Part shown: in pieces, positions 1 to 64,000 of the stretch
How positions within the stretch are numbered: the stretch's first letter is position 1
How the letters are laid out: every line of letters begins with the position of its first letter
Source: Ischnura elegans
Lineage: Eukaryota > Arthropoda > Insecta > Odonata > Coenagrionidae
Assembly (NCBI RefSeq): GCF_921293095.1
Contig: NC_060246.1
Location: forward strand, 91,323,030-91,387,029
Length of the DNA stretch: 64,000 nucleotides
Reading direction: 5' to 3'
Made by a program: the position numbers and the translations under genes
The notes under the pieces: generated by a model
The model's database searches: none
What the model was told of the DNA's origin: nothing
Seen by the model: only the letters and a program-made list of their open reading frames with translations

Positions 1-10
1 AATAATTCCC

Positions 11-259
11 TTAAGGCCTGTTTACACGATATATTAATACATACGAGTTAACGTCTGTTTGTATGATCGATTTTTGTGGGCCGGAACGGAACATGTACGA
101 ATGCATGAACCTAATTAGAACAGGTTCTATTTTCTGTGCATATATTCACAAGTGCACACAAGTTGGGTGGTGACACGGTGCATTTTGGCGTTCATTCTCG
201 CGTTCATACATTTAAAAATTAACCCGTACGTGTTAATGTACCGTGTAAGCAGGCCTTAA
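11..259. mobile_element. piggyBac-type MITE with TTAA target duplication
   Basis: Both ends carry TTAA (11-14 and 256-259). Inside them are inverted termini that begin GGCCTGTTTACACG on the left and, read on the minus strand, GGCCTGCTTACACG on the right. The similarity continues for about 40 bases per arm with a few mismatches. There is no coding capacity in about 240 bp. TTAA duplication is the hallmark of piggyBac-type insertion; the family assignment is inferred from that alone. A truncated second copy lies at 56476-56574. Confidence 0.75.
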
Positions 260-261
260 GA

Positions 262-325
262 AAAGGCTAGCGGATAGGACAGTGGAATGGAAAGCTGCGT
301 CAAACGAATCTTATTATTTTTAACT
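262..325 (+). repeat. Short dispersed repeat, copy 1
   Basis: The stretch beginning AAAAGGCTAGCGG and continuing through AGCTGCGTCAAAC recurs at 37388-37440 in the same orientation with small indels. The family is not recognised. It abuts the right end of the TTAA MITE. From about 330 to 879 nothing else could be supported. Confidence 0.45.
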
Positions 326-879
326 AATGTAGATGTTACTTTTAGTATTTATTTGCCCGTGAGTTCGGAAAGTGAAATGACTATTTTTTTCTTCTTTCGT
401 CTGACTAACTATTGTGAATCATTGACGTTTTAAATCTTCGGGACACGAGTACTGCAAAAGAGGATCCTGAAGTTGGCCTCTAAATTAGTTGTTACCTACC
501 GCGCATTTAAATGGGTTTACAGAAGCCACCACTCGCGTCGCTGACGGACGAAGTGATCCGAGTTTCACGGGAAAATAAGGTTTAATGAGGGGTGTTAAAC
601 GAAATTTATATACATGATAATGTGATCGATCAGATTCATAGCTTTTCTACGCTATTCCTCGCAATTACAAACATTATAATGCAAAATATTGGATAAATGC
701 GGAAAAGCACTCATGCACTCATCACCGCCCCACGGACATTTTTGAAAACCGATTTAAATGCGACCGAAGTGGCAAGAGAAATTAGCCTTCTATGGGATGG
801 AATTGAGCCTTTTCTTTGTAGCGACCCTTGTTTTGGGAAGTGACTGACAATGAGAGTTTGAAACCTATTGTGTACTCAC

Positions 880-1176
880 GCTTTCATCACTAGCTTCCCT
901 GGCGTCAGTAGCTGGTCCGACTTCCTTCCCTCGCATTTCGTCAGGCATGTGAAGTTCTTCGACATTTCCACCGCCTCTTCCACGTAATCCATGGGCGATT
1001 TTCGGGTGTGTTTGGTGAATCCCTGGCCGGTCGCGACCGGTGTGAGCGGGGTGGCAAGCAGGGCCACTAGGAGCCAAATGGAACCGGTGGGCGGTGATGT
1101 AGCAGGGCCCGCATCGGCGCCTTTGGAATTCTTGGCACGCCCGACATTCCCTGGTTCTCCTCCGTCATTCTTCTTC
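880..1176 (-). CDS. Candidate internal exon, hydrophobic segment followed by Cys-X3-Cys
   Basis: On the minus strand this stretch stays open from a pyrimidine-rich acceptor (...TTTCACTGCACAAG, exon from 1176) to a good donor (AAAGC|GTGAGTAC, exon end 880). The frame that reaches the donor encodes about 98 residues: a Gly/Pro/Ala-rich lead, a hydrophobic run WLLVALLATPLTPVA, then a charged region with KSPMDYVEEAVEM and CLTKC. There is no Met before the hydrophobic run in this frame, so an upstream exon would be needed. The run could be a signal peptide or a membrane segment. Cys-X3-Cys is seen in insect odorant-binding proteins, but the rest of that cysteine pattern is not visible, so no family is assigned. 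GC content rises above the surroundings. The next exon would lie to the left, possibly outside the window. The plus strand is also partly open, which lowers confidence. Confidence 0.4.
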
Positions 1177-4100
1177 CTTGTGCAGTGAAAGGAATGAGAT
1201 CAGATGAAAGGACACCTTTTTTTCCCCGACCGAGAATATCAAGGGTTACCATAGCTTTGTCCGGGTTCTACACTGTTTATACCATGACCATGTCAGGGTT
1301 CTGGACAGCACAAGTAGAGGCACTACTCCGGTTTGACTGGTATTTTTTGACCCGTACGTATTACTCGTTTGAACGTAGACAATCATTATCTAACTTTCAG
1401 AATGAATAACGCAGACTCTGTTCAACACTTGCCTGCATCTTAATTTCGAAAATTTTGCCCCCCATACTTAATCAGGTGTGAAATTTCGAAACTTTAGACT
1501 TTGATATAAGTTGGCTAGGATCTACTTGATATACTTTAAATATTGAAAATGGTAGCATGAGTTTAAAATGAATGATTAGTCGCGTAATAAGACTAAATAC
1601 GACCCGTCGCGTCGGGAGAAAGTTATGCGTCCTCACAAACCTTTCATAACGATGGCTTAGTTCTAACAGCACATATATCAAAAATAAATACTTTTGAGGA
1701 GAGCAAAAAATCGATTATTTTTCTCTAATTGTACTCTAAAATTAAAAACCAAAAATTCATAAAAATGAAAAAGAAGCATACATTTGCCAACAAAGAGTTG
1801 TTTTTTGCTTGATTTTCATTTTTTAATGTTATTACACTTTGTTTAAGATACCTGTCTCAAAGCGGACAAATTTTGAGATACGTGTTGTTAGAACGTAGCC
1901 ATCGATAAGTTGTTTTTAAAACGTGGACATGGTATACATGACCTTTTTTTTACATATTTTATTCGCTAAATTCAGATGGAGTAGGTTAGTTAAATTACTT
2001 TCCTTCTTCTCTGTTCAGTGTATGGTAAGATATCAGATGAAGGAATATTTATTCTTTTCCGAGAAGGTCTAATGTAGCTCTTTAGCTTTGTCAGTTGTAG
2101 CGAGTATAGAAATGTTATATGTAACTGTACACATGGCAGTGACAAAGAATAGGATCTTTTTACAATTTATATTCTCTGAGTTTTTCCCTATTTGTCCATC
2201 CACATCTCTTGCTAACAATAGCGTATCGTTGAAGTTGTTTATCTTTGGAAAATTACAGAGGTTGAAACCTGAGGATTAGAAACGGTCACAGGGAGTGACC
2301 AGTAGTCACTGCCATTCTTCTGCAAATATGAAAAATAACCTTGGTATAGGGTTTTCCCACAACTTAAATTCGGCCCATTAATAGACAGTTATGCCATATT
2401 AAAGTTTAAAAGAATTAAATAAATCCCAGAAACCATTGTCGGTAATGATACCAGCGTTAAAAGTTCTTCAAAGTTTATATCTTGTAAACACTTACGACTC
2501 AATTGAAATTGAGTGATTTTTGCGCACTAAAATTTTGGTAACGCATGCTCACAATTATGATTTCATTTCAAGGGACTTTGAAATATATTATTTTAATATT
2601 AGATACATGTTTACGCAAATTGGCAGACATTTAAATTTCATAATAATTAAAGAGGATGACTGTAACCAGCGCTTTGGTCAATGACATTTAGAATACTTTT
2701 GAAAATGCACACTATAGCATGTTGCAGATGGAACATGGTCAAAGGGAGAAAATAAATGACAAAGCTATAAATTTTGACCAATAGTGGAGTCAATGCTCTA
2801 GGGAAATTTTAAAATCGGAATAATAATTGTTAATCCAGAGTGAATATTTTTTTCGATATTTTTGATGGCGTATCCATCACGCACGAGATATTCTTTGAAA
2901 TGTAAAAAAAATGTGCCTGCTCATTTTTTAGAGATTCTTCGGAACTAAGAGTCTCGTATATTTCCTCAGAATGTTTAAGGGCTTGGTGATTATTTTGCAT
3001 TTTGCTACTACAGACTTTTCTGGTAGTTCGCTGGGAAAATATGTTTTGTTTAGCGAAGAAGTAAGAGCATTTGGGTTAGGATGACAGATGACAGGTGCAT
3101 TATTTATTTTCTGAGCGTCTGTTGTGAGCAGTTGAACCCTGTATTGGTCATGGGAAGAAAAACAGGTCTACAAGCAAACAGTGATGACTAAGCACTCCGG
3201 AAGTTCAATATTTTCCATGCCTGACATTCAATGGACATATATAATTTTACTAGGCACTCTTTCTTTGACTCGATAAATGGCGAATCCAGCTGTGTTAAAC
3301 AATCAGGAAGAATGTGCACTGTTCTCTTATATTATTGAAGCAACCTATTTTCCTAATGCTTGCATAGAAATTATCATTGTTTTTCTCAAAAACTGGAGCA
3401 AGGCCCTGAATTATCTTCTTCTGTGAGTATCGATTTTTTAGTATATAATCTAATTTATGGGTAATATCTATTGTATATGGTTTGCGAAAAAAATTTCGGT
3501 CAAAAAGATGATGCCCTAAATATTCTGTTAAAATAATAATATCCTTATGTCAATGCAAGAATCATTTGGTAAAGGTCTTACTTGCCATTTTTGTCAAATA
3601 TCTAATCGATGATTTATGTTGAGTTTTAAAAATAAAGTCATCCAGACGTCCCCAAATTTTAGTCTGTCTCCTACCTCTCCAAATATCCGTCGTGATTAAT
3701 CGCAGCGGCAACGCATCATCGCCAGTCCTTGCTGTTCCCCTACCACCTTCCAAACAGTGGCCAGTAAGCAGGGCGCTATCCCTCACACTTTGGCATGGTT
3801 GTCTATTAGCATCAAGGCATTTGGCAGCGGGTGCAAAACATGGATGATTTTTTTCTTGTACTTCACGAGTGAGTGCTTGAATAATAAGATTATTCTGTTC
3901 TGCTCGATAACACTCATCCATTCCAAAATGGTTGAGTCACCTAGCGAAAGTATTTCGTTTCCAGTTTTGATGGAACGACTGCTTATTCTTGTGGCGCTCT
4001 CCAGTTTCTTGCTGGACTTGACATTTTCTCAACGTTTTAAGGCCCTTCTCTGCTCCCGTTGCCCTATGTGGTCATGTACTAGCCACCATATTGATCTACA

Positions 4101-4860
4101 TCAATGTTTGCAACTTATTGTAGAAGATGAATGCTGTATACGTAGAAGTTTTCCTCAGTATGACTTACTAATTTCATGAAGTTGACAAAACGGCTAATTT
4201 TACGATGCGCGGAGTCATTTATTGCTCCGTCGTGTCTACATTTTTGAACTTTTCAGGGAACAATTAGTAAATCATAATTTAGAATAAAATTTTATTTTAA
4301 ATTACGTATTACTCATTATCATGGTATGTACTGAAGCCCAGTTATAAATTTGCAAAGTACAGCAGCGCCTCATTTTGACGCCGACAGTAGTCAGCAGTGA
4401 CCCTGGAAATCGCGAATACCGAATTTACTGTTTGTCCAAGAGGGTCGCTACCGGAGGTAACTCATTTCCATTGGAATATATATACCATCTGGTGTACGTC
4501 GATGATAAGTACTGCACTTGCTGGTGTTAAGGCTGTTATACTGGGGGCACGTCATTGCGCAATCTGACGTATGTACGAAGGTGCAATAAAATTGCGTCGT
4601 GTAAAGCGGTGAATTGTTAGAACGTATGCGAGAATGCGTGGATGCGAGACGGCTAAATCGCCCCTGCCCTCGCGCACTGGCAACTTATATAAAGCAACTA
4701 TTTAGTTTCTTTGAGGAAGTTCCTATGAAACTCACAGCATTCACTGTGACCTCGCGCACGGGCGACTTTTTAGTTGTCGCAACTAAATAATTGCGTCCGG
4801 ACCTATTCCTGGGGTGAGTTAACTGTTGCCGGCAGGTATAGACCACGTGGGTTTTTAGTA
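1177..4860. other. AT-rich DNA without supported genes
   Basis: Poly-A/T-rich sequence with frequent stops. Two overlapping opposite-strand open frames, minus 3562-3921 (119 codons) and plus 3757-4179 (140 codons), are the longest. Neither shows a recognisable domain, and splice sites or a poly(A) context were not evident. The plus frame is rich in Ile, Leu, Phe, Ser and Cys, as expected of a chance frame here. Around 4540-4700 there is a CpG-containing stretch (GCGCAATCTGACG, CGTGTAAAGCGG) that faintly recalls the 11-259 MITE but has no clear ends. Confidence 0.4.
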
Positions 4861-4865
4861 ACTAA

Positions 4866-5260
4866 ATGGTTGTTTTGAAAAAGTTGCCAGTGCGCGGGGG
4901 CCTTTATTCCAAGCTCTTATTCTTGCAATTTCAACATTTGAACAGTGCTAACCTGCGCAATGACTTGCTCCGTGTGAAACGGCTTTCAGCCTTACTGAAA
5001 ATTGACAGTCAACCGCCATCGTCTTTTCCCGCCATTCAATACGATCCCTGTCCCGACATCGCCAATGGCATTGCCCTTTCGATCCGAATATGTTTCCATT
5101 CCTTCTTTCCTTTGACCGTGACTGCGCGCCGTTTCGGAATGCAAACATCCCTGGCCCCTCCAATCAACATGGCGTGGTTCCCACGGTGACCCCATCTGTT
5201 CTCTCCCTCTCTCTCTTCATTGATTTTCTCTTGCCGCTAAAATTGCTTCCTGATTACCTG
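4866..5260. other. GC-richer island with opposing open frames
   Basis: A plus-strand frame runs from ATG 4866 to a stop at 5189 (107 codons), and minus-strand frames overlap it. On the minus strand a possible donor TTCA|GTAAGG lies near 5000. The region is clearly less AT-rich than its flanks and could be a first exon or promoter area. No domain was recognised and no strand can be preferred. Confidence 0.2.
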
Positions 5261-5389
5261 TGTGCTATTCGAGAACCATAGATAGCAATATTAATCGATA
5301 ATTATTTGCGATTCTAAAGATTCCATCAGAGTTTAGTGAAATCACTCATTGAAATACGATGTGGTGCTTTTCCGGCGAATAATATGGGT

Positions 5390-5476
5390 AAACTCTTTTC
5401 TGGGTTCCCACCTGGTTAAATGATTCATATGGCTAAGATGGATAATTTAACTCGGTGGGAATCCCGAGAAGAGTTT
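5390..5476. ncRNA. Single long hairpin, pre-miRNA-like
   Basis: Two 32-nt arms (5390-5421 and 5445-5476) are inverted copies separated by a 23-nt loop. Read as RNA, 27 positions form Watson-Crick pairs, three are G-U wobbles and two are mismatches. The arms start AAACTCTT and end ...TTAAAT next to the loop. Size and pairing resemble a metazoan pre-miRNA hairpin. A small foldback repeat is the alternative; no second copy was noticed in the window. Transcription is not shown. Confidence 0.4.
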
Positions 5477-6464
5477 AGGCACAAAGATTCATACTGTCTA
5501 CCTCATATTGAAGTATTAGTTATAAAACACTGAGCAAACGTTTGACTAAAAAGCATGCGTTTTACCTTAAATAGCATATTTTATTATATTAAATTTTTGC
5601 CGACAAATATTAACGCAATTATTAATGTGTCAATGAAACAATCATATTTCGATCTATTAATTAGAATAAAAAATTGATTGCAAATTTAAGTACATATTTT
5701 ATTTTTTCTTCCATATTAGGACCTAATAGCATTATATAACTCACCAAGAGGTCCCCAACAAGGTTATCCACTATTATTATTTAAGATTATTTATGGCATA
5801 TTAATGATCATTCACCGTAGGATGCCCATCTAATTCTGATTTCTTTCTAATTGAATAAAAAAATGCTTGTATGACGTTATTTGTTCTAATCTCCACATCT
5901 TCAATTTCTAAGTAAGTACAAGTATTATCAGGGAATGCATCTGCAATGTGTGAAGAACATTTTGAAAGATTTTGTTACCGCAATGGATGCGATTAAAAGC
6001 TGAAATAAGTACATTTGAATTACCTAGTGATTAAATTCTTACCATCTCTTGGTTGATGAATTAACTTGGCATGACAGAGGATCAGGAAAGACGAAATGCT
6101 GGGAATAGTAAAGATTCGTAAAAAATTATGAGGTAATTTTAAGTTTTCCAAGTACTATCATTCTGGAAAATCTTTGTTGGAATTACTATTCATTTTACAA
6201 CGACCATTTATTCACCTAAGCCTCTTCCAAAAACCGGGAAAGACATAAGCCTTTGAGAAATGCCAAAAGAGTGAAAGGATGTCCTATGTAATTGATTTAT
6301 GACCCCAATTCGATTGCATCCACCATTAACACTACACATACAATGTCTATGGTCGACATTGGAATATACAGCCCTTCGCTGTCTTCACGTGTTTTTCCGG
6401 CCTCTTCCTTTCCGCATAAAGCACGATTGATTTATTTCTATTTATTCCAAAACATCGGCTTGAT
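5477..6464. other. AT-rich DNA, nothing supported
   Basis: Frequent stops in all frames, no repeats with readable ends, no RNA-gene signals. Confidence 0.4.
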
Positions 6465-6650
6465 ACACCCTTGCGTGTGTTTGGCTCTGAACCCTCGAAA
6501 ACCCATATATGTATTTATTTGGGTGTGTGTGGTCGAGGCCATTGGGTGAGAGTGGTGAGCGGTCGGTTGTTATGGCAACGGCGAAGAAGAGGGCAAAAGT
6601 GTCCCTTCATGCCCCCTTCCCACTCTCACCTGCTTTTCTTCTCTCCTTCA
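6465..6650 (+). repeat. Duplicated segment, copy A (unoccupied hAT site)
   Basis: This segment is a diverged direct copy of 8350-8840. Shared landmarks, in order, are TTGGCTCTGA / TTGGCTCAGA, TATTTATTTGGG / TATTTATTTTGG, GGTGAGCGGTCGGTTG / GGTGATCGGTTGGT, ACGGCGAAGA and CCCTTTCCCACTCTC-like sequence. Copy A reads continuously through CCCCCTTCCCACTCTC, where copy B carries a 301-bp hAT element. It therefore preserves the empty target site. Confidence 0.6.
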
Positions 6651-6770
6651 CGACCTCCCTTTCTATTCTCTTGGCTAACTCACCCCGAGGAACATCGATC
6701 TGAGGAGAGCTCGGTGTCGAACGTGATGCCATCCTTTCTCTGTCGAATACTTTATCCACGATTATTGCAA

Positions 6771-7432
6771 TAGGGTGGTTTCCTATTATTTTTGTATTGC
6801 CTAAATCGAAAGATTATTACTCCTGGAGTACGTGTTTCACGCTTTTAGATTTTGAAATGACGATGTCTATTTTTCGCGATTAAATGAAGAGTGAAAAATT
6901 TCAAGCGCGCGAAAACGCGACGGATAAGTATGAATGCTGGGAAAACTCCGAGTGACGTCGTTCTGGTTCCCGCTGCCGCAAGTGAGGTGACTTTGGGGCG
7001 AGGCTCTGAGCGCTGATACGACGCAGGATGCTAGCAGGTACCAGAGTACCATGCTAGCTGGTAGCGCTTGGCTTAAATAAGGATTATTAATACCTTATCA
7101 AGCGAAGTAATCTTTCTGACCTTAGGCAGTTTTAATAGGTGATTATTAAGATATGTTTCCCTGAGCTCTGTGTCTCATGCATGCATTGATAATCTCAGAC
7201 GATGTAATACTCCTATCTACTCGTATAGAAACTAGGTAGTGGAGTGTCACGTGGAGTGGCATCGCATGGGCGCCAATCTGGCCTTTTTCAAATGCGGTTA
7301 AAATTGACCATTGCAATTCGTATGATCTGGGAATTCTAAAACCAAATAACTTGTATATTATGAATACACTAATGGTAAGTAACGAATCGCAACCAATGCC
7401 CTTCGTTTTCTTTGATGAATGAAACTACCCTA
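6771..7432. mobile_element. Long TIR MITE family 1, copy 1
   Basis: The element begins (TA)GGGTGGTTTCCT and ends in the inverted complement, GAAACTACCC(TA). Two further copies with the same internal order are at 44272-44918 and 59514-60214. Internal landmarks are TTACTCCTGGAGTACG, GCGCGAAAACGCGACGG, a TGACGTC motif about 180 bp from the left end and a GTGGAGTGGCATCGC motif towards the right end. In copy 3 the latter is preceded by TGACGTCAC. No coding capacity. A TA target duplication (mariner-like) is possible but cannot be separated from the termini (ATAGGG...CCCTAT). Confidence 0.75.
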
Positions 7433-7499
7433 TTGAGGATTCTCAAAACGGCCAATGGATGTGTTGTCATCCACCGCTTTTTTAATTATAAAACTTCGG

Positions 7500-8345
7500 C
7501 TTCAGAAGTTGATACACCCTTGGAAGGCGGCGCGGGTGCTCCACCGGCTGCTCACGTTTTGGGCCATGGAGGAGATTATCCGGTGGAGGTTGTAAATATC
7601 TGGAGGGGCACCACTGGTTTTGAGCGTGGAGCGAAGTGTGGCCGGAATGGGGGTGCTTGAGTAGGACAAGCCACGCCCACTTTGACCTAAACATTGACAA
7701 TCCCATTAGGGTCAATGCTTGCAATTTTGTGAAAATTTTGGTCATAACTCGTTGATACATTAAAATAAACTATGGAATGCACATTTTTTTCTTACTTCAT
7801 CGGCAGGCTTCGCAAAATTATGAGTCAAACATCTTTTCCCAGCGAAAAATTACTATCAATCACCACGATTACGTTATACAACGAGCCCAGCCGAAAATAA
7901 AATTAAAAGTTAACTAGTCATTTACCTGCACTAATACTGGTATTTAACTTTATTATTGCCAACGAAAATCTAACAATTATTGTAATAAAGTATATATTTT
8001 CAAGGATATCCCCACCTGTAAAGTGGCTAACAGACAGAATTTATACATCAATGGAAGTATCGCGAATGAGGGTAAAATTCCGATGACTATCACCGGCGAA
8101 ATACTAATGGTTATAGTAGCATTTTTCACATAACGTAGTTCATTTTCAGAACAAAACTTAGCCACCTCAAAATATCAGTCGGAGACTAAGTCCAAAAATT
8201 GTCAAATCAAGATGGCGTAACTTTGGCCACGCTAAAAACTCAGAAACAGCGCCTCCAGATACTTACAACCTCCTTGGATGGATCCCCCGAGCAGCCTTCA
8301 CCACCAGCACACTTCTGGAAAGCATCAGATATTTTTTGATACACC
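7500..8345. repeat. Element with ~150-bp imperfect inverted ends
   Basis: The left arm (about 7500-7660) and right arm (about 8205-8345) are inverted relatives. Shared blocks are GAGGTTGTAAATATCTGGAG on the left and, read on the minus strand, GAGGTTGTAAGTATCTGGAG on the right, followed by an AGCGTGG block. Outside these both have GATACACC / GTGTATC. The AT-rich middle (7680-8200) has no supported gene. The superfamily is not recognised; it may be a foldback or TIR element. Confidence 0.45.
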
Positions 8346-8349
8346 ATTA

Positions 8350-8840
8350 CGTTCTTTTGGCTCAGAGTCATCGATAACCGAAGTATATATTTATTTTGGT
8401 CCATTTGATTGGAGCCATTTAAGTGAGGGGGAGGGGCAGTGGTGATCGGTTGGTATGTTAACGGCGAAGACTAAGGCAAAAGGTATTCCTTCTAGTCCCT
8501 TTCCCAGGGGCGCAGCCAAGAATTAAGGATGTGGGGGGTTTCAGGCACAACAGGGGTGTTTGGGGTGTGGCATACCTGCAAGGGTAAGCGGGAAATGCGA
8601 GGGCCCTCCGCCAGAAAAAAATTAAGATAAATGGTTAAAAATGGTGAGTTTTACGGCCTTCTGAGGGATATTTTATTAATCCTTACACTATTTTCTATAA
8701 GTATTCTTAATCCAAATAAATAAAATACATTAAACACAAAAACTTGTCTGAGCTCTGGGGGGGGGGGGGCATTATCCCCCAAAACCCCCCCTCGCTACGC
8801 CACTGCCCTTTCCCACTCTCGACTGTTTTGACTGTTTACC
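8350..8840 (+). repeat. Duplicated segment, copy B, interrupted by a hAT MITE
   Basis: Direct, diverged copy of 6465-6650. Similarity stops at CCCTTTCC (8497-8504) and resumes after the 301-bp element and its second CCCTTTCC (8806-8813), continuing CACTCTC. Similarity is lost again about 20 bp later. Confidence 0.55.
8505..8805 (+). mobile_element. 301-bp hAT-type MITE (family A), copy 1
   Basis: It starts CAGGGGCGCAGCCAAG and ends GCTACGCCACTG, a hAT-type inverted terminus. It is flanked by a perfect 8-bp duplication, CCCTTTCC (8497-8504 and 8806-8813). The interior (GGGTAAGCGGGAAATGCG, ATGGTTAAAAATGGTGAG, a G-run near 8760) matches 39958-40258 in the same orientation and 14764-15072 in reverse. 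No ORF. Confidence 0.85.
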
Positions 8841-9378
8841 GAAATTCATATTTCGTGATGATGCGATCTATCGAATTTGTAACTTTTAAACCCTATTCCT
8901 CGCGATTTTAAAGATCATATGGTAAATACTGAGAATAAATTTGTCACAACCATCCCATAACTGAGCAATGAAAATTCATGAAAACAGATTAAATTGCGTC
9001 CCAAGTAACAACATAAGTCAAGCTTCTTTGGGTGCCTCCTCTATTTGATCCTCTTGACTCAGTCGATGGTGTGCTCTCTACGCTTGAAGGAAGCGTTTCA
9101 CTGAATAACATCAATTAAGATGTATCTCATTTTTCCTGATAGACATTGGGTCGAAGATTTCTAATTAGTTTTTGTTTCATATAAAGGCTTGGACTATTTT
9201 ATATGGAGGGGTGACCTCCGAAAATTTCGTATGTTTCGACACAAAGGGGGATAGGGGGCAATGGCCCCCTTAGTTTCGCACCCTTCCAAAACCTTCAGTC
9301 TTCGTTGGAGCACTCTTCCCTTAGTGCCGGGCATACTTGGATTCTCCTCTCTCGTTGTACTTTTGCTCTCCTACATCA
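8841..9378. other. Spacer with a hAT-like scrap
   Basis: No gene supported. Around 9205-9290 the sequence GGGGTGACCTCCG ... AGGGGGCAATGGCCCCC looks like a degraded MITE terminus, but no partner end or target duplication was found. Confidence 0.3.
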
Positions 9379-9567
9379 CCTTGGCCCAGGGGCGAACCCA
9401 GGATCATAACTAGGGGGGGCAAGCCATGGGATTTAGGAGATTATTTCCTTGAAAAAATAGTTTTTTTAGTTACATATCTTATACCAATACATATAACATA
9501 AAAATGTCCCAGGTTGGGCAGAATCACAGGACACGAAAAGAGATAAAAAACACTCACAGTACTAAGA

Positions 9568-9596
9568 TTTCGGTGGTACATATCCACCTTCCTCAG
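9568..9596 (-). ncRNA. Hammerhead-like ribozyme core, Penelope-type context suspected
   Basis: Read on the minus strand: CTGAGGA (fits CUGANGA), an unpaired A, a perfect 5-bp stem GGTGG/CCACC with loop ATATGTA, then GAAA. This is the order of the hammerhead catalytic core. The extra A between core and stem II departs from the strict consensus, and helices I and III could not be assigned with confidence. Hammerhead motifs of this kind are known in Penelope-like retroelements. It lies in the left arm of the 18-kb composite. Confidence 0.35.
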
Positions 9597-9905
9597 AGTT
9601 AGGTAGGAGATTGATACTTAATATTTGCTCATAATGAAACTTACTGTTTATACTAATATATATCATTTTTCGTTGCTTTAAAGAAAATTTGTTGAATATT
9701 TTCGTTTCAATAGGGAAGTGCACTAATTTTTTTTTATTGCTGAATTTGAAAGTTTAGCCTAAAAAAGAAACATTAGTATAGTCACTTTTATTTTCTGCAT
9801 CTGGGGTATGCACTTTAAAACGTTTTGAAAGTCGGAAAATTTCATGTTGCGCTGAAACACAGTGCCTCCATCTTGATTGAGATGTGACGTCACAAGGCAG
9901 TAGTC

Positions 9906-11204
9906 ACCAGTGGAGTATCGCTGTATTCCGTCGCCTTCTTTAGCGCGGCGAGAGTTTCCGGGAATCGGTGGAGTTTGCTTCCTAAAAATGTCGTCTGGTA
10001 CCGAAAACATGAATTCAAAATAGAATTATAAATGATTTTTTGTTCCAAATTTCATCTCGACGTCGTAACAAAAGCCTGGAGAAGATATTCATTCCCGTGC
10101 CTTAAGCACAAGCTATACGGAATAAATGGTTCAAGGCTGCTCCTGACTCTTACCTATCGATGATATTCTGTTTTGAAGATCATTTGAAGGTATTGTAAGA
10201 TCAAATTGATATTTATATTATAATAATTTACTTAATAGGTACCTCAGTCACATCAGAAAGAGTGTTGAGTCAAAATATAGCATCTTCCGCGTAGACCTAC
10301 GTAATTTATAAACTGAAAGTAGTTTGGTTAAAGAATTATGGCGCGACTGTTTTTTTACACGACCGGGCAAAATGCGTACTTTGCCCATGATATGTGCATA
10401 TATGATAACAAACGATTTTTGTTAAAGTTAATCTTTATTTGTTGAAATTAGTACATTTATAGGTGATACAGATATAAAGGTACACGGCAGGTCGCGCGGC
10501 GTAATTTGTACTCCACTGGTGACGGGTTCATCTTGCTGATCTAAAAAATTAGCTAGAATACCTCGAATTTTGAATACTCGCAATATAGGCAGTCAAAGTA
10601 CATTGTAAGAATACACGAGACCATTATAGCCCAGAATGTACGTACAATGTTGAAATCCTTGGTTTTCAAAGATTGACGTATTTTATACGCCAGCGAGCCC
10701 GGTCCAGGGTTATCAACTTTTATTTCATCCTATGTGTTAGTTGAAATTATATTTCAGAATGGTTCTTTTAGCACTGCTACTGAGGTAAACTGGTAGGTAC
10801 TGAGTACAAGGTACTGAGGTATGTACTGAGTAAGTAAACTCCCTTTGGAGTAATGTGAATTCCAAGTGTTCGAGATATATGGCATTTTATATTCGCTTTG
10901 TGTTCTTATTAATTATGCCTGTACGCATATTGTTGCTTGCCGCGAGCCTTTAATGGTATGTGCTCTTGCAAGAGTGGTTTTCATTTTTAATGTGGAAGTT
11001 GGTCAGTATAAGCAAAGAAAAAATTAACATTTTTGCGCACACCAACCCTTGTAGTCATCGTATGTAAAGACACTCCTAAAATACCTAAACGCCATAATGA
11101 TGATTAAAAAATTGCCTCATGTCAATGATTGCTGCAATTATAATTAATGAAAAACTTGATGCCGTAAGATCACAATGAAGACAACAAAAAACAATGCCAT
11201 GATG
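9906..11204. other. Unique-looking AT-rich arm of the composite
   Basis: Between the left TIR and the first repeats. No supported gene, no repeats with readable ends. A local direct repetition of GGTACTGAG-like units occurs at about 10795-10835. Confidence 0.35.
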
Positions 11205-11205
11205 T

Positions 11206-11268
11206 AGTCTTGAACCACGGACCTTCGGGTGAGATCTCACCTTGATTCGTGCACGCTACCACTACCCC
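11206..11268 (-). repeat. tRNA-like SINE head or tRNA pseudogene
   Basis: Read on the minus strand there is an A-box-like stretch TGGGGTAGTGGTAGCGTGC (about 11268-11250), and downstream of it a B-box-like GTGGTTCAAGACT (about 11217-11205). Spacing fits a tRNA-derived pol III promoter. The acceptor arm does not close, so a functional tRNA is unlikely. A tail and target duplication were not identified. Confidence 0.5.
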
Positions 11269-11868
11269 AACCGACCCATTAGAAGACGTGGATATTTTAA
11301 ATTTATATATATAACTTGTAAAAAGTAACGCATGAAAATTAATTAATTACAGCCTAACTAACGCCCTAATTGAAAAAGATGCAGCAAGGTACGCGGTCTC
11401 CCCTTGTTAGCCTTAACGTCTCGCATTTCTATGGAGCGTTGAACCTGTCCTCCTTATTCAAAAATTCAGTAACCATAAATACATCAAAGTTTGGTATACC
11501 ATTTATAAATCGTTGGAATTTTCCTTCTCCCAACCAAGATTACCTTTTCTTGAACCCATCCTGGACAGCGAACCATTGCAACAACCAGCCAGCTCGGAAA
11601 TAAGGCTAACATCCCATGATTCTAGTTGCAAAGGGCGAACGTTCCGGCCGGCGTGAATACATACGCAACGAATAAGTCTTGCAGCAAACGTCTGAAATAG
11701 GTTTATTAGTTTGACTCGGTTCTTACAAAAAAAGTTTTGGCATGATAAACGGCATTGTGCCAAAATATACCCAGCGAAAAATAAATGCCATCATGCATTT
11801 ATTAAAGATTCAATGTGCTATTCGTACTACTCTTTCCAAACTTGAAGTTGACACGTAAATGAATCCCG

Positions 11869-12597
11869 TATATATACAGCGGGATGTGTGACTGACTCAT
11901 CTACTCATGGATACAAAATCACAGCCAAAACTGTGATTAGTGTGGACATTTGACTTATTGGACGTAAAAGTAAAAAAAAATTCATCGAGGGGAAAAATCT
12001 GAAAACTCGAATAAGTCGATTAGTTTTCGAGATATATCGACTTGAATTAACATGGGAGCCTTATGGGACTAAAACTTTTTTGCTTTTATTTCGTACTTTG
12101 AAACGTGGTAGGAACATGATATTCAATGGACGTAAACTAGATTTTTGATTGATTTTTTGGTACGGTTGTCATAACGGTGTATTTATATTTACTATTTCTT
12201 ATCATTTTTTTAAAAATTTCCAATGCTTTTCTTACGGGACTAACTTTGGAATTTTTTTTGACCAACTTGCAATAATCGTAGGACAAATTCCTTGAAACGC
12301 AAGATACTAGATTTTTTGCTTGATTTTTTGGCTATCTTGGAATATTCACAAGTCGAAAGAATTCCGAGGAATAAACGATTTTCGATTTTCCATTGTCGAG
12401 GAGACGAATATTAAATTTCGGATTTCGGCTTTGAGACTTCGGCATATGAAAATTTGGAATCTCCGTGAAAACCCTTAGAGGGTACTCCGTACCCTCACGC
12501 CCTACCCTGTTTTTCCGATAACCCTCTTGGTTAATTCATAATAAAATTCCGAAAAATATCCTGCACGTGAGAAAATCATTGTCGCCATTTTTTTGTG
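11869..12597. repeat. Head of the internal array, TATATACAGC module
   Basis: Begins TATATACAGCGGGATG followed by TGACTGACTCA and ATGGATACAAA. The same head recurs at about 21176 and 24688, each time right after a palindrome block, so it marks a unit start. The rest (12000-12540) is AT-rich with a short palindrome GAGGGTACTCCGTACCCTC at 12478-12496 and no gene. Confidence 0.45.
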
Positions 12598-12599
12598 AA

Positions 12600-13799
12600 G
12601 CACACGATCTTGAATAACTTGGCAACCGTTCAAGTAAGAGGAATGAAATTTTCAGGGTAGTACTATTATCAAAAAAGACAACTTTTGAAATGATAACCAT
12701 TCCACTCGATCGATTCATGTGAGAGTTATATCGATACCAATCTCCTTGGATACGCTTTATTCGCTAATAACTTTCTCGTTATTCGAAGTATGAATACGAA
12801 ATTCAAATGTAATACTAAAGTTGACGTGCTTAATCTGACAAAAGTTAAATCAAGCGGATCGAATAATTAGAAGCGAAGTTATAATCGATCCAATGGTGCA
12901 TTCGATATATGTCTTTTTCAGACTTGTTTACATAGTTACGGGGATAAAATTTTTAATTATTTGCTTGGACAGCAACGTACTATACGTACATGTAAAATAT
13001 TTTGTTGAGTAATGATTCCTTTGGAAGATATATCGAAATGAAATAATTTCGATAGGTCTAATTTTCTCCTTTGTTATTGACCGTAGATGTCCGAAATTTT
13101 TAGGATAGTACGTGATTGGTGATATAAGATTTCTGTTATATTTTGGTCTCCATGGCAACCATAGTTTCAACTTTATGCCGAAATATATTTTCAATGTAAA
13201 GTAAATGGGGATATATCTAAATCGTTTTATACAAGTTTCCTCACAAGCACACGATCTTGAATAACTTGGCAACCGTTCAAGTTAGATGAATGAAATTTTC
13301 AGGGTAATACTATAATCAAAAAGGACACTTTTTTCAATGATAACCATTCCACTCGATCGATTCATGTGAGAGTTATATCGATAACAATCTTCTTGGTTAC
13401 GCTTTCTTCGCTAATAACTTTTTTGTTATTCATGGTATGAATATAAAATAAAAATACAATACTAAAATTGACGTTTTTAATCAGACAAAAGTTAAATCAA
13501 GCGGATCAAATAATTAGAGGCGAAGGTATTAGCTATCAAAGTGTGCATTCGATACATGTCTTTTTCAACTTATTTACATAGATACGGGGATAAAATTTTT
13601 AATTATTCGCTTATACAGCCACGTTCTATACTCACATGTGAAATATTTCGATGAGTAATGATTCATAATGAAGATATATCGAAATAAAATAATATCGATA
13701 GGTCTCATTTTATCCTTTGTTATTGGGCGTGCCATTTTGAAATTTTTATGATAGAACGTGAATTGTGATATAAGATTTCTGTTATCTTTTTCCAATATC
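12600..13799. repeat. Tandem duplication, ~647-bp period
   Basis: Unit 1 (about 12600-13155) and unit 2 (about 13247-13799) both start GCACACGATCTTGAATAAC. They share AACCATTCCACTCGATCG, AAAAGTTAAATCAAGCGG, GGGGATAAAATTTTTAATTA and ATAAGATTTCTGTTAT in order, with scattered substitutions. The open frames over them are short and not conserved as coding sequence. Confidence 0.7.
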
Positions 13800-13837
13800 T
13801 AAGCCACAAACAGACGTATTTTGGTCCTTTTTATTGA

Positions 13838-13930
13838 CATAGCGAATGCCAATCTAATTAGAAATTGAACCCATATGTATTCAATTGGCACATCTGTCGG
13901 AATAATAGGGATTCGTGGTAGTAAAAAATC
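13838..13930 (+). repeat. Direct repeat pair with 16208-16305
   Basis: Both copies contain TTAGAAATTGAACCC, ATTCAATTGGCACATCTG, TCGGAATAATA and GGATTCGTGGTAGTA. They are about 2.37 kb apart in the same orientation inside the composite. Confidence 0.6.
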
Positions 13931-13994
13931 TCCTTGGAACTTCCAGGAAATCATGAGCCCAAGAAGGTCAATAAGAAACCAATCAAGTCTTCTT

Positions 13995-14720
13995 TACTGG
14001 AAAATTTCATATCTCCCTATCCCCGCGACGTAATATCAGGTTTAGGATAACGAATATTTGCATTTATATATGCTCATAATGAACGACTGATGACCGCTAG
14101 CAGTACACCCATATAAACCCCAGGCATCCCCCTGAAACCCCTAAAAAATGTAAAATGTGATATTTACTCTCCTTTTTAGGACATTCTGGCCGACATTACG
14201 CCGCATTGCCCGTCACCTCACAGTTCTAGATATGGAATATTTGCTAATAGCGGGCCACTGTAAACCATGCGGGAAAAAAAAACCTGAAAACACTCGATCA
14301 CCTCCGGGACCTTCCAGAAAAATAAAATTTATTAAGTTCTCCTTTCCGGGTAGTTTTCGTCACCATTCAGGCCTTGTTCCTCAAACCTTCGAGTTATTAG
14401 AACCCACGATAACCCCGTGAAACTTCCCAAAAAGATTATTTTCTGAAAGCTCGCCTATTTCGGTATTTATCGTCAGAATTCCCCCACTGTTCCAGATCCC
14501 TACGACTTATCGGCACGGAATATATGAGAACGATTGGTGACCAGTGGTTGATCACAAATATAAAACCCCCGGTATTCCGTTGAAACCCAACATAAAAATG
14601 AAATTTGCCATTAGGTCTTCTTTTATGTGTACTTATCAACGACATTACGCTGCATAGCCCTACCCTTTCCAATAATCACTATAGAATAAATGTGGACTAC
14701 TGTACCTAATACTATTTTAT
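13995..14720 (+). repeat. Array module copy 1 (CCCC-rich type), lacking the palindrome block
   Basis: Starts with the GGAAAATTTCATATCTCC / CGTAATATCAGG segment shared with 17500, 21540, 22738 and 25062. It continues with GAACGACTGATGACCGC (14081), CACCCATATAAACCCC, GGAATATTTGCTAATAGC and GGTGACCAGTGG blocks that recur at 18074, 22267, 23437 and 25793. At the other full copies the module leads into a GC-rich palindrome block; here it leads to a hAT MITE instead. Confidence 0.6.
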
Positions 14721-14763
14721 GCATATTAAGTGCAGTATACCACTGCCAAGGAGTGCCACCGAT

Positions 14764-15072
14764 CAGAGGCGCAGCGAGGTGGTTTTGGGGGATAACATCC
14801 CCCACCCCGGAGCTCACAGAAATGTTTAAATTTAAACTATTTTACTTAATTGGATTAATATTGCTGATAGAATAGTGTGACAAATAAGAAACTATCCCTC
14901 GGAAGGGCGTAAAAATCGCCAATTCGAACCATTTATCTTAATTTTTTCCGGCGGAGACGGCCGGAAGGCCTACGCACCTCCCGCTAACCCTGCGGGTATG
15001 CAATACCACCAAGCCCCCCAGCATAAAATGTGCCTGAAACCCCCCCTAGCCTTAATTCCTAGCTATCCCCTG
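14764..15072 (-). mobile_element. hAT-type MITE (family A), copy 2, reversed
   Basis: Left terminus CAGAGGCGCAGCGAGG, right terminus CTAGCTATCCCCTG. The interior is the reverse complement of 8505-8805 (for example CTTAATTTTTTCCGGCGG and CCCGCTAACCCTGCGGG). The flanking octamers CCACCGAT and CCATAAAT agree at 5 of 8 positions, an aged target duplication. It is nested inside the giant composite, more diverged than the 8.5- and 40-kb copies, and probably older. Confidence 0.65.
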
Positions 15073-15213
15073 CCATAAATCATGCGATTAATAAATATGA
15101 TGAATCTCGGCAAATGAAAGATTAGATCCAAAGATATGCTGAACAAGGAAAGATATGAATGCAACTATGTACTGTTTTCAATATATTCTCCTAATATATA
15201 CTTCAGAGATCTT

Positions 15214-16110
15214 AGGGGAGTTTTAATCATTCAATTAAAATAAAAGAGCTAAATAACACACTGAATTCAATGCAATGTGCACTCTATTGTTGTCCCGTCC
15301 CGAATAACTGTTTATTTATGTAACGCCTTACTTCATAGCAACAATGCAAAACTGCCAATCTGGAAAGCGTCAGCGGTGCTGAGAGGTACCCTCCGTGCAC
15401 TCACGCGTAGGAGTTAGGGACGAGTGTTTGGGGTACAGGAATTTCGGAGAGTGAACCGATTATCAATGAAGACACATGAAATGTATGGAGCACTCCGTTG
15501 ACTCTACCTCTACTCTCAGGCAAGCGCTCGATTTTTACCATGGAGTGGAAGTGAAAGCGGTTTTGAAGTAGCGATTAAACTTTTCGAGGGGAGTTTAAAT
15601 AACTTAATTCAAATTAAGTAGTTAAATAACACACTGATTTCAATGCTATGTGCACTCTATTGTTGTCCCAACCGGAATAACTGCGTATTTATTCCACGCA
15701 TTACTACATAACAGAAAGTCCAAACGACCAATTTGGACCACAATAATCCGCGTTACGGTGATGAAAATAGTTTTGAATTAAAATTGTTATTGTTAATGTT
15801 GTAGATAAAAAAGCCCTCCTGGTTGTCGCACCCATGTATATTGCTTTGCTTTCCTGGTACAATATCCCGCGCAGCAGTGGTGAATGTGGTTTTGAATGTA
15901 AATTTATGTGGAAAATGTTTATGAAAAAATCTTCAGTGAGTGGTTGCGGGTTTGGTCTAACTAACACTGCTCTTGCAGTGATGTATATGTTTTGGAATTT
16001 TAATTTTTATGGATAATGATAGAGACAACAATGCCGAACAACCAAAGTGGACCACAATATTTCAAATTACGGTTATGAAAATGGTTTTGAATTAAAATTT
16101 TTAAGGATTA
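15214..16110 (+). repeat. Diverged direct repeats, ~370-bp spacing
   Basis: A segment at about 15214-15350 recurs at 15586-15720: AAATAACACACTGA, GTGCACTCTATTGTTGTCC and GAATAACTG are shared. Its downstream part (GACCACAATA, TTACGGT, ATGAAAAT, GTTTTGAATTAAAATT) recurs again at 16040-16100. No gene. Confidence 0.5.
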
Positions 16111-16207
16111 AATTTCTGTCTGGATTTTTCGCGTTCCGATTGCCACCTCTCGCCTGAATATAGTCGAAGTAATAAACGATCAAATTGTGCATTCCATAGA
16201 TTCCTTC

Positions 16208-16305
16208 AGATTTATTTACATTGCGATTGCCAATTTAATTAGAAATTGAACCCGTGTTTATTCAATTGGCACATCTGTCGGAATAATATGGATTCGTGGT
16301 AGTAG
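16208..16305 (+). repeat. Second copy of the 13838 direct repeat
   Basis: See 13838-13930. Shares ATTCAATTGGCACATCTG and TCGGAATAATA; differs by scattered substitutions. Confidence 0.6.
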
Positions 16306-16648
16306 TAGGTCCAAGTCCAAGTATTTTTCTCGTTATTGTTTTCCGCAGTTCCCAGCTTTGCAGCTGTCTCCTGGGCGTTTCGTTTAGTAATCTTGCAGGC
16401 AGATTAGTTGATCACGTTTAACAGATTAAAAGAGTCATGGCATAATAATACTGGACAGGGAATAAGGGGATAGGGATATGGGAAGGGTTGAGGGCACATT
16501 TGGGGAGGCGGTGTTTTTGTTTCAGCGGAGGTTCGTAGTCCCAAAAATTTTTTACAGTGCATTATTTGTTTTATCAAATGTAAGGGAAAATTTTCTAGAA
16601 CAGATTTTAGTTTCGCTAGAAAGTGGTAGTAATACATCTCCTTGAAAC

Positions 16649-17446
16649 ATGCCATTTATAATTTAGTGTGATAGAAAGATATTTCAAACGGCATAAACAA
16701 TATTGACGGTCGTCAAGGGGACAGTAAGCGAAACACGATAAAATTGAACATTTAATGGATGTTTATTTCTAAATTAAGTGTAAATCAGATAGAAAACGAA
16801 ATGTTACTGCAGGAATAAGAAAGTGCAATTCTTTTTCTTTCAAATGATACGTGGCTTAACTTAATGAGACCATTATCACTAAATTTAATATGCAAAAACA
16901 AATACGTTTGTAGGCATTGAAAATTTAATTTACATGTATTTCTTATGGAATTGACTCATGGGACATGACCTGCCCGAAATTTTTCTCTATTAGTGCGATG
17001 AAGTGTACGGTATTTATAGTATATCCATCCTTAGCCAATACAAACAAACTGAATGGTTGACCATGTGATAAAACGTGTAACGTAAAATTGTGTATGTGTG
17101 AAAAACTAAGATTTTCAATATTTGGAACATGCCATTTATAATTTAGTGTGATAGAAAGATATTTCAAACGGCATAAACAGTATTGATGGTCTTCAAGGGG
17201 ATAGTAAGCAAAACACGCTCAAATTGAACCTTTTTTGGATATTTATTTATAAATTCAGTGTAAATCAGGTATAAAACGAAATGGAACTGCAGGAATAAGA
17301 AAGTGCAATTCTTTTTCTTTCAAATGATACGTGGCTTAGCTTAATGAGACCATTATCAGTAATCATAATACCGAAAAGCAAAGACGTCTGCAGGCAATAA
17401 ACATTAAATTTACATGTATTTCTTATTTAAATGACTCATGGCACAT
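16649..17446 (+). repeat. Tandem duplication, 479-bp period
   Basis: Units at 16649-16966 and 17128-17446 start CATGCCATTTATAATTTAG. They share ACGGCATAAACA, CTGCAGGAATAAGAAAG, ATGATACGTGGCTTA and TTTACATGTATTTCTTAT. The first half is over 90 percent alike by eye. About 160 bp between the units is unique. Confidence 0.7.
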
Positions 17447-18779
17447 TCCAGGGACTCATGAGCCCAAGAAGGACTATGAGAAACCAATGAACACCTCTTT
17501 ACTGGAAAACTTTCATAACTCCTAATCCCCGTGACGTAATATCAGGTGTAGGATAACGAAAATGATATTTATATATGCTCATAACATGTTATACGAATAG
17601 AAGTTAAGTTTCTTTCAACGTCCTTGATTACTCAGAAAAAGTTAAAATATGGAGAAAAAAAAGTGTGGACACTACTCATTTGTTTCCCGCGAATGTCTTA
17701 CTTTTTACTGTATTATTCTCAAAATATGGATGTCATAGGGGTGACCTCAGTTAGATATGATAGTAAATAAATGGGACCATATAATACCGTCATCTTCAAA
17801 CCCGCTGAAACACCCTCAAAAGATTAAATTATGCATATAAGTCTCCTTTTCGGGTACTTATCGTCACTATTCCTCAACTTTTCCAACCCCTACCACTCAT
17901 CGCCACGGAAATGATGTTCACGATTGGTGACCACTGGCAGTGGAAACCTATTAATCTCAATACACCCCCAAAAAAATTGAATTTTGCATTTGGAAGTCTA
18001 CTTTTTGGGTACTTTTTGTCACAATTCCACCGCTGATCCCTACCCCCACGACTCATCCCTACGGAATTCATGTGAACGACTAGTGACAACTAGCAGTACA
18101 CCCATATAAACCCCAGGCATCCCCCTGAAACCCCTCAAAAATGTAATATGTGACATTAAATCTCCATTTTGGGACTTTCTGGCCGATATTACGCCGCACT
18201 GCCCGTCCCCTCACAGCCCTAGATATGGAATATTTGCTAATGGCGGGCCACCGTAAACCATACGGGATAAAACCTGAAAACCCCCGATCGCATTCTGGAA
18301 CCTCCCAGAAAAATTAAATTTTTTAAGGTCGCCTTTCCGGGTAGTTTTCGTCACCATTCAGCCCGTGTTCCCCAACCCTATGAGTTATTAAAACCCCCGA
18401 CAACCCCTTGAAACTTCCCTAAATATTATTTTCTGAAAGGTCACCTATTTGGGTATTTATCGTCCAAATTCCGCCACTGTTCCGGATCCCTACGACTATC
18501 GGCACGGAATTAATGAGATCAATTTGTGACCCCTGGTTGAAAACAAATATGACACCCACAGTATTTTTTTTAAACCTCCCCAATTACACAAACCTAAAAA
18601 TTGAAATTTGTCATTAGGTTTTCTTTTATGGGTACTTGTCGCCGCAATTACGTCGCATTGCCCTACCCTTTTCAGTCACCACTACAGAATCAATGTGGAT
18701 TATCGTTGACCTCATGAATCACACACATTAAAACCCCTGCATCCCACTGGAGCCCCCCTCGGAGGAGGAGACCCGTAAT

Positions 18780-20660
18780 GGGGGCTAAGTGGAGCAGCAG
18801 CGGGGGGGCCTCCTCACCACCGAGGCGGCGAAGCCGCCCTTCAACGAACTGGCGAAGCTAGGGGGCGTAAGTAACCCTTTGGCGGCGATGTCGCCCTTTA
18901 CTAGAAACGGTAAAGCCGACCCAAGGAACAAGCGGCACAGCCGCTGGTGGCTTCCTCCACCCCCTTTTCAGTTCTGAAATATTCTGAACTGTCACTGCCC
19001 TCTAGGCGGCAAAGCCAAGTATTGTAGCTCTAGGGGACTCCCTTGTCCCTGGGCGGCGAAGCTATCCCTGAAACGAGGATCGGCGAAGCCGCGGTACAAC
19101 CGCGGGTAGCGACTCTCCCCTCCCACCGACCGCGGCAGGGAACGGCGAAGCGGCTCGGGGAGGCGACCGATCAAGCTGGCCGCGAAGTGGATTCGAGCGC
19201 TAGAGTACCCGAGGACTTAGTGGGCAGACGTTCGATGAACAGCAAAGCTGTTACGAGGAGTTAACCGGGAATGGCGGTCGTGACGCATCCAAGGGTCCGC
19301 TTCCCTCCCCTCTGTACAAGCACTTCGCGGTCAGATTACTCTTATAAAATTCTTCAAACACCCAAAAAATTAGACGGCGACGGCCGTTACGAGAACTAAC
19401 TGGCGTAGGCACGGGGGCGTCAGTAACCCTCGGGCGGCAGAGCCGCCCTTTACTATAAACTGTGAAGCCGCCCATTGAACTTTGGGGCTTCTAACACCCC
19501 TGGGCGGTGAAGCCGCACCTTAACGAATAACGGCGAAACAGTTACGAGTTTGAAGCGGGGTACCCCCGGGGGGCACACTTAACCTGACCTAAACCTCGTT
19601 GAGAGGCGACAAAGCCGCCTCTCAACGAGGAACTACGACGCCGTCCCTAAGAATGAGCGTGGCACCCGCGGTAAGACTCCTTTATCTCCGGGCGGCGTGG
19701 TGCAGCCTACGAGGAACGGCGAAGCCGTCCAGAGGTCTGAGCAGCGCAGCTTCGGGGGATTCCCTTGCCCATGGGCGGCGATGCTATCTCTGAAACGAGG
19801 ATGGGCGTAGCCGCGGTTAGTGACACTTCCCTCCGACCGTCCACGGCAGGGAACGGCGAAGCGGTCGAGGGAGGCGGCGAACCAAGATGGCCGCAAAGGG
19901 GCTTCTAGGGGTTCGAGCCCTATTGCCCCGGAGGGCTTTGTGGACAGCGGTAGGAGGGTGGGCGATGACGTTCCGAAGACTTTGCCGGCGATGCTGGTGG
20001 TGGAGCAGCCAAGGGTCCGCTTCTCTACCCCCTGGCCGGCAAAGCCGGCCCATATCACTTTTTGGTCAGAATTTTCTAATAGAAATTCTTTGGACAACCA
20101 CATTCTAAGACAGCGAAGCCGAATCAGGGGATTCTAAGTTAAAGATGGAAGCTGACCTTATGACCGATTTCTTATGAAGTTTGCATTTACAAAAAATTAT
20201 GCATTCCATTTCGGAAAAAAGTGAACTTGGCCGCGGGGTCCTCCCATTCCCTCTGGTCACTGGATATATAAGAGCGGAGCTTCTAGGAACGGCGAAGCCG
20301 TTACGTGGAGTTCACTGGCGACGACGAACGTGGCGGGTGCTACCCTTCCCATCGGCCGCCGAAGCCGACACCTAGAACTATATGGACTGAGCTACGAGGA
20401 ACGGCAAACCGTTCCGAGGAATGTGCTGGAGAAGATGGGTGCGGTGTGCGCTATCCTTCCTCACCAGACGGCGAAGACGGCCCCAAGGACTTTGTGCACA
20501 AAGCTTCGAGGAACGACAAAGCCGTTCCGAAGAATATGCCGGCGAAGCAGACCGTAGCGTAGAATAGGGTTCGTTTTCCTCCCCTCCCCCCCTTCCCGAA
20601 CCCGGTAATTTTGGGAACGGAGCTTCCAATGGGTGTTTCTGCGAAGCCAGCAGAAAATCC
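18780..20660. repeat. GNA-triloop hairpin array, block 1
   Basis: A GC-rich stretch with many short perfect or near-perfect palindromes centred on GCGAAGC and close variants. The stem flanks vary (GGGCGGC/GCCGCCC, AACGGC/GCCGTT, CCGGC/GCCGG), but both sides change together, so pairing is kept. Loops read GAA, GTA or GCA, with some decayed copies (ACAAAGC, GATGC). About ten exact GCGAAGC cores were counted by eye in this block. No coding role is proposed. Confidence 0.7.
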
Positions 20661-20889
20661 GTCTGTGAATACATTTTATGGAAAAATATAATACGTTTCA
20701 TTGCCCTTGACGTAGTTTCGTGGGTTGAATAATGAAAATGATTACTATATATACTGTCCATATCATCAACTGATTTCTGGTAACAGATTGTTTTCATCCC
20801 CTCCTGTTAAAGAGATAAATGTTAAACAATGCCAAAAATCACATAAATTTCGATTTATAAAAGATTCATAAAACATATATAGTACTTTC

Positions 20890-21165
20890 GGCGAACGAGT
20901 CCTTACAATGGCGGCTACAACGGGTGCTACAATACTCCCTGGACGGAAAAGGGATGTTTTGGACTTAGTGCACAGAGCTTCGACGCATAACGAGGCCATT
21001 ACGAAGATTGCGACGCCGAAGCCGATCGTGGCGTAGCCGAGGGTTCGTTTTGGCTCACCATTTGCGGTCAGATGATTGGTATAAAAAATTCTCTAGAAAC
21101 ACAAAAATAGACGGCGAAGCCGGATCCGGGGGTTCTAAGGGGGCGGAGCCCCCTAGCGAGCTACA
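20890..21165. repeat. GNA-triloop hairpin array, block 2, and unit end
   Basis: Contains GACGCCGAAGCCG, GACGGCGAAGCCGG and the terminal GGGGGC-GGA-GCCCCC hairpin. It is followed by AGCTACAGCGAGT and then the head TATATACAGCCC of the next unit. Confidence 0.6.
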
Positions 21166-21175
21166 GCGAGTCCCA

Positions 21176-24100
21176 TCTATATACAGCCCTTGTGGTGACT
21201 GACTCATGGATACAAATTCCCGACCACTTCTAGAAGTGCTGGAGAGCTGAAATTTGGCAGACATGCGGGGATCCCGAAATGATCCGGAGGAAAAATCCGA
21301 AAACCGGAAGTTTCCGCCACGTGTCGTCGCTAGGTCGACAAAATGGCCGAAATCGCGCATTTCCCGGGAACAGTTTTTCGGTTTTTATTTTACTGCGGGC
21401 TAACCGTTTATGCCACACGGATTGTTAATGCATTGTTTGAAAGCTAATAAGTGTGGGCACGTAATAACGTAATTTTCTAGTTTTCTTTTTAAGAAAATTG
21501 CTGCCAAAATGGCGTCCAAAAATTCATTTTTCGAAAAACATTTCATACATTCCCCTCCCCTCGACTTAATTTAAGGTGTTGAATAACGAAAATGATTATT
21601 ATATATGCTCATAATATTGTCTACGAAACATAGGTAACAATTTTCTTTTGTCGTCCTTGGTTACTCAGAAAAAAATTAAAATATTCCGAAAATCACCGAA
21701 AATTACGATTTCCAAAAGATTAACACTAGATTTTGCCAATTTTAACCTGACCGATTTCTTTCAAACTTTGTAGTTACATGCTGCTATGCATTGTCTTTTA
21801 GAAAAAATGAACTTTAAATAAATGATTCAATGGATTTCACCGCGAAAAAATAAAAATGGCGGACACTACTCACTTTTTTCGGGGACTGGTTTGGTTTGTA
21901 TTGTATTACTCTCGAAATATGGATGTCATAGGGTACACTTCTGCTAGATATGACAGTAAATGAATGTGACCATATAATTTCGTCATCTTTAAACCCCCCG
22001 AAACCCCCTAAAAAATTAAAATTTGCACATAAGTAGCTTTTTCGGGTACTTCACGTCACAATTCCGCCGCTTTTCCAAGCCTTAACACTCATCGCTACGG
22101 AATTGATGTGGACAATTGATGACCCCTGGTAGTGCAAACCTATAAACCCCCGGTAAACCCACATACACCCCCCAAAAAAATAAAAAATTTCATAAAAGTC
22201 TACTTTTTGGGTACTTTTCGTGACTAAACAACCGCCCCCAACGACTCATCCCCACGGAATTTATGTGAACGGCTGGTAACCGCCAGAAGTACACGCATAT
22301 AAACCCCCGGTATCCCCCTGAAATCCCCCCTAAGTGTAAAATGTACCATTATGTCTCCTATTTGGTAACTTTTCGCAAGCAATACGCCGCACTACCCGTA
22401 CCCTCTGAGATTTAGATCCGAAATATTTGATGAGGGCGGGCCACCGTAAACCATACGGGAAAATATACCAGGAAACCTCCGAAGGAAAAATTCGAAAACC
22501 GGAAGTTTCCGCCACGTGTCGTGGCTAGGACGACAAAATGGCCGAAATCGCGCCTTTCCCGGGGACGGTATTTCGGTTTTTATTTTACTGCGCGTGAACG
22601 GTGTGTGCCACGCGGATAGTTTATCTACGTTTTCAAATCTGATTAATGTAGTCACGTAAATATGTAATGGTCTTAGATAATTTTAATATAAATTGCCGCA
22701 CAAATGGCGTCCGAAAATTTTTTTTTTCCAAACAAATTTCATAACTCCCTCTCCCCTCGTCGTAATAGCTGTTGTAGGATACTGAAAATGAATATTATAT
22801 ATGCCTATAACATCGTCTACGATATGTAGGTAACAATTTTCTTTCGTCGTCCATGGTTTTCCAGAAAAAAATAAAAACGTTCCCAAAATCACCGAAAATT
22901 GCGATTTTCAAAAGATTGACACAAGATTCCACAATTACATACATCTATGCATATGGTTTCCGAAAATGTAAGAATTTAATAAATGTTGCAGTCGATATAA
23001 CAGCGACAAAATAAAAATGGCGGACACTACTATTTTTTTCCGGGGAGAAGTTTACTTTTTATTGTACTAATATCGAAATATGGATGTCATAGGGCACACT
23101 TCTCTTAGATATGATAGTAAATGCATGTGGCCATATGATAAGGTCATCCTTAAACCCCCTGAAACCCCCTAAAAATTAAAATTTGCATGTAAGTAGCCTT
23201 TTCGGGTACTTTTCATCACAATTCCGCCGCTTTTCCAAGCCTTACCACTCATCGCTACGGAATTGATGTGGACAATTGATGACCCTTGGTAGTCATAAAA
23301 CCTATAAACCCCCGGTAAACCCACATACACCCCCCAAAAAATAAAGTTTTGCCAATAAGTCTACTTTTTCGGTACTTTTCGTGACTATTCCACCGCTGGT
23401 TCTTACCCCAACGACTCATCCCTACGGAATTTAAGTGAACGGATGGTCACCGCCGACAGTACACACATATAAACCCCCGGTATCCCCCTGAAATCCCCCC
23501 CAAATGTTAAATGTGCCATTAAGTCTCCTGTTTGGGAACTTCTCGCAAACATTATGCCGCACTACCCGTCCCCTCTGAGCTCTAGATCCGGAATATTTGT
23601 GGAGGGCGGGCCACCGTAAACCATACGGGAAAGTATACCAGAAAACACCCGATCAACTCCTGAAACCTCGCCGAAAAAAAAATAAAAAAAGTTTAAAGTC
23701 GCTTTTCCGAGTAGTTTTCGTCACAATTTAGCCGGTGCCTCTACTACTTATTAAAACCCCCGATATCCCCGTGAAACCTCCCAGAAAAGTTTTGTAATAA
23801 ATCGCCTCACCGGGTAAAAGAATCGTCAGAATTCCGCCACTGTTCGGGACCCCTAGGACTTATCGGCACGGAATTTATGAGAACGATTTGTGAACACTGG
23901 TTTTCACACGTATAAAACCCCCGGTATTCCGTTGGAACCCCCCGCAAAAAATGAAAACTTGCCATTAAGTCTTCTTTTATGGGTACTTGTCGCCACTATT
24001 ACGCCGCATTGCACTACCCTTTAAAATCATCGCCACATGATAATTGTGGACGATTGATGACCGCATGTATAACACATGAAAACCCCCTAATACCCCTGGG

Positions 24101-24687
24101 CACCCCTCTCGGTGGAGAGGAACATTTATGAGGACTAAGCGGAGCAGCCGCGGGGGGCTCATCATCCCCAAGGCGGCGAAGCCGCCCCACAACGAGGAAC
24201 GGTGAAGCCGTTCCGAGGAGTAACTGGCGTAAGCGAGGGGGAGCTTCAGTAACCCTTGGGCGGCGAAGCCGCCCCAACGTTAAAGCGGCGTAGCCGCTGT
24301 GGGCTCCCTACGCCCCTGGGCGGCGAAGCCGCCCCTTAAACGAAAAACGGTGAAATAGTTCCAAAATGCCCTTGCCCTCTGGGCGGCTATGCCGACCCCT
24401 GACGAGGAACGGCGAAGCCATTCCGAGTATTAAGCGGGGTAGCCCCGGGGGGGCACACTCAAACCCTGGGCGGCGAAGCTGCCTCTCAACGAGGAACGGC
24501 GTAGCCGTTCCGAGGAATGAGTGGGGCGCTTCCCTACCCCCTGGCCGGCGAAGCCGGCCCCTAGCTGAGGTGAGATTATTCGAAATAAAATTTTTCGAAG
24601 AACCACAAATGTAGACGGCGAAGCCGGACCCGGGGTTTTTAAGGGGCGGAGCCCCTTAACGAGCGCGCGGAGCGCAGCGAGTCTCTA
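21176..24687 (+). repeat. Array unit 2 (~3.5 kb) with an internal ~1.2-kb duplication
   Basis: Head TATATACAGCCCTTG with TGACTGACTCATGGA, then CTTCTAGAAGTGCTGG and CACGTGTCGTCGCTAGG. The blocks CACGTGTCGT (about 21315 and 22510), ATAACGAAAATGATTA-like (21590 and 22785), ATGGATGTCATAGGG (21920 and 23080) and CATCGCTACGGAATTG (22090 and 23250) each occur twice inside this unit, so it contains a tandem duplication of about 1.17 kb. It ends in a palindrome block (24165-24660). No supported gene. Confidence 0.65.
24165..24660. repeat. GNA-triloop hairpin array, block 3
   Basis: Regularly spaced palindromes: GGCGGCGAAGCCGCC at 24172-24186, AACGGTGAAGCCGTT at 24198-24212, then AGCGGCGTAGCCGCT, GAACGGCGTAGCCGTTC and CCGGCGAAGCCGG. 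The block ends with a 9-bp stem (TTAAGGGGC, loop GGA) at 24639-24659. Loops are GAA, GTA and GGA. Paired changes on both sides of the loop are evident. Confidence 0.7.
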
Positions 24688-26906
24688 TTATATACAGCCC
24701 TTGAGGTAACTGACTCACTGATGGATACAAATTCCCGACCACTTCTAGAACTGCTGGAGAGCTGAAATTTGGCACGCGTGCGGGGAACCCGAAATGATCC
24801 GGAGGAAAAATCCGAAACCCGGAAGTTTTCGCCACGTGTCGTCGCTAGGACGACAAAATGGCCGAAATCGCGCTTTTTCCGGGGACCCTCTTTCGGTTTT
24901 AATTTTACTGCGCGCAAACTGTGCGTGCCACACGGGTCGTTAATGCTTTTTTTGAAAGTCGATGAACGTGGGCACGTAATAAAGTAAATTTATTAGTTTC
25001 CATTTGAAAAAATTGCAGCCAAAATGGCGTCCAAAAATTGATTTTTCGAAATAAATTTCATACCTTCTCCTCCCCTCGACTTAATTTAAGGTGTTGGATA
25101 ACGAAAATGATTATTATATATGCTCATAACATCGTCTACGAAATGTAGGTAACAATTTTCTTTCATAATTCTTAGTTACTCAGAAAAAAATTAAAGTATT
25201 CCGAAAATCACGGAAAATTACGATTTTCAAAAGATTAACACAAGGTTTTGTCAATTTTAACTCAACCGATTTCTTTCAAACTTTGTAGTTACATACATCT
25301 ATGCATTTTATTTCAGTAAAAATAAACATTTTATTATTTATTTAATGGGTTTAACCGTGAAAAAATAAAAACGGCGGGCACTGCTCACTTTTTTCAGGGA
25401 CTGGTTTGCTTTTTATTGTATTACTTTCGAAATATGGATGTCATAGGGCACAATTCTTTTAGACATGACAGTAAATGAATGTGACCATATAGTACCGTCA
25501 TCTTTTAACCCCCCGAAACCCCCTAAAAAATTAAAATTTGCATATAAGTAGCCTTTTCGGGTACTTTTCGTCACAATTCCGCCGCTTTTCCAATCCTTAC
25601 CACTCATCGCTACGGAATTGATGTGGACGATTGATGACCGCTGGCAGTAAAAATCTGTAAACCCCCGGTAAACCCACATACACCCCCCCCCCCAAAAATA
25701 AAATTTTCAAATAAGTCTACTTTTTCGGTACTTTTCGTGACTATTCCACCGCCCCCAACGATTCATCCCCCCGAAATTTATGTGAATGGATGGTGACCGC
25801 CAGGAGTACACGCATTTAAACCCCCGGTATCCCCGTGAAAACCCCCCCAAATGTAAAATGTGTCATTTAGTCTCCTATTTGGGTACTTCTCGCAAACATT
25901 ACGCCGCACTACCCGTCCCCTCTGAGCTCAAGATCCGGAATATTTGTTGAGGGCGAGCCACCGTAAACCATACGGGAAAAAATACCAGAAAACCCCCAAT
26001 TACCACATGGAACATCGCCGAAAAAAAATAAAACAAATTTAAACTCGCCTTTTCGAATAGTTTTCGACACAATTTAACCAGTGCCCCTACCACTTATTAA
26101 AACCCCCGATAACCCCGTGAAACCTCCCAAAAGATTTCTAATAAATAGCCTCTCCAGGTAAAGGAATCATCAGACCACTCTTCCGGTCCCCTAGGACTTA
26201 TCGGCACGGAATTTATGAGAACGATTTGTGTCCACTGGTTTAACACAAGTATAAAACCCCCGGTAATCCGTAGGAACCCCCCGAAAAAAAATGAAAAACT
26301 TGCCATTAAGTCTTCTTTTATGGGTACTTGTCGCCACTATTAATACAATCATCGCTACATGATCACTGTGGACTTTTGGTGACCGCATGCATAACACATT
26401 AAAATCCCCCTGGGCACCCCTCTCGGTGGGGAAGACCATTTATGAGGACTAGGCGGAGCAGCCGCGGGGGGGCTCCTCCGCCTCAAGGCGGCGAAGCCGC
26501 CCCACAACGAGGAACTGGCGTAGGCGAGGGGGAGCTTCAGTAACCCCCGGGCGGCGAAGCCGCCCCGATGTTCAAGCGGCGCAGCCGCTGTGGACTCTCC
26601 CCACCTCTGGGCGGCGAAGCCGCCCCTTAAACGAATAACGGTGAAACAGTTCCGAAATGCCCTCGCCCCCTGGCACACTAAACCCCCGGGCGGCGAAGCC
26701 GCCCTTCAGCGAGGAACGGCGAAGCCGTTCCGAGGAATGAGTGGGGCGCCTCCCTACCCCCTGGCCGGCGAAGCCGGCCCCTAGTCGAGTTGAGATTATT
26801 CGAACTTCAAACGTCTTCCAACGACCACATATGTAGACGGCGAAGCCGGAACCGGGGTTTTAAGGGGCGGAGCCCCTTAACGAGCGCGCACAGCGCAGCG
26901 AGTATT
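24688..26906 (+). repeat. Array unit 3 (~2.2 kb), last unit
   Basis: Head TATATACAGCCCTTG, then CTTCTAGAACTGCTGG, CACGTGTCGTCGCTAGG, ATAACGAAAATGATTA, ATGGATGTCATAGGG, CATCGCTACGGAATTG, a GAATGGATGGTGACCGC module and a palindrome block (26480-26905), in the same order as unit 2 but without its internal duplication. The array stops at GCAGCGAGT (about 26905); the following AT-rich DNA leads to the right TIR. Confidence 0.65.
26480..26905. repeat. GNA-triloop hairpin array, block 4
   Basis: Seven exact GCGAAGC cores by eye. Examples are an 8-bp stem GGAACGGC/GCCGTTCC with loop GAA at 26713-26731, a 7-bp stem GGCCGGC/GCCGGCC near 26762, AGCGGC-GCA-GCCGCT near 26577, and the terminal TTAAGGGGC-GGA hairpin at 26860-26880. 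Confidence 0.7.
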
Positions 26907-27271
26907 AATATATTACGCAATGATGAAGTCGTTTACTCAAAAGAGAAGCAGCCACATATATATTCTGAAGATATTTTATGACAGCAAAAAACGGATACCC
27001 TCAAATTCTGTAATTTTTCTATGCAATAATAGTGGTAGAACTAAACGGTGTAGAAGCTGCCTTCTGCTACTGCCTTGTGACGTCACGGCCAATATTCAAC
27101 ATGGACACCCGTTTTCGCGGCCTTTGAATTTTTCCATATTTCAGACGGTCATCTCGAATCAAGTATTCACTATTAGGATTTAAACTGTGGTTTTACGACA
27201 TTATGTTATTCTGAACTCTAATTTAAAAAATGTGTTTGATGCATTTGAAACATTAGTGCACTTCCCTATTC
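26907..27271. repeat. Right arm of the nested TIR element
   Basis: AT-rich lead (26907-27050), then CTGCCTTGTGACGTCACGG at about 27066, a GTTTTCGCGGCC motif, and the terminal ATTAGTGCACTTCCCTAT. It mirrors 9713-9905 in reverse with strong match at both ends and weak match between. Confidence 0.55.
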
Positions 27272-27355
27272 AGCACTGATTTTGCTTAAAGACTTTTGCC
27301 ATTTTTGCTTCTAGGGGGGCAGCTGCCCCTCACTGGGTACGCCCATGCCTTGGCC

Positions 27356-27950
27356 GCCGATGTTAGAGAAAGGAAGGCATCACCCACTCGTGGAATGAAA
27401 GGTACTCACTCAGTCACTCTCTCTGCGGAAAATCCAATCTTTCCCCTTTCCGATAAGGCGGATTACGGAACGATTACCGATAGACTTGGGATAGCCGCCC
27501 TCAATATGGATACCAAGGGAGGGGGGGAGGTGGTCGCTGTCTCCATTAGATCATCCAGTGTTGAGAGCATTGAGGTCTATCTCCACGACCAAGAGTGAAA
27601 TCCTTTCCAATCGTCCCCTTAATCCCTAGCGGCTTATCTCCGGATTAAAGGACCATGCACCTCTGACCCTTTCTATCTTATTCGCTCCGCGGGAGGCATT
27701 CACATCAGCGTACCTTTGCCCCCCCCACTTGAATGTCAAAGGGTTCTTACTTTAGTAACATTTGCTCATAATGAAACTAACGGTTTATTTGGAATGTGTG
27801 CAACTGTAATGTGGTTAACTCTATTGATCACATTAATGCAGTGCACGCAATTTATTACAAGAAAATATGAACCCTTTGATTAAATTTTCAGGAGAACGTT
27901 AATCAATACCCTTAGGTGGAAAGTTTCTAGTCTGTTGCATTGCTATGCTT
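27356..27950. other. Right flank of the 18-kb composite
   Basis: Moderately GC-rich to about 27730. A plus-strand frame (27296-27598) starts inside the element terminus and runs into the flank, so it is not a native gene start. No domain recognised. At 27752-27790 the sequence ATTTGCTCATAATGAAACT nearly repeats 9616-9650, which lies inside the composite. Confidence 0.35.
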
Positions 27951-27953
27951 GAC

Positions 27954-28035
27954 TTCAACCAGATTGAGCCTTAAAAACACCTTCGATATGCTTATTCCTC
28001 ATATAGAGAGTTTATCCAGGCTCAATCTGGTGGAA
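27954..28035. ncRNA. Hairpin with 18-nt near-perfect stem
   Basis: TTCAACCAGATTGAGCCT (27954-27971) pairs with AGGCTCAATCTGGTGGAA (28018-28035) with one mismatch; the loop is 46 nt. Size is compatible with an arthropod pre-miRNA or a small inverted repeat. No second copy noticed. Confidence 0.35.
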
Positions 28036-30220
28036 TCGTGACAAAATACAAATGAAAACTGAAAAGCAATTTTCCGTGAATATATTTTTCAAGCAAACAT
28101 TTTCGTGATCATAATAAGAAATATATTGAAACCGGTTTAGTGAATAAAATTGTTAGCGAAATATTGCTAGTAAGTTATAATTTATATTTGCTATTACTCA
28201 TTTTGCTACTTCTATTTTACTTTATAAAACTGTGATGAAAAGACATTTTGATGTTTTGCACGGAGGAATGGAGGTATTTAATGCAATGACTTCCAAGCTA
28301 ATTATTTCCTACCACCTATATCATATTTATTACCTGATAATCCTAAGACAGATCAATTGAACAAATAACTTTATTCAGACTAATAATATCATATATTGAT
28401 CGTTTTCTTGTATTGAAGTCCCACCAAGTATCGGTCTCCACAATTAATTATATTTTAGAGAAAATGTGATTGCTTTCACCATTCGTTGTATGAAATTACT
28501 TATTTCCTAAATAATGCAACTCTTGGACTCTATTTCACCAGGTTCTTGGCTCTATAACTGCCTTATTCGTCGTCGTCGACCTGATAGAAAATAAAGTTGA
28601 TGGCAGTCTAGCTTGAAAATAACGTAGAACACGTCGAAATCGGTTGCATTATATTAAAATAAGTTTGGAAAGAACAAAGTACCTATATTTTATTTTAGCC
28701 GGTGGAAAACCCGAGAAGACCTCACGCTCTATGTAATCCCAGCATAGGCCTATCTAACTCACTCTAACTTACTGACCCATGGGGCCCAGCAGTCGACCAA
28801 CTCCACATGTTACCAACGTTCTATAATTAAGTCCCGGTTCAATAATTTTTATGCATTCACTCTGATCCTCCACAATTCAACGAAAGCGGAAAGAAAAGTG
28901 TATCGTTTTCGTGAGAGAAGTGTCGTTGCGAGAGCTTGAAGTGACGGAGAATGAATGTTATTTGCGAGAGAGAATTGACTCCGATGATGAAGCCTATCGT
29001 TTTCGATGGACCAAATATTGGGGACGTGAAAGCAAACAGAAGAGTTCATTCGGACGAGGGGTTTGTCGCCGGTATTATCTGGGGAAAGTTTCGGTTTGGT
29101 GTTTGCCATCCCTCTCTCGCACCCTGTTTGCGCTTCAATAAAGGCCAAGTCTCGTAGCGTCGCTGTTTGGATAATTGTCACCCCTTTCAAGTGTCATTTA
29201 ATCCGCTAATACTGGAAAAAAAGCACTTGAGTACGAATCCTGTTGTCATATTTGTATGCTTGCGTTGATTTATTTCGTATTTGGAACTAATCTTTCAGAA
29301 AAAATAAGATAACACGAATGGGCCTTAGTTAAAATAGTGCCTTCCCGGAATATCTCTTTCATGAGTAGTGCAATCATAAACAACATTATTAAAAAACATA
29401 ATCCTATTAAAAAATATCTACGTTTGGTTCAACATGGCCGTAGTTGACTAGCGGCCGCGAACCCTTTACATACGCGAGTTCATACTTTAGAGCCATCTAC
29501 TGGTAACGGTATGGTAGTTAAGTGCAGGAACTCATATTAACCCCATAAAAACTATTTATTCGTCCATCATCATTTGATATTGGTTTTAAAAGCTTAACTT
29601 TATCCGAAATTTTTCAATAGATTGGTTTTAATTTTTTGTGATTCGTGGAATTTGCCCACATCTTGTCAATAAGTAGCAGATTTATCAGAAAGGTATTAGA
29701 AGTATTCGCATTGTTCACATATCTAACGCATTGTTGCTGGGATATTCCTTCTCATTCAAGTTAAGTTTTCATATTTGCAATGAATAACTTGGAAACTAGG
29801 GGCAGAACAAGGAGGATTTAAAACAATTCAAATTACTCTCTGCCAGGTGGGTTCGTAAGTGGCACGTGGATAGAAGGAGAGAAAGGCCACAGATTCACTC
29901 GTTACTTTCAATATATAATTATTTTAAATAATTTCTACTACGATTTATTGGTACACTTTAGGGAAAGGGAATATTGAAAACCGTGATAAATGGAAGGTCA
30001 TCATTTTAGCAAATTTATATTGGGTTACATTTCCAACTAGATTACTGAAGACCCTAGCTAAAATCAAAAATCTCAACTTAAAGAGACCTCATCCGTTCTC
30101 TTAACCCCACCTATAACTCTCACCCTTCACCCGGTTTACCAGAATTATCACAAAACTCATTCTCTGCACCCGCATTCTCTTCTCGTAATTAAATACTCTG
30201 TGTTGGCTAAATCGTTAGAC
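28036..30220. other. AT-rich DNA, nothing firm
   Basis: A minus-strand frame at 28849-29190 (113 codons) and overlapping plus-strand frames lie in a slightly GC-richer patch (28860-29190). No domain, splice pair or repeat supports them. The remainder has no readable structure. Confidence 0.35.
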
Positions 30221-30221
30221 A

Positions 30222-30250
30222 GTCCTGATGATGCTACCGTGCAGTGAAAC
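30222..30250 (+). ncRNA. Weak hammerhead-like motif
   Basis: GTC directly precedes CTGATGA (30225-30231). This is followed by TGC/GCA with loop TACCGT, two extra bases, and GAAAC (30246-30250). The core bases fit a hammerhead, but stem II is only 3 bp, so it is probably decayed or coincidental. A retroelement 3' remnant is suspected. Confidence 0.2.
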
Positions 30251-30599
30251 ATGTTCTCTCGTTGTATAACTTAATGTATGTGGAAATATTACAAAGTATT
30301 TAATTCTATCATTTACTCAGATTTAGTCTATCCTAATACAATCAATTAATTTATGTCGTCTAGTTGAAATTTATGGAGGAAATAGGGGGAATATCAGGCC
30401 ATTGAAAACCATGCACCAATTCATGCAGCCACCACACACTAGATCCCGTTCACAAATCCCAGCGCCACGGTTTTCTTTGTATCTGCGTGCGAATGGAGAC
30501 ATGGTTATTGTTAGCGTAAAACAAACAAGCCGTTTGCGTGTGTGTGAACCTATCACCGTAAATCTCTTCACCCTCTTTTATCTTGTCATATTTTTTTAA

Positions 30600-31240
30600 A
30601 GACCTTCTGTATACACAACATTTTAGTATGTTTATGTGCGTGCGTGCTTGGGCGAGTAAACACGTTTCTGAGCGTCACTTTCGCTCGAGCCGCCGATGGC
30701 AGCGAGAGTGAGGGTTTGCCTTGTCACGGCGGTGAGGAAAGGGAAGGGGACGAAGGAGATATCTTCATCAAACAGCGATGTGCTTGAGCAAATTTCATCG
30801 GGCGCCCGTACGTGAATGAAAGGGTTGGGCCTCGATGGATGATTCAATGGAGGGAGGGCAGAGAGGGATGGGAGGTCACCAAACGTAGTGTGACGGAGGG
30901 GCGGGAGATGGTGAAGAGAGGGCAAATACGACGCTGGAGGATAATAATGGACTCCAGCAGAGTGGATGATGGGGTTCCCATTCTCTTCCCTGCTCAACTG
31001 GAACGGAATTGGTGTCAATCAATCGAGAATCCAGCCGACCCTTGATCATTGCCTTATGGCCTGTTTCAGACGAGTTCATCATCCGCACACCTCACCGCTC
31101 TTGAGAGTGGGTTTGTTTCATAACCTCATGTCACGAAAGAAGAAGGGATCAAACTGTCTTTTTTTCGTCCACGGTGGTTTTATGAAGATGCCCTTTGCTG
31201 GTGATCCGAAGGTCAGCGGTTCTCATCTTAGCTAAATCTT
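30600..31240. other. GC-richer island with overlapping open frames
   Basis: The longest frame is minus 30632-31018 (128 codons; Pro, Ser and Leu rich, with a short acidic part). Plus frames overlap it. This could be a promoter or first-exon region. No domain and no convincing splice junctions were found. Confidence 0.2.
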
Positions 31241-34200
31241 GGAGGGTAACTTCGATCTTGTGATATGTCAAATGGTGCTGTTTGTTCTGCCACAAAATAT
31301 TATGTTATTCGTTTACAAAGCAGCAATTCAGAAATTTATATAAATGCCCTTTTTATTCTAGGGGCTTTATAAACATTTCCTGTAATAGAAGTTTGAAATA
31401 GTTCACAAGATCTATTTTACATACAGACCTGGTTTATTTCCAGAATTTCGTGGTCAATCATCAGATTTCCTGACTTTTATTGGTTTTCATAGTAACGAAG
31501 AATGCATCAACCCTCAAAGAACAAGGTCTTCACGGCGGCATTACCTTTTATCTCTAAATTGATTCTCACAAATGCATCGAAAAATATGGCAAATATTTTA
31601 TGATATCACTTCTAACATTTTTTTGAATCTCGTTATAAAATATATTCACATAATGTGGGCACAAATTTACTCTTAAAGGGTTATTAAACTTATATTAAAA
31701 CTTGGTTTTGCCTCGGAATACAGAGAAAAGGTCTCTATAGCGCACTTAAATGGGTATTGAGAGTAAGTGCATATGTGAGATAAGTGTATAAATGAGAGCT
31801 GGAGGTATACTTTTTTCGTATTATTTTTGCCCGGAAATGTTGTAAGCAAGCCATGCATAAACTTCTAAACCACAGCCACGACAGTATGAAGGTCGGAGGA
31901 AGGAAATAATTCTGCATTTAGAGAAATCTGCATCAAATCGGAAGCACTTGATCTGACAATAGCCCAACCAAATACCAATACAAGTTATGCGATGACTCGT
32001 GATCATTGGCTGCGTATAATCAATAGGAAACATGTAAAAGAGTATCGGTAAAACATTATCCCAAAAAAATGTATCTAAATTAATTTTAAAACCACATTTG
32101 AATTCGTTTTACTATGCTCGGGAATAAAATGCGGCTGGTAAGTTAAAAGTCTCTTCGTCTGTAAGCAGAGGTTTCTAAATATCTTGAAAGATAACTTCCC
32201 CTGGGTAATTTAATTTTCAAAGGAATTAATTTTTCACGTGCTTCATACGTATTCCATACAAATAGAATTATGTAATAAGTATAGCTTTATCCGCTTATAT
32301 AAATTCACTGCTTCAATGTTAAATATATATTGCTAAGAAATCTCTTAGCTATGTTTCCATGTGAAATTACCTAAGATTTACAAGTGAAGTTTTTAATATT
32401 GAAGATTCATATTAAATAAATTCAAAGGGTTTATTTCCCACTCTATACACTAACATAATGCAAACTCTTATCCATTTTAAAGCAACAGTTTACCATATAT
32501 GGCGAATGGTTTTTTTTCTATATCGACGGGAAGGTCTACTTTTGCAATGAATGAATTGTATTCCATCTCTATACACTGGGCGAAAATAGCTTATTCCCAT
32601 CTCCCAAGGCTAGAATTTAAGGTATTGACAATCAATTGTTTGTGCTACTGCATTCCTTTGCTGTGAGTATAAGGCTGTGTTCTCCAAGGATTCGAAACCT
32701 CTTAAGACGAAAGTTTTATCAGACATTTATACAAAGAATGTACTAATTTCGGAGATATCAATTATTCGGATTTATTTCTCCCAATTGATCCACGTTTGAA
32801 ATAATTTTTACCGTATCTGCCTGTTTTTCCTTGAGCCCATCTTACTGTGTTATGTTTTGTTTTCTTTCAAAATGAACTCAATTAATAAACGAATACCCTC
32901 CTCTAACCCTGGAATCGTTTTATCTCAATTTCTTTCTGTGAATAACTTCACTAACGATGGAAATAAGTTCAAGAGCTTGAAATACAGTCTTTTTATTAGC
33001 CTGAAAACGATAATTGTTTCTCTGTTTTATTGGTTCACACTGATCAATGCTTAGACATCAATTAGTAACTACAGTATTTGCTTGACATACTTTCGCAGCA
33101 GAACCGCGGGCAGCGAAATTTCCTCGCCGAGTTTTATGGACGGGCATGAACGCTGCCCCATTCAAGGGGTAAATTGCTTTACTAAACCTTTAACACGCAA
33201 TCCGACTATCGGGGATTCCAAAGGGATTCCGTGTTTTCGTAGGGTCTGAGCGTCTGACTGCGGCCAGCAAACACTTGTTGATTCGCTTCACTTGCTCAAC
33301 GTCAGCGGGAGGAGAAACTTCTTAAGCGAAGACGTCCCATTGTGCGAGTATTTTCCCTCCTTTTATTCCATGGAGTTCGTTTTTCACGCCTTTTCCGTCC
33401 CCATTGATCGTCTTTGAGGCATCCCACCTGGATCGACCAAGTATTTCTTGTTTCCTCATTTTTTTACTTTTCAAGTTGATTTTAGGATGAGCAAACTTGA
33501 GTCCTATTGCCGTTAACCCAAAACCACCCTCCTCAGTCGTGATGTAGATGAAAATATGCACCACTTGTCGTTGTCTATCTATCAAAAATATTTTGTCGAA
33601 GGTCACGTTCATCTAATTCACTGAACGGTTTGTTTTCGAGGCCGATCGTACATTCTTGCTGAAAGCTTGACACATGCTATCTGTAGGTGTTCTGTTTTTT
33701 GCTTGGTCACCTCTTGATTTTAGTCAAATTGGTTTTACTTTATTCTTATAAACGTTGGTCCTATGTGCCAATATTATTGTATGGAATTGTAGAGTCATAT
33801 GGTTTCTTCATTAAGCCGTTTGCCCCAAAGCCGTATTAGGATAAACAATTATTCGACATTAAAGCTGTCGGAAAATCGTTAAAATAATTGATCATGGAAG
33901 GGACTAGTAGAATATGTCCATGAAAAATAAATACGAGAAGGATAGTGGTAGATGAAATTACTTTCAAAAGAGAAAATATATCTACCACAATATTTGTTGT
34001 TCTGTTCGGTTATTACATCATCATGTCTTTTACCCCGTGTTCAGTATTTATAGCTTCGATCGGTTTATAAATAATGTATATCTCTTTCTCCGTGGGGGAG
34101 ATAGAATATTCACGGATGGATATGTCTTCGCCTGTCACAGAATAAGAGGTGGGGGCCGCTGTTTACGTACAGCTTGAAAAGACAACATAGATGCCGAAGT

Positions 34201-35415
34201 TCTTTGATAAGTTATTAATAGAAAAAATTTATACGAGTGATGCTTTGAAGAAGCGATCCTAGTATATTTTACATGAAAAGCTTTCTTGTATTTGTTTTCG
34301 ACGTAGCAGCAGTCAGAAATATGAGATCGCACTAACTTTCAATGGGGTTTTCCGCTAAAATTTTGAACTTGAATTTAGATAAATTGAAGAATAATTCTTA
34401 GCCGACAGTTAAATACGTACGATTAAAATAATTATTTGATAGAATATAAGAAACAAATTGTGTTTCCACATGTATCGTTGAAATCTTATAGTCATTTTAG
34501 TATCGAAATTGTTAGAAATATTATTTACTGTCAAATGTAATTGAATCGTGCCGATTTTGAACTAGGGGAATTGGTGCAAAGAATGTGAATGAGTCAAATA
34601 TTACACTGTTTGAAGCGTAAAACATAAATCCATTTTGTGGTCCATACAATGGTAGATTATTCTATGATCAGAGATAGATTACTTCCTACTTTCGGAAAGC
34701 CAAGAAAAAAGGGCCAAAAATGTTTTGCTTAATGGAAATGATGACTGTTAGTATATGAGATAATTTTTAAGCACTTAGTAAAAGTTATGATAATGCGGAT
34801 TCGTGCAACTGCTTCTCTTGTTTGATCCTCTTGTTTATCGGGTATCATTGTTACTTCAAAGCAGATAGTCTCTGTCGCAATATGCGTTACCAAAAATGAA
34901 CTACTATTTCACGGAAAATGCAGGTACACATTTTCTATTGCCCGAATTTGATGTGTAATCACGTCGTCTAGTCATTCAGTGAATTTCTGGACAGTGTGTT
35001 GTAGTTAGAAGTCAGCGTGCGCACGGGTGTGTGAAGTCACTGTAGGTCCGAAGAGATCGAGAAAAACCGTTTAGGTGACGCATTACACTCAGACAGGGAT
35101 TCGTAATTTGCCTTTTAGTGGTGTCGAACCACTCGTTAAAAAACATAACTAATTATCTTAATATTTTATATACATATTTAGCAGATTTTTGTCGTCATTT
35201 AAATGCAGCCTGTACCGCGAATTGGAAATGCTTGGCCTGAGCAAATACTGAGGCAAAGTTTTAAAATTTGTTGACAAGGGACATTTCTTGACCCAGAAAA
35301 TTGTTGATAAGGGTATATAATCTTTGCATCCAAAAGGACAAATACAAGATGAGACCTAACTTTTAAACATGTTACGCGTCACGAAAATAACTAGTCGTGA
35401 GAGAATTAATGCGTC
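31241..35415. other. AT-rich DNA, nothing firm
   Basis: No repeats with readable ends. A 96-codon minus-strand frame (33322-33612) has an in-frame stop directly before its ATG and no recognisable domain. It sits in a slightly GC-richer patch (33080-33620). Confidence 0.35.
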
Positions 35416-35708
35416 CAGTGGCGGATTCAGCATAAAATTTGGAGGGGGGGTGATGACCTAGGTCCGGGGAGTATGGAATACCCCCCTGGTGAGAGGAATA
35501 TTCTCCCGTGTAAAATGTTTTGCAGGGAACGCTACGCTCTACGATAAATACAACTGAAATTTCTTTCACGTAGCCTTGCATTCGTATATACACTACCTAT
35601 ACTCCTTCACAATCATACAAAAAGTATTTATATTATAAAAATTTAAAAATTGCGATAAAATTTGGGTAGGGGTCATGATCCCAGTGACCCCCCTGAATCC
35701 GCCCTATT
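35416..35708. mobile_element. hAT-type MITE, damaged right tip
   Basis: Left terminus CAGTGGCGGATTCAG, right terminus CTGAATCCGCC followed by CTATT instead of the expected ACTG. Terminal inversion is clear for 11 bases. Flanks AATGCGTC and AATGATCA share only AATG, so the target duplication is doubtful. It lies 41 bp from the donor of the candidate exon at 35749-36024. Confidence 0.6.
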
Positions 35709-35748
35709 AATGATCAGCCTTACTCATCAGTGGAATGCGAACACTTAC

Positions 35749-36024
35749 CTGTTTCGATCTGAGCTTCGTATTCCCTTGGGGTGCACAGCGGATGCTCCTA
35801 ACACTATCGTTTCCATTCCGGTCCGCTTCCTCTAGTTCAGACGACGACTCCACGATGTCCTGTACCTTCGTTACGTAGAGGGGACACGAATGGACGGCTC
35901 CAAAACTCCCTAATGGCACTATATTCGCGAGGTGACTCTTGTTCCGTGCTTGCGGTATCCTCGTTGCTCGGAGAGTGCGGATCAGCAGGGAGTTGTCGGA
36001 GCGGCCGTAGCGATAAGACTGCAT
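35749..36024 (-). CDS. Candidate coding first exon ending in a consensus donor
   Basis: On the minus strand an ATG at 36024 opens a frame of exactly 92 codons that reaches GAAACAG|GTAAGTG, a near-perfect 5' splice site (exon end 35749, phase 0). The product starts MQSYRYGRSDNSLLIR, then has a basic stretch and a Ser/Glu-rich segment VESSSELEEADRNGNDS. No domain was recognised. The upstream 200 bp (to about 36300) is GC-rich and CpG-containing, as expected of a promoter and 5' leader. A second frame on the same strand is open for about 80 codons over the same bases, and a plus-strand frame also overlaps (35932-36225), so coding is not certain. The gene would continue leftward; no second exon was identified before the window start. 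Confidence 0.35.
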
Positions 36025-36421
36025 CGGTCGACCCGCACGAAGAGAGGCGGCGAAGGATTGTTTAGCGTAAACATTCGGCTAGAGGACACCCCCCTACCCC
36101 CGATCGCTCAAAGCAGCATGTGTGCACGCCTTCCAAGTGCCCCTTCGACTGTCTGGGCTCTGCCAGCGACGACCGAGAGAACCCAGCCTCTCCCTGACCT
36201 TTCACCTCGGTGGCTGCTCCTCTAACTGAGAATCACTCAGATATCCTCAACTTTCGATGAGACGAATGCAATGGTGGAGTAAAAAGTGAAAATGCAGGTA
36301 CTTCAAATCTCTCCCATAGGCTTCTGCGAGAATCGCTCCTGATTTCTTATACGTTTATTTCAAACGTCCCCGTAAACAGCAGTTAACGGCCTTTTAAAAC
36401 GGGATTTTAAATACTAATGAT

Positions 36422-36545
36422 GCACACCACTACATCCATGTCCTGGATGGGAACCGAATACCCAGGCGGGTCTCGCACCCGTGACCTTTGGTTTGGTAGG
36501 CGAAGACTTTACCCCGCCACAACCGAAGCCGGAAAGGGTGCCTAG
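36422..36545 (-). repeat. tRNA-derived SINE, minus strand
   Basis: Read on the minus strand: A-box-like TGTGGCGGGGTAAAGTC (about 36522-36506), then B-box-like GGGTGCGAGACCC (36480-36468), followed by a SINE body GTATTCGGTTCCCATCCAGG. The order and roughly 40-nt spacing fit a pol III tRNA-type promoter. Target duplication not identified. Confidence 0.55.
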
Positions 36546-37385
36546 CAATAGACCAGGCTATCTACGTTTTAAAAAATATTTCTAAACGTGATTTGTTACT
36601 TCCGGAATATTATCTCACCTAACATGACGTTATTTACACTCCGATACCTCGCAACGATTCCAATATGTACTTTTTTCTAATCTCAGACTCTCCTTTTTTT
36701 AACTTTGCGTTTGTTCGAAATGAAAATCCAAAAATCCTATTCTGTTGATAGTGGTCTCAGAATGCGACCGAGAATGATTTTTACCCCGCCCTACTAAACA
36801 TTCCAATGATCTAGAAGTTTTAGATCTACTTTTCGATGATCACTGATTTTCTCCTCGTACTGATCCTGAAATGTGTGAAGCCGTCAAATTTTCGTAATAA
36901 TTACTATGGAATGGAATATTAAATGAGGATTTTATTGCAAAATTTTATCGTGTAGAGATAGATTCGCCAATGTATCTATGAAAAATATCTTGGTAGAGTA
37001 AACTCAAATGTTCGGATACGCACCAAATGTTCTAATGCGTACGTAACTATTATTACGGAAGATGATAATAAGGAGTAAGAAATGGAGAAAATTAAGTTCT
37101 GAAAATTTACTAAATTTGTTTCAATATTTCCTTCTTCTCTTTAAGCGCTCCGGAGCATAAGAATATTTTTTTAAATTTTATTTCCTTTACCTTGATGGAA
37201 ATATTGTTACATGATTTACACCCTTGCCATGTGTAAAATCGCGCAATGGTTACCCTGGAAATCCTTTCTCAAATGTCGAAAAGTCGACTCGATATGTACA
37301 GCTGGACGAATGGTGGTATCAGGTTGTTTAGCGTTAAAAGGGATTATTTCGAGCGTGAAATATTTGCAGTTTTACCACGAGGGGC
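36546..37385. other. AT-rich DNA, nothing supported
   Basis: No repeats with readable ends and no gene signals apart from short chance frames. Confidence 0.4.
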
Positions 37386-37800
37386 TATGAAAAGGCTAGC
37401 GGGTATGAGAGCTGCGTCAAACCAATTTTAGGATTGTTGACTAATGGTGATGGTGACCGCGAGGGAGATGTGCCTATGAAGGCGCTGCAGGCGACTGCCC
37501 TCGGGGTGACTTGCCGCCTATCCTGACGACGCGGCGGGGGCGATGTGTGCTGAGAGCGCGGGTGACGAGCCTTTCGTCCATCAGAAGAATCCGCCCTCTT
37601 TTTCCCGTCTTCCCTCGTGCGCACGCAAGTGAATCATCTGCGGTGGGAGAGCGGGAAGGAGTGAGGGGAAAGAAGAGTCTTTCTTATCCGGGGATGATAA
37701 AGGCGCGAGGGTGGGGTTCTCGGAAAAGTGTGAGGTGGACACGAGGAAAGTAGAAGCGTTGGAGGAGAGGTTGCACACGATTTCTTATTGTTAGACCACT
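37386..37800. other. GC-rich island carrying dispersed-repeat copy 2
   Basis: 37388-37440 repeats 262-325. The rest, to about 37770, is GC- and CpG-rich with open frames on both strands (plus 37511-37753, minus 37385-37624 and 37581-37778) and no recognisable domain. Possible promoter or 5' region; strand undecided. Confidence 0.25.
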
Positions 37801-38286
37801 CTCCTATTTGTTGGGAGGAATTTGATGATAAAAGTGCGGTGGTGAGTGATAGTATCTTCTTGGGTTTCCAACCGTGTTCGTTGTTTTTAACCACTACAGT
37901 TTCGTCCGTGTTCCAGTTTGCTTAGTGGTGATACTACTTGAGTGTGTAGTGGTGATCAGCTTTTGTTTTCATCTATCGAACTTTCCTCGATTTTTCGCAA
38001 TATTCTTGCCTTCTTTTCTTTCCCCGTCTGAGGAATGCCTGTCTACATTTGAAGACACCACTCGGTCCTCTTATGTCTATTCCAAGTATTATTTTCGGAA
38101 TAGATAAGTCTTTGATTAATTATTGATGCATCATTTGATTCCAAGTTTTCATAACATTTCTTTCCCTGTTCTATTATGATTAATTCGATCGTTTTTATTT
38201 CGGTCTTATACACGGCTTCATTATCTTCCTGCCCCATCTTTTTTTTTAAGATTGCCATGAAAAAGTGTTGATCATCCGGGCCTTAC

Positions 38287-38745
38287 ATAGGCCTATAGTC
38301 TTGGTCTCGTTTGGCGCCAAATTTCTTCCGATATTTCGATGGCTTCTCGAATAACTTCTGGGAAATATCAGGATTCCCTGGCAAGCACACTTGTCTTCTC
38401 CAAGTTGGTTGAGTTTTTAGGTTCTGCGTGGACGTTTTCCGCGACAGTTGAGAGGTGGAATGGCTTGTTTTTAATTGCACGTCCGTATTCCTGCTGTCGG
38501 CACTTAACGGCTCTGCATGTCTGGCCGATGTAAGTCATTCCAATGCTGCAGTCAATTTTATAGACTCCCCCATATAAGTAATGAGAAATACGGTCTTTCG
38601 GTTTTGGTAATATATTCCCCATTTTTTCCACCCAGTTGAAGCGCGTCGTCACGTCCAACTTTTTCAAAATCCAGGAAATCTTTTCCGTGGTGTAGGCTGC
38701 AGGCTTTGGTCTTTACACAGACAATAAGGGAAGTGAGGCAGTCTT
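38287..38745 (-). pseudogene. Penelope-like element remnant: GIY-YIG endonuclease end
   Basis: The minus strand encodes the C-terminal part of a Penelope-like retroelement protein. In order: a linker KISWILKKLDVTTRFN, the first endonuclease motif GGVYKIDC, the second motif TYIGQT, a basic stretch, AVAEN-like STVAEN, and REAIEI near the end. The GIY-YIG module nicks DNA for retrotransposition in this family. The reverse-transcriptase part is absent, so the copy is 5' truncated. A TAA lies in frame ahead of the linker and a TGA at about 38368-38370 interrupts the frame before REAIEI. It is therefore a dead copy. A SINE lies immediately beyond its truncated end (38752). Confidence 0.8.
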
Positions 38746-38751
38746 AAGGAG

Positions 38752-39052
38752 ATCGGATTGGTGTGGTGGCTAGAGTGTTCGCTTCCCACCCCGTAGGCTC
38801 GGGTTCAAAACCCGGCGGTGGCAAATAATTTCCAGAGACTGCCCGATCCCTGCTTGAATGTAATGTGAACATTCCAACGCAACACTCACTCCGTCCGTCG
38901 GATGGGACGTTAAACCTTGGTCCCCTACGTACCTTACGTTAAGAGTAGGCTGATGCCCACGCTGGGTTTTATTCCACCCTTCCTTCCATACCCTTCCCTC
39001 ATATCGCAAATGACATCAGATGTCGCCTCCTCCAAATACCATACCATACCGG
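38752..39052 (+). repeat. tRNA-derived SINE with complete head and repeat tail
   Basis: A-box-like GTGTGGTGGCTAGAGTG (38761-38777) and perfect B-box GGTTCAAAACC (38802-38812), spaced as in a tRNA, followed by a conserved-looking body with GGATGGGACGTTAAACC (about 38900-38916). It ends in tandem ATACC units (39036-39052). It is about 300 bp long. The A and B boxes form an internal pol III promoter. It is the best-preserved SINE in the window. Confidence 0.75.
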
Positions 39053-39169
39053 TAGTCTCAAGGCTAAGGTAGGGTTGTGACGCGGATATCAACTTCCTGA
39101 AATATTTCAAACTGAACTTAAATGAGGACAGTACTTCCTCTATAATTCGACACTTCACTTCTCCTGCCC

Positions 39170-39660
39170 TGGCAGTAATCCGGCGTTTTTATACAGACAC
39201 CTACCAAGTGGTTAGCTCGGTAATTTCGAGTAGTCCACTTCTGAGGTGAGCCGAGATAAGTAAGTAGGGTTAATTGCCACAACTCCAAAGTGCCTGAAAA
39301 GGTGGAGTGGAGAGAATATAAAAAGATCCAACCTGTGAGATAAGTAGGGGAAGCAGTGCTTACCAAGAGCGGGGCCTTCCACTTCAATGGAATTATGTGG
39401 ACTATAGATACGGAAAAATACAGTACTGTAATGTAGGTTTAGTTTAGTTATCGTAGTTTTACGTTAGCTAATCAATTGCGTATATGTACTGATGTAGTGT
39501 ATAAAACAATATATTATATCATGTATCTATTCAATAAAACATAGCTTCTGCCTTTTAATTCCGTTAATATTAGTGATTACCAGTAATCCGGCATTTTCGG
39601 TAATCCTGCAGTGCTCTCGTCCAATATTTGCTGGATTACCGAGATACCGCTGCATTTTAT
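39170..39660. repeat. CAGTAATCCGGC termini, possible pogo-like scraps
   Basis: CAGTAATCCGGCGTTTTTAT at 39173 and CAGTAATCCGGCATTTTC at about 39582, same orientation. The second is followed by a local inverted pair CGGTAATCC ... GGATTACCG. Similar termini occur in pogo/Tigger-type elements, but no matched TA-flanked pair was resolved. AATAAA occurs near 39533. Confidence 0.3.
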
Positions 39661-39957
39661 TGAGGATTCTATCGTATGAAGACAGGAATCTCATAGCGTC
39701 TACAGCAAAAATGTATGAATGCGCACGTAAAGTGTTATTATGTATTCAATTGGACCTTGATGACGCTAATATTCCAGTATTGTATTGCATTTTTATAAAT
39801 ATTCGAGATTTGTCATTTTTCTATAATTAGCCGAGTAGGTACAACCTGGATTTGTGTACAATAGCATAAAAATTTTATTCATCCCTAAGTGAGGACAGAG
39901 GACGGGCCTCGAGTGGTGTGAATGAACTTCATTAATCCAAATTGTTATCCATAATAT

Positions 39958-40258
39958 CAGGGGCGCAGCCAGGAATTAAGACTAGGGGAGGTTTTAGGCG
40001 CAACTTATACTGGGGGGCCAGGGGGTATAGAATGCACGCCAGGGTAAGCGAGAGGTGCGGGGGCCCTTCCCCAGAAAATTTTTAAGATAAATGGTTGAAA
40101 ATGGTGAGTTTTACGGCTTTCTGAGGGATTTTTTATTTATTCTTACACTTTTATATAAGTAATATTAATCCAATTAAGTAAAATAGATCAAACTTAAAAA
40201 TTTCTCTTAGCTCTGGGAGGGGGTTTATCCTCCAAAAACCGCCCTTTCTCCGCCACTG
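39958..40258 (+). mobile_element. 301-bp hAT-type MITE (family A), copy 3
   Basis: Starts CAGGGGCGCAGCCAGG, ends CTCCGCCACTG. Flanked by a perfect octamer duplication, CATAATAT (39950-39957 and 40259-40266). Same length and orientation as the copy at 8505-8805, with shared interior GGGTAAGCG, ATGGTTGAAAATGGTGAG and TTCTGAGGGAT. No ORF. Confidence 0.85.
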
Positions 40259-40399
40259 CATAATATAATTACCTAGAATTGATCCCTAAACCAAATAAAA
40301 TTAATATCCATATACTCAGGAATATTTTTTTACCTTCTTTATTTAAAAGTTATTCCCCACTATCTTTGTATCAATGGCTTCGTGCGTACACAAATTAGA

Positions 40400-40720
40400 A
40401 CTAGAAAAAGGCATGCTTATGAGACCACCGGGCATCGGCCATCGTTGTTGTGGTTACCTCGTGTGTTTGTTTGTGGAAGAGGGTGGAAGTGGGTGTGGTC
40501 GTTCGGTTGAGGCCAAGGCCTTCCATCCCCCCTCTCTCCCGCCCCATTAGGGTTTATTTGTTTGGCCGTGCCGATACGAATTCCGCCGTGCGTCGCGTCC
40601 CACATGGGCGTCAAGTGATCCCAGCGTCGCCCTCTCTCCGCACACGTTTGCTATTCTTTCCTATCTTCGTTTCTTCATTTCTTCGGCTCAATCAAAGGAA
40701 GGGGGAAACTAAAATATTTT
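40400..40720. other. GC-richer patch with opposing open frames
   Basis: Plus 40450-40725 (91 codons) and minus 40417-40614. The Arg/Pro/Ser-rich composition is what CpG-rich DNA gives. No domain and no splice sites supported. Confidence 0.2.
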
Positions 40721-41465
40721 CATAGCTGGCTGCTTCTTCTAGAAAAAAATTGCACAACCAAAGGAAGAGATTGGTATCCTTATTGGCGTCGCTGGATTCT
40801 GTATCTACGAAGCTTTTACTCTGCAAACCGTGGAAAAAACCGATTTCATTATTTTTAGCCTTGTTAATTAGAACCTTGTTATTGTTAACCTTGTTATTTT
40901 TAGTCTTGTAATATAAACTCTGCTCCACCTAATGGAAGAAGTAAATTGGTTGTAGAAATTTTAACATAAAGTTTTTGCGAAATATTTTACGGTTGAATTT
41001 TCATGGGATGAATTTCACTTATTAACCAGTTGCGTTCCTCAGCAGAATCTTCATGGGTGACCTATCACTTAATGTGGTTTGATTTTTATTTGCCAGCTTA
41101 GTTCGAGTAGCTTCTTCGCCATGCTTACTCTAATTGGTACTTGAAATTACACCATATGAATCACAAATGTCATCATCATCGGTGCATGTTCATGTATCTA
41201 CTTTCGTGTAAAAACGCAATGCTTCTTTAAAAGCATGTTTTATTTCAATGCATCATAGTTTCTTTATAGAAGTCGCTCCCGCACACTCACAAATTGCTGT
41301 TTTCCGCAGGAAAGTCATTTATCTCCTTTCATTCTCACTATTTATGAATCGTCACAGCTCTTATGAATCATCGGCTATTGGGCATTAAATTTTTAATTAG
41401 TAAAAACAATTACATATACATCCGTCGTGTATATTTTGATCCTCAACAGGTTTTTATAAGGTCAT

Positions 41466-41841
41466 GCGTCTTAATGCAAGTAGGAACCAGTTGAGAGAGA
41501 TAGAGTTAAAGTAAGCTATACCCCTTACATTAAAAATACACGAAAATTGTTGAGTAGCACATAGAAACAAAAATAGAGGTGAAAGCATGTACTAACAATA
41601 AGAGAATCGGGAGATTGTTTCCCCCCTCCTTAGACGGACGGACTTGCCCGGAAAACCCTTGTCAAACGAAGCGTCTTAACGAAAGTAGGAACCAGATGAA
41701 AGAGAGAGTCGAAGTAAGCTATCCCCCTTGCATTGAAAAATGCACGAAAATTGTATAGAGGCACATAGAAACAAAAATAATGTGAAAGCATGTACTTATG
41801 GAATCGGGAGATTGTTTTCCCCTTCCTTAGACGGACGGACT
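41466..41841 (+). repeat. Tandem duplication, 205-bp period
   Basis: Unit 1 (41466-41644) and unit 2 (41671-41841) share GCGTCTTAA, AAGTAGGAACCAG, GTAAGCTAT, ACACATAGAAACAAAAATA-like, GTGAAAGCATGTACT, AATCGGGAGATTGTTT and TTAGACGGACGGACT. Small indels shorten unit 2. No coding. Confidence 0.75.
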
Positions 41842-42046
41842 CATAATAGATTTCCAACGGTCGTACGAGGCACACACCCTCGGAGATTCACGTTTTTTTG
41901 TCTCTCTTGGATCTCATTTGTTTCGAGCGTCTGGTACGCAGTGAAATCGAAAACAAATCGAAATAGGAATTAAAAATTACATTTCCGTTTTTTCGACGGT
42001 AACATTTTTACTAAAATCAGTATCTAAAAGTGAAGAATGCCAATTA

Positions 42047-42434
42047 GGTGGCGTCCATTAATTACGTGAAGTGATTTTGGCGATTTTAGAACCCCCTCTG
42101 CCTCCCCTCTTAGTGAGATATCGTGAGATTTGGCTCGACCCCCTTCCTCTAATCTCACGCGGGATTGTTCAAAATGCGTACCTTCAGTTTAAATACGTTA
42201 ATCTATGTTTCATTGCGTTGGATTTATAAAAAGAAAACAATTCGTTTAATTATTTTTATTTATTATCAGTTGAGACTAGTATTTAAGATTACTAAGATCG
42301 TAGTGTAGAATCACATTTTACACTGTTTCTTGCGGAAAAAAATTACGCGATACTTGCCAGGACCACCCTCTCTCCTACGTGAGATTAGGTGAGAATTGGC
42401 CGATAAACGACTCGCGTAATTAATAGATGCAGCC
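42047..42434. mobile_element. PIF/Harbinger-like MITE with TTA target duplication
   Basis: Left end GGTGGCGTCCATTAATTACG; the right end read on the minus strand is GGCTGCATCTATTAATTACG. Both ends are flanked by TTA (42044-42046 and 42435-42437), the TWA-type 3-bp duplication of PIF/Harbinger elements. 388 bp, no ORF. Confidence 0.7.
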
Positions 42435-42439
42435 TTAAG

Positions 42440-44270
42440 TGGGCACGAGGGGTATGTAACACACGGAAGAATGTACAGGAACTTAAGCATGGATTATCTA
42501 ATTTATTATTCTCCTTCGCATTTCTCGGCTTCCCGGAAAGTTTTCACTTATCTCCTTCGAGATAGGAGAGCGTCTGAAATGTGGGTGAAGGCACCGCATT
42601 GTCTACCTCCGGAGTGGCTATTAAAATGGAACGCATCTAAACATGTGATAACGCGCGCTCGGCAGCGGGGGCTACTTCATCATCTCACGCATTTAATATC
42701 CCATCCCATCGCTTTGGGAAGTGCTCGACTTCCCATCGGGTGGCGGCCTTGACCTTTTCAATCTTAAAAGGCTCGACATCGCAAGGAGAAGATGGCAGTG
42801 AAAAGGGTATGGGAGCTACTGAGTTGAAATGCTTTCAGAAAATCTCATTCCTTGTGAGAGCCGTATCCATTTGCAAAGAAATTGAAGTTTTGACTGTTTT
42901 CTCAGTGTTTGTTCAGTGATCCTCTTGTAAAGAGCTGTTACAACACACTGCATGTAAAAGGCAGAGTAACAGGTACTCAATTACGCAGGCATGTTTTCGT
43001 AAACATGATCAACTCCTCTCTCCGGATGCAAATATTTTTCCATTCAATACATCCTGAGGCACTAGGCGATTCTATGCATTAGAGCATAGAATGCCTTAGT
43101 ATTTAGCTCCCTTCAGTTAATTCCATACTGTGTTACTTCTAGTATTCTTTAATTGTTGCTAGTATTTGATGGCCACTATTATAAATATATTATTGGTCTC
43201 CGATAAGTTTTACCTTCTTTACTCCTATTTTATTGTTTTTCCCCGCTCGCAATATCCTATAAATAGACCAGACTGGCATGGAAATTATGTTAGTTAGCTC
43301 TTTCCAAGAAAGACCACATTGCGCGTGGGATGACAACGTGCGTCTAAAAAACGAAATATTAATATTTCAAAAGTCACAGAAAAGATGAAAAAGAAGGGAA
43401 TGAGCATGATTGAGGCACCAGATTTCTGTGTTATCTGTGTTATGTGTAAGTTAAATCAATATTCTTATGCTGCTATCTAGCAACAGCACGCACGCCCTTA
43501 TATATTATAGTTGGCCATCGTAGTACGTAAGTTGTATACCATTGAACACTTTCTCTAATTAATGTTCTCTACTCGTCACTTTGCGGTCATTTTCTCTCCT
43601 TTCTCATGCACTTTGCGTGAATTTACATTAGGCCTCGTGTTTACCTCAACAAATTTTAATTCCTCGAACAAGATTTTTTTATAATTTTAATATTCTTCCT
43701 TTTTCTCCTCTCATTTAACAAGCTGTTGGCACCTTCGTGATGTATCTACTTTCGTGGTTATTCTAAAAGTATATGAAGTGCCTATTTCGTGGGTGTACCC
43801 TTTCTCTGATGCTTCTAGGCGAAAGCAGGAATTTTTATGTATTCGACCAAATGGATAAATCAACGAGGAGTTACTAATATGTTAGCTTGCTATAATAGCA
43901 TTCAAGCATCTTTTTAATATTTCTATCGGACCGATTCCCTGATGTTTGCAATAACTGATGATAGTATTTTAGTATATTTGCGTGTTTTAGGAGAACAATA
44001 TGTGCGTCAAATTTGGATTAAAAAGGAGCTATCTCAAAAGCGTTTTCTCAAGTCCTAGGTTACTTGTTGAATGGAAATTCATTTCCTGACAAATAAATCA
44101 CAATATGTGATTTTTTTTCACTTTTTTCCATGTATCTCGCTCATAGAGTAGGCAGGCTAATGTTGACGCTATTATTTGTTTACCAGAATCACATATACCC
44201 ATGTCAAAATAAAATCGATCTGGCTAATTTAATTCACCTTTCTAGGCCATGGCAGGAATAATAGGGTGGT
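42440..44270. other. AT-rich DNA with one small hairpin
   Basis: No gene supported; plus frame 42471-42752 (93 codons) has no recognisable domain. At 43057-43104 a 21-nt arm (ending ATTCTATGC) pairs with its partner (starting GCATAGAAT) across a 6-nt loop, with wobbles and a 2-nt internal loop. Confidence 0.35.
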
Positions 44271-44271
44271 T

Positions 44272-44918
44272 TCCTTTTATTTTTTTATTGCCTAAATTTA
44301 TTACTCCTGGAGTACGTATTTCACGATTTTACATTTTTAAATGACGATATCTATTTTTCACGATTAAATGAAAAGTGAACATTTTCAAGCGCGAAAAAAT
44401 GCGACGGCTAAGTATAAATGCCGGGAAATCTCCGTATGACATCGTTCTGGGTCCCACTGCCACAAGTGAGGTGACCTTAAGGCGAGGCATTGAGCGTTGA
44501 TACGACGCAGGATGCTAGCAGGTAGCTAAGTGCCCAGCCAGCTGGTAGCGCTTGGCTTAAATAAGGATTATTAATACCTTATCAAACGATGGAACCCTTC
44601 CGACTCTAGCCAGTTTTAATAAGTGATTATTAAGACATGTTTCCCTGAGCTCTGTGCCTCATGCATGCATTGGTAATCGCAGACGATGTAATACTCCTAT
44701 CTACTCGTATAGAAACTAGGTCCCTGTGACTTCACGTGGAGTGGCATCGCATGGGCGCCAATTTGGCTTTTTTCAAATGAGGATAAAAATTGACCATTGC
44801 CATTCGTCTAAACCGGTATTTCTAAAACCAAATATTTTGTATATTATGAATACACTAATGGTGGGTAACGAATCGCAACCAATGCCTCTTTTTTCCTTTG
44901 ATGAAGGAAACTACCCTA
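44272..44918. mobile_element. Long TIR MITE family 1, copy 2
   Basis: Starts (TA)GGGTGGTTTCCT, ends AGGAAACTACCC(TA). Shares with copies 1 and 3 TTACTCCTGGAGTACG, GCGACGGCTAAGTAT, GATACGACGCAGGATGC, GTGGAGTGGCATCGCATGG and CACTAATGGTGGG. The plus frame 44726-45082 begins inside the element and is not a gene. Confidence 0.75.
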
Positions 44919-47230
44919 TGGCTACAATATTATTTATATTGTTTTATCATAGCCATAAAATAAACTTAAATTTACGCGTCATCATAATTATAAGTATTTT
45001 CAGATTGTATAGAGTGAATTATTGTCGAAGTTTTCCTTTTTTTTTATGTATTAAATTTACGCGTGAGTTAAAGCTGAGGTGAAATATTCAAGTTTGAGGT
45101 ACAAAAATTTATTGAAAAAAGTAAACCCAACGTGACTTAAACTTTGAAAATGATGATCTAAGTTTTCATTGAGTAATGCGTAAAAATACCAGCTGTGATG
45201 CGTCCTACTAACATTCCTGCCTCTTAACCCGAATTTTACTCTGAGAAAAGTTATTTATGATGTTAATTCACTTTTGGCGTTATTCATGATTTATTTCCTA
45301 GCTTTTACATCACGTCGTGTTCTCATCTAGTCTTCCGAGAATACAATTCACTGGAAACAATTAATCATTCCTCCTTGTCGCACTGACGACTTTCTTCTCC
45401 TACAATTCCCTTCAGCCGAAGTGGACAGGAAAGAAGTGGCCGCAAGCCGTTTCCGATTTTCTTCTTTCCAATGAAGCAATGAAGATCCCATATTATTTAT
45501 ATTCATATGATGTAAAACTTAACTTTATTTTAATGAAAACAATTAGCTACTGTATTACAGTTAGCCCAAATTAACAAAACTGCATGAAATCTAATGTTCG
45601 ATTGTAAATAAAATTATTCAAAGTTATTTTTCATACAAGTATGTCAATGATTTATTTTTAGTATTCCTAAATAGTTACCCAGGCATAAAATTACTCATGA
45701 TCTTAATTGAGTTCCATGTACCATGTTCCATGAATTTTTCCGATGACTATGAAATTTATGAAAGTCGTGGATATTGGCTGTGAGGAATAATATTGGGTCT
45801 TTAGGGTGAATTCTGATTTTTTCCCCTTTCTTCCCTCCTTGTTAAGATTATATTCTTTTCTTCATATTAACTCTAATTTCTGCTGCTAAAAGCATTATTT
45901 TTCTAGTATTGTCCGGGAAATCCACATGTTAATAGTTTCGAAAACGGACCCGTAAAATATGGGAAGCGATGCCTTCAACATCTCATAAAAACTCGTAATT
46001 ACCAAAAAGCGTAATAATTTTACATCTAAGCCAAAAATTGCAACAAATTGATAATTGGGCACAAGAAGAGTAAAATATTAAATCGGTATTACGTGTTGCG
46101 CACTAAATTATTGTAAGAAGTGCAATTGCCTTTCATTTCGATATGTCGAACTTCCACTTTATCACGCCTGAATCAGCTGAACTTACTTGTCTAATACAGT
46201 AAAAATAATGTTAATTAAAGACTGGTAAGATCTAAAACTGAGACTATCTGATTTGAATGGTTTTCTCCAGAAGTCCACCGTCTTAGTGACTTAATTTTTT
46301 ATTAATCCAAAAAAATGGAGAATTATTTCATTTTAGTACTAAAACTATCGGTGGAGTCTTTTTTATTTCTCCTCGCCTTTTATGTTCCTGTACACCGAAT
46401 GAAAATTTTCGAATTTCGGCTTGTGATTCAGTGACTTTCACTTAATTTGACAGAGTACTGCTTGCTATCAGAATGGTGTTTAAAAAATAGCACCCATTTT
46501 TCAATGTTTACCCTTAATTAACTGTATTTTATGATTTCCTTATGTTTTAACTATTCTTTTAGAGAAATTGTGATAATATTTCAATTGTTTAATTTTTCTT
46601 GTGTCTATAATCAATTTGATGCAATTTTTGGCTGAAACTATAATTATTACGCTGTTTTGCTAGTAATAACGAGATTTTGCGGATATCTATAATTTTACGG
46701 GCTATTTTTGGAGCTATAAACCATGTGGGTTTCCTGATATTATTTTTATCTTACTGTAATGCGGTAATTTTGCCATCCATTATTTCATTTTAATAGTAGA
46801 AATATCGACTCTTCATCATTTTTCATTATTGTTCTCTGAGATTATCGCGAGTTGAACCATTTCGCCGTTACGCTCCAGCCGGCGCTAGTGCCGAAGGATA
46901 GGAGGAAGCGTGGCCATGTGTGCTCGCCCACTGGCTGTGTTTAAAATTGGTTGGTTATTTCCCAGGCGGACTTCTCTCCCCCCTCCCCATTGTTTGTTTT
47001 TCTCTGTTTTCCCCCGAAAGCGAGGCTTTAGTACGTCACTTTTTAGAAAGGTCTTGCTCTGGTTCGGGGAACATTTGCAGTGGAGAGAGATGAAGATGAG
47101 TGCTTTATGCGGGGTCTGATGGGAGGTTATGAGTTAGGAAAGGCTTTAGAGGACGAGAAAATACCCGAACTATTCCGCTTTGAATTTCATCTCTAATTAT
47201 AATGAGTTAATCACAGCAATCGTTCTTTTC
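44919..47230. other. AT-rich DNA, nothing firm
   Basis: Very AT-rich with frequent stops. A slightly GC-richer patch at 46860-47110 has a 69-codon plus frame without a recognisable domain. Confidence 0.4.
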
Positions 47231-47238
47231 CTTCATCT

Positions 47239-47554
47239 CAGGGCCGGATTCTGAATTTGGGTGGCCCGGGGCCCATTAAGGCGGGAGGCCCACAGTTTCA
47301 ATGTGTTGCAATTAGTAACGTAATAACAGGAAATGCAATCAGCACAATTTTCAGCAATCAGCATTTCAGTTATGTTGATGACTTCATGTTAACCAAACAA
47401 ACAACCCAGCTTCACTTAGAATCAACTCATACATGATGGTTTTCTTCCTTTTTTCCGTTTTAATGTTTTGTTGGTAATTTTCCGTTTCCTTACCTCTGGG
47501 TTGGTGGGTGCCCCATGGCCCGAGCCCATTGGGCCCCCCATTGATCGGGCCCTA
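47239..47554. mobile_element. hAT-type MITE with perfect 8-bp TSD
   Basis: Left end CAGGGCCGGATTCTG; right end read on the minus strand TAGGGCCCGATCAATG. Nine of the first 11 positions match. It is flanked by an exact octamer, CTTCATCT (47231-47238 and 47555-47562). 316 bp, non-coding. Different family from the 301-bp elements. Confidence 0.8.
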
Positions 47555-47759
47555 CTTCATCTATATCTAAATACAACGTCGCCACCCGCCTCAATGGCCG
47601 TGTGACGGAGGGTGTTAGGACACCGGCCTTTACGCATAAAAAGGCAATGCTCAAACGAAATTATGCCCAACATTTATTAAATTCTTTTTTCGTGGTTGAG
47701 GGGGGGGGGGAATAAACGAATTCCCATACTTATCCATTCGCCAAAACATCTCCTATAAT

Positions 47760-48203
47760 TTATCTGTCGGAATTGGAAATGTAGCGGGGTTTTAATATGA
47801 CGTTCTCTTTGTCGCTCCTAAAGATATCCATTTTAAATTCCTCAAGCCATCTAAGCCTAGCGCGCAGCCTCCGAGTCTCAAGCGGCTCCCAGCCTAATTC
47901 ATTTAATATCTGCGTAGCGCTTTCTGTGCCCCTGCTGCAGTTTTTGACGAATTGCGCAGCTTTCCTTTGCATTTTATTAAGTTCAATGATTAAGTCTTTT
48001 AAGACTGGATCTCTTATGCTCGCTGCATTTGCTTTTGTCGCATGCTCAAAAAAAAACTGTTCTATTCGTTGTTTCATGAAGTGGATAGTGAGTGGGATAT
48101 TTTTAGTCACATAGTTCTGAAGACCGTGGTTTTGTTCCCGAAATAAGGTGTCACCTGTAGGATGTAAGGTTAATTTATCACTAAAATTTATCTTTTTCGG
48201 CAA
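47760..48203 (-). pseudogene. Non-LTR retrotransposon ORF2 C-terminal fragment
   Basis: The minus-strand frame ends in a segment typical of the C-terminus of Jockey/CR1-like LINE reverse-transcriptase proteins: MQRKAAQFVKN, then LGWEPLETRRLRARLRWL, FKMDIF and YISNSDR before the stop. The upstream part includes IRDPVLKDLI, recalling the WDP motif region, with Ile-Arg in place of the usual Val-Trp. The catalytic palm (YADD region) is absent, so this is a 5'-truncated copy. The 444-bp frame has no stop, suggesting a fairly young remnant. About 60 bp downstream is a G-rich tract. No intact LINE is present in the window. Confidence 0.75.
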
Positions 48204-50300
48204 ATTTTCATTTTAAACGTTAATAAGTCACTCAATATAGAGTTACGCTTTGGAATTCATCAGGGAGGAGTAGATCTCCTCATGCCTTCGCTTGAGGTGT
48301 TTTACGCGGCTGTGCTTTATACTATGCGATTACGGAACTAGTAATACTTTATCAAAACTCATTCAAATTTAATCCGAGGTGAACCCTAGGGACACCACAT
48401 TTAAAAATGTAAAATAAGCGGGAATATAGATGAAGTCTAATTCATTTAAAATCATTCAAAATAATTTTATACACTTTAATATTAATAAAATTGTCTGTTT
48501 ACCTAAATTACTTTCATTTCTTATATTTTGGGACGAAGTTGTGAATTTAATGGACTTATATATGTCATGCGAATACTGTACCATAGAAATTTTGGCCTGA
48601 GGATGAGATAGTAATGGAAATAAATCACTGACATTTCATTATTATTGTATATATTCTTGCGTTACTTAACAGAGTGGTTTAATTTTATGTATCTTAACGG
48701 TGTTACACAAAGTAAAGCCGAAGAACGTAATGTGTATATTCTGAGATGAAAATCTTTAATTAGATTGCGCGAGAAACACAAGTTCAATATATGCTAACTT
48801 GGTCATATCTCTTATAGAATTCGCTTAAAATGTTACACCCACATTACCTTGAGCCTCATATCCAGCGGTTTGCCGAAATTTTCCGTGTTGCGATTTCTGA
48901 TTGAACTCGCATTACTATTACCTCACTCGACAATACCATAGCCCCCTCGAGCCGTATTGTTGAAGCGATGTCGTTGCTATGGGAGGAATAGTTTCGTTGA
49001 CTTTCATTTCTTACACCCTTCAGAATATTTGACGTATTTTCCTCGCAGAATCATAAAATTTTAGTATCCAGTGACTTCGCCATGCTTATCCTGCTTAATT
49101 GTCAAGAAACTTACGGTGCTCCGAAATGAGTCACATACACGGTTCTGTGAGAAGTTTAAAAAAATTGCCGTTTGACATTTCTGAAAAGTTTGGATTCCGG
49201 TGAGTGATTAAAGTATAGTACTATTTATCCACTTAGGTTTCTCACTATGGCCTTTCTTTTGCGTATAATATAGTTTTATGGAAAGCGTTATCAGGCCTCC
49301 AGGATTTGACTGAAGCTTCATGCTTTTATTTTTTCACTCTAAACTGTGGAAGATTGATACAACCCTGACGCGGAATGCAAACGTTAAAAATATCGGAAGA
49401 TGTTCTTTCCATTTTTCTTCTTATTACCAGGCTCTTGAATATCAGTTCCTAATTTAAGAATTTATTTTTTTTAATAATCTTAATTAAAAATTCCATTAGA
49501 AGCATGTTACCTAATGCCAATTGTAGAAAAAATATGAATTTAATCCTGTACATTCTAAAGCGACTATTTTTTTACACCAACAGCCTCAATTTTTGTTGAA
49601 ATTATGTCGCCACCGGATAGTTCAGGCTTAATGAAAGCTAAAGTGCTAAATATTATTTAAAATTAGATAAAATTTTTTACGTTGTGTTTATATTTTGTGT
49701 TCCCTTTCCGAAGCCAGGAGTTATTTGTATAGGGCTATGGCGCTCAGCGAATTTGAGAACTGAATAACGTCAACTTTCCTTGGAGAGATTTCGTGGAACA
49801 ACATGACTAATGATCAACGAAGATATCGTGTTGCCCGCAGTTTTATTAATAGAGTACTACTCATGTTTCAATTATTGTACAATCATCTTCGGGTACTAAC
49901 AGAAACAAAAAAAAATCCATTTCCGGCGGATATTTATATCTTAAACAAAATAGTGGGGGGAGTGTAAAAGATCAGAAGGAAGAATGTGGTGGGGGAGGAG
50001 AGAGGAAGGAGGAAAGAGGCACAGAAAGAAAGTTGAAATATTACATCGCAAAGGCAACCAAAAAACTCCGGACTTGCGTCACGTCACAAGGTAACTGAAC
50101 CGAATGTGTGAACATTGAAGACATTCAACAAATATTTGCGGGCCATGGAAAAAGATAAGCATGAATATGCAAATAGATTCAAAATTATGGATTCTTTGCC
50201 TAAAGCCAGACACTTAAACAAAAAAATTACTTTCAAGTACATGGTATTACCATAGAGAAATAATCTGTGGTATTACGATGCGTATCTTAAGTTTTTTGGG
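48204..50300. other. AT-rich DNA, nothing firm
   Basis: No repeats with readable ends, no gene signals. A G/A-rich purine tract lies at about 49955-50035. Confidence 0.4.
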
Positions 50301-50312
50301 AACGATGTGACA

Positions 50313-50375
50313 TAGTGGGTAGAGCTCTTGGCCAATAATCCAAAGGTCTCCGGTTAAAATCTTCGGTAAAGCCTT
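50313..50375 (+). repeat. Degenerate tRNA-like SINE head
   Basis: A-box-like TAGTGGGTAGAGCTCTTGG (50313-50331) and a weak B-box-like CCGGTTAAAATCTT (from about 50351). A possible SINE body runs to about 50520. No tail or target duplication seen. Confidence 0.4.
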
Positions 50376-50700
50376 CGGTCATCCCTAAACTTGAACCCTT
50401 AAAGCGTGATGTGGTGCCGATTAAGGAAATGGCATACTTTGATTGTATAGCATGCATCCGCCAGCTGCTTAGATAGGGGTGAGCTCTATCCTGTCCAAAC
50501 CCACATTCAGGTTGAAGCGCTGACTTATAGTTCTAAAATGTTGCAAATTATCAGGAATGTTGTAAACATTTACCTCAGAAGTAGAGATAGGTAAATTATT
50601 CGGCACGTCCAGTATTTGCCGCAAGCAGGAAAATTTGCACCTTTTAAATTCAATTTACTGCGTCGAATTCGCGCTATTACGTATGTAGTTTGGGCTCTGA

Positions 50701-50984
50701 CAGTGGCGTAACTAGGAATATGCTTTGGAGGGGGATGGGATGGCCCGGGTTGGCATTCCCCCCCCCCTCCCCATTGCAACGGGGTCCGGGAAAATTTTTG
50801 AAAAATGGCATGCCTGGAAAAATACATTTTACATCATTTTGACAGTAAAATGTGAACTTTAAGCAGATGCTGTTATTAGATATCAAAACTAGACAATAGT
50901 TTTAAATATTTTTTCAAAATATCCCCGAGGCTTTAGGGGGAATCTATCCCCTCATCCCCCCCCCCCCCCATAGTTACGCCCCTG
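50701..50984. mobile_element. hAT-type MITE with near-perfect 8-bp TSD
   Basis: Left end CAGTGGCGTAACTAGG; right end CATAGTTACGCCCCTG. The termini are inverted copies. Flanking octamers GGCTCTGA and GGCTATAA agree at 6 of 8 positions. The interior has G/C runs near both ends and no ORF. It lies about 70 bp upstream of the candidate exon at 51058. Confidence 0.8.
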
Positions 50985-51057
50985 GGCTATAATAATGGGA
51001 ATTTTATGTTATTTTCGGTAAGGGACTGAAAAACTCTGGCTGTATTCTAACTCGCAG

Positions 51058-51279
51058 ATCGTTGTGTTCCTCAAAGGGCGGAAGATGATGCGTCCTACTG
51101 GTCGTCGCCGGGTCCGTCGCCGAGCGCTCGAGCGCGCGTCTTCCACGACGCTGGTGCACCCTGGCGCGTACTTCCGGAGACAGTGGCCGCTGCCGACCGT
51201 CATCTCGCGGAGACACAACGGAGGCCGGCGGCACACGGCCCTTTCTCGCTTCCTCGGCCTCTCCCGCCCCATTCGATGC
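51058..51279 (+). CDS. Candidate internal exon, 222 bp, phase 0
   Basis: Bounded by a good acceptor (branch-like TTCTAAC, then CTCGCAG ending at 51057) and a consensus donor GATGC|GTAAGTG. The GC-rich 222 bp sit in AT-rich flanks. One frame is open throughout and gives 74 residues (IVVFLKGRKMMRPTG..., Arg-rich, ending RPIRC). It joins in phase with the terminal exon at 53838. A second plus frame is also open (split 2+1) and has a less basic composition, but it would not join that exon in frame. Minus-strand frames are open too but lack matching splice sites. No domain recognised. The intron to the next exon would be about 2.56 kb. Upstream exons were not found. Confidence 0.4.
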
Positions 51280-53837
51280 GTAAGTGCCTCTCACACCTAC
51301 GCGACCCTTGACCCACGATATTAATCCGTTGCAGAGTAATCGAATTCTATCGTATGCTGAATCTGAATTAATTACGGACTAGGAATCGGTGTACACAGCA
51401 TCAACGTCAATCCATTCTGTGTACGTTTAAGTGTCGTGGATTTTAATTACTAAAAAAAGTGTTGTAGATAAATATTAAGTCCAAATCCTCGTAATTTAAA
51501 ATGTTAAAAATCTTGCGCATTATCATATTGTGCCTCTAATCTATCGTATGTAGAAACCCTTCCTTAAGCACTGCCTCCTAAGAAAGTGAAAGGATATCTC
51601 GCTTTAGTTTAGTAGCCATCTGAAAAATAAACAAGCCTTTACTGGATTTCTAAAAATGTATGGGCCTTAAGCTCTGAAGGTGATATTATAATCCGCAAAA
51701 TGTGTTGGCTCAGCAGATCCGTGCTAGTCTCGTAACAGCCCGTGTTCAGGCTACGTCCCCGGCGAATATTTTGTTACGATTAATGGAATGCGTAATAGTT
51801 TCCTATCCTTTTTTTAGGGCATTTCTAGAATGTTCTCTTCTAGAGTTTATAAATGTCAATCACGACAACTCCATACTTCAGCCGCCTCTTTTGCCATTCG
51901 CGGCAGTTTGAATGAGGAACTCTCAAATAAAGCATTTAGTCTCATCCAAGAAACTCCATTCCTTGTTTAAGTATACCGGGACTAGCCGCGGTGATAACTT
52001 TTACGGAGTCACCCGCAATGCACAAACTGTGCGAAAAATCCATTCCATTCTGCGTCGCCTGCGCTACACTCTTAGTGCCGCACTACACAGGAGCTCTGAT
52101 CCCTTTCCAGTCGATGAGTGATCCAGGTTTAGTTAATTGTTACTTTTTGTTAATTGCTGCCAAAACCATTTGGAATATTCTTTTTTTTAATCCTAAGACA
52201 TAAAGTATGAAAAATTCCTTAAAATGGCGAAACTTTATTTTTGCAAAATCTTAAGTGGTCTTTCAATATTCCACAGATATCTCTTTTACTTGGGAATTTT
52301 TCGTTGGACCCTAGTTTCATGTTACCTGCCTACATTTTAGGGATGATTTAAAGCCAAAGTGGCTAGTGGTGGCATTATCTCAAGGTATTGGGTCCAAATA
52401 TAAATGAAGGTTTTGTAGTGCGCCAGCAAAAATAAATTGAACTATTCATTGGCCTTAAGCTTTTCTTACCGCACTACACTGGATACCTAATTAAGCTCTT
52501 AAGCTAAAGCCCTTTCCACTCGATCATGGATGCAGTCCTGGGATACTCCTGGTGTTAGCTTCCTGCTAAGCATCTTAAGAAATAACTTGAGAATCAATAA
52601 GAAAATATCCAAAGATACGCTTTTCCACAAATTCTTTAAATATGTCCCTATATTTAAAGAAAATTCTTTAATTATTCTATAAATTTTTTTATGTCTACTT
52701 ACGTCCTTAAGTGTCTCTCTTTGGTTTTTTCCTTGGATCTATGCTTAGGTGTCCTTAAATTTCGCAGATGAAAATTTTTGGGGCTCCATATATTTGGCAT
52801 TTTCAACTCTTTTATTGGAATAAGTTGTGTTACATAAGATTTTATCCTCGATTTTGAATGGTGTTCGCACCTTATCTCTACTTTAAAAAATAGCAAGCAT
52901 TTATGCGATTGCGAAAATTCGCATTCACTGAAATTTAGGAGCCTTACTTGCTTTACTTCGCTGGTATAATTGTGTGATATGAGAGCCAATGTGGATCGTA
53001 GTGAGTCGAGCGCTTGGCTACCGGCCGAAAGGTTCCAGGTTCAAATTTGGATGGTGCCATTGTGTTACGCCGGCAAAAAGAATGAAGTTGTGCGAATGTA
53101 CTCTGGATTACTGGCCCTTTAATTAGTAGATACTGACACTCCAACCGTGAAAGTTGATCTATTTTCACACGCCCATGGCCTAGTCTTAGATGAGATTCAA
53201 CCATACTCGTTGAAAAAAAAATATCATGCTGATGCAATGAGTGAATAGGTGATATTTTCACTTACTTATGGTTTATTAAGAAATAGGGTAGTTAAATTAT
53301 TCAATATTATCTAAATTCAGCGTTTGGTTAGCGCAAAGATTTAAGACACTTTAGCTACGCTACATTGTGATGTCAATATTTCCATTTGATTTTATTCTTA
53401 GGATGTTTTATCCAGTACATGGTGATTGGGGTATCAGTACGTTATTGGATTCAATATCTAGCGTCTAATGGAAATGGTTAGCATCTTGGCATTGATTTTT
53501 TTATATTATGTGATTCCTGATAAATATGTGGATTTTTAAACGACTTCACTCTCCACAGTAATAATAAATTAACTGTAGAAACAAACAGCTATTTGGTAGA
53601 TAAGCATGTATAAATTTAATTTTTAATACTCTCTTAAATATTCAGCACGACATACCTGTTCCTTGTACTTGGCAGTTGATTGATTCAAATGGCTCCATGA
53701 AATATTAAAGTTAGCAAAATTAAACTTTCTACCGTGACCATAATCACCGCTGACGTCAGAAAAAAATATATAAAATTTACTTCAGCTCATTGCCATATCA
53801 GTAAAATTTAATCGTTAATGTTTCGTATCATTTTCAG
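51280..53837 (+). other. Presumed intron between the two plus-strand exons
   Basis: AT-rich, starts GTAAGT and ends TCATTTTCAG. It contains a SINE head near 53000 and several short chance frames. No other exon could be supported. Confidence 0.35.
52995..53090 (+). repeat. tRNA-like SINE head
   Basis: An A-box-like region GTGAGTCGAGCGCTTGGC (53001-53018) and B-box-like AGGTTCAAATTTGG (53037-53050), tRNA-like spacing. The body continues for a few tens of bases without a recognisable tail. Confidence 0.5.
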
Positions 53838-54188
53838 GACCTCGCCGAAGTGTGGTCGGTTCCGCTTCCTTTTCCAACCCTCTTCAAAGCCCTTTTCACC
53901 TCGTCCCTCATATTCATCTTCATTCTTCCATTCCTTTACTTCGCGATCTTCTTTTTCGGTTCTTTCATGCTCCTGCATGTTCTTCTATGCCCTCTGGTGA
54001 AGCATGAGTGTGTCCTTCCGTTCACACACGCGTGGATGGCCCTCAACCGACCGTTTACCGCCCAAGAGGAGCGAAGGCTTCCCGGAGAGATCCAGCAGCT
54101 TCTGGAAGACGTGTTCCTCCTCCTCGGATCGCTATTCTCCGCCATAGACATCGTCCGAATGAGAGAGAGTGATTTCGAAGACTTTTGA
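53838..54188 (+). CDS. Candidate terminal exon with a membrane segment
   Basis: A strong acceptor (ATCATTTTCAG) precedes a frame of 116 codons ending in TGA at 54186-54188. The encoded tail begins DLAEVWSVPLPFPTLFKALF. A hydrophobic stretch of about 30 residues follows (LIFIFILPFLYFAIFFFG and on), consistent with one or two membrane passes. Then comes an amphipathic acidic region (AQEERRLPGEIQQLLEDVF) and an acidic end ESDFEDF. GC content and third-position usage rise sharply against the intergenic background, and an AATAAA follows about 95 bp after the stop. Together these make it the best-supported host coding segment in the window. The protein family was not recognised. Phase 0 at its start fits the exon at 51058-51279, but linkage is inference. 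Confidence 0.6.
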   Translation, partial: DLAEVWSVPLPFPTLFKALFTSSLIFIFILPFLYFAIFFFGSFMLLHVLLCPLVKHECVLPFTHAWMALNRPFTAQEERRLPGEIQQLLEDVFLLLGSLFSAIDIVRMRESDFEDF

Positions 54189-54282
54189 AGTGGTTCTTAC
54201 AAACATTAATTTTTTTTTTTTCAAAATTCACTCGATGAAAATTTTATAGTGATCGTTTTACTGTATGCATATCTTCATCTGC

Positions 54283-54288
54283 AATAAA
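54283..54288 (+). terminator. Poly(A) signal AATAAA for the terminal exon
   Basis: AATAAA within GCAATAAAAATG, 95 bp after the TGA of the terminal exon. The hexamer is common in AT-rich DNA, so its position is the main support. Confidence 0.45.
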
Positions 54289-56475
54289 AATGATCGGAAT
54301 ACTTTTCGAATGTGCCAACATGAACAATCTTTTATTTGCGAAACTTTTGGACGTTGCATAACGATCATTTCAAGATGTGATTTGTATCTGGAATAATAAT
54401 TAGTCCGAATATTTTATATCTCCAAACTAGTACATATAGTATCAAATTGTTATTACATTTTAATGAGAGTACAGGGATACATTCCAAGAATTATTTTTCC
54501 TGGAAAATATTTTAATTGATTCCTAAACTCAATCAATCTTAAATTATTCTAACTACTTTTAAGTGGAGTAGGCCGTCCCCGTCAAAATTTGTGGTAAATA
54601 AACTAAATGTTTCTGTTGCTATGGATGGTATTGACGTATTTTTATTCAAGGCCATTGCCCATATTTCCTTTACGTGTATTGAAGGGTATTTTGCAAATAC
54701 CGGAGATGGCTTGGACAAGAAGGAACCCTAAAATTGTCCCGGTGGCGATCTTCAGTCGTGAAGATTAAATTGTGAGTTTAAATTTTTCCCTTTTTTCTCA
54801 ATTGATAATGTCCCGGGAAAACTTCTCGACTAACATAAATACCTACTGAATAGGGCATTCACATAATTTTTTTCATCGGGTTATAATTTAATTTTGAAAG
54901 TTTATTCATATGCAGTGTTCGTGACCTTCACTTATATCTTGGTAGCTGTTCCTCTATCGGTTTAGGGAAGATGTTTATCGTACGTGGAGCGTAGACATCA
55001 AAGACTGTATCAATTTTAATGCGTCTATTTTTTATTTCAAATGATAATTACTTTCCTGATTGAACATTGCTTTCCTGTCTGGTTTTCGAGTGGTTCCTTC
55101 GATGTTTAACGTCATTTTATTTGCTTAGACCTACGCTTCGTGGAATTGACTTTTCTTGTCTTATATTCAGTCGTTTTTGTCTTTCGTTGTAACCCGAATT
55201 CATGAATTTGATGCGATAAATATTTCTACCAATGAATGTAAATAGTTCATTTTTGAAAGTGTCAGGCGTTAGATGTACTATTTTAGCGTTCATTAATGAT
55301 GCAATTCACTGGCTAAAATGTCTATGTTTTATGTCATATTTTAAATAAATAATAGATGAATACTTCAATCGAGATGTTGAATTGTGATGCATTACCGAGT
55401 TCATGTTATTATCGCAAAACATTGAGTGATTTGCACTTAAAATTTAATTTCATGTTGTTAATTACTGTTGTAATGATAGGAATTTCACAAGGTCCTATTT
55501 CCATACACCATTTAAGCTTTAGGTTTTTAAGAATCGAAGGTGTGGATTAACACGAATTTTCCTTTGCCTTTTTTAACATAAATTATGAACTCTCTTTCAC
55601 GCAATGGCAGTAAATTATGAATTATATTGGTCGAACCGCATTAACTTAAATCGTTCTGTCTTGGAAATCACCATTTGTAAATCTTCCTATCAGGGTTCAT
55701 GAATATCGTCCGGATATAAAATACATGCATACATTCTTTCAACGCTAGCAATATAATGTGTTATAATCGTGGTCCACACGCGGGAGAAGGCCATTCAACG
55801 CATTTCACTACCTCAACCGGGTCACGTCTGCTGGAAATCAATACGCTTTTATTTGACCCCGCGTATTGTATTGAACATTTGTTGGCGTGTGGAGAATTTT
55901 AAAATGCTCTCTGTCCATGCCAATCACTTTTAAGGGAAGTCACATATATTAATTCCCTCTCTGCGTGCGTAGTCCATGAATGGTCTATGTTGGAAAATTT
56001 CACGGGAATTTCAGTACTTGGACACTTTAGGACTGTTTTTTTATTTTTATTTAGCATTATTTCAGTCGTCTCGGTCGCGATTCCTAGACTGTCATCTCTT
56101 TACCGATAATTTATCTTTCGGAAATATTATCATTTCCTTGTTTCCCATGTTCCCTCTTCCTCTCCGAATACTAATAATATCTTTAGGGTGTATTTTGATA
56201 AGGCTAGATTCATCCCTTAGATCACTCCAATAAAATGGCATATCTACACGTTATTATTTCTAAAACATAAATTTCAACATTAAGATTATAAGTTCAAGTG
56301 TTTTTACTGAATTAATTTTCGAACTATTTTCATTTCGTGACAGTCGGATATTTTTAAGCTTTCTGTAAGAATTTTTTAAAATTACGTTGCTTGAAAATGC
56401 TAAATCACGCAGTTATTTAACCACAAAGACACTCATATCGTGTAAAAAATCGATATAAATACTTTTCATCATTCG
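54289..56475. other. AT-rich DNA, nothing firm
   Basis: Short chance frames only; no repeats with readable ends. Confidence 0.4.
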
Positions 56476-56574
56476 CACAAGTTGGGTGTTTACACGTTGC
56501 ATTTTGGCGTTCATTCTCGCGTTCATACATTTAGACATTAACCCGTACGTGTTAATGCATCGTGTAACCAGGCC
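56476..56574. mobile_element. Truncated copy of the 11-259 TTAA MITE
   Basis: Repeats 157-255: CACAAGTTGGGTG, GCATTTTGGCGTTCATTC, GTTCATACATTTA, TTAACCCGTACGTGTTAATG and a terminus ending in CAGGCC. The expected TTAA after the terminus reads TTGA. No left half was found, so the copy is 5' truncated. Confidence 0.7.
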
Positions 56575-56960
56575 TTGACGCAGGAAAATGTTGACAAGTT
56601 TCTATTCCATGCAAAAATACTAACGTGACATTTTCAAGGTAATAACTTAAGTTTTTAATGAGTAATACGTAACTAAAGAATGAATAAATACACCCAGTCC
56701 AGCGGGAGTGATGCGTCCCCTTAAAGAAAAGCGAGGGACAGGAATAGGAAAGCATTTACGCCGCAATGTAAGCGCATGAGGCGTAAGGAAGGAAATAGAT
56801 CAAGTGTGCCAAGGACATGGCTCGAGTGAAGGCCTGCTAATATCCCTTCAGAAATTGAATGCCCGTGACACACAAACAGAACACACCCTTCTGAAAGGGC
56901 ACACCCTGTAACTCGGATAGTTTGAGGTTGGTTCTCGGGAAGACATCATAATTTCGGAAT

Positions 56961-57402
56961 GAGCTATCCACTAACATCTATCCGAACTTTCCGTTACGGA
57001 AACCCGTCTGAGAACGGCCGATGTGAAGTAGGGTGTCGGAAAATGACTTTCTGTTTCTCGGAATCAGCTGGTAACTTACGGAATACTTTTGCAGCGAAAG
57101 TGGCTCCGCAGAAACTGGTAAGAAGTCATAAGTAAATTTTCAATAATGGCACGGTATATGCACTATAAGCTATGAGACATGGATGGTTATGGATGAAATT
57201 AAGAAGTAAAAAATGTTCGAGACGAAACTAGAGGGAAAAATTGAAATTTTATCTGTGAATCTTTTACACAAGGGTTACTTCCTTGGTATTAGTTAATATT
57301 TAGCCGAATATATCCGGATATATTACCGGAATAGAAATATTTTGAGACGGAAACGGAGAGTAGTCTCGGAAACGAGGAGACTTTTGTTAGTGGATAAGGC
57401 TC
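56961..57402. repeat. Possible TIR element, ends GAGC-TATCCACTAAC
   Basis: GAGCTATCCACTAACATC at the left and, read on the minus strand, GAGCCTTATCCACTAAC at the right (57402). CTCGG/CCGAG and GGAAAC/GTTTCC motifs follow inside both ends. About 440 bp, no ORF. Target duplication not resolved and the family is unknown. Confidence 0.4.
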
Positions 57403-58882
57403 CTGGTAGCCTATGACATTAATCATCTGCACGATGGATGACTTTCTTTGCAAAAATTCTCGTTAACACTGTTAAGGAGAGGAATAAAAAGGGTAAAGAA
57501 TGCTTTTAACTCACCTCTACTCTTGTCTTACGTCTTATATGATTCCGTTTAGCGTACGTGAGTTCCCCTTCCTTTAGTTGATTTGGCAGCCTACTAATGA
57601 CATAACGGAAGTAAGACTTTCGTGTAAGTGGCAGGAGCAGTCACCTACTCATGATCCAAACTATTATTTCGTTATGACGCCGTTTTTGTGAACAGGAATT
57701 TCCAACAGAATACCTTCGGAAGACTTGGTCGTAGGTCGAATTGGTCCCAAGCTGGTTAATGACCAATACAAATTTGAAATCATCTACAGGCCAAAACCTA
57801 GCCTAAAACATTGCTGTGCATTCTGATGTAGACTTGCTCTTTGCCGTACATGCTCTTTTAATGCACAACCTATCAATTTGATTTTAGCTGAAGTGCTTAT
57901 CCCAGGAAGATTTTTTCCGAGCAAACTCTGTATCAAGATCTTAATTTTGCATATCTTTACTTATGATTTTGGCTATATTTTAATTTTTTCAGCTTTTGAT
58001 GCCTTACCCTTATATTGTTATGTGCTTATAATTTGTATAGGTTACCTAATTTATGCATTTATGCGTAATAGCCTTAAGTAATTTGTTTATGTGGGAAAAT
58101 TTTTCCTAGTTCGTCTCCGCCCAAGCACGTTGGCATTTTATAAATGGGTTTGAGAATCTGTCCTCAACGCCCGAAGTTTGCCATCTCGAGGATTATTATC
58201 CTCAATGAATCGCTCGCCTCAAACCATTGTTATTTTGGCGTTATGAGTCTTCAGGGAAACTCTTATGCCGTTTCGCTTGAAATGGGTCGCAAAGAAATAC
58301 TTATGTTTTTCCTTTGCCATTTACGACCACCCTCTTTCCTCCCTCACTCAACTTTTCCCCTTCCTCGGCCGGTGCCCTTTCAACGCTCACATCTATATGG
58401 TCTCTTGGCCTTACGCTGGGCTGACTTGCCAAGCGTAAATCAATACAGCGCCAGGCAAATTGAATTAATGTGTACTGTTTTAACAGATTAATAGAATGCG
58501 TTTTATCAGGAAATAAATTTATATTAGAAGTAAACAATTTATGTCAATATAGCAAAAAACTTTCAATATTACCTCGACAATGCCTGATTCGCCATTAAGA
58601 ATGCATCCGGTGGAGTTTAATGACTGTCTTTCCAACTTTCATTTGCATAAGGTCTGTACTTGATCACCTGTGTAATATCTAGCTTTACTGCCGTTGTAGA
58701 GCGTGTAGACTGTAGAGCCATCCTCTGTCATTGCTAGGCCGACGCCGCTACGCTCGCCATTGGTAGACTCTGGACTTCATATGTCTATTTAGTACTCTGT
58801 GATTGGTGCGCTTCATGCAATAGACCGAAATTTTGTTGGATCCTAATTTTCCCAAAAATTTAATGAGTGGAGGCAAACATCC
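57403..58882. other. AT-rich DNA, nothing firm
   Basis: A 115-codon plus frame (58144-58491) and a 67-codon hydrophobic plus frame (57878-58081) have no recognisable domain or splice context. Confidence 0.35.
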
Positions 58883-59205
58883 TTAACCCTTATACTGCCA
58901 CCGGGTCTATATATCGGCCTTCGCTGGTTGAGCGAAAACTGCCAGGGGCCAATTTATCTGCGCGAAATATTTCACTTTTTTTTGTGATTGTGGCCTTTTC
59001 AACGGCTGTAATTTTCGTAAATCCCCATAATCTATCTATGGTTATAAGATATAAATATATCTCAAGAATTGGAAAAAAATCTAGACGTATTAAATAAAAT
59101 TAAATAGCTGAAAATTTTTCAATCTGAAATGTAGCAAATTCCGGTAAATAGCATTGGTAGTCTTCGCACATCCCACCCGAAATGGGCTGGCAGTAAAAGG
59201 GTTAA
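58883..59205. mobile_element. piggyBac-type MITE, TTAA-flanked, CCCTT termini
   Basis: TTAA at 58883-58886 and 59202-59205. Termini CCCTTATACTGCCA and, inverted, CCCTTTTACTGCCA match at 13 of 14 positions. The TTAA-CCC arrangement is typical of piggyBac superfamily ends. The 315-bp interior is AT-rich; the frame at 58867-59097 lies across it and is not a gene. Confidence 0.85.
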
Positions 59206-59513
59206 CATAGTTGTTTTAGCTTTGAGGACTATAATAAATGCTAGGCGTTATTTCGTGGGAGTATCTCCTTTTTATACGTAAACGGCTGCTGTCCTAACAC
59301 CACGCGCCACACGCCCAGGCTTGAGGGGGCTTGCGGGGCAATATTTAGACGTATGTGAAATAACTCAGTCATAATGAAGAAAAAGTGGTCAAGAGAGCAT
59401 CACTCGGTTGTTTTTACTCCAGAGAAGGCTTCCGGAGTCCCCGCAATCCTGGTATACATTTCGTATCAACCATTCTAAGGTTGACAAATAAGGTCGTCCT
59501 TATGGATCCTGAA

Positions 59514-60214
59514 TAGGGTGGTTTCCTATTATTTTTTTATTGCCTAAATCGAAAGATTATTACTCCTGGAGTACGCATTTCACATTCTTAGAGTTTCGAA
59601 TGACGATATCTATTTTTCGCGATTAAACGAAAAGTGAATTTTTTCAAGCGCGCGAAAACGCGACGGCTAAGTATGAATGCTGGGAAAACCCCGTGTGACG
59701 TCATTCTGGTTCCCGCTGTCGTCGTGTGAGGTGACCTTGGGGCGATGCTCTGAGAGCCGCTATGATGCAGGCTGCTAGCAGGTAGCAAAGTGCACAGCTA
59801 GCAGGTAGCGTTTGGCTTAAATAAGTATTATTATAACCCTATGAAACGAAGGAAACTTTTCGCAACTTTAATCTTGCAGTTTTAACTTAAACTTAAGAAT
59901 AAAAACTTTAATTAATTTTAATAGGTGATTATTAAGAGATGTTTCCCTGAGCTCTGTGCCTCATGCATGCATTGGTTATCTCAGACGATGTAAAACTCCT
60001 ATCTACTCGTACAGAAACTAGGCCCCTGTGACGTCACGTGGAGTGGCATCGCATAGTCGCCAATCTGGCCTTTTTCAACTGCGGTTAAAATTGACCAATG
60101 CCATTCGTCAGGGATTTCTAAAACCAAATAATTTGTCTGTCATGAATACACTAATGGTGGGCAAGGAATCGCCGTCAATGAATTTCGTTTTCTTTGATGA
60201 AGGAAACTACCCTA
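59514..60214. mobile_element. Long TIR MITE family 1, copy 3
   Basis: Starts (TA)GGGTGGTTTCCT, ends AGGAAACTACCC(TA). It has the full set of internal landmarks, including GCGCGAAAACGCGACGGC, GTGTGACGTCATTC near the left and GTGACGTCACGTGGAG near the right. It is longer than copies 1 and 2 because of a local A/T-rich expansion near 59850-59920 (AACTTTAAT, AACTTAAACTTAAG). Confidence 0.8.
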
Positions 60215-61350
60215 TTGGTCGGTACCTCCCCTGATTCTAATCGCCTCCGATCTCCTTCCTCTTCAATCTGCTCCCGACCCTCCCTAACCCTCCCCTCTTA
60301 CCAGACTCGTTAACTCGCCACCCCGTCACCGACAATTCCCCTGACTTCCCAGCGGCGCCGCCGCCCGGCGTCAGGGGGACAGATGGGAATCCCTTTGGGT
60401 CACTATCTCTTGTCTCCTTTCCCAAATTGATTTCTCGAAACTCTCGTGACATCTTTGTACCCGAGCGACCCTTGACACCAGGCTTTTCTCCGCCATCGTA
60501 TTTCCATAAAGTGTGTCCAATCCAAGGTTTTTTTTCATAGTTTTTCATTTAATTACATATTTCATCTGAAACTTTTCATGGAGCACTCACTTAAAATTCT
60601 ATTTCCTACGCTGAGATGTTTTGTAGCATTTTAAATATTTTTTTTTCTTTGTCAGTTTCTATGTCAGTCAATTGCCTTCTTTCAATGCCAGTTAAGAACA
60701 GCAATTTTTTTCGCCAAAGCACTCAATGAGTATCATTTAACTATACAGGCTTCTTACTTTTTCTGTTAAACTTATTGTAACTAATTCTACTGCTAGCTGT
60801 AGTAATTACGATGCAGCATTCTCAGAAAGAAGAGAAAATTCTCGAATTAAAGGTGCCACATAATGTAAAAAAGAAATATCGTCATGCATCGCCATCGCGG
60901 ATTTCTACAAAACAGTCATGATCCTTGGCACATGATAGTTTTGCATGGTACGAGATATCTCATTGTACCACGCAATTGAAAAAGTGGTCTAAACCGTCGA
61001 AGTTCGCATCGTCCGAAATAGCGAGAACGCCGCTGCGAATTTCTACGCAAATATCGCTCGTGTCGATGCATTTCAATATCGCGGAGGTGGCAGTGAATTG
61101 TTAAGGCGGAATTGTGTGGCGTAGGAGGTGGGAGTGGGTGGGGAAGTGTGGTTGGGGGAGCGTTGTGAGGGAAAGGGTGAGTGGTGTGGGGGGAGGAGGG
61201 GGAGGGGAGACCTCTGGCGGATCGATGGCGTCGGCCCCTGAGAACACAAGGGGGAGGGGCGGGAGGGGTTTGGGGGTTGGGGGTCGTCTGCGGAGAAGGA
61301 GCAGAAGTGGAATGGGAGTCAAGTGTATTTGCCCTCGCATTTGTAGTCAC
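60215..61350. other. GC-rich patches with purine/pyrimidine-biased frames
   Basis: 60215-60500 is pyrimidine-rich on the plus strand (minus frame 60237-60548, 103 codons). 61080-61340 is G-rich on the plus strand with GGGAGG repeats (minus frame 60916-61350, Pro-rich). Both frames look like by-products of strand-biased low-complexity DNA. No domain or splice evidence. Confidence 0.25.
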
Positions 61351-61505
61351 GAAAATTAGGCGTCCAAAAAGCGTACCTTGGAAGTTTTGACTGTGGACCA
61401 GTCGGCCAGTATGTCCAGAAGCTTTCCGCTGTCACGCAAGCGCTAAAGTTTACGGAGAAAAACTCATTCCCCTTGAACCAGACTCCAATTAGGATCGAAA
61501 AAGAA

Positions 61506-61850
61506 ATCCAGCAAATATTCTGAATCGAGTGCTGGTTAAAGCATATGCTTTTTACTCGGAGGATTTTCCACACTTCGTGATACACGTTTATATGGCTGAT
61601 TGCTACAAAATGAAGACGTTATTCTCAGACGAAAGAGCGATATTAAGCGGTCGTGCGAACGGGCGACGAGGATGTACTAGCGGTACTCGAAACGTGTTCC
61701 CCAAGATCCAGCGAATATTCTTAATCGACTTCTGTTCAAAGCTAATAATTTTTACTCGTAGGATTCTCTGCGCTATGTCAAAGTTGTTTATAAGGCTAAC
61801 TGCTACCAAATGTAGACGCGATGCTAAGATGAAAGAGCGATATAAAGCGG
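61506..61850 (+). repeat. Tandem duplication, exact 200-bp period
   Basis: Units 61506-61650 and 61706-61850, each 145 bp, share ATCCAGC(A/G)AATATTCT, TTTTTACTCG, AGGATT, GGCT(G/A)A(T/C)TGCTAC and GAAAGAGCGATAT(T/A)AAGCGG. A 200-bp period is not a multiple of three, so the long plus frame across both (61529-61858) does not preserve a repeated protein. Confidence 0.7.
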
Positions 61851-62600
61851 TAATATAACTCCATGCAATCCCGTTTTTTTATGGGTTTTGATGCACATTG
61901 ATATACACGTTTCAAGACATTGTGATGTGCGCGATAAGGCTCAATGCCACGATTTACTGACCTGTCTCAAAGTTGCTCCGTCACACTATCGTAGGGGTTT
62001 TAGTTCGGTCTGCAACGGAGTCACTTCCCTCGTAAAGTGTGCTCGAACGCCTTACATTCACCCTGGCAAATCGTGTCAATACGCCTTAAAGCGTCGCTCA
62101 GAATATTCTTTAAGGCGTTTTAGGGCTTATGTGAAGCGTTTGATTTCCTTCGAGAGATTCAAGAAGGAATATCCGTGAAACATTGAGACATACGAGGGAT
62201 AAGCAAAAATATCCAAATGTTATTCCCTCTTTGTCGGGGATTTTACCTCACAAGTAACTAAGTAAAACACCATAATGGTTAATTCAAAACTGGTTTCGAA
62301 TTTTTAATAAATAGCAGTGACCTGATAATATCAGCTAAGAAAAATGAAATTCCATTTCTTCTTGAGACCGTCGCAGCGCTGTTGTATCTTAGAACATCAC
62401 CATAGTTCCAAGTCCGACAGAAGCGATATATAATAAGAGAGATATTATGTCCAATGTTCAGATGTAGGTATTGGTTTTGCTCCCAAGTAAAAAAATACTT
62501 TAATAAATACAAGAAGGATCTCAGTACGAGAATTTCCATTTTTTGCTGGCAACTGGTGTCCTAACACTAGCCTGAACACGCCAATGGAGGCAGCTTGCGG
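61851..62600. other. AT-rich DNA with one short hairpin
   Basis: ACGCCTTAAAG (62081-62091) and CTTTAAGGCGT (62108-62118) form a perfect 11-bp stem with a 16-nt loop. Otherwise no supported feature; plus frame 61888-62178 (96 codons) has no recognisable domain. Confidence 0.35.
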
Positions 62601-62862
62601 AAGTGGCGTAGCCGAGGGGGCGTTCCAGGGAGTCCGGACCCCCCCCCCCCCCCTCCCCGAAATATAAAAACATTTGCTTCATAAAAGAAAATTAAATATT
62701 GAAATATCACGAATTAAAAAATATTTATTTAACAAATGAAGTTGTTTCGATCATGAAAAGTGTTAAAATTAGTTTAAAACCCATTGCTTAGTGCCCTGTT
62801 TTTCAAAAATTTTCCCCATGGTTTTGGTACCCCCCCAAACGAAATTCCTGGCTACGCCACTG
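62601..62862. mobile_element. 262-bp hAT-type MITE with perfect 8-bp TSD
   Basis: Left end AAGTGGCGTAGCCGAGG, right end CCTGGCTACGCCACTG. The inversion is clear; the first base is A instead of C. Flanked by exact GCTTGCGG (62593-62600 and 62863-62870). Poly-C tract near 62638 and a second C run near the right end. No ORF. Confidence 0.85.
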
Positions 62863-63249
62863 GCTTGCGGGTTAGTATGTGGATGTAAAATGGTAAACCC
62901 GTGTGTTTTGGGTGAAGCTGCGTCGCTGTATGTGGCTTTCTTCATATTAATATTGTTCAAATGCATAAAACTATGCATATCGGCCGAAAAGCGTGAATGA
63001 AAACAACTGTCTTTCACAATCACATAGAGCAATCACCTTGAAAATGGCGTAATGTGCCGAAACTTTGGTCGGTGGGAATAACGAAGTGTGGAAATAGTGA
63101 AATTCTTTCATTATATTAAACATCAAAGATTTCCTCTTCAATACGCCGGAAACTTTATCTTTTCTAATGTAATAGCCATTATGAACACAATTTTTGTGGA
63201 AAATTAAGGCAATTTAGATTATTTCAGGAATTTATTGAGAATGTTATTC

Positions 63250-63520
63250 CGGACGTGGCGTTGTAACTTTAAGAAAGTGCGAGGGTGGGGATGAGTGGTC
63301 GGCGGTAGGAGCGAAGGGAAGAGTCTGTGCCCCCGGAGGCGGAAAGGAAAGGCTGCGGGGGCGGGTAAACAGCTGAGCGCTTAACGTTGAAGTCTGCGGA
63401 GAGAGGGATAGGGGGGGTTTCCCCCCGGCGCGGCAGGGAGCGTTCGGGGGAGGGCGGGCGAGATGGAGCCGTGCTCGGAATGGGCAATCGTCCCCAGGTC
63501 CTTTGTCTTTTCACCCTCGA
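63250..63520. other. GC-rich island near the window end
   Basis: G-rich on the plus strand (GGGGGGG, GGAGGCGG, GCGCGGCAGGGAGCG). Frames on both strands (plus 63387-63632, minus 63269-63514) are Pro/Ser/Arg-rich without a recognisable domain. It may be a promoter or first-exon region. From 63521 to 64000 only AT-rich DNA is seen. Confidence 0.25.
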
Positions 63521-64000
63521 AGACCCCCTTCGAAAGACATCCGCATTGGAAGCGAATCAATTTGTAAGACCGCATTGCTTAACACTGGTTCCGTTTATTC
63601 GATTCTATCCGCATTTAATGAGCCATGAATAATTAATTGCTTTCTCGAAAACGCTCTTCTTTTTGGTGGTGAAGCTTTAATCTCCGGAGCAACTGAAGGC
63701 CGATTTTATAATGGCTGGAGCATGATATGCGTAACCATAATTGAAGAATATTTGAAAGTGAAGCAAAGAAGTTCTGAATAACGCTTGGTTATTGTTAGTG
63801 TTCGAATGCTTAGTTAAAATGGTAGTGGCTTTATTAGTGAAAAAATCAACATTAAAAAATAAAGAAATTCTCGCCTCTTACCCTACTGACACCGAAAGAA
63901 AATAATCACGCAAATTTCCTAAATTAATAACTTCATAAACAATTTTTATAAAAAAAATCCTCACTAATTTCTCATTGTGTCATGAGAACTACCTTATTTG

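Follow-up and report, generated by a model that had tools for sequence, protein, structure and literature searches.

GNA-loop hairpins of Ischnura elegans probably form the 3' part of a tandemly growing, non-autonomous Helitron-like family

The GCGAAGC hairpins at 18,780-26,905 of the window, a 64,000-nucleotide stretch of contig NC_060246.1 of Ischnura elegans, very probably belong to a non-autonomous, Helitron-like (rolling-circle) transposon family that grows in tandem, and make up the GC-rich 3' portion of its units. More than twenty GCGAAGC-type cores had been reported by the first-pass annotation, and the count bears this out: the plus strand of the interval contains 26 GCGAAGC and 41 GCGNAGC motifs and the minus strand has neither, compared to means of 0.5 (maximum 3) and 1.25 (maximum 4), respectively, in 100 first-order Markov simulations of the same interval. 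The interval has 26 perfect hairpins with a loop of three and a stem of at least 6 bp, where simulation yielded 2.5 on average (maximum 11), and GCGNAGC occurred 57 times in the whole window versus 11.5 in dinucleotide shuffles. Each of the stems listed earlier (GGGCGGC, GGAACGGC, GGCCGGC, AGCGGC, and TTAAGGGGC) was found. The 521 GC-[GAT]NA-GC cores in the sequence analysed included 327 with a GAA loop, 72 with GGA, 49 with GCA and 20 with GTA. Copies of the hairpin number in the thousands across the very large genome.

The array is real, but it is not continuous. Two dense blocks (about 24,130-24,660 and 26,444-26,903) and a degenerate one (about 18,780-21,154) are separated by AT-rich DNA, and its natural limits are set by the ends of three transposon units standing in tandem (11,864-26,902; Table 1). 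The array consists mostly of an expanded two-hairpin (A-B) module, and the number of GCGAAGC motifs per unit ranged from 5 to 19 among 23 units. Positions 14,918-21,200, largely in unit 1, were 96.9% identical to C1:1405000-1411473 over two aligned pieces.

Table 1. Units, junctions and hairpins in the window (a slash marks the junction)
Feature	Position	Strand	Remarks
Unit 1, large composite Helitron-like element	11864..21170	+	A, then TCCCGTATATATACAGCGGGATG ... CGAG; A precedes start; terminal CGAG abuts unit 2
Unit 1, GC-rich hairpin region	18780..21137	+	degenerate
Unit 1, terminal hairpin	21138..21154	+	AGGGGGC-GGA-GCCCCCT
Units 1/2 junction	21167..21174	+	CGAG/TCCC, exact, head-to-tail
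Unit 2	21171..24681	+	AT-rich body partly duplicated (about 21171-22477 and 22478-23680); unit match and boundaries
Unit 2, internal hairpin array	24130..24638	+	
Unit 2, terminal hairpin	24639..24659	+	TTAAGGGGC-GGA-GCCCCTTAA
Units 2/3 junction	24678..24685	+	CGAG/TCTC, exact, head-to-tail
Unit 3, complete 2,221-bp element	24682..26902	+	target T at 26903
Unit 3, internal hairpin array	26444..26859	+	
A-type internal hairpin	26487..26501	+	GGCGGC-GAA; CGAG 6 nt past stem
A-type internal hairpin	26549..26565	+	GGGCGGC-GAA; next 12 nt without CGAG
D-type internal hairpin	26575..26589	+	AGCGGC-GCA; next 12 nt without CGAG
A-type internal hairpin	26609..26625	+	GGGCGGC-GAA; downstream CGAA replaces CGAG
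A-type internal hairpin	26688..26704	+	GGGCGGC-GAA; CGAG 5 nt past stem
B-type internal hairpin	26713..26731	+	GGAACGGC-GAA; stem foot is CGAG
C-type internal hairpin	26763..26779	+	GGCCGGC-GAA, then CCTAGTCGAGT
Unit 3, terminal hairpin	26860..26880	+	TTAAGGGGC-GGA-GCCCCTTAA, then CGAG
Unit 3, 3' tail	26881..26902	+	CGAG, small imperfect GC hairpin, final CGAG

Nineteen regions of 10 kb (6 kb in one case) were fetched from places at the top of the first 100 hairpin matches listed for contig C1, a sample that favours intact hairpins and tandem arrays over other copies. Unit ends had the form A, cut, TC...TATATACA on the 5' side and GNA-loop hairpin, CGAG, cut, T on the 3' side. TC was the 5' end of all 23 full units (the start pattern permitted TT as well) and followed A at nine of ten non-tandem starts and G at the remaining one. 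T followed all 15 non-tandem ends, and CGAG was the 3' end in all 15, although CGAG was built into the end pattern and other ends would escape it. Twenty of 30 unit starts abutted the preceding CGAG exactly, and in one region (L014) with three tandem units the outer two matched the central unit at 99.8 and 99.9% identity. Serial insertion is a poor account of such arrays because the base at the junction is G, which violates the A/T rule. No target-site duplication was seen by eye in the unit flanks inspected, and the two ends of unit 3 are not paired by any of its three inverted repeats, which are 10-12 nt long. No element clearly ending at an internal hairpin was found in the window and fetched regions; for the sole candidate (L010, at about 7970) a microhomology deletion at GGCGA is an equally good explanation.

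The available accounts of canonical Helitrons (Helraiser/Helibat and insect Hel1) describe the same 5' TC, A/T insertion, 3' subterminal hairpin and exact head-to-tail junctions. Canonical elements end in CTRR, whereas the hairpin family ends in CGAG and so departs from that rule; their hairpin is placed some 10-12 nt from the 3' terminus; the foot of the 9-bp (or 7-bp) terminal hairpin here lies 8-22 nt from it, varying by copy; and the present units carry 4 to about 19 extra hairpins of similar layout. Helentrons, DINE-1 and HINE elements prefer T-rich sites, inserting at T/T. They have subterminal inverted repeats, in contrast to the A/T insertion seen here and the lack of such repeats in unit 3; internal repeats and a 3' palindrome are nevertheless common to their non-autonomous members, as far as the available texts describe them. 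Rice Mothra is likewise a high-copy, non-autonomous Helitron with repeat blocks internal to the Helitron ends, but its Bloc A is about 20% GC and the portions of the Mothra account available mention no hairpin array. GAA-loop hairpins are found in Fusarium FoHeli (Helitron2), at the 5' terminus in FoHeli1 and FoHeli2; FoHeli has asymmetric terminal inverted repeats, and the accessible part of its description does not mention internal arrays. Bacterial REP/BIME arrays with RAYT transposases also consist of clustered palindromes that have a short, conserved foot, an IS200/IS605-like enzyme has been proposed as their mover, and some REPs hold GCGAAGC-like cores. According to the excerpts available, REP/BIME palindromes carry GTAG on the 5' side and usually alternate in orientation, whereas the cores here have a single orientation (41 of 41), with CGAG on the 3' side and within a larger element.

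An element-encoded Rep-like protein, which the first-pass annotation suggested looking for, did not appear in the ten window ORFs scanned. The window has 23 ORFs of at least 100 aa, and the Pfam scan gave no match in these 10, which included five of the six overlapping units 1-3 and four of the five in unit 1. Ten ORFs picked from the window and fetched regions were matched to reverse transcriptase or integrase (five), DDE (one), PIF1 helicase (one) or nothing (three). Some 0.9 kb downstream of the PIF1-type helicase ORF (L027; E 2e-67) there is an end of canonical appearance (up to 3695), in which a GAA-loop hairpin is followed by CTAG/T. This end differs from the CGAG ends of the hairpin family, and the ORF apparently belongs to another Helitron-like element. 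No RepHel with CGAG-family ends was present among the scanned ORFs. Exact hairpin and terminator patterns had no match in viral_contigs or genome_contigs, nor did the exact 27-bp B-module in the prokaryote and viral collections. A literature search, which left most subscription papers outside its reach, returned nothing on Helitrons with GCGAAGC or GTCAGCTAG, and among the matches listed (titles and abstract openings) none described a Helitron family of this kind, with several or internal hairpins, terminators or palindromic repeats. A function at the RNA level, with GNA-loop stem-loops acting in the element transcript, is scarcely credible: GNA loops are stable in RNA too, but no Rfam family reached the gathering score in the window.

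The first-pass annotation had also proposed that both stem arms change together. This held between different hairpin positions, where the Watson-Crick fraction at stem positions 3-7 was 0.46-0.67 compared to 0.32-0.50 with the arms shuffled (220 unique arm pairs); stem positions 8-12 of the same pairs had no such excess. It failed when copies of one and the same internal hairpin were compared. Homologous internal positions, counted without pairs whose flanks were identical or only briefly covered or whose stems had gaps, had 1011 single, 15 compensatory and 25 double non-pairing changes; the compensatory share (15 of 40 double changes) is about that expected by chance and comes from about four sites. 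The 585 internal cells of an 11-copy alignment contained 25 single changes (7 wobble), no compensatory change and one double non-pairing change. The terminal hairpin, counted under the same exclusions, does covary, with 126 compensatory, 35 single and no double non-pairing cells; these stem from few independent events, namely one or a few switches of base pairs that became fixed between subfamilies. The stem types are old differences fixed between positions and inherited with element copying. Ongoing selection on, or copying by, single-stranded structure that makes stems covary throughout the array is very improbable: it agrees with the covariation between positions and the terminal pair switches, but not with the changes at homologous internal positions or with inheritance of the array within one transposon family. 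The pattern is largely that of repeat expansion, the array being an expanded double-hairpin module. What stands of the earlier proposal is that a single-strand copying mechanism is probably involved, as the Helitron-like ends, A/T insertion and exact junctions suggest; the confinement of all 41 GCGNAGC cores to one strand and internal stems that diverge about half as fast as spacers also fit.

Stem divergence was estimated from 11 of the 23 full units, from which near-identical or overlapping copies were omitted by choice, without a formal cut-off, and in which three long chimeric units were trimmed to their last 2,210 bases. Column diversity was 0.060 for stems, rising to 0.115 for GC spacers together with loops and to 0.169 for the AT body, and pairwise diversity of the last 44 nt was 0.047. 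When each of the 11 copies was held out in turn, stems ranged from 0.050 to 0.068 and spacers from 0.104 to 0.122, with stem/spacer ratios of 0.43-0.65. CpG context did not explain the low stem diversity (0.067, 0.142, 0.186). The slower divergence of stems reflects constraint or homogenisation and does not indicate a specific function. There is a considerable, though less than even, chance that the A-B modules are passive passengers, a GC-rich minisatellite that has multiplied within a Helitron-like element, plays no role in its movement and has stems that remain alike via homogenisation or hairpin-templated repair. The origin of the array mainly by module expansion, the chance level of internal compensatory change, and the variable copy number are consistent with a passenger, as are the tandem repeat blocks known from the available accounts of non-autonomous Helitrons and their relatives (rice Mothra, DINE-1/HINE). 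The stem/spacer ratio, low in all 11 hold-out tests, argues against it. Types A, B, C, and D also remain distinct by position between copies, which speaks against strong homogenisation.

A further point against a passenger is that many modules repeat the layout of the element end, a C-GNA-G hairpin followed by CGAG. Of 186 unique contexts (internal and terminal hairpins), 110 had CGAG at -2 to +10 from the end of the stem, compared to 14.8% of 16-nt background windows, although the contexts are related by duplication; the other 76 had no CGAG nearby. All 22 GAACGGC/AAACGGC (B-type) hairpins in three long arrays, two of them near duplicates, had a CGAG foot, and all five GGACGGC hairpins of long arrays lacked one. 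Within the spacers, CGAG columns were only a little less diverse than the remaining columns (0.090 versus 0.119), a difference small enough to suit a passenger as well. Judging from the terminal layout, the internal hairpins may be terminator-like modules, with a passenger repeat about as likely, and that they are functional is somewhat doubtful. We consider it rather unlikely, but worth stating, that the elements hold a functional bank of terminators, in which hairpin-plus-CGAG modules are selected because having several stop or contact sites improves the reliability of RepHel termination and promotes tandem, satellite-like growth.

In the mechanism envisaged for the family, RepHel from an autonomous relative would nick at A/TC, peel off the plus strand that bears the GNA loops, halt once the terminal hairpin folds, and cut after CGAG. 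Tandem units would arise when the stop is bypassed or the circle is copied more than once. The internal A-B modules would be duplicated terminator-like hairpins, kept as additional contact or stop sites for RepHel or gathered when read-through extended into an adjacent copy and its terminator. The parts of the Helraiser work available report that the 3' hairpin is the terminator, that stem exchange kept about 90% of activity, that a loop change lowered activity to the level of hairpin deletion, that the plus strand moves, and that circles have exact junctions. They also report that circle formation is independent of the palindrome, which counts against the terminator reading here.

The hairpins could instead be sites for second-strand priming or protection on a single-stranded plus-strand intermediate, which is improbable. 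Rolling-circle plasmids carry single-strand origins, which provide a model. The 41 of 41 GCGNAGC cores on one strand, presumably the transferred strand, would fit, but one orientation is also predicted by a shared ancestor of all modules. The 3' segment folds strongly as single-stranded DNA, but the minus strand folds equally strongly (z -4.34 versus -3.71). GCGAAGC mini-hairpins are described as extraordinarily stable in the available literature; priming or protection would leave the CGAG after many hairpins unexplained.

Recognition of the Helitron 3' end and read-through past it are poorly understood. With terminator-like hairpins in graded numbers, several subfamilies and tandem arrays all within one genome, the family may allow the rules of termination (loop, stem, and CGAG versus CTAG) to be deduced from natural variation and tested. 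It also shows a possible path from a transposon to satellite-like arrays. If the terminator bank were real, eukaryotes would have a counterpart to the REP/BIME arrays of bacteria.

The first-pass annotation had reported more than twenty GCGAAGC-type mini-hairpins between positions 18780 and 26905, and counting bore this out. Every one of its 26 GCGAAGC and 41 GCGNAGC cores lies on the plus strand, and these numbers are far above chance (simulated means 0.5 and 1.25). It also contains 26 perfect hairpins with a loop of three and a stem of at least 6 bp (2.5 simulated, maximum 11). The genome (1.72 Gb, 110 contigs) has 6,528 occurrences of GGCGGCGAAGCCGCC and two of the reversed string.

Nineteen regions of one contig (C1) were fetched around places among the GGCGGCGAAGCCGCC matches listed; the unit copies sampled are those of this contig, picked through a hairpin-based pattern. 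Units were defined by aligning a 1,832-bp unit from one region (L014) against the window and every fetched region. Units with constant ends recurred; the hairpins are part of a transposon. The 5' end is TCCTATCTATATACAGCCC, TCTCTATTATATACAGCCC, TCTATATTATATACAACCCG or TCCCGTATATATACAGCGGG, plus minor variants. At the 3' end stands a terminal hairpin with a GNA loop (TTAAGGGGC-GGA-GCCCCTTAA, TTAGGGGGC-GTA-GCCCCCTAA or AGGGGGC-GGA-GCCCCCT), followed by CGAG; another small GC hairpin usually comes next, and CGAG again closes the unit. Twenty of 30 unit starts lie directly after CGAG, in tandem; the base preceding the other ten is A in nine and G in one. Nineteen of 34 ends continue directly into another start, and T comes next at the remaining 15. 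By eye, the unit flanks inspected showed no target-site duplication. Helitron hallmarks, as described in two papers, are TC, CTRR, a 3' palindrome and A/T insertion without duplication (PMC4067079, PMC6544945). The hairpin-array family shares the A/T insertion rule, whereas its CGAG differs from CTRR by one letter, and we regard it with high confidence as Helitron-like. Among the titles and abstract openings listed, the open-access literature yielded no Helitron with GCGAAGC or similar hairpin arrays.

Units and repeats in the window
Feature	Position	Remarks
Unit 1	11864-21170	9.3-kb composite; preceded by A
Unit 2	21171-24681	middle of three head-to-tail units
Unit 3	24682-26902	last of three tandem units; followed by T
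CGAG/TC junctions	21170/21171 and 24681/24682	exact
Short palindrome, unit 1 5' end	11864-11884	TCCCG-TATATATACAG-CGGGA; other subfamilies differ
Direct duplication in unit 1	12598-13144 / 13245-13790	0.55 kb, 87%
Direct duplication in unit 1	16642-16966 / 17122-17446	0.33 kb, 88%
Dispersed repeat outside hairpin elements	6769-7435, 44260-44919, 59512-60217	~0.66 kb, 83-88% identity

Composite unit 1 has itself been copied, as 14918-21200 matches C1:1405000-1411473 at 96.9% identity in two aligned pieces. None of the 10 window ORFs scanned, five of them overlapping units 1-3, had a Pfam match.

L014 holds three units, with identities of 99.8 and 99.9% between the central one and its two neighbours, and at other places alternating subfamilies are joined with exact junctions. 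Tandem junctions carry G where independent insertion needs A, so rolling-circle or end-bypass concatemers fit better than serial insertion. Helraiser, a canonical Helitron, forms circles whose ends are joined exactly, and its read-through rises when the 3' hairpin is deleted (PMC4778049, PMC5876387). Tandem growth by rolling-circle copying is quite likely, and unequal crossing-over may have enlarged arrays later. In another region (L010 ~7945-7975), a unit lacking the usual terminal hairpin is joined to the next at GCCGGCGAG/TCCC, through either use of an internal end or a GGCGA microhomology deletion.

The internal array of long units is a repeated double-hairpin module. Hairpin A (GGGCGGC-GAA-GCCGCCC) is followed by a short spacer and often by CGAG, and hairpin B (GGAACGGC-GAA/GCA-GCCGTTCC) lies 26 nt beyond A where both are intact. 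CGAG was found at the foot of B in 22 of 22 cases in three arrays (two being near duplicates) and was missing from a third type, GGACGGC-GAA, in 5 of 5. Short units have a few hairpins of types A and B, plus types C (GGCCGGC-GAA) and D (AGCGGC-GCA). Of 186 unique contexts (terminal included), 110 have CGAG between -2 and +10 relative to the end of the stem, compared with 14.8% of nearby 16-nt windows; as duplication relates the contexts to one another, the comparison is descriptive and gives no probability. The order at the terminus is alike: hairpin, CGAG, small hairpin, CGAG. The C hairpin of unit 3 is followed by CCTAGTCGAGT, containing a canonical-looking CTAG/T. Several gaps between copies (24682-26902 compared with L009, L010, L011, L014 and L021; uncounted) start or stop inside hairpins, as if these promote or bound deletions. 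Close to a unit in L018 (~2240-3000 and 8674-9210), short tandem repeats give rise to repetitive open frames (repeated RSFKVID/GHSRSLT words).

The stems had also been said to covary, both arms changing together. This holds between different positions, where Watson-Crick pairing at stem positions 3-7 was 0.46-0.67 compared with 0.32-0.50 with arms shuffled; positions 8-12 had no such excess (220 unique pairs for both). Homologous positions, compared in 2,099 alignments to 185 reference hairpins, gave another result. Internal cells comprised 11,023 unchanged, 1,011 one-sided, 15 switched to a different Watson-Crick pair and 25 two-sided and non-pairing. Chance alone would make one in three double changes pair, and the 15 trace to five different pair changes, with 13 due to just two of them. 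The compensatory-change test set by the annotation thus fails for the internal array, and covarying stems are not supported as a present-day process there. The terminal hairpin gave weak support (3,310 unchanged, 35 single, 126 compensatory and no double non-pairing cells), the 126 going back to one or a few subfamily switches since only 11 distinct sequences occur among 34. In an 11-copy alignment that included the terminal hairpin, no cell was compensatory and 1 was double non-pairing; 559 were unchanged, 18 single, 7 wobble and 42 gapped.

The stems are nonetheless conserved. Column diversity among 11 chosen copies rose from 0.060 in internal stems to 0.115 for GC spacers with loops and 0.169 for the AT body, and none of 414 circular shifts of the stem mask equalled the real value. 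Because the mask came from one copy, each copy was held out in turn, which gave 0.050-0.068 for stems and 0.104-0.122 for spacers, a ratio of 0.43-0.65, with 0/413 to 24/445 shifts attaining the observed value. CpG sites alone keep the stem effect (0.067, 0.142 and 0.186). Pairwise diversity was 0.047 in the last 44 nt and 0.164 in the first 40 nt. The 18 CGAG columns in spacers had a diversity of 0.090, little below the 0.119 of the remaining 280 spacer columns, so the CGAG feet have no clear separate constraint, which is evidence against a terminator reading.

By analogy, the terminal hairpin with CGAG would probably act as a stop signal. A functional role of the internal modules as additional stop or contact sites is possible but less likely than not, and the findings on covariation and on the CGAG feet speak against function; that they are a passenger minisatellite is a possibility of somewhat less than even chance. 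Folded as single-stranded DNA, the 3' part of unit 3 (476 nt) was more stable than shuffles on either strand (z -3.71 plus, -4.34 minus), and six short segments (z -1.30 to -3.92) all formed the expected hairpins. The GNA loops lie on the plus strand, which is also the one transferred by Helraiser (PMC4778049 / PMC5876387); a single-ancestor origin would produce the same strand bias. For Helraiser, stem exchange is reported to have left ~90% activity, whereas changing the loop together with one closing pair lowered it to the level of hairpin deletion, which by analogy would be in keeping with stems that vary around constant loops; Helraiser circles arising without the palindrome count against that link (PMC4778049 / PMC5876387).

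Region L027 carries, on the strand opposite its hairpin element, a 443-aa ORF that matches PIF1 helicase at E 2e-67, along with the 2B domain of that helicase. This ORF may resemble the helicases of RepHel, the Helitron enzyme. About 0.9 kb past it lies GACAGGAC-GAA-GTCTGTCGGGTCAGCTAG/T, a GAA-loop hairpin (one bulged base) with a canonical CTAG/T finishing at L027:3695. The exact GTCAGCTAGT end occurred in this single place among the fetched regions and window. The stretch from the helicase ORF to this end, L027 1423-3695, corresponds to C1:24552422-24554694, and the ORF is apparently broken by an inserted stretch. Another Helitron-like element of this genome thus apparently employs a C-GAA-G hairpin close to its terminus, and this helicase-bearing element is a possible enzyme source for the hairpin-array family.
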